A program made the translations under genes and the position numbers. Positions 1-36,562 of a DNA stretch of 36,562 nt are shown here, one piece after another (within the stretch, counting starts at the first letter, position 1; each line of letters opens with the position of its first letter). This DNA is from a virus, in the IMG/VR virus record IMGVR_UViG_3300048012_000265, positions 1-36,562 of that record; one strand, given 5' to 3'. The notes under the pieces are model-generated. The model saw only the letters and a list, made by a program, of their open reading frames with translations. It did not search any database and was not told the origin of the DNA.

Positions 1-25
1 ATGTTATCATAAATATATATTGGCT

Positions 26-56
26 AAAAAAAAACTTCCATTCGGAAGTTTTTTTT
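26..56 (-). terminator. Rho-independent terminator after tail tube gene
   Basis: An inverted repeat (AACTTCC / GGAAGTT, loop of four bases) is flanked by A-runs on one side and T-runs on the other. Read on the minus strand it forms a hairpin followed by a U tract about 25 bases beyond the tail tube stop codon. The A/T flanks make it symmetric, so it could also stop transcription coming from the other direction. Confidence 0.8.
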
Positions 57-80
57 ATTAAACTGGTTAATTTTAGATTA

Positions 81-569
81 TTATTGGAGAATTGCGTAAT
101 CGTAGGAAACGGTAAGTTCAACAGTCATGAATTCACTTGTTGACCAGTCTAATGTTCCCATGTTAGTTGCTTGACACCAAGCACCTTTGATTGTCCATTC
201 TTCAACGAGGTCACCAACAGGACCTAGTGTATTGATAACAAGGTCTTTTTTGTAGAAGTCGGCATAACCGTTTCTACCTGTTACAGATTCGTGAGAAAGA
301 CGAACCCATTCCATTGCTACCTGAGCACCACTTGGTACGATTGGATCATAAAGAGTCATTGTAATATCTTGCCACTCTGCCTTACCACCACGAATCTTGC
401 GTTTGATGTTGATGTGATCGAGAGTTTGTACTTCGATATTAAGATTAGGACGAGTAACACTTTTAATAAGGTATGCGGGTACTCCGTCCATATACATGAT
501 AAAACGATTTGCTGTTTTCGGTTCAAATGCCGTAAAAAACATTTCTTCGGTTGAAATAACTTGTGCCAT
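81..569 (-). CDS. gp19: Tail tube protein, T4 gp19-like
   Basis: At 162 aa it matches the length of T4 gp19 (163 aa), the protein whose stacked hexamers form the inner tube of the contractile tail. It opens with residues like FEPKTANRFIMYMDGVP and ends with a YDYAI-type strand, the usual pattern of phage tube proteins, and it has no signal peptide or membrane segment. GGAG lies about 9 bases before the ATG, so the start is secure. It is the last gene before a strong terminator and is separated from the sheath gene by one membrane-protein gene, whereas in T4 the sheath and tube genes are adjacent. The assignment rests on length, sequence pattern and tail-gene context. Confidence 0.92.
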   Translation of the reverse strand: MAQVISTEEMFFTAFEPKTANRFIMYMDGVPAYLIKSVTRPNLNIEVQTLDHINIKRKIRGGKAEWQDITMTLYDPIVPSGAQVAMEWVRLSHESVTGRNGYADFYKKDLVINTLGPVGDLVEEWTIKGAWCQATNMGTLDWSTSEFMTVELTVSYDYAILQ

Positions 570-610
570 TTTTAATATTCTCCAGTTTAATGTTAAATGA
601 TTATTTTTAG

Positions 611-620
611 TATAAATATT
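611..620 (-). promoter_or_regulatory. AT-rich element upstream of tail tube gene
   Basis: On the coding (minus) strand this reads AATATTTATA, about 42 bases before the tube start codon. It is one of a family of TATATTTAT-like elements found in front of many genes here. A promoter role is inferred; the AT-rich background weakens any single instance. Confidence 0.3.
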
Positions 621-688
621 GATTAAAAATCCGAAAGTTCATTTTTTCAATCAACAAATATAAATAGTTGGTAAATTAAAAAATATAT

Positions 689-1390
689 TTATTTATCTTT
701 CGTTAATTTCTGTCCAACTAATTTTGCAGAACCATATAGAACTGCTCCTATAAATTGTAAGTGTTGAGGACCTGGCCATGGAAAAGATAAACCTATAACA
801 CCAGTTGCAAATAAAGTAAGAAGTGCCATTCCTTCTGGTCCAGCAAATAATGTAGATAAAGTAAATCCTCCCCCGAGTGCCAATATCATGTCACCCATAT
901 CAAAGTCATAATCAGCATTACCGGTGAATGTCATATTCAACCAAATATAAATTAGAATACCAGCAACTGCTAATCCTGCAATTCTTTTAGTTTTAGGATG
1001 CTTTGCTAGAAATGCGTCTAAGTCTTTTAATTTGTCTTCAGTCCAACGACCTACCTTAGTGTTTGCTATATATTCACCGATTGCCTTTATGATCTGCTTA
1101 TATGCCTTAAATCCTCTTTTAACAAGATCAAACAGATGCTTCATACTAAACTTAATTTTTGCGAAGAACTTAAAAACAACTTTATTCAAAAACAATTTTA
1201 CCAAGTCTTTCATTTTGACTTTTACTATGTTTTTCAGTTCCACCAAAAATGACCAAATCTTTTTTAGTTTACCAGGGATCACAAATTCATTTAATTGCAC
1301 TTCATCTTTATCAAGTTTGTTTTCTTTTACAAATCTACAAAACTCTTTGTATTGAAGTTCATGAAGAATTTCTGTTAATGACATATCCAT
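689..1390 (-). CDS. Conserved-looking multi-helix membrane protein between sheath and tube
   Basis: A 233-aa protein with no assignable function. The first ~130 residues are basic and helical (many K and F), starting with MDMSLTEILHELQ, which resembles the capsid-targeting helices of other proteins in this window. The second half is hydrophobic, with likely membrane segments near residues 137-153, 168-184 and 187-204, the last ending in GLSFPWPGP. I have an impression of similar proteins in other marine T4-type phages, but this was not checked. There is no clear Shine-Dalgarno sequence; a TATATATTTAT element sits a few bases before the ATG and a terminator lies just upstream, so the gene probably starts a transcription unit that includes the tube gene. 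It could be an internal protein delivered into the host membrane, or an infection-stage membrane protein. Confidence 0.7.
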   Translation of the reverse strand: MDMSLTEILHELQYKEFCRFVKENKLDKDEVQLNEFVIPGKLKKIWSFLVELKNIVKVKMKDLVKLFLNKVVFKFFAKIKFSMKHLFDLVKRGFKAYKQIIKAIGEYIANTKVGRWTEDKLKDLDAFLAKHPKTKRIAGLAVAGILIYIWLNMTFTGNADYDFDMGDMILALGGGFTLSTLFAGPEGMALLTLFATGVIGLSFPWPGPQHLQFIGAVLYGSAKLVGQKLTKDK

Positions 1391-1395
1391 TTCTA

Positions 1396-1407
1396 ATAAA
1401 TATATAT
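1396..1407 (-). promoter_or_regulatory. Putative promoter element TATATATTTAT before membrane-protein gene
   Basis: The coding-strand sequence ATATATATTTAT ends 5 bases before the ATG at 1390 and lies directly after the sheath-gene terminator. The same element precedes TerL, gp13, scaffold and kinase genes. If it acts as a -10 element, transcription would begin almost at the start codon. This is inference from position and repetition. Confidence 0.4.
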
Positions 1408-1412
1408 CTACA

Positions 1413-1447
1413 CAAAAAAAACCCCTCTGCGAACAGAGGGGTTTTTA
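1413..1447 (-). terminator. Rho-independent terminator after sheath gene
   Basis: A nine-base-pair stem (ACCCCTCTG / CAGAGGGGT) with a four-base loop CGAA is followed on the minus strand by a run of eight T. It lies about 25 bases after the sheath stop codon. The GC-rich stem stands out strongly from the AT-rich surroundings. Confidence 0.9.
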
Positions 1448-1469
1448 AATTTTAGTTTCTTACACTATA

Positions 1470-4121
1470 TTATGCTTCAAAACTAGCACCAGTTGGTGTC
1501 AAGTTGAAATCAAGAATGATGAACTCAACTGCACGTGCTGGTTGCAAGAAGATTTGACCATAAAGAATGTTTCTATCAATCAAGTCAGGTGTATTGTTTG
1601 ACTCATCCATGATAACACGGAAAGCATACAAACCATGACGTTGCTGAACATTTTCCAAGTATGGATTAACAATACTAAGGAAACGGTTACGAGTTGATGC
1701 AACATTTTGTTCAAAAAGCAAGAATCTTGCGGAACTTGCAATGAACTTCTTGAGTGTAATAAGCAAACGACGTACGTTAACTCTGTCTAATGCACTTGAA
1801 CGACGTTGTAAGGTCTTTTGACCAAATGCAACGATACCTTGACCAGGAAACGCCGCAATCGGATTTACCTTACCTTCGTAAAGTGTATCTCTTTCTGCAA
1901 AGTTAAGACGATCCATTACTGCAACTGCTTGTTCAATTCCACCACGATTTAAACCGGCAGGAGCAAACCACTCAGCAGAACTTTTGTCGTTAGCCGCATA
2001 TACTGCCATCATAAGTGCTGATGGTGGATATGGTTGTAAAACGTTTGTTGCTGGATCAATGATCTTTACCCAAGGATAATATGTGGCTGCATAGTTACTA
2101 TCAATTGTAGAAACTTGTTGTACTGCATCATCCACACGACCTGGTTGATTATGAGCACTTACGCAGTCAAGGATGTAGAAACAATCTTCTCTTTGTTCGC
2201 ACAAATCAACACCACGATTGATAACTGATCTGTGTAGATCAAGTGTCAAACCAGGTGTTACAAGAAGATTGATATCGAACTCGTCTTGGTTACTAAGAGC
2301 CGCAAACGCACGTTTGTATCCCTTTGTTCCAGAACTAAATTCTCTACTACAATCAAGACCTTGAACATTTGTTTCGGAAATGTCTTTTCCTAACATAATT
2401 GGATGTGCAGGAGATTGTCCGTCAAACCCTCCTTGAAAACCAACTACAAATCTACGAAGTTTTGCTACAAGCAATTCGTCAGCAGTAGATGGATTAACAG
2501 GAATTGGATCAACTTCAGACACAGTAGTTTCTCCGTCAACTTCTTCTACATAAGAACCTGTCCATTCTAAGTCTTTGGATTTATCCATGTAGAAACCTCT
2601 TCCAGCATCACCTGGGTTAGCAGGAAGTGGTTGGAAAAGTTCAGATGTATCTCTAGCAGAACGTGGAAGTTCAAGAATTCCGTCAGGTGATGTTTGATTA
2701 AACACCGCACCATTGAAGTATCTTCCTACATTTCTTGAGTATTGAGAAGCATAACTATACTTTGGTGTTCCGATGTCAATTCCACCGAGTGGTGAACGAT
2801 ATGGAGCATGACCATAAGGCATAGCATTTGCAGGTGAAGTACTTTCATAAGGCATTTCAATGCGAATCCAATTACTTGAATTTGCGTAATCACCGTAATC
2901 AACGATTTTTCCTTTTGAATCAATTGTTGTAAAACGATCACCGATTACACGTGGAAGAAATCGTGGACTCATTGGATCAAGTGTACAATTATCATAGTTC
3001 TCAATGATTTCAGGTGATTTATCGTTATCGTTAAATGAACGAACCATCAAACTAAATGAACCATAATCTGTATCTTGAATTGAACCTGGAGTTCTGATGT
3101 TATAGATGGCAATCTTAATTTCACGGTTTGCACTTGAACCCATGTTTCGTGTCCAAACCTTAAATAGATCATATCGTCTTCCACTGATTTCTTGTGACTT
3201 AAACCAAGGAGTTTCAGCAGGACGACAACTGAAAGCAGCCTCACCTGGTTTCCAAGGATCATCGTCAACTTCACCTGTTACACTATCACGTGTTTCAAAT
3301 ACCATTGCATCGTCAGTAGTATCTACTTCAATTTTATATTTTACACCAGACATGATGTTATTGAAAACGTCTTCTTGTGAATTTTGGAAATATGTGTAGA
3401 AATATGCTGGTTCTAAATTCTTCTTAGCTGCTCTACCAAAGATATTTTGAAGACTATCTGGTTCTTTTGGATCAATGTTAAAAACATAATCAGAATCAAA
3501 TTCATCTTTTAAACTTTGAATAGTCTCAATAACTTCACCTGTAAACTCGTCTTCGGTTCTAACCGTTTTTCTGAGGTAAAGAGTTGTTTCTAGGTTTCCT
3601 ACTGAAACCACTTCACCTGAATCAGGATCAACACTCTCTGTATCATAATACAACACGGATGTGTCGTTATCAATGCTTGAACCTTCAAAACCAGATGTAT
3701 CTGCTATACCTTCGTAAAGAGTATTTGCTAATACACCGATAACTACTTCGTCTCCAACGGAAGCTCCGAGTGATCCACTTCCAAGTGATCCACTTAAGTC
3801 TGCCGGAACGTCTGTTACTTTTGCCTTGATTACAAGTGCGTTATCTTGTTTATATCCACCCAATGCACCAACACGAACGATAGTAACAACACCTTGGTGT
3901 GTTAAATACTCACGTGCTGTGAATGGTTGATAATATTTTCCTTCTGGTACACCGAATAAATCTTCTAATTCTGCGTGACTTCTCACGATAGTTGGGGCAT
4001 ATGCAGGTCCTCTTGAGAATGGACCTACAACCGCACCACCAATCTGTGAAATGCCTTGCGTTAAAAACGTTTGGTCGATTTCGTTGGTGAAAACTGCTGG
4101 GCTTACAATTCTTTCTGCCAT
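1470..4121 (-). CDS. gp18: Contractile tail sheath protein, T4 gp18-like
   Basis: The 883-aa product carries the sheath N-terminal pattern (SPAVFTNEIDQTFLTQGI, then GPFSRGPAY) and the C-terminal tube-contacting domain (FLLFEQNVASTRNRF ... ILDFNLTPTGASF). Sheath subunits surround the gp19 tube and contract during injection. T4 gp18 is 659 aa, so about 220 residues are extra; the middle (roughly residues 120-560) is the variable region in this family and probably holds additional surface domains. Codon and base composition match the neighbours. AAGGAG lies about 10 bases before the ATG. The gene follows the neck genes gp13-gp14-gp15 and a small coiled-coil gene and ends at a strong terminator. 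Confidence 0.95.
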   Translation of the reverse strand: MAERIVSPAVFTNEIDQTFLTQGISQIGGAVVGPFSRGPAYAPTIVRSHAELEDLFGVPEGKYYQPFTAREYLTHQGVVTIVRVGALGGYKQDNALVIKAKVTDVPADLSGSLGSGSLGASVGDEVVIGVLANTLYEGIADTSGFEGSSIDNDTSVLYYDTESVDPDSGEVVSVGNLETTLYLRKTVRTEDEFTGEVIETIQSLKDEFDSDYVFNIDPKEPDSLQNIFGRAAKKNLEPAYFYTYFQNSQEDVFNNIMSGVKYKIEVDTTDDAMVFETRDSVTGEVDDDPWKPGEAAFSCRPAETPWFKSQEISGRRYDLFKVWTRNMGSSANREIKIAIYNIRTPGSIQDTDYGSFSLMVRSFNDNDKSPEIIENYDNCTLDPMSPRFLPRVIGDRFTTIDSKGKIVDYGDYANSSNWIRIEMPYESTSPANAMPYGHAPYRSPLGGIDIGTPKYSYASQYSRNVGRYFNGAVFNQTSPDGILELPRSARDTSELFQPLPANPGDAGRGFYMDKSKDLEWTGSYVEEVDGETTVSEVDPIPVNPSTADELLVAKLRRFVVGFQGGFDGQSPAHPIMLGKDISETNVQGLDCSREFSSGTKGYKRAFAALSNQDEFDINLLVTPGLTLDLHRSVINRGVDLCEQREDCFYILDCVSAHNQPGRVDDAVQQVSTIDSNYAATYYPWVKIIDPATNVLQPYPPSALMMAVYAANDKSSAEWFAPAGLNRGGIEQAVAVMDRLNFAERDTLYEGKVNPIAAFPGQGIVAFGQKTLQRRSSALDRVNVRRLLITLKKFIASSARFLLFEQNVASTRNRFLSIVNPYLENVQQRHGLYAFRVIMDESNNTPDLIDRNILYGQIFLQPARAVEFIILDFNLTPTGASFEA

Positions 4122-4180
4122 CTTATATAGTCTCCTTTATGGGTTATGGGTTGAAAATTTGGAAATGTTTTACTTTTAAT

Positions 4181-4219
4181 GATAAATATGTTTTGAAAAT
4201 TTCAAAATCCTATATTTAT
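4181..4219 (-). promoter_or_regulatory. AT-rich promoter-like region before sheath gene
   Basis: The coding strand has CATAAATATA (4210-4219), close to the T4 late -10 consensus TATAAATA, followed by CATATTTATC (4181-4190), which matches the TATTTAT element seen elsewhere in this window. Both lie in the 94-base gap before the sheath ATG. Either could serve the highly expressed sheath gene; which one does cannot be told by reading. Confidence 0.35.
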
Positions 4220-4503
4220 GAATTATTTTCTGATTTAGTGTAAACACCAGTTTCAAGGTCTATTTCACCTTGTCCATATTTTCTTGATATTCTTTCTTTA
4301 AAATTAGTTTCTTTTTTCTGAGTTTCTTCGTATGAGGAGTAACATTCTTTTTCCATTTTTAAAATAGATTCTTCTTCTTTTTTAAGTGAATCTCTGCGGA
4401 TGCTAACCTGACCCAATCCTATCAAAATATCCTGATACTCATTATTTAACGCCAAAATCTCAGCTAGCTCGTCACTAGTTAATTTTACTTGGTTTTTTTT
4501 CAT
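4216..4503 (-). CDS. Small coiled-coil protein of unknown function
   Basis: A 95-aa, highly charged protein (K/E-rich, residues ~10-75 with heptad-like leucine/isoleucine spacing) with no membrane segment and no recognised domain. It begins MKKNQVKLTSDELAEILAL. It lies between the gp15-like tail terminator and the sheath. No Shine-Dalgarno sequence is visible, but the ATG is the only good start and the reading frame is open throughout. A chaperone or tail-assembly helper would fit the position, but that is only inferred from the neighbours. Confidence 0.6.
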   Translation of the reverse strand: MKKNQVKLTSDELAEILALNNEYQDILIGLGQVSIRRDSLKKEEESILKMEKECYSSYEETQKKETNFKERISRKYGQGEIDLETGVYTKSENNS

Positions 4504-4535
4504 TGATAAAATAATACAATAATATAATCAAAAAA

Positions 4536-5762
4536 TCAAGTTATATATTTTATTTTAATTATTTCAACAGTATGTTCGTGTGTAGATATTTCTATTTTTT
4601 TATTACCCACTTGAATTTGTAGATGTTCGTCTTTAAATAATTTTGATTCAAACTCCGAATCTCTGTTCCATATTAAAAAGTCATTAGCATCATCATCTAC
4701 ATCAATTGCTATCTCAAATTTATTTTGGTCAATGAATATATTATAGTATTCTTCGTCATTCCATATTCTTATCTCAGTTTCGTCTCCAAGATCTCCTTCA
4801 ATATACAATTCACGACTTGTTCTATTCAAAACATACTTCTTTCTATCACCAACATTTTCCAATCCATTTACTGCCTTATCAGAAATTACTTCCGTTCCAA
4901 ATATGACCTTTCTGTTTGTTAAGTTTCGTTTAGTTGTTTTTGTATTATCAAAAACTTCAGGTAATAAATAAGCATTAACAGTTAAAGAAAATGTTGTATT
5001 TACAACTCGGTCATCGTCAGTAGGTACTTCCACACTATTAGAAAAAGAATCAACCGATGCTCTAAATTTAAATCGTGAAGGATCACCCCAATAATCATTG
5101 CTTACCCAATTTATACGTTCAACAAGAGTATTCATTTGTTGTACATATTCGGTTGTCATCGTGAAATCGTAATTTAATATCACATGGTCAGGAAAAGTTA
5201 TATTATGAACTTCATATTGACGATTTGAATTTGTCAAAGAACTAAACTTATCGTACATATTTTTTTTATCGAATTTTTTAATAAAAGGAACGGATAAATA
5301 ACGATTAAAATAAACAAATGAATCATCCTTTGATACACTTGTTCGTGTAAATACTATCATTGGTTTTTGAACCTGACCCTTATTATCACGATAAACACCA
5401 TCATTCAAAATTGCACTCCATCTTTCAGGTGATGCGTGTCTTACAGGTACTGATACAATAGTTCCACCCGAATCATCGACCTGTGGGTTTATTACTTTAG
5501 TAAAATACTCATATAAAATATTGTCAATATCCATTAATGTAATTGAATAATTTTCAAATGATATTTCACCATCGTCCATTCTCATTTTGTCAGAACGATT
5601 ATCAGAATATAAGGAATCTTTTGAAACCTTTTTATTCGACATATATTTATCGTTCGTAAGTGTTGGTGGACTTGTATTTAACTTAGCCGTAAATGTATCG
5701 GAATCGTCACCTGACAATTTTCTTAATGTAATAAAAGGATTGTTTACATTACCATAGTCCAT
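4536..5762 (-). CDS. gp15: Tail terminator / sheath stabiliser, T4 gp15-like, with C-terminal extension
   Basis: The first ~285 residues follow the gp15 pattern: a strand reading VSVPVRHASPERW, a FRASVDSFSNSVEVP segment, and a final VNAYLLPEVF strand. gp15 caps the finished tail and joins it to the neck. T4 gp15 is 272 aa; this protein is 408 aa, and the extra ~120 residues at the C-terminus are acidic and beta-rich with no recognised domain. The start codon overlaps the previous stop as TAATG, so it is translationally coupled to the gp14-like gene. The neighbours gp13 and gp14 upstream and sheath downstream support the call; sequence similarity alone is modest. Confidence 0.75.
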   Translation of the reverse strand: MDYGNVNNPFITLRKLSGDDSDTFTAKLNTSPPTLTNDKYMSNKKVSKDSLYSDNRSDKMRMDDGEISFENYSITLMDIDNILYEYFTKVINPQVDDSGGTIVSVPVRHASPERWSAILNDGVYRDNKGQVQKPMIVFTRTSVSKDDSFVYFNRYLSVPFIKKFDKKNMYDKFSSLTNSNRQYEVHNITFPDHVILNYDFTMTTEYVQQMNTLVERINWVSNDYWGDPSRFKFRASVDSFSNSVEVPTDDDRVVNTTFSLTVNAYLLPEVFDNTKTTKRNLTNRKVIFGTEVISDKAVNGLENVGDRKKYVLNRTSRELYIEGDLGDETEIRIWNDEEYYNIFIDQNKFEIAIDVDDDANDFLIWNRDSEFESKLFKDEHLQIQVGNKKIEISTHEHTVEIIKIKYIT

Positions 5763-6223
5763 TACACTTCTCTGTTGGTTATGTTAAGTCTACTTTTTCT
5801 GCTCATATGTGCATTGCACACTAAACTATAATTCTTTTCTGGTTGGCCACCTAAAAATTGATTTTCTACCACATTGCTTATCTCAAAATGTGCGTTCTCC
5901 CATTCAATAATATCCGAGACTTCTGGGTATATATTTTTTATTTCACACAATTTCTGGTGAAATCTAAACAACGTTCCTTTTTTAACATCAGGACCAAATC
6001 CTTCATAGTTCGTGCTTCGTGGGTCACTTTCTACCAAGCAATTTATTTTTACACCCTCATAATATATTTTATCAAGACTTTCACCATATAAATTTGCTTC
6101 AGTCTCGTTTGGATTGATTTTATATACAATAACATATTGCTCAATTATATCATTTAGCAATTCACCATTAAGACTATTCATTAATCTTACATCTCTTCTT
6201 GTAAAATATCTACCATACGACAT
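5762..6223 (-). CDS. gp14: Neck / head-completion protein, T4 gp14-like
   Basis: A 153-aa protein containing the gp14 hallmarks NLYGES (about residue 45), FGPDV (about 78), a PEVSDIIEWEN stretch and FEISNVVENQFLGGQP. gp14 helps form the neck that closes the filled head and receives the tail. T4 gp14 is 256 aa, so this is a compact version. The frame can be extended two codons to a TTG at 6229, but the ATG at 6223 is preferred because GGATGA lies about 8 bases before it. The stop overlaps the next start (TAATG). It sits directly between gp13-like and gp15-like genes, the same order as in T4. Confidence 0.85.
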   Translation of the reverse strand: MSYGRYFTRRDVRLMNSLNGELLNDIIEQYVIVYKINPNETEANLYGESLDKIYYEGVKINCLVESDPRSTNYEGFGPDVKKGTLFRFHQKLCEIKNIYPEVSDIIEWENAHFEISNVVENQFLGGQPEKNYSLVCNAHMSRKSRLNITNREV

Positions 6224-6229
6224 TGCCAA

Positions 6230-7570
6230 TCATCCAATATATAAATAGTTAGGTACTTTCTTTAGGTTTTCTTGTAAGTTATCAGATACCTGATTAAGTT
6301 GCTCACTTGTTGTACTGCGACTTGTTACATCTAAATCTTCTCTAAGTTCTGTAATTAATTGCTCTTTCTCGGTTTGTGCTTCTGCTCTTAAAGCATCACC
6401 ATCCAACGAAGTTTCTCCACCTGGTATTGGTATACTTTGATATTTTGCACGAATTGAACCTAACAATTCTTTACAAGTTGATAAATAGTATTTCATAATC
6501 CATCGTTTACCTACATCGTTAATTGTAGAAAAACTATGAAATTGATAAGGAACGTTACTAAAATCTGTTACTGAATCTGGTGATGATGCTATATTGCGTG
6601 TATCGCAATGTTCATTTTGGTCAGACGGTATTCCTGTTTGCACTTGATCCGAAACTACCTGTTGTGTTGTTTCTTCGGTCACTTGTGTTTGTGTTTTTGG
6701 AATTGTGTTAAAATCATCTGCATCTACATAACCTTGTACGGCTGCTATATCTCTTTCACGTTTGTATATGTAATCAAACCAAAGAGTAAAATCTTTCTCA
6801 GGAACTGGAAATATAGTTAGTTTGTTGTTTACCAATTCAAATCCATATGCACTTCTTCTTATTTGCTCATTGAATTCTATTGCCTGCAACCGCATTAAGT
6901 CTTCATTTACAGGTCTTAATAAAAATTGTGTACCGACAGGTGACATACCTGCCCAATTAAATTCACCTAATAAATTAGAATGACTCATACCTGAGTTGGA
7001 CATAGGATCATATATTTTGTTGAGTGCGGGTGGTGGAAAATGAAATACCCGTTTTACTTCAATTTGCTCAACTTTCTTTTCACCGGTTTTAGGGCAAGTG
7101 TAATATTGATCAAACAAACCCTGCAAGTCATATGTTTGCACTCCTTTTTTAACATCTAAACTTTGTTTTCTCCAATCCACATTTCCACCAACACCAACTT
7201 CTGCTCCGTATGCCTCTGAAAGTTTTAAATAAAATGGCAAAGGTTGTGTTTGTAAAACAGAAGTAGTTAAATTAACACTCGTTGATGTTCCTTTTAAACT
7301 ATATAAATTTTGTTTAATCGAGAATTGATTTATTTGAGCACTATATTCAGTTACTGCTTCTTCAAAACAGGTATAAAATTGTAAATCAATCATTTCAACA
7401 TCAACAATTGGATAACCGAGTCTTTTAGCTGCCCAGTCGGCTGCTCTTGGTGCAAATGAAACAAACTCAGCATCCGTGTCAAAAAAACCAAATGGTGTTT
7501 TTCCGACCGGCGATGTTGCTACTCCGTCCCATCGTATTCTCTCTAATTCAGTATTCTCTGTTTCATCCAT
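6230..7570 (-). CDS. gp13: Neck protein, T4 gp13-like
   Basis: A 446-aa protein. The diagnostic part is near residue 350-400: KRWIMKYYLSTCKELLGSIR followed by IPIPGGETSLDGDAL, the conserved C-terminal core of gp13 neck proteins, where a membrane-free helix is followed by a PIPGG loop. T4 gp13 is 309 aa; the extra length includes a polar, glutamine/threonine-rich linker near residues 285-330. The ATG is preceded at 4 bases by TATATTTATAGAC and by no Shine-Dalgarno sequence. A terminator after the capsid gene lies just upstream, so this gene opens the neck-tail unit gp13-gp14-gp15-coiled coil-sheath. Confidence 0.88.
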   Translation of the reverse strand: MDETENTELERIRWDGVATSPVGKTPFGFFDTDAEFVSFAPRAADWAAKRLGYPIVDVEMIDLQFYTCFEEAVTEYSAQINQFSIKQNLYSLKGTSTSVNLTTSVLQTQPLPFYLKLSEAYGAEVGVGGNVDWRKQSLDVKKGVQTYDLQGLFDQYYTCPKTGEKKVEQIEVKRVFHFPPPALNKIYDPMSNSGMSHSNLLGEFNWAGMSPVGTQFLLRPVNEDLMRLQAIEFNEQIRRSAYGFELVNNKLTIFPVPEKDFTLWFDYIYKRERDIAAVQGYVDADDFNTIPKTQTQVTEETTQQVVSDQVQTGIPSDQNEHCDTRNIASSPDSVTDFSNVPYQFHSFSTINDVGKRWIMKYYLSTCKELLGSIRAKYQSIPIPGGETSLDGDALRAEAQTEKEQLITELREDLDVTSRSTTSEQLNQVSDNLQENLKKVPNYLYIG

Positions 7571-7573
7571 GTC

Positions 7574-7583
7574 TATAAATATA
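7574..7583 (-). promoter_or_regulatory. Putative promoter element before gp13
   Basis: The coding strand reads TATATTTATA, ending 3 bases before the ATG at 7570 and lying after the capsid-gene terminator. The same element is placed likewise before TerL and the 233-aa membrane-protein gene. If it is a -10 box, the message would be nearly leaderless. Confidence 0.4.
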
Positions 7584-7610
7584 CATCACTTATAGTAATC
7601 GTTATAAAAT

Positions 7611-7640
7611 AAAAGAGGGGTTCGAAAGAACCCCTCTTAA
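7611..7640 (-). terminator. Rho-independent terminator after major capsid gene
   Basis: An 11-base-pair stem (AGAGGGGTTC with GAACCCCTCT, closed by A-T) and a GAAA/TTTC tetraloop, followed on the minus strand by TTTTATTTTAT. It lies about 25 bases after the capsid stop codon. Confidence 0.9.
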
Positions 7641-7663
7641 ATTTTGTGTTATCCCTAACAGAA

Positions 7664-9088
7664 TTATAAATCGTCTGTACCGGAAACAGAGATTTTTCCG
7701 TAGAATTCTGGACGAACCATCTTCTTGGCATAACGGGTCATAACACCACGACGTGGAGTAAAGTTGACCGGATCGTATACCAATGGAGTTTGGATCAACG
7801 GAATGTACGGAGCATAAACTGCACCTGTTTCGAGGAAGTTTGTTCCACGGAATCCGATAAGAACGTCACCACTTGTCATGTATGGGTTCTTGTAGACTTG
7901 GAAACGGTTGTTTAATGCACCAACCTTGGTAACACCCATTGCGAACTGAGACTGATTTCCGTCTGTGTCAGCTGCGTATCCTGGAATACTTTCAAGAACG
8001 GTTGCTACTTGTGGAGAACAAACCAAGAAGTTTGCACCACCACGAAGAGTCAATTGGTGAATTGTGTTACTCACCTTTTGAATCTTTGTACCGAGACGTT
8101 GGAAATATGTTCCTTGTGTGTCTCCGTCTCCACCAAAACCACCTGCTGGTGTTGCGTCGAAGTCACCTCCGTCTGTATGTGCGTTAACGATAAGCATATC
8201 GAGAATTTCCAAATCAATTTCCATTGAAACGTACTCAGAAAGAAGAGAAGTCAATTCTGCTTCTGCATCAATACTATGATATGCGTTGAGGTCTTGTGCC
8301 AACTCTGGTGTCCAAACTGCTTTCAACTTACGTGTCTTCGCAACGATTGGTTCACTTTTGAGTTCCAAGTTAACTTCTGGAATACCGATGTCCTTTTGAA
8401 TTCCTGTGTCAGCTGCATCAGCAGAGTCACCAAGATTGTCTTCAAAGTCACCACGTGCTCCCGCAGTTGGTTGTGCGTGATACTGAAGTTCACCTGCTTG
8501 AGTCATCTTGTTGTCTGCATCAAGAACAAGTTGTGCACCGTCAACTTGGAATGCACGGATGCCTTCTAAGTCTGCGTCAGATGGAATTGCGTCTCCAACT
8601 GCAACGGTAACTTTCTTGTCATTGATTGAGTAACCATGACGTCCTGCTCCGTAAAGACCACCTTCTGCTTTGTCGGTTGAACCGAGTTTTGCGTCTGATG
8701 ATCCACCGAAAAGACTTCCTGATCCTTGACGTGATTGATTTGTTCCATACTTAAAGTCTAAGTAAAAGATCAATCCGGATGGAAGATTCATTGGTTGCAC
8801 GGAAACGAATTCCTTTGATGCGATTTCTGCGAACACACGACGTACCAAAGGAAGTGCTACTCCACTCCATTCTTCGTTACCTCCACCTGTACCGGTGCGT
8901 GATGCTTCGTCGATCAACTGCTTTGCTTGATTTTCTAAAAGAATGGACATACCACTCTTTTCTGTGTCAGTCGAAATTCCTTCGAGAAGTCCTGTCTTTT
9001 CCCATTTTGTTACCAAACCACGGGTTTCAGCCATAAGACGTTCTTGAGGATTTTGACTTTCTTGTAATAATTTGCCTATTTCGCTCAT
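7664..9088 (-). CDS. gp23: Major capsid protein, T4 gp23-like
   Basis: The 474-aa protein has the gp23 layout: a delta region of about 60 residues, then GVALPLVRRVFAEIASKEFV and VQPMNLPSGLIFYLDFKYG, and near the end a FTPRRGVMTRYAKKMVRPEF segment. T4 gp23 is 521 aa and loses its first 65 residues to gp21 after an (I/L)-x-E site. Here IDE ends at residue 61 (QLIDE, then ASRTG), a fitting cleavage point. AAAGGAAA precedes the ATG. It follows the scaffold gene by 31 bases and is followed by a strong terminator. Codon use looks cleaner and more G/C-containing than in the unknown genes, as expected of a very highly expressed protein. Confidence 0.96.
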   Translation of the reverse strand: MSEIGKLLQESQNPQERLMAETRGLVTKWEKTGLLEGISTDTEKSGMSILLENQAKQLIDEASRTGTGGGNEEWSGVALPLVRRVFAEIASKEFVSVQPMNLPSGLIFYLDFKYGTNQSRQGSGSLFGGSSDAKLGSTDKAEGGLYGAGRHGYSINDKKVTVAVGDAIPSDADLEGIRAFQVDGAQLVLDADNKMTQAGELQYHAQPTAGARGDFEDNLGDSADAADTGIQKDIGIPEVNLELKSEPIVAKTRKLKAVWTPELAQDLNAYHSIDAEAELTSLLSEYVSMEIDLEILDMLIVNAHTDGGDFDATPAGGFGGDGDTQGTYFQRLGTKIQKVSNTIHQLTLRGGANFLVCSPQVATVLESIPGYAADTDGNQSQFAMGVTKVGALNNRFQVYKNPYMTSGDVLIGFRGTNFLETGAVYAPYIPLIQTPLVYDPVNFTPRRGVMTRYAKKMVRPEFYGKISVSGTDDL

Positions 9089-9119
9089 TATATTATTTCC
9101 TTTTGAATTTTATGATTAA

Positions 9120-10421
9120 TTATGATTGTATACCTGCAAGTTTCTTAAATCTGTCAGCAAGATCATTGCCTTCAGATAAAATCTTCTTGGAAGGTTTTGT
9201 TGATTTAATTGGTTTTGAAGCAATTCCTTCTGTAAGAGGGTTCTTTTGAGTTTTTGCTTTTTTAGGAGCAGATTCTTTTACATTAGTTGTTGCTTGAGTT
9301 CTAAAACTCTCACCAAGTGTTGCGTAAACGAGTTTTGCTTCACGAACATTCTTCGTAAGGTCAAAACTTTCTACGACTTTTAACTTTTGATCTTCATTTA
9401 ATACGTGTGCCTTAAACAACTTATTTGTATAAAGCAATTTAGCATTAAGAAGATTTACTTCATTTAACTTACCTCGCAAAAATTTGTAAACTTTGCGGTA
9501 TTCATCATTTTCTTTTTGAAGCTTTTCGTTTGTAGATTGAAGTTCTGCGATTTCTTCTGAAGATTCATCTTCATCAGATTCCAATTCAGCAGATTCGTCC
9601 TCAAGTTCTTTGAGAATTTCTTCCAAGTTGATTTCTTCATCGTCTTCTCCGATGTCACCACCTTGGTTGCATCCTTCTGCTTCGTTAGTTGGAAAAGCAA
9701 GTTCTTCATCAGACTCTGTTGCAGTTGGTTCATCAGATTCGTCACCTGCAGGTGCTTCTTCGTCAACGATTTCGATATCAATATCTTCATCGATGTCAGC
9801 AACTTTTGGCATTTCATCGTCTTCTTCACCTACTGGTGCAGATTGAACTTCGGTGTCATCGGGAAGATCTTCATCGTCACTATCAGCAACGTTGACGTGT
9901 TCTTCACCACCTGTACCTAATTCAGATGAGTCGGATTGTTCTTCCAATTCTTCTTCATCATCTTCGACTGCCATTTCATCTTCAAGTTCTTTGATGATGG
10001 AATCTAAGTCAAACGCATCTTCTTCAACGTGATCTTCGTCTTCCTCAGAATAGTCTCCTTCGACTTCTGGTTCAACTTCAACTTCGTCTTCAACAGGTGC
10101 TTCTTCAGCAGCTGGTTCTTCTTCAGCAGGTGCTTCTTCTTCGGCAGCCGGTTCTTCAACTGGTGCTTCGTCAGCGATTTCTACTTCATCGTCTTCAACT
10201 GCAACTTCCTCGTCCTCTTCGGAATAAGAACCTTCTTCAACTTCATCAGAAACTTCAACTTCTGATTCTTCGTCTTCTAATTCTTCTTCTCTGAGTTTCT
10301 TGGTAAGCATACTTTGCAAACGTGGTGCGAATGCTTCTTCAAGAGCAAGTCTTGCATTGGCAAGAGCTGTCTCACGAACTGCCTTCGCATCGGCAATAGC
10401 TTCTTTAAGTAATTTACTCAT
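9120..10421 (-). CDS. gp22: Prohead core scaffold, T4 gp22-like, with long acidic insert
   Basis: A 433-aa protein. The C-terminal third has the gp22 signature: a coiled coil, then GKLNEVNLLNAKLLYTNKLF, KVVESFDLTKNVREAKLVY. gp22 forms the core around which gp23 assembles and is then degraded by gp21. T4 gp22 is 269 aa; the difference is a region of about 240 residues (roughly 45-290) made almost entirely of E, D, A, P and S, with repeats such as APVEEPAAEEE and two YSEEDE blocks. It begins MSKLLKEAIADAK and contains several (L/I)-x-E sites. AAAGGATAATTAACC precedes the ATG. It lies directly before the capsid gene, as in T4. Confidence 0.9.
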   Translation of the reverse strand: MSKLLKEAIADAKAVRETALANARLALEEAFAPRLQSMLTKKLREEELEDEESEVEVSDEVEEGSYSEEDEEVAVEDDEVEIADEAPVEEPAAEEEAPAEEEPAAEEAPVEDEVEVEPEVEGDYSEEDEDHVEEDAFDLDSIIKELEDEMAVEDDEEELEEQSDSSELGTGGEEHVNVADSDDEDLPDDTEVQSAPVGEEDDEMPKVADIDEDIDIEIVDEEAPAGDESDEPTATESDEELAFPTNEAEGCNQGGDIGEDDEEINLEEILKELEDESAELESDEDESSEEIAELQSTNEKLQKENDEYRKVYKFLRGKLNEVNLLNAKLLYTNKLFKAHVLNEDQKLKVVESFDLTKNVREAKLVYATLGESFRTQATTNVKESAPKKAKTQKNPLTEGIASKPIKSTKPSKKILSEGNDLADRFKKLAGIQS

Positions 10422-10527
10422 GGTTAATTATCCTTTATAGATTAGTTTGGTAAAGTCATTTTAATAGGACTTCAAATAATTAAAACCTTTAATTTTGGTT
10501 TTCAATAAAGTGAAAACATTTTGAAAG

Positions 10528-10538
10528 ATAAATATATA
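10528..10538 (-). promoter_or_regulatory. Putative promoter element before scaffold-capsid unit
   Basis: The coding strand reads TATATATTTAT, identical to the core before TerL and the 233-aa gene. It lies 107 bases upstream of the scaffold ATG and just after a terminator, in the largest gap of the window (10422-10636). Unlike the other sites it leaves room for a leader of about 95 bases, and the gene has a normal Shine-Dalgarno sequence. Confidence 0.45.
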
Positions 10539-10576
10539 CTTATGTAAACAAATATTTAAAAATATACAAAAATATA

Positions 10577-10608
10577 TAAAAAAAGGGAAGATTTTCTTCC
10601 CTTTTTTA
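10577..10608 (-). terminator. Rho-independent terminator after repeat-protein gene
   Basis: A stem AAAGGGAAGA / TCTTCCCTTT with a three-base loop is flanked by A and T runs, giving a hairpin plus U tract on the minus strand about 30 bases after the stop codon of the 282-aa repeat protein. Confidence 0.85.
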
Positions 10609-10636
10609 GTTTTTTAAGTGTTTTTGTTGTAATATT

Positions 10637-11485
10637 TTACAAAACCTTACGATTTCCAAGCATTCTATCTAGTTTTTCTGCAAGTGTAATCTTAGACCAA
10701 TTCTCACGAACCTTGTATGTTTTACCATCCACTTCAAACTCGCTGTCACCGTCTTCTTTTGCTTTAGTAACGGCTGATCCGAATGCGTTTCCTTCTTCAA
10801 CATCATCTTCGTCTTCTTCGTGTTGGTCACATGACGATTCTTTAACTTGGTAAGTTTTTCCGTCTACTTCAAATTCAGAATCTCCGTCTTCTTTTGCTTT
10901 AGTAACGGCTGCTCCGAATGCGTTTCCTTCTTCGACATCGCTGTCGTCACCAATAAACTCGTCGTTATCCTCACCTTCTTCAATAACTTTTTCTTTCAAT
11001 TGATATGTTTTTCCACCTACTTGAAATTCAGAATCTCCGTTTTCACGTGCAGCCTTTACTGCCGCTCCAAACGCATTACCTTCTTCAATTTTTTCTTCAT
11101 CGGAATCATTATCGGATTCTTCTTGGTTTCCTTGCTTTTTTAGAATTGCTTTCTTTAATGGTTCTGGTAGTTTTTCTTGAGCAGCGGTTAAACCTTCTTC
11201 AACTGCTTCTTCTTCAGAATCATCTGACTCTTCTTGCTTTCCTTGTTTCTTAAGAATTGCTTTCTTTAATGGTTCTGGTAGTTTTTCTTGGGCAGCGGTT
11301 AAACCTTCTTCAACTGCGTCTTCTTCAGAATCATCTGACTCTCCTTGCTTTCCTTGTTTCTTAAGAATTGCTTTCTTTAATGGTTCTGGTAGTTTTTCTT
11401 GAGCAGCGGTTAAACCTTCAAACAAACCAAGTTCGTCTGCTACTTCTTGAATAATTTCTCTAAGTTCTGATTTTGTTATTTTCAT
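10637..11485 (-). CDS. Repeat-built acidic capsid-core-like protein
   Basis: The 282-aa protein is modular. Residues 1-23 form a helix (MKITKSELREIIQEVADELG) ending at LFE-G. Residues 24-134 are three near-identical 37-residue units containing GLTAAQEKLPEPLKKAILKK followed by an acidic linker. Residues 134-260 hold three copies of a second unit (EEGNAFGAAVTKAKEDGDSE then F-x-V-x-GKTYxVK) separated by acidic linkers. The second unit resembles a short G-K-x-Y module seen in many phage structural proteins. Position between protease-region genes and the scaffold, plus LxE-type sites, suggests a prohead core or internal protein, perhaps cut into pieces by gp21. No enzyme motif is seen. It ends its transcription unit at a terminator. 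Confidence 0.75.
   Translation of the reverse strand: MKITKSELREIIQEVADELGLFEGLTAAQEKLPEPLKKAILKKQGKQGESDDSEEDAVEEGLTAAQEKLPEPLKKAILKKQGKQEESDDSEEEAVEEGLTAAQEKLPEPLKKAILKKQGNQEESDNDSDEEKIEEGNAFGAAVKAARENGDSEFQVGGKTYQLKEKVIEEGEDNDEFIGDDSDVEEGNAFGAAVTKAKEDGDSEFEVDGKTYQVKESSCDQHEEDEDDVEEGNAFGSAVTKAKEDGDSEFEVDGKTYKVRENWSKITLAEKLDRMLGNRKVL
10706..11086 (-). repeat. Three copies of a GNAFGAAV...GKTY module (within the 282-aa gene)
   Basis: Three copies of about 31 residues start at residues 134, 184 and 229 of the encoded protein, with DNA identity highest between the last two (long identical runs around 10740-10790 and 10875-10925). Linkers of 12-20 acidic residues separate them. The pattern suggests duplication by unequal recombination. 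Confidence 0.85.
11083..11416 (-). repeat. Three tandem 111-base repeats (GLTAAQEKLPEPLKK module)
   Basis: Three head-to-tail units of 37 codons each begin at residues 24, 61 and 98. They are almost identical at DNA level over the first ~70 bases of each unit and differ by a few bases in the acidic linker, indicating recent duplication. Confidence 0.9.
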
Positions 11486-11500
11486 TTTAAGTTTTATTCC

Positions 11501-12226
11501 TTATAAGAACATTTGGTGTCCTGATACTATTCTTTGCATATTTTCTAATGCGTTTCCTGTTTTAAATGATTTTTTTCCACATAATGCTTCTGTCTCTGCC
11601 ACTTCAGAGGGAGACTCAATTTCATTTTTAAAAAATCTCTGTGAAAGTAATTTTGTTGCGTATTCTAGTTCCGTTTCTGATAGAGTTTTCTTTTCACATA
11701 CTAAATTTGCTTGTTTCACAAGATACTCAAATAATTTAGCAAATTGGGTTTTATCGTACATCTTACCACCCACATTAGATTTAATTTTTTCAAATACCAT
11801 GTCAGTTCTATCTTCACGAAAAGTTTTATCCGTACAGATAAACTCGACTAAGTTTTCAGAACTTTGTGCATCTACTTCTTTTAAAATTTGGTCATTCGTT
11901 CCACATATTCTAGAAAATTGCTCTCTTGTGGTCAGATTGGTTTCCATTAAGTCTCCATAAAATTCAGCATTTGGTTGGAATTCGTATGAAGTCATTTCAC
12001 TAACGTAGTGACCTCCAAAATGAGAAGAAGATTCCATTGTATATGAAAGATTATTATCAACTGCATATTGATTCGCATCGACAATAGTTCCTTCACATAC
12101 ACACTCTCTATCTATTCCACTAAAACTTATTGTTTTCTTAACAAGTTTGCCGATTACATTTGGTGTAGTATCTACTTTTTCAAGTAGAACTTTTGTAATA
12201 AACTTTTTTAAGTTATCTCTGTTCAT
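11501..12226 (-). CDS. Unknown protein with capsid-targeting-like N-terminus
   Basis: A 241-aa protein that I do not recognise. It starts MNRDNLKKFITKVLLEKVD, an amphipathic helix ending in LLE, like the N-termini of three neighbouring genes. The remainder is soluble, with six or so scattered cysteines (for example ECVCEG near residue 42) and a helical C-terminal half. The frame is open eight codons further to an ATG at 12250, but AGGAG lies inside that stretch, 8-9 bases before the ATG at 12226, so the shorter start is chosen. It overlaps the previous gene by 14 bases. Its location in the protease-scaffold region suggests a prohead core or internal head protein; this is inference. Confidence 0.6.
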   Translation of the reverse strand: MNRDNLKKFITKVLLEKVDTTPNVIGKLVKKTISFSGIDRECVCEGTIVDANQYAVDNNLSYTMESSSHFGGHYVSEMTSYEFQPNAEFYGDLMETNLTTREQFSRICGTNDQILKEVDAQSSENLVEFICTDKTFREDRTDMVFEKIKSNVGGKMYDKTQFAKLFEYLVKQANLVCEKKTLSETELEYATKLLSQRFFKNEIESPSEVAETEALCGKKSFKTGNALENMQRIVSGHQMFL

Positions 12227-12671
12227 CTGATAATTCTCCTTTGATTTCAAAATATCTGTTTAAAATATTTCCCATATCTTCATATAAACTTTGCATTCTT
12301 TGCGTATAAACTTGTCGTTCACTTGCAGTTTTATAGAATTCTTTTGCTAAAGTTTTTATTTCTTTTAGATTCCTTTTAACACTAATACCATCAAACCAAT
12401 CATCAGTTTCATTTAAAATATATTTAGATGCGTTTTCCACAATGTTACATATATCCTCTGCAACATCCATGTCTCTTGCCTCAAGTGCAATATATTTTTG
12501 ATATTTCCCAAACTTAGAAATTTTCTCAGATGTTAATTTTTTTTGCTCACTTGACAATCCCTCATCGGCAAATCTACCGGTATCCGGGTTAAACTCATTT
12601 AATTGTTTTTGCTTTTCTTCACGAAGAACCTCAAGAATTACACTTTTTAGTAGTTTATTATCTGTAGCCAT
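12213..12671 (-). CDS. Unknown helical protein after prohead protease
   Basis: The 152-aa protein is predicted mostly helical, with no recognised domain. It opens with a helix (MATDNKLLKSVILEVLREEK) that contains ILE and LRE, matching the (L/I)-x-E consensus of gp21-cleaved capsid-targeting peptides in T4. A second segment (FNPDTGRFADEGLSSEQKKL) looks like a flexible linker. Its ATG overlaps the protease stop by one base (TAATG) behind an AGGAG, so it is translationally coupled to the protease. A role as a core protein is plausible from context only. Confidence 0.6.
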   Translation of the reverse strand: MATDNKLLKSVILEVLREEKQKQLNEFNPDTGRFADEGLSSEQKKLTSEKISKFGKYQKYIALEARDMDVAEDICNIVENASKYILNETDDWFDGISVKRNLKEIKTLAKEFYKTASERQVYTQRMQSLYEDMGNILNRYFEIKGELSDEQR

Positions 12672-13300
12672 TACATATCTCCTACTTCATTGAGTATTTC
12701 GTGGATTATTCCTTCAAGTTTGCAGTAATCTGTACAAACACGCCCTTCTGTTACAACTTTATTATCATGTGTAACTGATTCGTTTAATTTAACTGGTTCT
12801 AAAAACGCACCTCTGGTGGATGGATTGCTAACGAAATCAAATGCGACCAATTCAAAGTCATCATTTACCATTGTCTTTCCTTCGTGTTCACGGGTTGTTC
12901 CCATTCCACGTGAACTTATTCCAAGTGTAATTCCACCCTTGAAAAGTTCTTTTAAAATATTACCAGCAGGAGTTCCAAGTATTTCTACATCACCCAAAAG
13001 ATTATCACCGTCCCACCACATCTTTGTAACATTGTGACTTACATTTTGTAAATTGACTACACTACTCTCTGGGTGATCCAACTCTCCCAATGCTCGTCTG
13101 TCGTTTATCATTTCTTGATATTTACCTGCTTCACGTTCAAGCAAAGGTCGACTATAAACTCTTCCGTTTTGGTTTTGCTCAGTTGCTTTTTGCAGAATGC
13201 CTCTGACCAATAGTTTACCTGAATTTTTTTCTATGCTTTCACTTATTTGTTCAGGACTAAACTCAAAGGGCATTGTAGATACTATTAATTTTTTTGCCAT
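12671..13300 (-). CDS. gp21: Prohead core protein protease, T4 gp21-like
   Basis: A 209-aa protein, the same size class as T4 gp21 (212 aa), of the U9-type serine protease family that processes gp22, gp23 and internal proteins before packaging. The catalytic histidine is in GELDHPES (H76) and the serine in TLGISSRG (S129/S130); LLVRGILQKATEQNQNGRVY near the start is the family's strand and loop preceding the active site. The gene is followed by proteins carrying likely gp21 cut sites. No Shine-Dalgarno sequence is visible; the sequence before ATG is TTTATTAGT, similar to other leader-poor genes in this window. Confidence 0.93.
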   Translation of the reverse strand: MAKKLIVSTMPFEFSPEQISESIEKNSGKLLVRGILQKATEQNQNGRVYSRPLLEREAGKYQEMINDRRALGELDHPESSVVNLQNVSHNVTKMWWDGDNLLGDVEILGTPAGNILKELFKGGITLGISSRGMGTTREHEGKTMVNDDFELVAFDFVSNPSTRGAFLEPVKLNESVTHDNKVVTEGRVCTDYCKLEGIIHEILNEVGDM

Positions 13301-13303
13301 ACT

Positions 13304-13320
13304 AATAAATAAGTATATAT
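13304..13320 (-). promoter_or_regulatory. AT-rich element before prohead protease
   Basis: The coding strand has ATATATACTTATTTATTA ending 3 bases before the ATG, in the 56-base gap after the preceding gene. It is a looser match to the TATATATTTAT element (an insertion of CT splits it). It may be a promoter or simply AT-rich spacer. Confidence 0.25.
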
Positions 13321-13356
13321 GTATCTTAATTTAATTATTTTTTTTTAGAATTAAAG

Positions 13357-13995
13357 TTATTGCGTGGACATACGATAATCTTCTGTTAATGCAGTTTCTG
13401 TTTGATTGCTCAATTTAATAAATGTATTTACCACATCAGTTAGATCACCACATCCAAGATCAAAGTTATAGTTCTCGGAAACCATATAAAACGAATCATC
13501 ATATTTTATGGTAAACTTTCTTTCATTCTTACTGATATGAAGCTCAGTTCCATCCCCTTCAATATTTTCAAACGAGTTCTCTGTTAATAAAATAGTTAAA
13601 TGGTTTAGTTTATCATATATGTCATCGGTTGATTCATTTTTATTAGAATCAGTATCAGGTTTCTGTGTTTCAGTTCCATCTCTAGGACCACCTTCCCCTT
13701 TTTCTCCGTCAGGTGTTGGTTTTACTTTTTTGATCGTAGCATCGTGTGTATTTTTAATTTCTTCTTCGTCATCAATACCAAGTTCCATCATCGAAACACC
13801 TAATTTTGCTTTTTTTAAAAGATTTACAAGGTCTAACCAGTATTCCGTTGATAATTTTTTACCCTCACTTGACTTGTGTACTGATTTAATTGAATCACCA
13901 AGATGCTTCAAGGCAGATTTAAAATCATCCATACTTGGATCACTTTGAGAAGAATCCTCTGCTATCTCACAACGTCCACATCCGCAGTCACACAT
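13357..13995 (-). CDS. Unknown protein with cysteine-rich N-terminus
   Basis: A 212-aa acidic protein. It begins MCDCGCGRCE, four cysteines within nine residues, which could bind a metal; a further cysteine (LGCGDL) lies near the end. A proline/glycine/charged linker (residues ~90-125) joins an N-terminal helical part to a C-terminal part with beta character (HISKNERKFTIKYDDSF). No family is recognised. AGG lies 7 bases before the ATG, and only three bases separate it from the previous gene. It sits between the portal and protease genes, where T4 encodes small core proteins (67, 68). Confidence 0.6.
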   Translation of the reverse strand: MCDCGCGRCEIAEDSSQSDPSMDDFKSALKHLGDSIKSVHKSSEGKKLSTEYWLDLVNLLKKAKLGVSMMELGIDDEEEIKNTHDATIKKVKPTPDGEKGEGGPRDGTETQKPDTDSNKNESTDDIYDKLNHLTILLTENSFENIEGDGTELHISKNERKFTIKYDDSFYMVSENYNFDLGCGDLTDVVNTFIKLSNQTETALTEDYRMSTQ

Positions 13996-13998
13996 AAT

Positions 13999-14382
13999 TT
14001 AACCTAATTTATTACCACACTCTGCAATTGTTTTTACTACATCAACGAGTGAGTTACTCAGAGATTGCTTTAATTCATTAACATCTCTAAATGAATTATT
14101 TTTTAGTTCAGATGTATCAAAACTAAATGAATATTCAAATTCATTTGTTTTAGAATTTTTGTTAACCCGTATAAAAGTTTTAATACCATTTGATTCAGAT
14201 GATATTTCACACAAATTAGCATGGGGGGTCCAATTTTCACCAAGTTTTTTTGCAAGAGTTTTACCTGTATTTGAACTTGTTAATTTTATACTTGTTTTAT
14301 TTTTCTTAATAAGTTTTGTTGCGTTTTCCTCAAACGGAATCATGTTGGTTGCAACATTATCTAATCTTTGACAATTTTTCAT
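13999..14382 (-). CDS. Unknown small protein in portal-protease region
   Basis: A 127-aa, lysine- and asparagine-rich protein with alternating beta-type segments (KTFIRVNKNS, FEYSFSFDTSEL) and a C-terminal helix. It has no membrane segment, signal or known motif. GAGG about 8 bases before the ATG supports the start, and the gene is closely flanked on both sides. It belongs to the run of four unassigned genes between portal and protease. Confidence 0.55.
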   Translation of the reverse strand: MKNCQRLDNVATNMIPFEENATKLIKKNKTSIKLTSSNTGKTLAKKLGENWTPHANLCEISSESNGIKTFIRVNKNSKTNEFEYSFSFDTSELKNNSFRDVNELKQSLSNSLVDVVKTIAECGNKLG

Positions 14383-14392
14383 AACAATTACC

Positions 14393-14872
14393 TCATTTCA
14401 TTTCTTTGATTTTCATAGATATTCGTTTTAATCTTTCTTCAAGTTTTAGTAGATATCTATTGGTTGTCTTCCACATACGGCCACTATTAATATTTGATTC
14501 GGTTTTAAAACGAGAAGAAACTTTCATTATCTTTTCAACCTCACTTAATAACTTATTGACCTCACGAACCGCAACTCCCATTTTCTGCTCAGGTGACAGA
14601 TCAGGATGATCTCTAAATGTATGAAATAAACTTTTTCCTTCGTTCAACTTTACCGTATTTGTTTTTTTGTTTTCGGTTGATTTATAGTCAAATACTTCAG
14701 CAGTAGATTTAATTCCTTTTTTATGTTCCTCTTCATCATCGGAACTAAATGCGTGTGGAGTTTGATAACCTTCAATGTTACCGGTAGTATTTATTTCGTG
14801 GATTTCGGAATCCTCGTCTTGTAACTCACTTATAATTTTTTTTATTAAAGTTTTAAATTCACTTTTTTTCAT
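14393..14872 (-). CDS. Unknown protein with capsid-targeting-like N-terminus
   Basis: A 159-aa protein. The N-terminus MKKSEFKTLIKKIISELQDE is an amphipathic helix ending in ISE, similar to the N-termini of the 152-, 241- and 282-aa proteins. A disordered acidic stretch follows (residues 22-65), then VKLNEGKSLF, which contains another (L)-x-E-G site, and a basic helical C-terminus (SEVEKIMKVSSRF ... LLKLEERLKRISMKI). It overlaps the preceding gene by 14 bases. The layout suggests a processed prohead core or internal protein, comparable in place to T4 gp67/gp68 but without detectable sequence kinship. Confidence 0.6.
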   Translation of the reverse strand: MKKSEFKTLIKKIISELQDEDSEIHEINTTGNIEGYQTPHAFSSDDEEEHKKGIKSTAEVFDYKSTENKKTNTVKLNEGKSLFHTFRDHPDLSPEQKMGVAVREVNKLLSEVEKIMKVSSRFKTESNINSGRMWKTTNRYLLKLEERLKRISMKIKEMK

Positions 14873-15728
14873 CTGTGTGTCTCTTCAATTCTTTAATTAA
14901 CTCATAACTAATAAGAATGGTTGATACCTGAGAATCTCTCACAACTTTACCCTCAGTTGTTTTATCAAGTTGAGAAATAACTTCTTTTAGTTTTATTTTA
15001 ACTACATCATCATCAATTGAGTGTGAATATTTGTTAATTTTATTTTTTATCGAAGGAACTTGTTTGTTTATATACTCACGCAAACTATTTGTATTTGATA
15101 TATTATTTATATAATTTTTAAGTAAAGTTTGTTGAGACTCGTCAAGTGAACTATATTTTTTATTAAAATTATCTACGAGTAACTTATATGCAATTAATCG
15201 CAAATCTTCATTTTGCTTTTCATAATCATTAACATCAACTACTTCGTTTTTTTCAGAAGTGCGTGAGCACAGACTTTTTAAGATGGTGTTTTTTGATTCA
15301 TAAATTTCTTTCGGATCACAATAAACCAATGGATTGTGACTCTCAAATAACTTGTAAATACTTGCATATGTTTTATAGTTTCTTATCTTTGATCTAAATA
15401 AATCATTAATTGGATAAGACTCTTTAATATCTTTTACCAAATCATAACGAGCATCTATTAATTCTTTTTGAGTTAATTTTTTATGATTTTCAACAACCAC
15501 CGACAACAAAGATTCTGCCTTTGAAGAATCACCTGTTGTTTCCTCGATCAATAGTTGATATAATCTTTGCTCTTTTCCCAATGCAGTATTCTCTGCAAAA
15601 TGCTTTTTTAGTAACTTATTTGCAGCTGATGCTGTATTACCATCCAATACATCCGCCGTTATTTGTCTGACCAAAAGTTCGAACAAAATGCCTGTGTTTT
15701 TGTATTTACTGTGTTTTAGTTTTTTCAC
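14859..15728 (-). CDS. Unknown helical protein following portal
   Basis: A 289-aa, mostly helical, lysine-rich protein starting MKKLKHSKYKNTGILFELLV. It has no catalytic motif or membrane segment. I have an impression that similar proteins sit after the portal gene in other marine T4-type phages, but no function is known to me. The start is GTG at 15728 with no clear Shine-Dalgarno sequence; no earlier in-frame ATG exists, and the N-terminal sequence looks complete. An AT-rich gap of 63 bases separates it from the portal gene. Confidence 0.65.
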   Translation of the reverse strand: MKKLKHSKYKNTGILFELLVRQITADVLDGNTASAANKLLKKHFAENTALGKEQRLYQLLIEETTGDSSKAESLLSVVVENHKKLTQKELIDARYDLVKDIKESYPINDLFRSKIRNYKTYASIYKLFESHNPLVYCDPKEIYESKNTILKSLCSRTSEKNEVVDVNDYEKQNEDLRLIAYKLLVDNFNKKYSSLDESQQTLLKNYINNISNTNSLREYINKQVPSIKNKINKYSHSIDDDVVKIKLKEVISQLDKTTEGKVVRDSQVSTILISYELIKELKRHTDEKK

Positions 15729-15791
15729 ATCGATGTAGTGTCTTAATATATATATGACTATAAATATAAATATAAAATAGATTTTACCTAA

Positions 15792-17618
15792 TTATTTTTC
15801 AATTAACTTATCTTCACCCAAAAAATTACTATCATCATCTTCGGAATTTTGTTCACTTTCTGTTAATAACTTTGCAATTTTTGTTTCACTTTTTTTGGAA
15901 TTTTTCAAGAAAGAATCTAACTTTTGCAAATCTGCTTCAAGTTTTAGAGGACTATCACCCCAATCTCTTCCAGAATTCCGTCTTTCATCTGCACCCAGTC
16001 TATCACGACCCATTGGTTTATCATCCGGATGATCATATTTCTTTCCGTCATTCTTTCTTTTATTCTCGTCTTTTTCACGTTGATGTATTTTTTCTTGCTT
16101 TTCTTCGTCACTAAGTTTACCAAAACCCCAACCGTCATCTTCTTCTGCATCTGCTGAATTCTGAGTTGGGTCTGCTGGGTCATTTCCTTCATTTTGTATA
16201 CTTTCTAGTCGGAAAAATTCTTTTGCATCGTCCACAAAGTTACTTCTAATTTCATTAACCTCGTCTTCTGCAAGACCAAATATTTTATCATATACCCAAT
16301 CTTTTGAAAACATTTTTGCATCAACCATGTCACGTGCAGTAGATAATTTCTCTGACAATATTCTTACACGTTCTTCTTCAAAAATTGTAGAAGGATTGGT
16401 CAATTTTAAACTAAAATCAACTAATTTAGCATCTGTGTAACCTTGTGAGTAAAGATGAACTATTGCAATCTTTGTCAACTCACTTATTGTGATTCTCTGT
16501 AATCTCTCAATTGTTCTTGCAAATCTAATGTCTTCGGCAGCCAATGTTGCTTTACCAGTTATACCTTCTTCGTATCCTAAAAATGCTTTTGGGATTTTAA
16601 GTGCAGCCATCATCTTATTTTTAACATACTCAATATCTTCTGTTCCATCGTAGGTCATTGCACCTAAATTTTCAATACGAGTACCACTATCACCACCACG
16701 AACAGGCATAAAGAAGTCTTCAGTCATGTTCTGCAAATTAAACTTTAGATTATAGTCACCCGTTTTTTCGTCAACAAACGGAACTTTTTTCATCTTATTA
16801 ATAACCTTTTGCATAAAGTTATCAACTTCGTTTGGTGGAATATTACCAATATCAATGTAAAACATTCTTTTTTCAGGTGCTCTCATTATTCTATGAATAA
16901 GCATAGCATCTTCCATAAGTTGAAGTTGCTTCCATGTTCTTCTAGCAGCCTCAACCATACTCTTTCCATAAGGAAGATAATTTGTATCTCCTAGCAATCT
17001 AAAGTGTGCTATTTCATAGTTTTCGTAGTTTGCACGATATTGACCCTCTTGCTTGAACATTACTAATTGTGGATTATCAGGATCCATATCTTCAATTCGT
17101 GTCATTTCATATGTTGAAACAGGTTTGACATTTAACACACCATACTCAGGTTCAATTTCAAGATGAAGATAAAAATCTCCGTATTTACACATATTACGAA
17201 TCCATCCCCATAAATTAAACTCTACATTTAATATGTCGTAAAATAAATTTTCAAGGATACCCTTAACATTTGAATCACTACATGATATTTTTAGTATTTC
17301 ACCAAACTCACTTCGTGTAGTAGATTCGTCTGCATAAATATCCAATGCACTTGAAATAATTGGATCAGTATCCATTACTTCGTAGTCACTAAATAGTTCA
17401 AGTCGTGCAGCCTGAAATCCAACGTTATTAAATCCGTTAGCATAATCACTATACAAAGTATGCATACGATCATACTTGTCCCTTGTTCTTTTTGAATATT
17501 GCAGATTATCTGTATCTGCTACTTTTAGTTTCTTCCCACCAACATTTCGCACAACAACTCCACTTGAAAAAAGTCGTTTTAAAGCACCGAATAATTTGTT
17601 TTGTTTTGGATCTGCCAT
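15792..17618 (-). CDS. gp20: Portal protein, T4 gp20-like
   Basis: The 608-aa protein forms the dodecameric ring at one capsid vertex through which DNA enters. Family features include MDTDPIISSALDIYADEST (about residue 80), FNLWGWIRNMCKYGDFYLHL (about 135), and YVKNKMMAALKIPKAFLGYE with GKATLAAEDIRFARTIERLQ (about 330-375), the region lining the channel. T4 gp20 is 524 aa; the extra length is a C-terminal, very charged tail (residues ~490-608, D/E/K/R-rich). The gene lies between a lipoprotein gene and an unknown helical protein, not next to TerL as expected. AAGG lies about 9 bases before the ATG. Confidence 0.95.
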   Translation of the reverse strand: MADPKQNKLFGALKRLFSSGVVVRNVGGKKLKVADTDNLQYSKRTRDKYDRMHTLYSDYANGFNNVGFQAARLELFSDYEVMDTDPIISSALDIYADESTTRSEFGEILKISCSDSNVKGILENLFYDILNVEFNLWGWIRNMCKYGDFYLHLEIEPEYGVLNVKPVSTYEMTRIEDMDPDNPQLVMFKQEGQYRANYENYEIAHFRLLGDTNYLPYGKSMVEAARRTWKQLQLMEDAMLIHRIMRAPEKRMFYIDIGNIPPNEVDNFMQKVINKMKKVPFVDEKTGDYNLKFNLQNMTEDFFMPVRGGDSGTRIENLGAMTYDGTEDIEYVKNKMMAALKIPKAFLGYEEGITGKATLAAEDIRFARTIERLQRITISELTKIAIVHLYSQGYTDAKLVDFSLKLTNPSTIFEEERVRILSEKLSTARDMVDAKMFSKDWVYDKIFGLAEDEVNEIRSNFVDDAKEFFRLESIQNEGNDPADPTQNSADAEEDDGWGFGKLSDEEKQEKIHQREKDENKRKNDGKKYDHPDDKPMGRDRLGADERRNSGRDWGDSPLKLEADLQKLDSFLKNSKKSETKIAKLLTESEQNSEDDDSNFLGEDKLIEK

Positions 17619-17680
17619 TATGTAACCTTATAAATGATAAATTCTATTAAATATATACATATATGTCAATCTAATATATA

Positions 17681-18289
17681 TTAATTTAAATCACTGGCCG
17701 CACCGATGATGTCTCCTCCATCAAATCCTTGAAAAGGACCTAATGGATTTCGTTCTCGTTTTAAAGTATCAATATTTTTCTCACCGGAATACAATACATA
17801 TTCTACGGTGTCATCTACAATTAATATCAAAACACTTATTTTCCAACCAGTTGTATGTACATTTTTTCTAAAGTTTAATATATCTAAAATGACACTTCCT
17901 TCCCGTTGATTTTTAATTCTTTCTAAGTTAATTTCGTATGCAAGTCCGTCTTCACGTGCAGCCAGCATTTTAAGAACACCGGCAGGTAACTCAATCTTAT
18001 TAAATAATGTATATCTAGACGGACTATCTAATTTAAATTTACTCATGACATCAAGATAAGTTAGTCGTTTTACATTTGGAATAGTTTCTAAGTCTAATCC
18101 CATTTTAACTAAGTCAGAATAGTTTGTTTCACCGAGAACTATTTTTTCAACCACACCTTCAACTTGAGTGTATGTCTCAAATGATGATTCAGTATATACA
18201 CCCTGTGTTGGTAATAGTGATTGCGTTGCACAACCTCCGGTAAAAAATAATAAGCATATTATTACGAGTATATTTTGCGTTATCTTCAT
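17681..18289 (-). CDS. Phage-encoded lipoprotein
   Basis: A 202-aa protein with a textbook lipoprotein signal: a short basic start, a hydrophobic core (ILVIICLLFF) and a lipobox with the lipidated cysteine at residue 20 (TGGC, then ATQS). The mature part contains VLGETNYSDLVKMGLDLETI, faintly like the G-x-T-x-x-D-L loop of BamE/SmpA-type outer-membrane lipoproteins; the resemblance is weak. GGAG lies 7 bases before the ATG, and the gene sits tightly between TerL and portal, so it should be expressed late. Possible roles are superinfection exclusion, as for T5 Llp, or lysis. A D after the cysteine is absent, so outer-membrane sorting would be expected in a typical Gram-negative host. Confidence 0.8.
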   Translation of the reverse strand: MKITQNILVIICLLFFTGGCATQSLLPTQGVYTESSFETYTQVEGVVEKIVLGETNYSDLVKMGLDLETIPNVKRLTYLDVMSKFKLDSPSRYTLFNKIELPAGVLKMLAAREDGLAYEINLERIKNQREGSVILDILNFRKNVHTTGWKISVLILIVDDTVEYVLYSGEKNIDTLKRERNPLGPFQGFDGGDIIGAASDLN

Positions 18290-18306
18290 TTGTTTTCTCC
18301 GTTTTG

Positions 18307-19908
18307 TTATTTAAGTAACCAATCTAAACTTTCACTTCCTCCGTGGGGATTTTTCATTTCATATGGATTAGACTTTAAACCAGAATTTAAAAATGCTTGT
18401 CCTGCATCCATATTTGTCGTACTGCCCATATAGTCAAATAAACTTTTTTGAGTTTCAATATTCTCTGATCTAAATCTTAGAGCAGTATCACGAACCCACA
18501 GAGCAATACACAAACTTATTACCAAATCGTCATTATATCCTTGCATTGCCTCTGCACGTTGACCATTCCAAACAAATGTGAATAATTCTTCAATAGTTCT
18601 TTCTGATACAAGTTCAAGTTCTTTTTCACGGACATATGTTTCCATTTTACTAATGATAAGTGGACGTGTTTTCATCGATGTAGTGAAACCAGGAACCTGC
18701 TTCTTTTCCATTCTGTTCAATTTGTTTGTATGTTGAGTAAATTCGTCTATATATTGGTAATCTCTTTGTGTGTAATAAAGATTATTATATCCTTTATCTA
18801 TTATTTGTTGCAACACAGCCCACCCAATATTTGCATTTTCTACCACCAACAATGCTCCATTAAATTCACTTGCTACTGCAACAAGTAAATTGCCGAAATC
18901 TTTTGTTTCTATTTCTCCTTTAAATTCAGCCACCTGTCTTACGTTTTCTACATCAAATACATGAAATGCACTTTTATCCTTTCCGTCTCCTCTTGCAACA
19001 TCAGCAGCCACAACATAATCTTTGTTATGATTTGGATATTCCCATATCCAATATTCTTTGTTTGCACCTCGTTTTTCAACAGGTTCCTTCATCATTGTGG
19101 ATTTGTACCATTCAATTAAACTAGCATCCACAACCGAACGACCACTACTGATAAAGTCACAATCACACTCTTGGGCTGCGTCTTTTTCACCAAGAACTTT
19201 GGTTTGTAGGTCTCTCCACTTTTGATCACGATCAGGATGCAATGACCAATGCAAATTAATTGGATTAAAGTCATTTGATCCATCCATAGTACCAACCCAA
19301 GTTTTGTGGAAAAAGTTACCGATACCATTCGGAGTTGATAACAGAATAGAACGACCACCAGTTGTAATTGTAGATTGTGACGCAGTCCATATATCTTCCA
19401 TGTTTGTAATAAACGCACACTCGTCCACGATAAGTAAACTCAATGATGACGAACGAGAAGCATCTACACTACTTGAGGCTGCACGAATATTACTTCCGTT
19501 TTTAAAACGCATACTAAGTTTGTTTTTTTCTGTACACTCACTTCGCAACCAACTCGGTAGATGTTCAGACATATGAGTTACTTTTGTAACAATGTTTTTT
19601 GCAGTTTCTTGATTGATAGCAATACAAAGAATACTTTTATCTGTAAAAAAGGTCATCAACCACAATGCGTATCCTGATACAAGGGTGGATATTCCCATTT
19701 GTCTTGCTTTTAAAACAATATTAAATTGTTCGTCACGAAAACTTTCAAGAGTTTTTGCCTGAAAGTCATACAGTGCAAATGGAATCGTACCCAAAGTTGG
19801 GTGCTGAATCTTGCAGTATTTTTTCATGAAGTATGACGGTGATTTTAAACACTCCGTATACTCCTGTTTTATTATTTCCCTTAATGGAACTTTTTGATTA
19901 CCTGCCAT
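18307..19908 (-). CDS. gp17: Terminase large subunit, T4 gp17-like
   Basis: The 533-aa protein is the packaging motor ATPase and nuclease. The ATPase domain shows an ARQMGIST P-loop (residues 68-75) and Walker B LLIVDE (158-163). The RNase H-fold nuclease domain shows VVAADVARGDGKDKS (about residue 295), LLVVENANIGWAV, and a late DDLVISLCIALW acidic pair. The P-loop lacks the usual lysine before S/T, with the arginine at position 69 likely acting instead, a variant known in some terminases. T4 gp17 is 610 aa. No Shine-Dalgarno sequence is present; a TATATATTTAT element ends 5-6 bases before the ATG, directly after a terminator, so this gene opens the head unit. Confidence 0.95.
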   Translation of the reverse strand: MAGNQKVPLREIIKQEYTECLKSPSYFMKKYCKIQHPTLGTIPFALYDFQAKTLESFRDEQFNIVLKARQMGISTLVSGYALWLMTFFTDKSILCIAINQETAKNIVTKVTHMSEHLPSWLRSECTEKNKLSMRFKNGSNIRAASSSVDASRSSSLSLLIVDECAFITNMEDIWTASQSTITTGGRSILLSTPNGIGNFFHKTWVGTMDGSNDFNPINLHWSLHPDRDQKWRDLQTKVLGEKDAAQECDCDFISSGRSVVDASLIEWYKSTMMKEPVEKRGANKEYWIWEYPNHNKDYVVAADVARGDGKDKSAFHVFDVENVRQVAEFKGEIETKDFGNLLVAVASEFNGALLVVENANIGWAVLQQIIDKGYNNLYYTQRDYQYIDEFTQHTNKLNRMEKKQVPGFTTSMKTRPLIISKMETYVREKELELVSERTIEELFTFVWNGQRAEAMQGYNDDLVISLCIALWVRDTALRFRSENIETQKSLFDYMGSTTNMDAGQAFLNSGLKSNPYEMKNPHGGSESLDWLLK

Positions 19909-19913
19909 TAAGA

Positions 19914-19925
19914 ATAAATATATAT
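19914..19925 (-). promoter_or_regulatory. Putative promoter element TATATATTTAT before TerL
   Basis: Coding-strand ATATATATTTAT ends 5 bases before the TerL ATG and follows a hairpin terminator by about 25 bases. This terminator-element-gene arrangement recurs at the 233-aa gene, gp13 and scaffold genes, which supports a promoter role. Confidence 0.45.
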
Positions 19926-19946
19926 GTATTTAATTTTCTATAATAT

Positions 19947-19975
19947 AAAAAAGTTTCAAGGATACCTTGAAACTT
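19947..19975 (-). terminator. Rho-independent terminator before TerL
   Basis: A stem AAGTTTCAAGG / CCTTGAAACTT with a three-base loop (ATA) is followed on the minus strand by a T run. It begins within a few bases of the stop codon of the four-cysteine protein and ends the transcription unit that starts at the kinase gene. Confidence 0.85.
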
Positions 19976-20602
19976 TTAAAAAGTCATATCCACATATTCT
20001 TCTAAATTCTCTTCAACTTCTTTTAAACGATTTTCAAGTTCTTCTAAATCTTTTTCCAAATCACCCATAACTTGCTGTTTATTTGGAAGATTCCACTGCT
20101 CAAGTGAACCATCTTCATTTAAAAACTCGGGATCGTTTGTAATATGCTCTTTTGATTCCACCAATTTTGTTTTGGTGTCTAACAGAAAACTAAGTTCATT
20201 TTCAAGCATAGTCTTTTTTTCATATGCTTCGTACTTACCTTCATCCTTTAGTTTTTGTTCGTATTCTTGAACACAATCAAAACACATACCTTTCATAGCA
20301 AGCATTCTTTTGTCTAGGTTTTTAGTTGGATCAACCGTACACATTTTCTTAGGACAATTCGGTGCTTCTCTTAAAGACTTTCGGACCTTATCCATTAAAG
20401 TTTCTGTTCTAACCTTTGAATTAGAACCAACTTGTTTCCATTCTTTTCCATCTTTATCTGTCCAAACTTCACCTGGTTGTCGGATTACAAGTTCATCAAC
20501 CTCTCCCTCATATCCATGTACTTTGGGAAGTTCTTCACCTTGAAACAATTTACGTGATCTTTTTATCACATACTTCAAGTCATCTTTATCCATTTTTGCC
20601 AT
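19976..20602 (-). CDS. Four-cysteine (zinc-ribbon-like) protein with coiled-coil tail
   Basis: A 208-aa protein with C83-x4-C88 and C107-x2-C110, spaced like a zinc ribbon, inside NCPKKMC ... GMCFDC. Before it is a GEVWTDKDGKEWKQVGS strand-turn segment, and the last ~50 residues are an acidic coiled coil (DLEKDLEELENRLKEVEENL). It is the gene directly before TerL, where T4 places the small terminase gp16, but the cysteine motif is not a gp16 feature and a terminator separates the two genes, so I do not call it gp16. Start at 20602 has a weak AGG; an internal ATG three codons later is also possible. Confidence 0.65.
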   Translation of the reverse strand: MAKMDKDDLKYVIKRSRKLFQGEELPKVHGYEGEVDELVIRQPGEVWTDKDGKEWKQVGSNSKVRTETLMDKVRKSLREAPNCPKKMCTVDPTKNLDKRMLAMKGMCFDCVQEYEQKLKDEGKYEAYEKKTMLENELSFLLDTKTKLVESKEHITNDPEFLNEDGSLEQWNLPNKQQVMGDLEKDLEELENRLKEVEENLEEYVDMTF

Positions 20603-20642
20603 AACCTATTATTATTCCATATTTTTTGTTTTTTGTCAAATA

Positions 20643-21044
20643 CTATGATAGTATTTCTAATTTTTTAATACACTCATTTAAAAAAACATTTATTAAAAAG
20701 TTCTCGTATTGAGTTCTATATTTATTCCGTTGAGTATCTGTTAAGTCGTATTGCATAAAATATAATTTCTCACAACACTCATTTTCCTTTCTAAATCTGT
20801 CGTGTATTCCTTGTATTATTTTTTTTAAAGGAGCATGATCCTCCCCATAACCATATAAAAAGACGATAGACAAACACAAGTTTTTTTCTTCTTCTTTTAT
20901 ACTATCAACAAATTCTTTATCAAGATATGTAATTTGCTGGGGTAATATTGCACGGTGCGAAGTTCTAAATCGTTTTGCAACTTCGTTTATATATTTTTCT
21001 AATTCGTTTGCCTTTAGATAAATGTTTCCATTTAACTTAATCAT
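20643..21044 (-). CDS. Unknown small soluble protein
   Basis: A 133-aa protein with no recognised domain, starting MIKLNGNIYLKANELEKYI. It has several cysteines in the second half (NECCEKLYF, LNECIKK) and a helical look. The frame is open ten codons further to an ATG at 21074, but GAGG lies 6 bases before the ATG at 21044 and nothing comparable precedes the longer start. The chosen start overlaps the stop of the basic protein by 8 bases, consistent with coupled translation. Confidence 0.55.
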   Translation of the reverse strand: MIKLNGNIYLKANELEKYINEVAKRFRTSHRAILPQQITYLDKEFVDSIKEEEKNLCLSIVFLYGYGEDHAPLKKIIQGIHDRFRKENECCEKLYFMQYDLTDTQRNKYRTQYENFLINVFLNECIKKLEILS

Positions 21045-22074
21045 ATTTACCTCGTTTAAAGTCTTTTCTGTCATATGCTTTTTTGTTTTTCATAGGAATA
21101 CTTTTTGGCATAGTTGGTTTACGAACTTTTTTATATGCGTCCATCTTGGTTAATAACTTTTGCTTTTTTGATTCAGACAACTTTTGTATTTTGTGGACAA
21201 GCATTTTAATATATTCTTTTTTGCTACCACGACCTTTAAAATATGGACTTTTATCACTTAGCATTTTAGCAACATCAAGTATTGCTTTCAAATCTTTTAA
21301 ATTTTCTTGGTTTTCTTTACTTTCATTCGTTGGAACTTTTTCAGGTAAGTCATCGTGATCTGTTTTTGCCATTTTCTTTGTATCCTTTTTTGTCATTCCG
21401 GTTGCTATCTTTTTAATCTTAGAATATAAACCATCATCTACATCAGACTTTTTTAATTCACCTTTGTTATATGCATGAACCATTCCAAATAATCTTTGTT
21501 GGGATTTTGACACAGATTTTTCATTAATTGGTCCGTCTATTTTCGTAAACTCTACATAGAACTTACCAGTTTCAGATGATTCAAATGGTTTCCCACCAAC
21601 ATTCTTACAATGTTTTTTTGCGGCTTCTCTTGTTTTAAAGATATATGGTTTTAGTTTTCCACCTTCATAATGTGCAGACACTTCTGGTTGCGATCCATTT
21701 ACTTTTAAAGTCAACACTCCGTGTTTATTTTCTTGCATCGTATTTGAATTTGCTCTGACTCGTTTGAGTCGTTCTTTTTCCTTTGCTTTTATTTTTGGTA
21801 ACATCTTTCTTGCGACCTTTGCAATTATTGCTGGTTTTAGTTTATTATCAATTGTTTGTTTTTGGGTAATGCTTAAATCTGAATACGACTTCCCACCTGT
21901 AATTTTTTTTACAAGAACATTCTTGGCAGCCTTTTGTGCAGATGCTTTTAACTTCTCAGGTGTTTTCATTCGTTTTGCCAATAACTTTTTTTTAAGCAAA
22001 CGTTTTTTTGCAGTTCGTTTGGCTGCTCTGGCCAGTTTTCTTCTAGCTGCAATCGAGAGTTTTTTCTCTTCCAT
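21037..22074 (-). CDS. Very basic virion-region protein with DUF3008-like segment
   Basis: A 345-aa, strongly basic protein. Residues 6-105 are a lysine/arginine-rich helix (ARRKLARAAKRTAKKRLL ... VLVKKITGGKSYSDLSITQ ... KVARKMLPKIKAKEKERLKR), suited to contact DNA or the acidic scaffold. Residues ~186-247 (SVSKSQQRLFGMVHAYNKGE ... HDDLPEKV) resemble the small DUF3008 family, whose role is unknown to me. A final basic tail follows. I have an impression that proteins with the same N-terminal half occur in other T4-type marine phages. GAGG about 8 bases before the ATG sets the start; two bases separate it from the previous stop. Confidence 0.7.
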   Translation of the reverse strand: MEEKKLSIAARRKLARAAKRTAKKRLLKKKLLAKRMKTPEKLKASAQKAAKNVLVKKITGGKSYSDLSITQKQTIDNKLKPAIIAKVARKMLPKIKAKEKERLKRVRANSNTMQENKHGVLTLKVNGSQPEVSAHYEGGKLKPYIFKTREAAKKHCKNVGGKPFESSETGKFYVEFTKIDGPINEKSVSKSQQRLFGMVHAYNKGELKKSDVDDGLYSKIKKIATGMTKKDTKKMAKTDHDDLPEKVPTNESKENQENLKDLKAILDVAKMLSDKSPYFKGRGSKKEYIKMLVHKIQKLSESKKQKLLTKMDAYKKVRKPTMPKSIPMKNKKAYDRKDFKRGKYD

Positions 22075-22076
22075 GA

Positions 22077-24584
22077 TTAAAACCTCATTATACCCATAAT
22101 TTGATTTATAGGAGCAAATGTACCTGTGAGTTTATATGTTCCACCTTTGTATTGAAATACTACACCTTCTGTTGGTGCAATTGCACTGCTTCCACCAATA
22201 GAATTAAGACGAGCAAGATTCTTATTTAGTTTCTCCATGTCTTTCTTAAACTTATCAGGTGATTCCACCGAACTTATCTTCTTGCCTTCAAGTGTTTTAA
22301 CGTGAGAATCAAGTGCTTTTGCAATATCATCACTTCCACCAGCCGCAACAAACCCTTTTACATTCTTTAATACTTCTGCACCCAATTTCAAAAAGATGAA
22401 TTGAAACGGCCACATATTTTCTTCAAACTGTTTTGTAATATCTTCTTTTTCAAACTTGGTAACCCAAGCAAGTAGTTTTGGATGATCAGATAATTCTTTT
22501 TTAATTGTAGTGATTTTGTTAGACTTATCATTATATGCCCAACGACCAATGAGTGCTTCGTATACATTCGAGGGAAATATCTCTTTATTTTTTGTTTGTT
22601 GTTTATCAAGCAAGTTTCTCCACCAAGAATCGTGATACTTCATTACTTTATCGTTATCTTTTAATCTAAATTTGCTTTTAAGTTTATCTATTTTAGCAGA
22701 ATACTTTGCATATGAATCTCCAAATGTTTTACTTTTAGGAAGTTCCACCACAATCGGTGCGTTCAATGAATATCGTTTTTGAACATCTGCGTTTATTTGT
22801 TTCAACATACCTTTAAGCATTCTTGCAGAGTCTTTAAGTTCACCTGTTATATCGTTTCCCTCGGAATCTTCTGATACTGCTTTTCCTGCGGAATCATATG
22901 CCTGTGTTCCGTGGAATACTAACATATCTACATTCTGAGGAATAACATTTTGTGTTGCAGGTGTCATTACCTCTATATTCATAAAACGTTCACCTTCACG
23001 AAATACTTTATTCTTTTGTGCATCTGTAAGACCAGATATAGCAGTTTCTAAATCTTCAACTGCACCTACAAATGCGTCACGAATATTATCAGGACGATCA
23101 GCAAATATACTTGAAAATTCTTTTACATTAGGTGCGGCTGCTCCTGCGTTTTTTAAATGCCCTTGATTTCTTGCAGCCACTAATTCACCATCTTTCCAAG
23201 AAAACATTAAATTTTGTCCATCGAGTTTTTCGGTAACTTCTTTTTCAACATTTAATTCTCCTGCAAGTGACCTACGAATCATTTCTTTTAAATCTCCGAA
23301 TGTTAACTCACGATCATCAAAAGGATGACTCATATGTCCAGCTGCACCTCCTTCTGTGATAATTTTACTTTCTTTGATTGCCTGACCTTCGACTCCTTTA
23401 TCTATTTTGTCTTCGTTTTCTTCATCTTCTACATCAAGTGTATTTCCATCTACATTTTCTTCTCCTGACCTATCTACTTTTCGTATAGATGCTTCTGAAC
23501 CTATAAAGTCTACTAATTTATATCCAGAAGTTTGAGCAACAGAATCTATTACCTCAACCCATTGTTCGTGTGCTGATTTTGATTTTTCTATCGAAATTTG
23601 ATTATTTGCAGTTATTTCGTCTGTTACACCTGCAGGATAAAAAGATACTGCCGGTACGGGTCCTGCGTATTCTTTCCACATTCTATAATCTGCATTTCTA
23701 CTTACTCCGTTTTTACCCACTACATAATCTAAAAGATCATAACCAAGTTGCTGAACTCTTTCCTCACTTTCAGTTTCGTAAACTTTGTTTGGGAAAAAAG
23801 AACCAGGACCGTCATCAACCAACAGAATACCCGATGCGGCTATTGTGCTTACTTCATTCAGTACAATTGAAATTGATTTTGTAAAGTTTGGATAGTTCTG
23901 CAAAAAACTTTCAAATAACTCTTCATTTTCAAATAATGTACTAAACTTCTTGGTAAGATACTTAAATATCTTTTCATCATACCAACCAAACAATTCTTCA
24001 AATGCTTGAATCTTTGTCGTTTTGTCGTGGTTAGGACTTCCCAATAAGTCACGAATACGAGTACCACTAACTTCTTTTCCTAAAACCTTAATGCTTACGT
24101 GTGGTGCTACAATAAAATATCCATGTTCACCGTATGGTTTCAAATCATTTTTATTTTTTTCATACGATTGATAATACGCAGGAGAGCCATCTGCTTTGGT
24201 TGTTTTTAATCTACCCGCATCTTTTTCTCCAAAAATATAAACGACTGCCGTTGTATTTGGATCATACTTCTTTAAAATTTCTTCACACACATATGGATTT
24301 TTTACTTTAGTAACATTCCGAACTCCATGCTTTGTCCATACCATTTTCTTTTCCTTGAAATTCAAGGGACTTTTTGTGGCATCCGTTTTGTCACTAGTTG
24401 CTACATATGCTTTATCAAACTTACCATCCAACCATTTGTATGTTTTATAGTGATGCACTCCTGCTGGTTGAAATCTACCAGGATATATTCCAATAACTTT
24501 TCGTATTGAATTTTCTTGCAATACATCGTTTACAACATACTCAGTTAAATTTTGAGTAAGCAATTCTCTTAGTTCAGTTTTCAC
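22077..24584 (-). CDS. Adenylyltransferase-fold / ligase-like nucleotidyltransferase fusion
   Basis: An 835-aa two-domain enzyme-like protein. Residues 1-25 (MKTELRELLTQNLTEYVVND...) form a capsid-targeting-like helix with LTE and LQE. Residues ~29-210 show a nucleotidyltransferase fold of the NadM/cytidylyltransferase class: IGIYPGRFQP with HH at 44-45 in place of the usual HxGH, YIFGEKD (116-122) and SGTRIRDLL (173-181). From ~411 a second domain starts at GGAAGHMSHPFDD and carries ligase/capping-type motifs: KLDGQN (453-458, motif I lysine), NIEVMTP (motif III), EGVVFQYKGGTYKLTG near the end (motifs IV-V). Function is inferred: nucleotidyl transfer to a nucleic acid or cofactor. GTG start overlaps the previous stop (GTGA). 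Whether the altered HxGH still binds nucleotide is unknown. Confidence 0.75.
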   Translation of the reverse strand: MKTELRELLTQNLTEYVVNDVLQENSIRKVIGIYPGRFQPAGVHHYKTYKWLDGKFDKAYVATSDKTDATKSPLNFKEKKMVWTKHGVRNVTKVKNPYVCEEILKKYDPNTTAVVYIFGEKDAGRLKTTKADGSPAYYQSYEKNKNDLKPYGEHGYFIVAPHVSIKVLGKEVSGTRIRDLLGSPNHDKTTKIQAFEELFGWYDEKIFKYLTKKFSTLFENEELFESFLQNYPNFTKSISIVLNEVSTIAASGILLVDDGPGSFFPNKVYETESEERVQQLGYDLLDYVVGKNGVSRNADYRMWKEYAGPVPAVSFYPAGVTDEITANNQISIEKSKSAHEQWVEVIDSVAQTSGYKLVDFIGSEASIRKVDRSGEENVDGNTLDVEDEENEDKIDKGVEGQAIKESKIITEGGAAGHMSHPFDDRELTFGDLKEMIRRSLAGELNVEKEVTEKLDGQNLMFSWKDGELVAARNQGHLKNAGAAAPNVKEFSSIFADRPDNIRDAFVGAVEDLETAISGLTDAQKNKVFREGERFMNIEVMTPATQNVIPQNVDMLVFHGTQAYDSAGKAVSEDSEGNDITGELKDSARMLKGMLKQINADVQKRYSLNAPIVVELPKSKTFGDSYAKYSAKIDKLKSKFRLKDNDKVMKYHDSWWRNLLDKQQTKNKEIFPSNVYEALIGRWAYNDKSNKITTIKKELSDHPKLLAWVTKFEKEDITKQFEENMWPFQFIFLKLGAEVLKNVKGFVAAGGSDDIAKALDSHVKTLEGKKISSVESPDKFKKDMEKLNKNLARLNSIGGSSAIAPTEGVVFQYKGGTYKLTGTFAPINQIMGIMRF

Positions 24585-25096
24585 TTTTTTAATATTTCAG
24601 AAAGAACTGTACGAATTTGTTTTCTAATTTTTTGCTCATACACTCGTTTTTCAACAAACTTCTTGAATTCAATTTTAGACAGTGGAGCAAGTTCGTCTGC
24701 CATATCATCAAATCCTTTTCTTTTAAGAAATGCTATGACTTTGTCTTTTGCTTTTAATATACTGGAATGCATATCTGACATAAAATCAATTGCTTGTTTA
24801 TATTCTTTACTTGTTATTTTAATTTCATTCATAGTTTTGTCCTCGTACATTGACATATAAAAATCTTCATCCTGTGCAGCTGCCTGAAAATCACGGTACG
24901 CTTGTTCTGCTTCTTTTCCGACTAAAATCACTTTTCCTTTTGGATAATAAAGTATCTCATCACCTTTCTTAAACTTGACACCACCTTTTCGCAATCTGCG
25001 TTGGACAGGTAATCTTTGTTCACCAGAAACTCCATCGTATTTTGACTTCATCCAAAATGGATCATCTTTGTATCTTTTGTATTCTTTTATATTCAT
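24581..25096 (-). CDS. Unknown protein with basic C-terminal helix
   Basis: A 171-aa protein with two parts: an N-terminal half rich in basic and aromatic residues with a KKGDEILYYPKGKVILVGKE strand-turn-strand, and a helical C-terminal half. It ends in IRKQIRTVLSEILKK, a helix similar to the N-terminal targeting-like helices of other proteins here. No known function. GAGG lies about 8 bases before the ATG, two bases after the previous stop; the stop overlaps the GTG of the nucleotidyltransferase fusion by four bases, so the two are translationally coupled. Confidence 0.6.
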   Translation of the reverse strand: MNIKEYKRYKDDPFWMKSKYDGVSGEQRLPVQRRLRKGGVKFKKGDEILYYPKGKVILVGKEAEQAYRDFQAAAQDEDFYMSMYEDKTMNEIKITSKEYKQAIDFMSDMHSSILKAKDKVIAFLKRKGFDDMADELAPLSKIEFKKFVEKRVYEQKIRKQIRTVLSEILKK

Positions 25097-25098
25097 GA

Positions 25099-25452
25099 TC
25101 AGTCCTCAAAATATTCAATAATTTTTCCTGTTTTAATGTGTTGTTTGCAGGCCTTTTTTTTGTCACGATGCAAATGAGGTGCTTTATCAAGGTACTCAGG
25201 TGTGCAATGAAATATATATCCATCAACTATTGGACCAAGATCGGTTTCACCCTCACTATAAATTCCAATGAACTTAAAATCATCTTTTTCATTTTTTAAA
25301 AGTTTCATTGCTAATTGTTTTGCCCAGTTTTCATTTCCACTTTTTGTTGAAGAAAAACTATAACGTGCATGATTTGGAGCCATTTCAATTCTCCAAGTCT
25401 CACCCAACTTATCTTCAAGTATCAATTCATCTAATATTTCGTCAAAGATCAT
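25099..25452 (-). CDS. Unknown small protein between kinase and fusion-enzyme operon
   Basis: A 117-aa soluble protein with no recognised family. It begins with an acidic helix (MIFDEILDELILEDKLGE) followed by a beta-rich domain (WRIEMAPNHARYSFSSTKSG, FKFIGIYSEGETDLGPIV) and a histidine/lysine cluster (HLHRDKKKACKQHIK). The ATG overlaps the kinase stop by four bases (ATGA) and has AAGGGAG in front. Confidence 0.55.
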   Translation of the reverse strand: MIFDEILDELILEDKLGETWRIEMAPNHARYSFSSTKSGNENWAKQLAMKLLKNEKDDFKFIGIYSEGETDLGPIVDGYIFHCTPEYLDKAPHLHRDKKKACKQHIKTGKIIEYFED

Positions 25453-26495
25453 TTTTCTCCCTTGAACTTTAATGTTCTAATTTGGTGGAAATATTTGTTA
25501 AGTTGGTTTCTATCCAACTCTAAACTTTCTACCAGTCTTGATATAATTGCAAGATTCCGTCTTTCATTTAATTTAAATTTTTTAATTACAAATATAGAAC
25601 GAGTTAAATGTCTTTCCAAATCCATAGGTAGAACTACATCTTCCATTGAAACCATATCGAGTTCTTCGTTCATACGATTTCGTGTATCACCACTCTTACT
25701 CATTTTATCGTGTTTCATCATCAAAGTAATCCATTGTTTACCAATAGGATTGCGAATTGGTTTTCCGATAAATCTTGCAGTTGCTTTTAATATAAAAGGA
25801 GCAAGATTAAGTTTTCCTGGTTTTGTTTTGCTTCTTAAATCTTCTGAGTTATCAATGATCGTGAAATTCTGCTTGAATGAACTTTGGAATTTCCCCATAT
25901 TCTTTTGAACATCTTTCCATATAACATCCACAATTTTACGTGGAAGTTTTCTTGCACGAAACGCATTTCTTTGTTGTGCAACTTCAAGTGTTGTATTAAC
26001 AAATACCATATAACAATCATATCCAAGTTTTTCCAACTCTTTCTTTTGTTTTGATATCTTAGCATAATCATCACCAGTTCCATCAATAATTACACCCAAC
26101 CTACCATCCTTGTAATTTTCGTATTGTTTAAGCATAATGTTTTTAGCACGTGACCTAACTGAATTTGGATCGTCACTTGTTATTTTTTGAAAAACTTCAT
26201 CATCCAACGAACCCAAATCTAAACTATGACCTGCTTTTTTTAATAAATACTCAAAGGAACTATCACTATTTACGATTTTTAATCCAGATGATGTCAATGA
26301 CTTTGCTTCAGGTGTCGTATTAAAAACAGTATCCACGACAGCTGATTTACCAGAACCAGGACCTCCTGCTAAAAATACTGCTTTAAGAATACCAGGATCG
26401 TATACTCCCTCAACGAGTGTAAAATATCCTTTGCGAAGACCAGCCTTGATAAGACTTTCTTCTTGGACTTCTTGGTTTTCTTTGGAATTACTCAT
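25449..26495 (-). CDS. P-loop kinase, zeta-toxin / polynucleotide-kinase-like
   Basis: A 348-aa protein with a clear P-loop GGPGSGKSAV (residues 44-53) after a hydrophobic strand, then IIDGTGDDY and a basic lid (ARKLPRKIV), the layout of zeta-toxin and polynucleotide-kinase-type phosphotransferases. Substrate is unknown. The ~130 residues after the kinase core (from FIGKPIRNPIGKQW on) match nothing I know. The short N-terminal extension ends in TLVEG, a possible gp21-type site. It heads a tight, overlapping run of genes leading into the nucleotidyltransferase fusion, and a TATATATTTAT element lies 20-31 bases before the ATG. No Shine-Dalgarno sequence is visible. Confidence 0.75.
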   Translation of the reverse strand: MSNSKENQEVQEESLIKAGLRKGYFTLVEGVYDPGILKAVFLAGGPGSGKSAVVDTVFNTTPEAKSLTSSGLKIVNSDSSFEYLLKKAGHSLDLGSLDDEVFQKITSDDPNSVRSRAKNIMLKQYENYKDGRLGVIIDGTGDDYAKISKQKKELEKLGYDCYMVFVNTTLEVAQQRNAFRARKLPRKIVDVIWKDVQKNMGKFQSSFKQNFTIIDNSEDLRSKTKPGKLNLAPFILKATARFIGKPIRNPIGKQWITLMMKHDKMSKSGDTRNRMNEELDMVSMEDVVLPMDLERHLTRSIFVIKKFKLNERRNLAIISRLVESLELDRNQLNKYFHQIRTLKFKGEK

Positions 26496-26515
26496 AAATA
26501 CATTTCAGGTACATA

Positions 26516-26527
26516 ATAAATATATAT
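26516..26527 (-). promoter_or_regulatory. Putative promoter element before kinase operon
   Basis: Coding-strand ATATATATTTAT ends about 20 bases before the kinase ATG, in the 43-base gap after the SbcC-type gene. It is identical to the element before TerL and the 233-aa gene. The SbcC gene has no obvious terminator, so readthrough is also possible. Confidence 0.4.
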
Positions 26528-26538
26528 CTAAATATGTT

Positions 26539-29139
26539 TTATGCTCCGTAATTTATCTTACTAAATGAACCTTCTTTTTGAATTTCAATAATTTCGTCCA
26601 CCATATCTCTCATTACGTCTAAATGACTAATAACCATGATGAACTCAAACTGCCCCTTTAAATAGGTAAACAGATTAAATACACTACTTATGTTGTCTCC
26701 GTCCAACGAACCCCACCCTTCGTCAATAACAAGGAAATTAGAACGTGGTAAACTACTTACATTGATAAGTGCTACCCGCATTGCGATACTGCTTATGAAT
26801 CGTTCCATACCACTACACATTTCTAATGGCCAATGACGATCCTCGTAAGTAATCTTTGAGTAAATATGTTTTCCATCCATTTCAAGATTCATACCGAAAT
26901 CAACGATTTGAGAAAGTATATTATTTACTTCACTTTCTATACTTGGAATAGTTTTAGAAATAAGTTCATATGATATACCGTCTCGTTTTACAGAATCAAG
27001 ATAAAGTTCATATCCTCGTTTTTTTCTTTCGTAGCTTTTTGCTTCTTCTATTGACGCAAGAATATCTTCATGTTCTTTTTCAACAATTTTTACTTCACCA
27101 AAAAGAGTTTGAAGTTTTTCACTTTCTTCATTTGCTATGTTGTTTACAGATAATAACTTATCTTGAAGATCATCTACTTCTACTTGTAGTTTTTTATTAA
27201 ATTCAATTATGTCCTTACACTCATGATACGAATCAATGTTCTTGTTATTAATTATTATATCTTTTTCAAGTGACTCTATCATACTCGATAGAGCAAGAAC
27301 TTTTGAATCTGCTTCGTTTATTTCAAATGAAGTTTGTGTCATAGTGTTACTTAAATCTTTTAATTCTTCATATTCACTCTCTACATTCTGAAATTCACTT
27401 AATTGCTCTGTGTATATTGCTTTTTGTTTTACGAGTTCGTCTGCGGCTGCTTTGTCTTTATCAAGTTCTTGCTTAGTTTGCTCTGCACTTTCAATTAAGT
27501 TTTTAGAATTGTTTACACAATATGAACACTTCGGATCATATTCGTGATCATCATAATGTTTTAATTTATCAAGTTTTGCATTAACCGAAGTTCTTAAAAC
27601 TGCTAAGTCTTTCTCAACAACCACAACCTCTTCTCTTATTTTAAGAACCTCTACATAATTTTCTTCTACACCAGATAACTCAGAAATTCTTTTTGATAAG
27701 TCTCCTCGTTTATTTACAAGTTCTTTTTTTCGTGCAGACTCTACATCTCTTTGTTCTTCCGCAACTATAAGTCTATCTTCTAAGTTCTTTTTATTAAATT
27801 CTAAATTATCTATGTCAGAACTATCTTCATTAAACGAACAATTCTTAAATTTTGAACTTTTATCTGAAAGAATTTTGTTTATGCGTTTTTGCTCTAGTAG
27901 TGCAACATTAGTTTTACTTTCCTGTTCTGAATATTGTTCAGATATACTGCTTAGTTTTTCGTTTACCTCTACCAATGTTTCATCGAAATTTTCACGATTA
28001 AATCTTTTTAATAAAGCATTTATTTCTTTTATATCTTCAGATGCTGTTGAGTGTAATTGATCAAATATATCAATTCCCATAAATTGAGCAAGTAAGTCTT
28101 TTCTTTCACTCTGACTTTTATCTATAAAAATGGCATTGTTATTTTGTAAACTCAAAGTAGTTAATACAAAGTCATCATAAGAACCCACATGATCACGAAT
28201 AATTGCATTTGTTCCTGCACGTTGCTCTCCGTTTAAAGAAACGGTCTGACCATCTTCGTCTTGTTTCCAAAAATCTACAACAACGGTAACATCTCCATTC
28301 TTTTTTGTGGATGCAGTTCTATCTATGAAGTAGTTTACTCCTGATATTTCAAAATTTAATTTACAATAAAAAGATTCTGTTTGTGTGTTTAGTACATGGG
28401 CTGCTTTGAATGCACGATCACATTTGTCAAATAAACAAAAACTCAATGCACTCATTACACTACTTTTACCACTTGCGTTAGATGCAAACAATCCCATAAC
28501 ACTTTTCATATTTGAAAAGTCAATTACATTTCCATCTCCGTAACTAAACATATTTCCAAACTCAAACTTCTTTGGTTTCCAAATACAATTTTTGAGTATC
28601 TCTTTAATTACCAACTTTTCATTTACTTCTTTGTTAATATCAAGAGCAGTTTTTATTTGCTCTTCATCAACCACAAAATTACGAGTTAGATAATCTTCAA
28701 TTAAATCATTTTGAATCTGTACAAGTGATATATCACCGAAATCAAATTTGTTGTCTCGATCAAATTTTTTTGCTTCGGAAATTGCATCGCATCGTGTAAC
28801 ATTTAAATCTGTTATACTCGTTTGCTTTCGTATTTCTGCAATAATCTCCTTTGTCTCGGTTGCAGTTGTATTATACACCTTTACACGCAATCTTGCTTTG
28901 TTTGGTAGTTTAGATAAATCACTAACACACTTTCCATCACGAACCGTAACCGTATAATAACCATATTCGTTATGTACATTATATTGTTGGTGTGTTCTAT
29001 TTTCCAAATCCCATAAAACATAACCATGTCCAGATGGCAACTCTCCGTGGTTTTGTTGTATCATACTACCCGAATAAACCACAACCGGTTTTTCGGGATT
29101 ATGTCTTGTTACTTTTATGTATGTTTCTTTATCTTCCAT
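26539..29139 (-). CDS. gp46: SbcC/gp46-type ATPase carrying the C-terminal part of SbcD/gp47 at its N-terminus
   Basis: An 866-aa protein made of two parts. From about residue 190 it is a Rad50/SbcC ATPase: P-loop ASNASGKSS (219-227, first glycine replaced by alanine), long coiled coil with a CSYC hook (538-541), signature CSGME (775-779), Walker B FLVIDEGWGSLD (802-813) and ISHLD. Residues ~15-185 are not SbcC: VVVYSGSMIQQNHGE (19-33) and GHGYVLWDLE (38-47) are the strand-turn that follows the last metal motif of SbcD/Mre11/gp47, followed by what should be the cap and SbcC-binding helices. Its other half lies upstream, beyond a glycosyltransferase gene. Role: end resection and recombination-dependent replication with gp47. 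The ATG overlaps the glycosyltransferase stop by 11 bases. Confidence 0.88.
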   Translation of the reverse strand: MEDKETYIKVTRHNPEKPVVVYSGSMIQQNHGELPSGHGYVLWDLENRTHQQYNVHNEYGYYTVTVRDGKCVSDLSKLPNKARLRVKVYNTTATETKEIIAEIRKQTSITDLNVTRCDAISEAKKFDRDNKFDFGDISLVQIQNDLIEDYLTRNFVVDEEQIKTALDINKEVNEKLVIKEILKNCIWKPKKFEFGNMFSYGDGNVIDFSNMKSVMGLFASNASGKSSVMSALSFCLFDKCDRAFKAAHVLNTQTESFYCKLNFEISGVNYFIDRTASTKKNGDVTVVVDFWKQDEDGQTVSLNGEQRAGTNAIIRDHVGSYDDFVLTTLSLQNNNAIFIDKSQSERKDLLAQFMGIDIFDQLHSTASEDIKEINALLKRFNRENFDETLVEVNEKLSSISEQYSEQESKTNVALLEQKRINKILSDKSSKFKNCSFNEDSSDIDNLEFNKKNLEDRLIVAEEQRDVESARKKELVNKRGDLSKRISELSGVEENYVEVLKIREEVVVVEKDLAVLRTSVNAKLDKLKHYDDHEYDPKCSYCVNNSKNLIESAEQTKQELDKDKAAADELVKQKAIYTEQLSEFQNVESEYEELKDLSNTMTQTSFEINEADSKVLALSSMIESLEKDIIINNKNIDSYHECKDIIEFNKKLQVEVDDLQDKLLSVNNIANEESEKLQTLFGEVKIVEKEHEDILASIEEAKSYERKKRGYELYLDSVKRDGISYELISKTIPSIESEVNNILSQIVDFGMNLEMDGKHIYSKITYEDRHWPLEMCSGMERFISSIAMRVALINVSSLPRSNFLVIDEGWGSLDGDNISSVFNLFTYLKGQFEFIMVISHLDVMRDMVDEIIEIQKEGSFSKINYGA

Positions 29140-30061
29140 TCGTTACAATTTCTAAAATTTCTTCCCCTACCTCGTAATCAGTAAGATATGGATTGAGATG
29201 CACATGACCTTTATTTGGAAAATACACATTAGGTCCTAAAAACGGAGTTCTTTTTTCTAAGTTAGAAAAATCTCTTCCTTGCTTTAACCAATTAATTCCC
29301 TTGGGACCGAACATCTGATGAATGTAATCAGTTGTAATAATAGTTTTTGTCCCGATTGCCGATGACATATTTGTAATACACCCTTCAGCACCAATTACAT
29401 AGTCGCAATTTTTAATTAAACTTGCAGTAAAAGAAAATTTATTTGTAGAGTTTATCTCGGGATAGTGCTTGGAAATTTTTTCCTCTATACCAAGTGCAAG
29501 CAACAAAACATCTGAGTTAACCTCTAGTGGATTTATTATATCATAAATATTTCGTTTGCCACTTCCATATCCTGATCCATCTTCCGCACCTTCTGCTTTT
29601 TCATATTCATCTTCTGTAAACAAATAACTTTTTCGTTCCCAATCTACTTGGTATCCTACTAAAATTACATCATCTTCTAATTCATTTATATTTTTTAATT
29701 CTTGAATACTTTTCTTTATAGAATAATCAAGATGTGGGTTTGTATAAATTTCAAAGGTATCGTCGAAGTTTTTAATATTGCACAACCTTTGAAGTTGAGA
29801 AACGGCCGATATATATGGATCAATTACAAAATCCGTATCAATTAGATTGTAAACTACATCATATTGGATATCAGCAGATTCCTTGTAAAACACCCCATCA
29901 ATATATGGATTGGCCATCATCAACTCAATTGGTTGTAAAAAAGAAATGTCATAATGAACTACGCAGTTTGGGTTTTCTTCTTTCAGTTTTTTTGCAACAC
30001 TACTCGCAAACAAAGTATCACCGATTTGTATGTTTCTACATCTTATGAGTATATTAGTCAT
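29129..30061 (-). CDS. Family 9 (heptosyltransferase-like) glycosyltransferase
   Basis: A 310-aa protein. The N-terminus (ILIRCRNIQIGDTLFASSVA) and NPYIDGVF, plus NCDYVIGAEGCITNMSSAIG near residue 235, match the GT-B fold GT9 family, which moves heptose or related sugars in LPS synthesis. Acceptor and sugar are unknown; altering host surface sugars or the virion are options. It is inserted between the two halves of SbcD and overlaps both neighbours by 8-11 bases. ATG at 30061 is taken; a GTG one codon upstream is possible. Base composition is like its neighbours, so any transfer is not recent or came from a similar genome. Confidence 0.8.
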   Translation of the reverse strand: MTNILIRCRNIQIGDTLFASSVAKKLKEENPNCVVHYDISFLQPIELMMANPYIDGVFYKESADIQYDVVYNLIDTDFVIDPYISAVSQLQRLCNIKNFDDTFEIYTNPHLDYSIKKSIQELKNINELEDDVILVGYQVDWERKSYLFTEDEYEKAEGAEDGSGYGSGKRNIYDIINPLEVNSDVLLLALGIEEKISKHYPEINSTNKFSFTASLIKNCDYVIGAEGCITNMSSAIGTKTIITTDYIHQMFGPKGINWLKQGRDFSNLEKRTPFLGPNVYFPNKGHVHLNPYLTDYEVGEEILEIVTNGR

Positions 30062-30758
30062 CACTAACGCACCAGCCTTCTAGTTTATATTCATCTATCT
30101 TACTCTCAGGGATAAATCTATGCTCAGTTTGATACTCTTGTAAAACTTGATACTTGTGTATATCCCCAAGCATAACAATATCATATCCATTAAACATAGG
30201 TAGATTAATATCACCACCCATAACTACATATCCTATATCAGTTCTACTTCTTTTTACCGCACCGTGATATACTGCAATCTTGGTTTTAATAGAATCATCT
30301 TTTATATCAGAACCTTTGATATATTCAACAGGATCTTCAAATATCCCAAAAACTCCAATAGCAACATCACCTAATTTATATACACCAGTATCTTTTAAAT
30401 AAAACAAATTGTCATCGTCCATCATATCAAGTATAGGTGATAGCACATCAAGACGATCAGGATTATTCAAATTGCAATCGTGATTTCCTGCAATTACAAT
30501 TGTTGGGTGAAGTTTAGAACACTCTCTTAAAAATGAAGATATTTGATGAATCAACTCTGGACTCATTTCTGTTTTGGCATGAGCAATGTCTCCACCGATA
30601 AAAATAATTGCGTTATCAAGATTATCTTCTTTTACTTGTTTGTAAAAGTTTTCAAATACCAATGAATATTCGTTGTGTCTTTTTACGTTTCTTATATGAA
30701 TGTCTGCGAGATGATATACTTTTTCAACATTCTTTAAATTTGTTTTTAGTTCATGCAT
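30054..30758 (-). CDS. gp47: Catalytic half of SbcD/gp47 nuclease (split gene)
   Basis: A 234-aa protein with all five phosphoesterase metal motifs of SbcD/Mre11: D19/H21 (LADIHI), GGD (55-57), GNHD (91-94), YHG (164-166) and GDIH (198-201). It then diverges into EYQTEHRFIPESKIDEYKLE and stops, whereas T4 gp47 is 339 aa and continues with an SGSxxQQNxGE strand and the cap domain. Those missing parts are found at the N-terminus of the SbcC-type protein further along. So the gene is either split with two working pieces or partly decayed. The catalytic residues are intact and the stop overlaps the next start, which favours a working piece. Confidence 0.85.
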   Translation of the reverse strand: MHELKTNLKNVEKVYHLADIHIRNVKRHNEYSLVFENFYKQVKEDNLDNAIIFIGGDIAHAKTEMSPELIHQISSFLRECSKLHPTIVIAGNHDCNLNNPDRLDVLSPILDMMDDDNLFYLKDTGVYKLGDVAIGVFGIFEDPVEYIKGSDIKDDSIKTKIAVYHGAVKRSRTDIGYVVMGGDINLPMFNGYDIVMLGDIHKYQVLQEYQTEHRFIPESKIDEYKLEGWCVSDD

Positions 30759-31675
30759 AACTTTTGCTTCATCAATTCACTAAAATCAAGAAGTTCTGCA
30801 TTTCTAATTTTATGAATTATTTTATTAAACCCAATGTCCGCCGCATCGTCATTTCCCATTTTTACTAATTTGACACGAACATTCTCGTTCATCATTGTTT
30901 CGGAAATTTGTAATGCGTTTTTAAATGCATCGTTATCAAGAACAATACATATTTCAGAAACTCCATGTTCAACTAATTTTGTTTTTAGTTTACTTGGAAT
31001 ATTCTTCCCCAATAGTGGAATTGCGTTTCGACGAATTGCCATAGCATCAAATACACCTTCACAAAAAATAAGTGGTTCGGAGAAATCAATTTGATTCTCA
31101 AACACCACAACATCTTTACTGACCGGTGGGTTTTTGTATCGTAAATACGCAGTTCCTGTAAAATCTCTTGCTATAAAATAATTTAAATTATTGTCGCAAT
31201 CATATGATGGTACTATGATTCTATTCGCATAATCACCACTTTCACAATATCCAATATTATATCTTTCTATATCATAAGAAAATATGTTTCTTTGTCTTAG
31301 ATAATTAAACGCAGCCTTTGATGCTCTTGTTTTTTCGGTGTCATACTGCAATGATGTAAATTCATAAGGAAGGTGAACTTTTAACTCTTCTTCTTCGGTT
31401 TGTTGTGTGCTTTTTGGTATCTTTACGATTCTAGATAATTCCGTAAGATATTGTGGAGCAACATTCATCTTTTTGAATAAACCATAAATTGATCTACCTT
31501 TTGCATTTGTATCAATCCAACTTTGCCAACGTTGCGTAGATAAATTAATAGCAAGTTTAGGTTTTCTATGATGTGAAAATGGACACATGAACATAGCCTC
31601 GTCTTTAGAGACGATTTTTCCAGTTCCTAATACTTTTTGTAGAAGATTGAGAAGTTTTTGTTCAGAGATGCCCAC
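30746..31675 (-). CDS. gp61: DNA primase, T4 gp61-like
   Basis: A primase of 309 aa (TTG 18 bases further upstream would give 315). The Toprim domain is clear: FCEGVFDAMAIRR and IVLDNDAF. Near the N-terminus CPFSHHRKPKLAINLS and then RWQSWIDTNAKGRSIY align with the zinc-finger of gp61/DnaG, but three of the usual four ligands look lost (only the first cysteine is kept; S, S and D/T replace the others). T4 gp61 is 342 aa and makes pentaribonucleotide primers with the gp41 helicase. The GTG at 31675 overlaps the RuvC stop as TAGTG and is preferred over the leaderless-looking TTG. The stop overlaps the gp47 start by 13 bases. Confidence 0.85.
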   Translation of the reverse strand: MGISEQKLLNLLQKVLGTGKIVSKDEAMFMCPFSHHRKPKLAINLSTQRWQSWIDTNAKGRSIYGLFKKMNVAPQYLTELSRIVKIPKSTQQTEEEELKVHLPYEFTSLQYDTEKTRASKAAFNYLRQRNIFSYDIERYNIGYCESGDYANRIIVPSYDCDNNLNYFIARDFTGTAYLRYKNPPVSKDVVVFENQIDFSEPLIFCEGVFDAMAIRRNAIPLLGKNIPSKLKTKLVEHGVSEICIVLDNDAFKNALQISETMMNENVRVKLVKMGNDDAADIGFNKIIHKIRNAELLDFSELMKQKLCMN

Positions 31676-32202
31676 TATTTCAAAGAATACCAATGATACA
31701 AAGATGCGACTACAGCATCAAGCATATCGTAGTTTTTTTTATCATAATTATTCTTAGAATTATAGTGAATAAAGTCGGATAAATCAAGCATATTTTCAAG
31801 GTTGCACTTTACAAATGTTTTACTATCTAATCCTTTTTCTCTGCTTTTTCCAAATACCCCTTTACGCATTGTAGATACATTTATGTGTTGTACTTCTAAA
31901 TTATACAATTCTTCTACAACATAACTTATTATGGCATTACACTTTGCTAATTTTACAATAGTCTGTTGACTCGTTCTTCCCCCACCAAATCCACTAAGTG
32001 AATCTTCCACAATAACAACAAAAGGTTGCAGTTGAATTTTTTTCAATTCGTCTGCAACCTTGTGTGCTTTGTTTCTTATGGAGATTTCTTTATGAACAGA
32101 AATATATCCTGCTTGAATTATTTTCTGTTCAGAAGATGAATAACAATAACCTATTGTAGTTGAACTAATGTCTAGTCCAAGAGATACTTTTATATCTTGC
32201 AT
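31675..32202 (-). CDS. ruvC: RuvC-like Holliday junction resolvase
   Basis: A 175-aa RNase H-fold protein of RuvC size (E. coli RuvC is 173 aa). Acidic active-site residues are in place: D11 in LGLDISSTTIGY, E66 in VIVEDSL, and D159/D162 in NYDMLDAVVASLYHW. A basic glycine loop (FGGGRTSQQT) and STMRKGVFGKS match the DNA-contact part of phage RuvC-like resolvases. It probably takes the place of T4 endonuclease VII (gp49). It starts the recombination-replication cluster, with the primase start overlapping its stop. No Shine-Dalgarno sequence is obvious before the ATG. Confidence 0.85.
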   Translation of the reverse strand: MQDIKVSLGLDISSTTIGYCYSSSEQKIIQAGYISVHKEISIRNKAHKVADELKKIQLQPFVVIVEDSLSGFGGGRTSQQTIVKLAKCNAIISYVVEELYNLEVQHINVSTMRKGVFGKSREKGLDSKTFVKCNLENMLDLSDFIHYNSKNNYDKKNYDMLDAVVASLYHWYSLK

Positions 32203-32242
32203 AAACTATGTTATGACAAAATATAAGAAAAATCAATATTAT

Positions 32243-32758
32243 TTATCGTGAACTTGAACCACCGACGTTGGAACGAGCTCTACCAGCAGTAGAACTTCCG
32301 TTATTATCACGTTGAGTTCCGGTAAATCCTTTGATGTAGTTTATATATGGATCATCTGCTGAATTAATTTTGCTATCACGATAGAAACTTTGATCAGCTG
32401 CGTCACCTGGATTACCATGGCCATAGTCAGATACCTTGTTACCTGCACTCTTTTTTGTGGTAAATCCTTTAATTTTTACTGATCCGGTTGCATTTGCGTT
32501 TGAAACTACACTTCCTGCTTCACCGAACGGGTTTGTTGCGACACTACTTCCGTAACCAAAAAAGTTTGCTCCCTCTCCTTCGGGTCCTTTTGTTTGGTCA
32601 TCAATTCCAGGTGCTCCTTTTCCAGAAGGACTTGGTGCTGATTGACGATACATTGTATCATAATTTTGAAGACGGTCTTCTAAACTAAGTTTGTTTGAAG
32701 CACGGTCTGCTTGTGTTTTAAATTCTCTAAAACCGGTTGGTGGTGGTGTTGTAATCAT
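32243..32758 (-). CDS. Low-complexity G/S/N-rich protein
   Basis: A 171-aa, mostly disordered-looking protein rich in G, S, N, A and P, without membrane segment or catalytic motif. The only patterned part is YRDSKINSADDPYINYIKGF near residue 125. No family recognised. TTGGAG precedes the ATG by about 8 bases. It lies between the giant FG-GAP protein and the RuvC gene, and so could be a virion accessory or linker protein. Confidence 0.5.
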   Translation of the reverse strand: MITTPPPTGFREFKTQADRASNKLSLEDRLQNYDTMYRQSAPSPSGKGAPGIDDQTKGPEGEGANFFGYGSSVATNPFGEAGSVVSNANATGSVKIKGFTTKKSAGNKVSDYGHGNPGDAADQSFYRDSKINSADDPYINYIKGFTGTQRDNNGSSTAGRARSNVGGSSSR

Positions 32759-32787
32759 AATTTAATCTCCAATTTAAGTTTGTATGT

Positions 32788-32799
32788 TAATAAATATTA
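32788..32799 (-). promoter_or_regulatory. AT-rich element before low-complexity protein gene
   Basis: The coding strand reads TAATATTTATTA about 30 bases before the ATG, after a weak hairpin. It matches the core TATTTAT of the repeated element but is shorter. Confidence 0.25.
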
Positions 32800-32817
32800 A
32801 AAAAAAACTCTAAGAGT
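32800..32817 (-). terminator. Weak terminator after FG-GAP/dockerin gene
   Basis: A short stem (ACTC / GAGT with a three-base loop) overlaps the stop codon and runs into a run of nine T on the minus strand. The stem is weak, so termination may be partial. Confidence 0.45.
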
Positions 32818-35800
32818 CGTATTTTATCAAAAAATTTATAGGATAGTTTGGAACTATCTTAATAGGTGAACCAAGTTTTGCAGTCATTACCAAGTCAGGA
32901 CCATCATATAAACCAATAGTAGTAGCAAATGGTGCAAGATAACTACCTGTTGTATCAGTTTTATCATTTTCATCATAATCTAAGAAATCCTGCATAATTC
33001 GTCTACCTCTATCTTTTCCCGTCTTTATATCCAAATACTGAATAATTTGGAATGGTTTGTATCGTGTTATAGCATCATCAATTGGATTAATTAAGCCGTC
33101 AACTAATGAAGTTCCTTTGCGACCTACAAAGTACCTAGCAAGAAGTTTTGCGTCATTGGCAGTAACTGCACCGTCACCGTCAATATCTAATCCATCTGCA
33201 CCCATATTAAAAATAGTATCTATTCGTTCAAGTATCTTTAACTCTTCTTCTGGATTTAATACATTATCTTTTGTAATATTCATAAGTGTATTCATTAAGA
33301 TGACATCTTCCGACTCACTTAACAATACATCCTCATTTGGCCACTTTTTATCTTGTTCAAGCACCAAAGAATCTCGTACTTCTTCGTCATCACTTGATTC
33401 TACTACTATTTTTCTAAATGTACCCATTATGTATCTATAAATGTAAGATACATCTAGTATTGTAAATTTCTTATCACCTGTTACATCAAAAGGAATATCA
33501 GAATATGTCACGGATGTCGGATTTGTACTAATATTAAATTCGTTTGGATTTACTTTACACAATATTTCATTCTCATAAATTGAATTTACTCCGTCAAATA
33601 AAATTTCGAATCCTCTGCGACCACCCCGTGTAAGCATTTCTTTAAAATAATTTCCAAGTTCCGTTATTACTGCAATTCCATTTTTGTAGAAAATGTTTCC
33701 AACATGGATTTTAACATTATCTCTTATTGTTCTAATATCGTAACTAATTATTTTTCCCTCTACGAATATATCTTGCTTTTCTAAGTTACCCCAAACGATA
33801 TCACCGGATGAAGTAAATACATGAGAACAACCATCAAATGAAACAATAGATTCTTCACCAAATCCCTCAATCGAGTCGATTGGCCAATCACCAACAATAG
33901 GTTCACCTACGAATATAAAATCAGAACTTAGTGCAACAGATGTACCATAACTTCCCATCACTCCATTTTTTTGCTTAATTGTTTTTATGTTTTTTATTTT
34001 TTCAAGAGTATTCTTATTTGTTATTTTGCAATAGATTGCAGTTCCTTGAATACTATTTCTGTGGATATAATATATAAATTCAACCTCTTCATCTGGGTCG
34101 AATCTATGACCCAATACTTTTAAATAGAAAATTACATAGTCTCCATCATATTCAGTTTTATCACGATATATACCACGGGTAAATGTTCCATGATCTCCAT
34201 CGACCAAACTTTCTTCGTCGGAAAGAAAAGATGCTTTGATTTCAAAATCATCAAGTGATTCCATTGACAATGCGTCAATTGAAGCAACATTTATTTTAAG
34301 TTTCAAATCTACAAAATCGTCACCAATAAATTCATGCTCAAACTTAGTAAACATAGACTCACCTACAATAAAAGAAGTTTCTTCGTTGTTTTCAGCACCA
34401 TGTGAAAAATCTGGTATGACAAAACTTTTTCCATTATTAATTATTGAAATTTTTGTTTGTTCAAGGCACGGTGATCCAATTAACAAATCTTTTCCTATCA
34501 TAGAAAGACTACTTCCAAACGAACTAGAATATCTTCTTTCATCATCGTCATCCTCGTATATTTTTCGTATAAACTCAATTGAACTTTCCTCTATTGAGTA
34601 AAAATATACAGAACCTGCGTTAAAATCTTTCTTGAAAATACTATTGAAATCAGAATCCGAATAAATTCTATCTCTTGAGTCACCTATAAACAAATACCTA
34701 CCGTTTGTCTCAAGTGTAATTCCAAACTCATGCTTCTTTGGTTCTTTATATGTAAACGGATATTTTACCTGTTCTTGTCTTTCTTGTGGAGTAATCGGAG
34801 TTGGGTTAATTGAAAAGTTAATGGCTGCAGGTGTATCAACTAAAAAATTTCCATCATACCTTCCTATATATAAAACATGATCACCATATGGAAGATTCTC
34901 CAGTTTTAATTGTTCAGTCAATTCAACCCGACCACCGTGAAAAATCCTACTACTATACAAGTCTTCACCAGAACCAAATACTTCATTTAATCTCCATATA
35001 AATCCCTGCGATGTTTTTTTATCAATTGATTTATTTTTTACATCAATTGTAATTGAATTTTTATTTATATTAAAGTTTATGTTGTCAAAAGAACTTGACA
35101 TATTTACTTTATTTCGGTCATAGTTGTAAGTGCCGGTTCTTGTAATTTTTTGAGTATACACCCACTCATCACAAGAAACATCCTGTTTTGGTCTTTTTCT
35201 AAAAACAAAAACTTCCTGATTATCTGTATATGGTGTTGATGAAATAAGTGTGTTTCCGTACAATTTTACTTTTTGACCAAGCATATCGGTTCCGGGTTGT
35301 CGTATAATAGTTACGAGTTTCCACATGACATCACCCTCACCATAATGAGGTGTATATCTATCCTCGTCAAACTTATGAAATCTACTAGTAGGCATTCCTA
35401 AGTCATTTCCATAGTAACTCAAGGTTTCATCTTTAAATGTTGCAATTTCATAATCATCGCAGATGTCTTCACCTTTTTCTGAAAAATAAGTCATTGGTGT
35501 TTCGTGTGGTGATGCGGATTGTATTTTCCATCTGTATATGGTTTCATTCAATTCCTTAAGTTTATCGCATACAGGAAAACCTAAGAAGTTATTTGATTTT
35601 TCATTAAAGCATAAATCATCGTGCGAGTCTGATATTCTATACCAAGGTGATGTTTTATCTCTAATAGACTTTTCAAAAATGTAAATAGCACCCTCGCAAT
35701 GATACATACCAGGTGCTCCTATTGCCATATAGTTGCCACTAATTGAAATTGATGAACCGAACTCAGATCCGGGTGTACCTTCTAATATATTTACAAGTCC

Positions 35801-36562
35801 CCAATGTTCAGTTCCTCCTTTGTTTATATCGTAAATAAAGACATGACCTTGTCTTGCCTCGTTACAGGCAGATGTAATGTGTGAACGAGAACTTCCGATT
35901 GCACAAGTACCATTTTTTAATTCAACCGCACCACCAAAATTATCATTTTGTGAATAATCGTCAGACGCAATTAAGTTTCCCAACTCTGTGACTAAAAAAC
36001 CATTTGAGTTTTGTTTTGACTCGTACAACAAACCTTCTTGTGTAAATGGGCATTTAAATTTTCTTATTCTTCTAAACTGCTTTTTAGATGGATCATATTT
36101 AAACAAAGAAGCACTACCTGTGAGAAAATCTGTTGGAGAATCTTGATCCATTGGACTACCAGATAGCACATAGTCACTTTCTGCAACTATATTTTTTCCA
36201 AATGATAATGTCTCAGAGTCAAACTTTGGTTTTAAGTTGGGAAATTCGATTTTATCTGAGTTTGCGTGTGAAATTTCAGTAATTTCATTAAACGAAGAAT
36301 TGCTTACAACCAAGTTAGTGCAACCATCATCTTCTATTTCAATTGTACCATATGGAGAACTGTAATCTTTTATTTTGAAATTATTTGGCTTAATTGTTTC
36401 ACCAAATTGATTTTTTGTAAATTCTATTACAAGAACATTATCTGTTAATTTTCTTTTCTCGTATCTATCGGTATCGTCTCTCAACACATCTCCATCGTCT
36501 CCGTCTGTTTTGTAATGACCTGTCTGTGATCCAAATACCATTAATGGGTTTTTAATATCTTC
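32810..36562 (-). CDS. Giant FG-GAP propeller and dockerin-like protein (5' end beyond window)
   Basis: At least 1250 codons; the frame is open to the window edge (EDIKNPL precedes the internal ATG at 36541, which has no Shine-Dalgarno sequence), so the true start is outside. Repeated blades such as NFGGAVELKNGTCAIGSSRS, FGSSISISGNYMAIGAPGM and YGTSVALSSDFIFVGEP are FG-GAP (integrin-like beta-propeller) repeats. Near the C-terminus two dockerin-type calcium loops occur: DVTGDKKFTILD and DIDGDGAVTAND followed by LLARYFVG. Such proteins bind surfaces or partner proteins, so a tail-fibre, baseplate or receptor-binding role is likely. The final ~40 residues (GSYLAPFATTIGLYD ... NFLIKYDS) resemble the closing segment of other phage structural proteins (from memory). 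The gene ends at a weak terminator. Confidence 0.8.
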   Translation of the reverse strand, partial: EDIKNPLMVFGSQTGHYKTDGDDGDVLRDDTDRYEKRKLTDNVLVIEFTKNQFGETIKPNNFKIKDYSSPYGTIEIEDDGCTNLVVSNSSFNEITEISHANSDKIEFPNLKPKFDSETLSFGKNIVAESDYVLSGSPMDQDSPTDFLTGSASLFKYDPSKKQFRRIRKFKCPFTQEGLLYESKQNSNGFLVTELGNLIASDDYSQNDNFGGAVELKNGTCAIGSSRSHITSACNEARQGHVFIYDINKGGTEHWGLVNILEGTPGSEFGSSISISGNYMAIGAPGMYHCEGAIYIFEKSIRDKTSPWYRISDSHDDLCFNEKSNNFLGFPVCDKLKELNETIYRWKIQSASPHETPMTYFSEKGEDICDDYEIATFKDETLSYYGNDLGMPTSRFHKFDEDRYTPHYGEGDVMWKLVTIIRQPGTDMLGQKVKLYGNTLISSTPYTDNQEVFVFRKRPKQDVSCDEWVYTQKITRTGTYNYDRNKVNMSSSFDNINFNINKNSITIDVKNKSIDKKTSQGFIWRLNEVFGSGEDLYSSRIFHGGRVELTEQLKLENLPYGDHVLYIGRYDGNFLVDTPAAINFSINPTPITPQERQEQVKYPFTYKEPKKHEFGITLETNGRYLFIGDSRDRIYSDSDFNSIFKKDFNAGSVYFYSIEESSIEFIRKIYEDDDDERRYSSSFGSSLSMIGKDLLIGSPCLEQTKISIINNGKSFVIPDFSHGAENNEETSFIVGESMFTKFEHEFIGDDFVDLKLKINVASIDALSMESLDDFEIKASFLSDEESLVDGDHGTFTRGIYRDKTEYDGDYVIFYLKVLGHRFDPDEEVEFIYYIHRNSIQGTAIYCKITNKNTLEKIKNIKTIKQKNGVMGSYGTSVALSSDFIFVGEPIVGDWPIDSIEGFGEESIVSFDGCSHVFTSSGDIVWGNLEKQDIFVEGKIISYDIRTIRDNVKIHVGNIFYKNGIAVITELGNYFKEMLTRGGRRGFEILFDGVNSIYENEILCKVNPNEFNISTNPTSVTYSDIPFDVTGDKKFTILDVSYIYRYIMGTFRKIVVESSDDEEVRDSLVLEQDKKWPNEDVLLSESEDVILMNTLMNITKDNVLNPEEELKILERIDTIFNMGADGLDIDGDGAVTANDAKLLARYFVGRKGTSLVDGLINPIDDAITRYKPFQIIQYLDIKTGKDRGRRIMQDFLDYDENDKTDTTGSYLAPFATTIGLYDGPDLVMTAKLGSPIKIVPNYPINFLIKYDS
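33120..33490 (-). other. Two dockerin-type calcium-binding loops
   Basis: The encoded segments DVTGDKKFTILD and DIDGDGAVTAND follow the EF-hand-like D-x-x-x-D-x-x-x-x-x-x-D spacing of type I dockerins, each followed by a helix with R/Y (IYRYIMG, LARYFVG). They lie about 100 residues apart in the C-terminal part of the giant protein. Confidence 0.7.

Follow-up and report, generated by a model that had tools for sequence, protein, structure and literature searches.

A viral SbcD-SbcC gene carried on two chains around a glycosyltransferase gene, and recurrent splitting of its relatives at one hairpin

The viral DNA analysed here (hereafter the window) is the whole stretch of 36,562 nucleotides of IMG/VR record IMGVR_UViG_3300048012_000265, and its neighbourhood is that of a contractile-tailed phage, with genes for a tail sheath, a portal, a terminase, a RuvC-like resolvase and a primase. 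Three consecutive genes of its minus strand, on which all features below lie, form the locus: an SbcD half of 234 aa (30054-30758), a glycosyltransferase gene of the GT-B, GT9-like type encoding 311 aa from a GTG (29129..30064; alternative ATG at 30061), and an SbcC chain of 866 aa (26539-29139). The stop of the SbcD half overlaps the glycosyltransferase start by 11 nt from the GTG, or 8 nt from the ATG (30054..30064), and the glycosyltransferase stop overlaps the SbcC-chain start by 11 nt (29129..29139), in agreement with the overlaps of 8-11 bases given in an earlier note on this DNA. A stop/start overlap at the first of these junctions was found in all 24 loci listed, and the glycosyltransferase is probably translated by coupling through the overlaps. 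Directly upstream, outside the split gene, lies a primase-like gene (30746..31693; phrog_47 DNA primase, E 9.3e-33). Microcystis phage Mel-JY01 likewise has a primase-like gene upstream.

The 234-aa protein shows the metallophosphoesterase motifs of SbcD/gp47 (Mre11), read from the sequence as ADIH, GGD, GNHD, YHG and GDIH, and it matches Pfam Metallophos (E 9.2e-9, 36.4 bits, cut-off 21.5). Its residues 1-204 (30147..30758) cover positions 19-222 of phrog_100, an SbcD-like profile (E 7.8e-18), and stop just past the last catalytic motif, GDIH (30156-30167). Then follows an extra C-terminal tail of 30 residues (30057..30146). The SbcC chain begins with an extra N-terminal head of about 18 residues, delimited by alignments (29086..29139), continues with the C half of SbcD (28570..29085) and ends with an SMC-like SbcC/gp46 ATPase (26539..28569), in which a P-loop and a CxxC zinc hook were read from the sequence. 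This chain matched phrog_77 at E 3.7e-43; TIGR00618 sbcc was matched at E 2e-19, far under its cut-off, and the Pfam SMC_N and Walker B matches were also under their cut-offs. When the N-terminus of the 866-aa protein was scanned as a separate 190-aa piece, residues 17-179 matched positions 223-382 of phrog_100 (E 8.7e-7); the scan of the whole protein listed only SbcC-type families. The window thus holds positions 19-222 and 223-382 of one profile on separate chains, and a complete SbcD on neither. These consecutive stretches confirm that SbcD continues from the 234-aa protein onto the SbcC chain, as the earlier note had claimed, and the absence of any similarity of residues 15-185 to SbcD C-termini, which it had named as grounds for rejection, was not found. 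The displaced part is, in correction of that note, more than the cap and the SbcC-binding region: further strands of the nuclease core (YSGS...) come first.

The same profile was matched at E up to 1 by 13 of 14 heads of split proteins, and a Pfam scan of these 14 heads gave no SbcD match. For a profile made from heads only, solved Mre11/SbcD chains came at E 0.13-0.41 and were outranked by an unrelated zinc-finger chain (E 0.034). With a profile of the fused relatives described below, Thermotoga maritima Mre11 was matched before and after the cut, in the latter stretch at E 0.0065, and the cut site falls in the T. maritima Mre11/SbcD in a short hairpin directly after GHIH. In five contigs of the window's clade (115-170 kb, completeness not established), phrog_100 was found with both parts in one contig, with the N part only in one and with the C part only in three; each contig had one Metallophos match, which was the split gene, and so gave no sign of the full-length gp47 gene elsewhere that the earlier note had named as its other ground for rejection.

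The gene in the gap was assigned by its fold matches, since sequence profiles alone do not place it. The AlphaFold2 model of the glycosyltransferase had a pTM of 0.79, and its best Foldseek match was 3tov (E 1.2e-8, TM-score about 0.5-0.6); ranks 1-15 were a GT9 enzyme and heptosyltransferases, all of which indicates a GT-B fold. By sequence, the match to 3tov had only E 0.37, the best curated family was Pfam DUF354 (E 0.0058, under cut-off), and the window's protein matched no PHROG or NCBIfam family. We considered whether this is a widespread mobile gene and rejected the idea: its viral loci lay at the split site in 20 of 20 cases, in a scan that reaches close relatives only. A search of the phage collection gave no relative at E 0.01, and among genome contigs 34 candidate stretches yielded no confirmed one.

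Most relatives carry the gene uninterrupted. In a wider set of 372 loci plus the window, 350 could be classed, of which 246 were fused and 104 split; four in which no N half was found (including L084, a split form ended by its contig) and 19 without the C motif were left outside this classing. Counted as distinct sequences, 148 were fused; among the split ones, 35 had an insert (34 of the window's type, and L107) and seven had none. Two contigs from bacterial MAGs were fused as well. In a first set, fused relatives were one ORF of 1051-1070 aa, except the open-ended L085 and L108 with 1202 aa. They are more distant, mostly 35-48% identical, and the nearest fused relatives of the window itself are far (42% in the SbcC part). 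The uninterrupted gene, which the earlier note had suggested looking for, is present in Mel-JY01 among others, and its proposal of a gp47-gp46 fusion that was later interrupted is borne out by the 246 single fused ORFs. The idea that the C half had moved onto SbcC has to be given up: nothing moved, because this half was already joined to SbcC in the fusion. From GDIH to the next conserved strand, 245 of the 246 fused proteins have at most 75 nt, that is, a short hairpin at the cut site. One fused relative, L320, contains an ordinary intein elsewhere in the gene.

The first set comprised 104 classed loci, 61 split and 43 fused. Three of the split ones are of other kinds (L084, L095 and L107), and the remaining 58 constitute the window's clade. 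The order SbcD half, glycosyltransferase, SbcC chain was found in every one of these 58 loci, all of which have both halves; many of them overlap on the same contigs. The SbcC end is broken in one of them, L016. Selection was estimated on 24 loci (276 pairs, those without usable dS being dropped). For the SbcD half the median dN/dS was 0.07 (235 pairs), and for its tail 0.15 (150 pairs); the glycosyltransferase had 0.17 (250 pairs). On the SbcC chain, the head extension had 0.24 (242 pairs), the SbcD part 0.06 (195 pairs) and SbcC itself 0.09 (265 pairs). These values are rough, as the median dS was 0.7-1.6. Each piece is under purifying selection, which is distinct from joint function. This selection and the conserved layout make simple decay or misassembly unlikely; the earlier note had called it less likely.

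The split is not confined to this clade. On a tree of the SbcC side, which starts after the cut (50 rows, careful method), the split and fused states changed five times, and all five changes were forced by supported branches; a wider tree of 54 rows, made by a quick method, again gave five. The five split lineages are the window's clade, L107, the group of L095, L131, L132, L133 and L201, L168, and L172. By these trees the hairpin after GDIH has been cut at least five times, which goes beyond the earlier reading. For L168, L172, L095 and L132, the N half and the C half point to the same nearest fused relatives; for L201, L107 and the window they point to different ones. L107, which is the 484-kb uncultured phage LR756508, has a long branch, and the fused rows next to it change from one tree to the other (the L206 group, L225). 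The pair of L172 and the fused L321 also provides an intact gene in a close relative: they are 88.9% and 86.6% identical in nucleotides on the two flanks of a 167-nt insert, an identity by which the L172 cut is judged to be recent.

The contents of the gap differ between lineages. No endonuclease gene is present in the gap of the window. In L107 the gap is occupied by a gene whose 305-aa product contains a TnsA-like endonuclease domain (Pfam E 5.8e-6; 27.2 bits, just over the cut-off of 26.5), and the start of this gene overlaps the SbcD stop by 11 nt, as in the window. This protein may be a homing endonuclease. The other three lineages (the L095 group, L168 and L172) have no gap gene; their halves overlap by 4 or 14 nt or are separated by 51-80 nt. 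After the SbcD stop of L172 one frame is open, and the stop that closes it overlaps the start of SbcC; a search of this gap for an endonuclease relic gave nothing in NCBIfam or by tblastn against phages. IMG/VR yielded no relatives of the L107 SbcD half.

A further feature links the split forms, namely the tails of the SbcD halves, which the earlier note had missed. The 31 distinct tails compared extend about 30 residues past GDIHxxQ and are variations on V.E.EL..Y...G.E, and the SbcC chains of split forms carry a Y.[VI][KR] extension at their start. In 11 of 13 pairs, tails from different lineages were more alike than shuffled sequences (p below 0.01); the two that failed, window-L095 (p 0.17) and window-L172 (p 0.29), are half of the four pairs that include the window. 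The window tail resembled that of L107 with a score of 51 (shuffled 21.0+-4.3). Heads were significantly alike in 5 of 13 pairs, among them none of the four with the window and none with L107. Used alone in a tblastn search of phages, the tail matched only its own record; neither this search nor the scan of Aeh1 mentioned below, both of them weak tests, showed the tail in any other gene.

Fused forms lack the tail, with the exception of L359, a type known from one contig only, which is uncut and has a loop of 144 nt at this place. This loop resembles the tail plus head of L172 (p 0.0005), of L132 and L168 (p 0.001) and of L095 (p 0.002), and weakly that of L201 (p 0.024); no resemblance was found to L133, L107, L044 or the window.

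The possible role of tail and head was modelled on a relative, L133. The halves of L133 are in one frame, so that translating its DNA across three stops gave a single chain with an artificial linker, and 34 further sequences were aligned. The resulting model had a mean pLDDT of 82 and a pTM of 0.71, with about 80-94 in the tail and head stretches, and Foldseek recognized it as Mre11/SbcD (best E 9.9e-12). The tail was predicted as a strand (214-218), a helix (219-228) and a second strand (231-237); the linker at 240-260 had a pLDDT under 50; the head gave a strand at 266-271, after which the SbcD strands follow. Tail and SbcC head are thus predicted to be one mini-domain that was cut before its last strand, and they probably help the halves to dock. 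As a joined chain favours contact, and as the model gives the strands and not their pairing, it supports docking without proving it.

Based on these data, we hypothesize, and consider likely on the whole, that the locus is a fissioned SbcD-SbcC fusion, opened by insertion of a mobile element at the GDIH hairpin and held together by docking of tail and head. The ancestor would have been one protein of about 1060 aa, with the SbcD nuclease followed by the SbcC ATPase. The reading frame would have been broken by an insertion in the loop of the hairpin that directly follows GDIH. One chain would have kept the metal-binding motifs, and the entire ATPase would have stayed on the second chain together with the cap and the rest of the nuclease strands. 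A tail would have been added to the SbcD half and a short head to the SbcC chain, and the two would fold as a beta-alpha-beta/beta mini-domain that docks the halves, as predicted in the relative with the same kind of cut. Since this loop has been cut on at least five occasions and the tails are related, a mobile element that would bring the tail along is indicated, and the TnsA-like gene in the L107 gap suggests that the cuts were begun by free-standing homing endonucleases. Such a start of the fission by mobile endonucleases is probable, and it has to be set against the presence of an endonuclease gene in only one of the five split lineages. In the window's clade the slot would now be occupied by the glycosyltransferase gene. 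The two chains would work together, for which the low dN/dS is indirect support, and would form an active nuclease. More broadly, the best reading of our data is that fission of the 'genes-in-pieces' type has happened repeatedly at a single hairpin, and that the extra ends are related.

A bolder proposal, which we regard as possible and put forward tentatively, is that a phage mobile element carries its own protein splint. The mini-domain of tail and head would clamp the halves of the split host protein, so that even a core DNA-repair nuclease survives the insertion. If true, introns and inteins would be joined by a third means of persisting within an important gene that stays functional, and the slot could afterwards lose its content or receive cargo, for example the glycosyltransferase.

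Fission may also have occurred without any mobile endonuclease, through ordinary indels in a hairpin that tolerates cutting, with genes entering the permissive junction later and with tails that arose as new coding sequence under selection for docking. The three of five split lineages with no gene in the gap and the window's insert, which is no endonuclease, would fit this account. It does not explain by chance extension why the tails of separately split lineages are alike beyond shuffles in 11 of 13 pairs, nor does it account for the TnsA-like nuclease gene of L107, and we consider it rather unlikely. The reverse course, from an ancestral split form to fused forms through repeated joining, is very unlikely. 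Change counts alone give no direction; nevertheless, a split form never regained would need 15 re-fusions against 5 fissions, the hairpins of fused forms are short as in T. maritima Mre11, and the fusion is presupposed by a cut that falls within SbcD and leaves its C half attached to SbcC.

Rejoining of the halves by splicing, through an RNA intron or a split intein, is brought to mind by the intein of L320 and by the split inteins reportedly present in fractured genes of aquatic viruses, and appears highly improbable here. No Rfam match at gathering score to a group I or II intron was found in the window, L107, L095 or L172, and Pfam scans of the window's chains gave no intein family. Inteins have about 130 residues or more, and tail plus head, with about 50, are too short for one. 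In Dassa 2009 an environmental sequence is said to show half a gene, a free-standing endonuclease gene and the other half, with split inteins; the window differs in having no intein pieces, and its halves would dock and not splice. Finally, a decaying gene, a sequencing error or a misassembly could be imagined for a virus fragment of 36.6 kb with a relative, L016, whose SbcC end is broken, and is practically negligible given the invariant order in the clade, the low dN/dS of all pieces and halves that cover SbcD without loss at the cut.

Related arrangements are known. Fusions of Mre11/Rad50 (SbcD/SbcC) are described in passages of one report as occurring in Mimivirus and as common in aquatic viral samples (PMC3175470). 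They share with our locus the order of nuclease then ATPase in one protein, and differ in that the window's gene is cut in two. Among the matches listed from the open-licence literature, no title dealt with a split SbcD-SbcC fusion. For T4 topoisomerase 60/39 (mobA) and Aeromonas phage 43A/43B, a review describes splitting by or next to an endonuclease insertion, with working enzymes (PMC2988022); its passages on these genes describe no conserved tail and head, in contrast to the split forms reported here.

The loci described here amount to a repeated natural experiment, in which a two-domain machine was split at one loop and is known in the states fused, split-empty, split-with-endonuclease and split-with-cargo, including one recent pair (L172/L321). 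The short tail and head make the reassembly of split enzymes a testable question, and suggest a natural docking pair. That question, including the assembly of Aeromonas phage Aeh1 NrdA, was called open in a 2010 review (PMC2988022). Aeh1 nrdA, split by mobE, is described in passages of two papers as giving a fully functional enzyme whose halves work together (PMC2988022, PMC3267527). The likeness to our locus lies in a core enzyme gene cut in two, a gene between the parts and extra ends; the differences are another gene, one known case as opposed to at least five cuts, and a glycosyltransferase as the window's insert. According to its title, a later Aeh1 paper reportedly finds that the fragments assemble through domains derived from the mobile element. 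A scan of Aeh1 with the tail alignment, which is too variable and was run with no positive control, gave nothing. Direct comparison of the window tail with the Aeh1 tail gave p 0.01, which is suggestive only, being the best of six tails tried. When we compared Aeh1 NrdA with T4 NrdA, both Aeh1 halves had extra ends.

The 'endonuclease subunit' of Thermus phage phiLo (866 aa; 4412-7012 of its locus, L109) carries phosphoesterase and SMC/zinc-hook matches together in a single ORF and, judging by these domain matches, is a further SbcD-SbcC fusion. Another fused relative, the 1387-aa ORF at 3366-7529 of locus L320, matched the Pfam families Intein_splicing (E = 9.6e-9; 35.7 bits vs. a cut-off of 35.8) and LAGLIDADG_1 (E = 2.8e-4; 22.2 bits vs. 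a cut-off of 23.1). From its sequence, this ORF thus looks like the host of an intein, placed directly behind the catalytic GNHD motif.

Among the fused genes found, only that of locus L359 has such a long uncut loop at GDIH, the last phosphoesterase motif of SbcD. This loop lies upstream of position 5013, and it resembles the additional C-terminal tail of SbcD together with the additional N-terminal head of SbcC present in some split forms. In the split locus L172, the SbcD and SbcC halves are separated by a gap of 80 nt (6703-6783) in which one frame is open, its stop overlapping the SbcC start. This frame could be the end of a lost gene; neither NCBIfam nor a tblastn search against phages gave a match to it.

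The SbcD half of the window (30054-30758, minus strand) matched positions 1-102 of NCBIfam NF053861 ('anti-phage protein', 994 positions) with an E-value of 2e-8, yet far below the family cut-off. A second phosphoesterase was observed in phage LR756508 (446780-447334), distant from the split gene of that phage.

Two large ORFs of the window (1243 aa, 32810-36541; 835 aa, 22077-24584; minus strand) had no PHROG match at E 0.001. The gene following SbcC (25449-26495, minus strand) has a P-loop protein as its product, for which there are matches to AAA_33 and, with an E-value of 1.5e-10, to Zeta_toxin.
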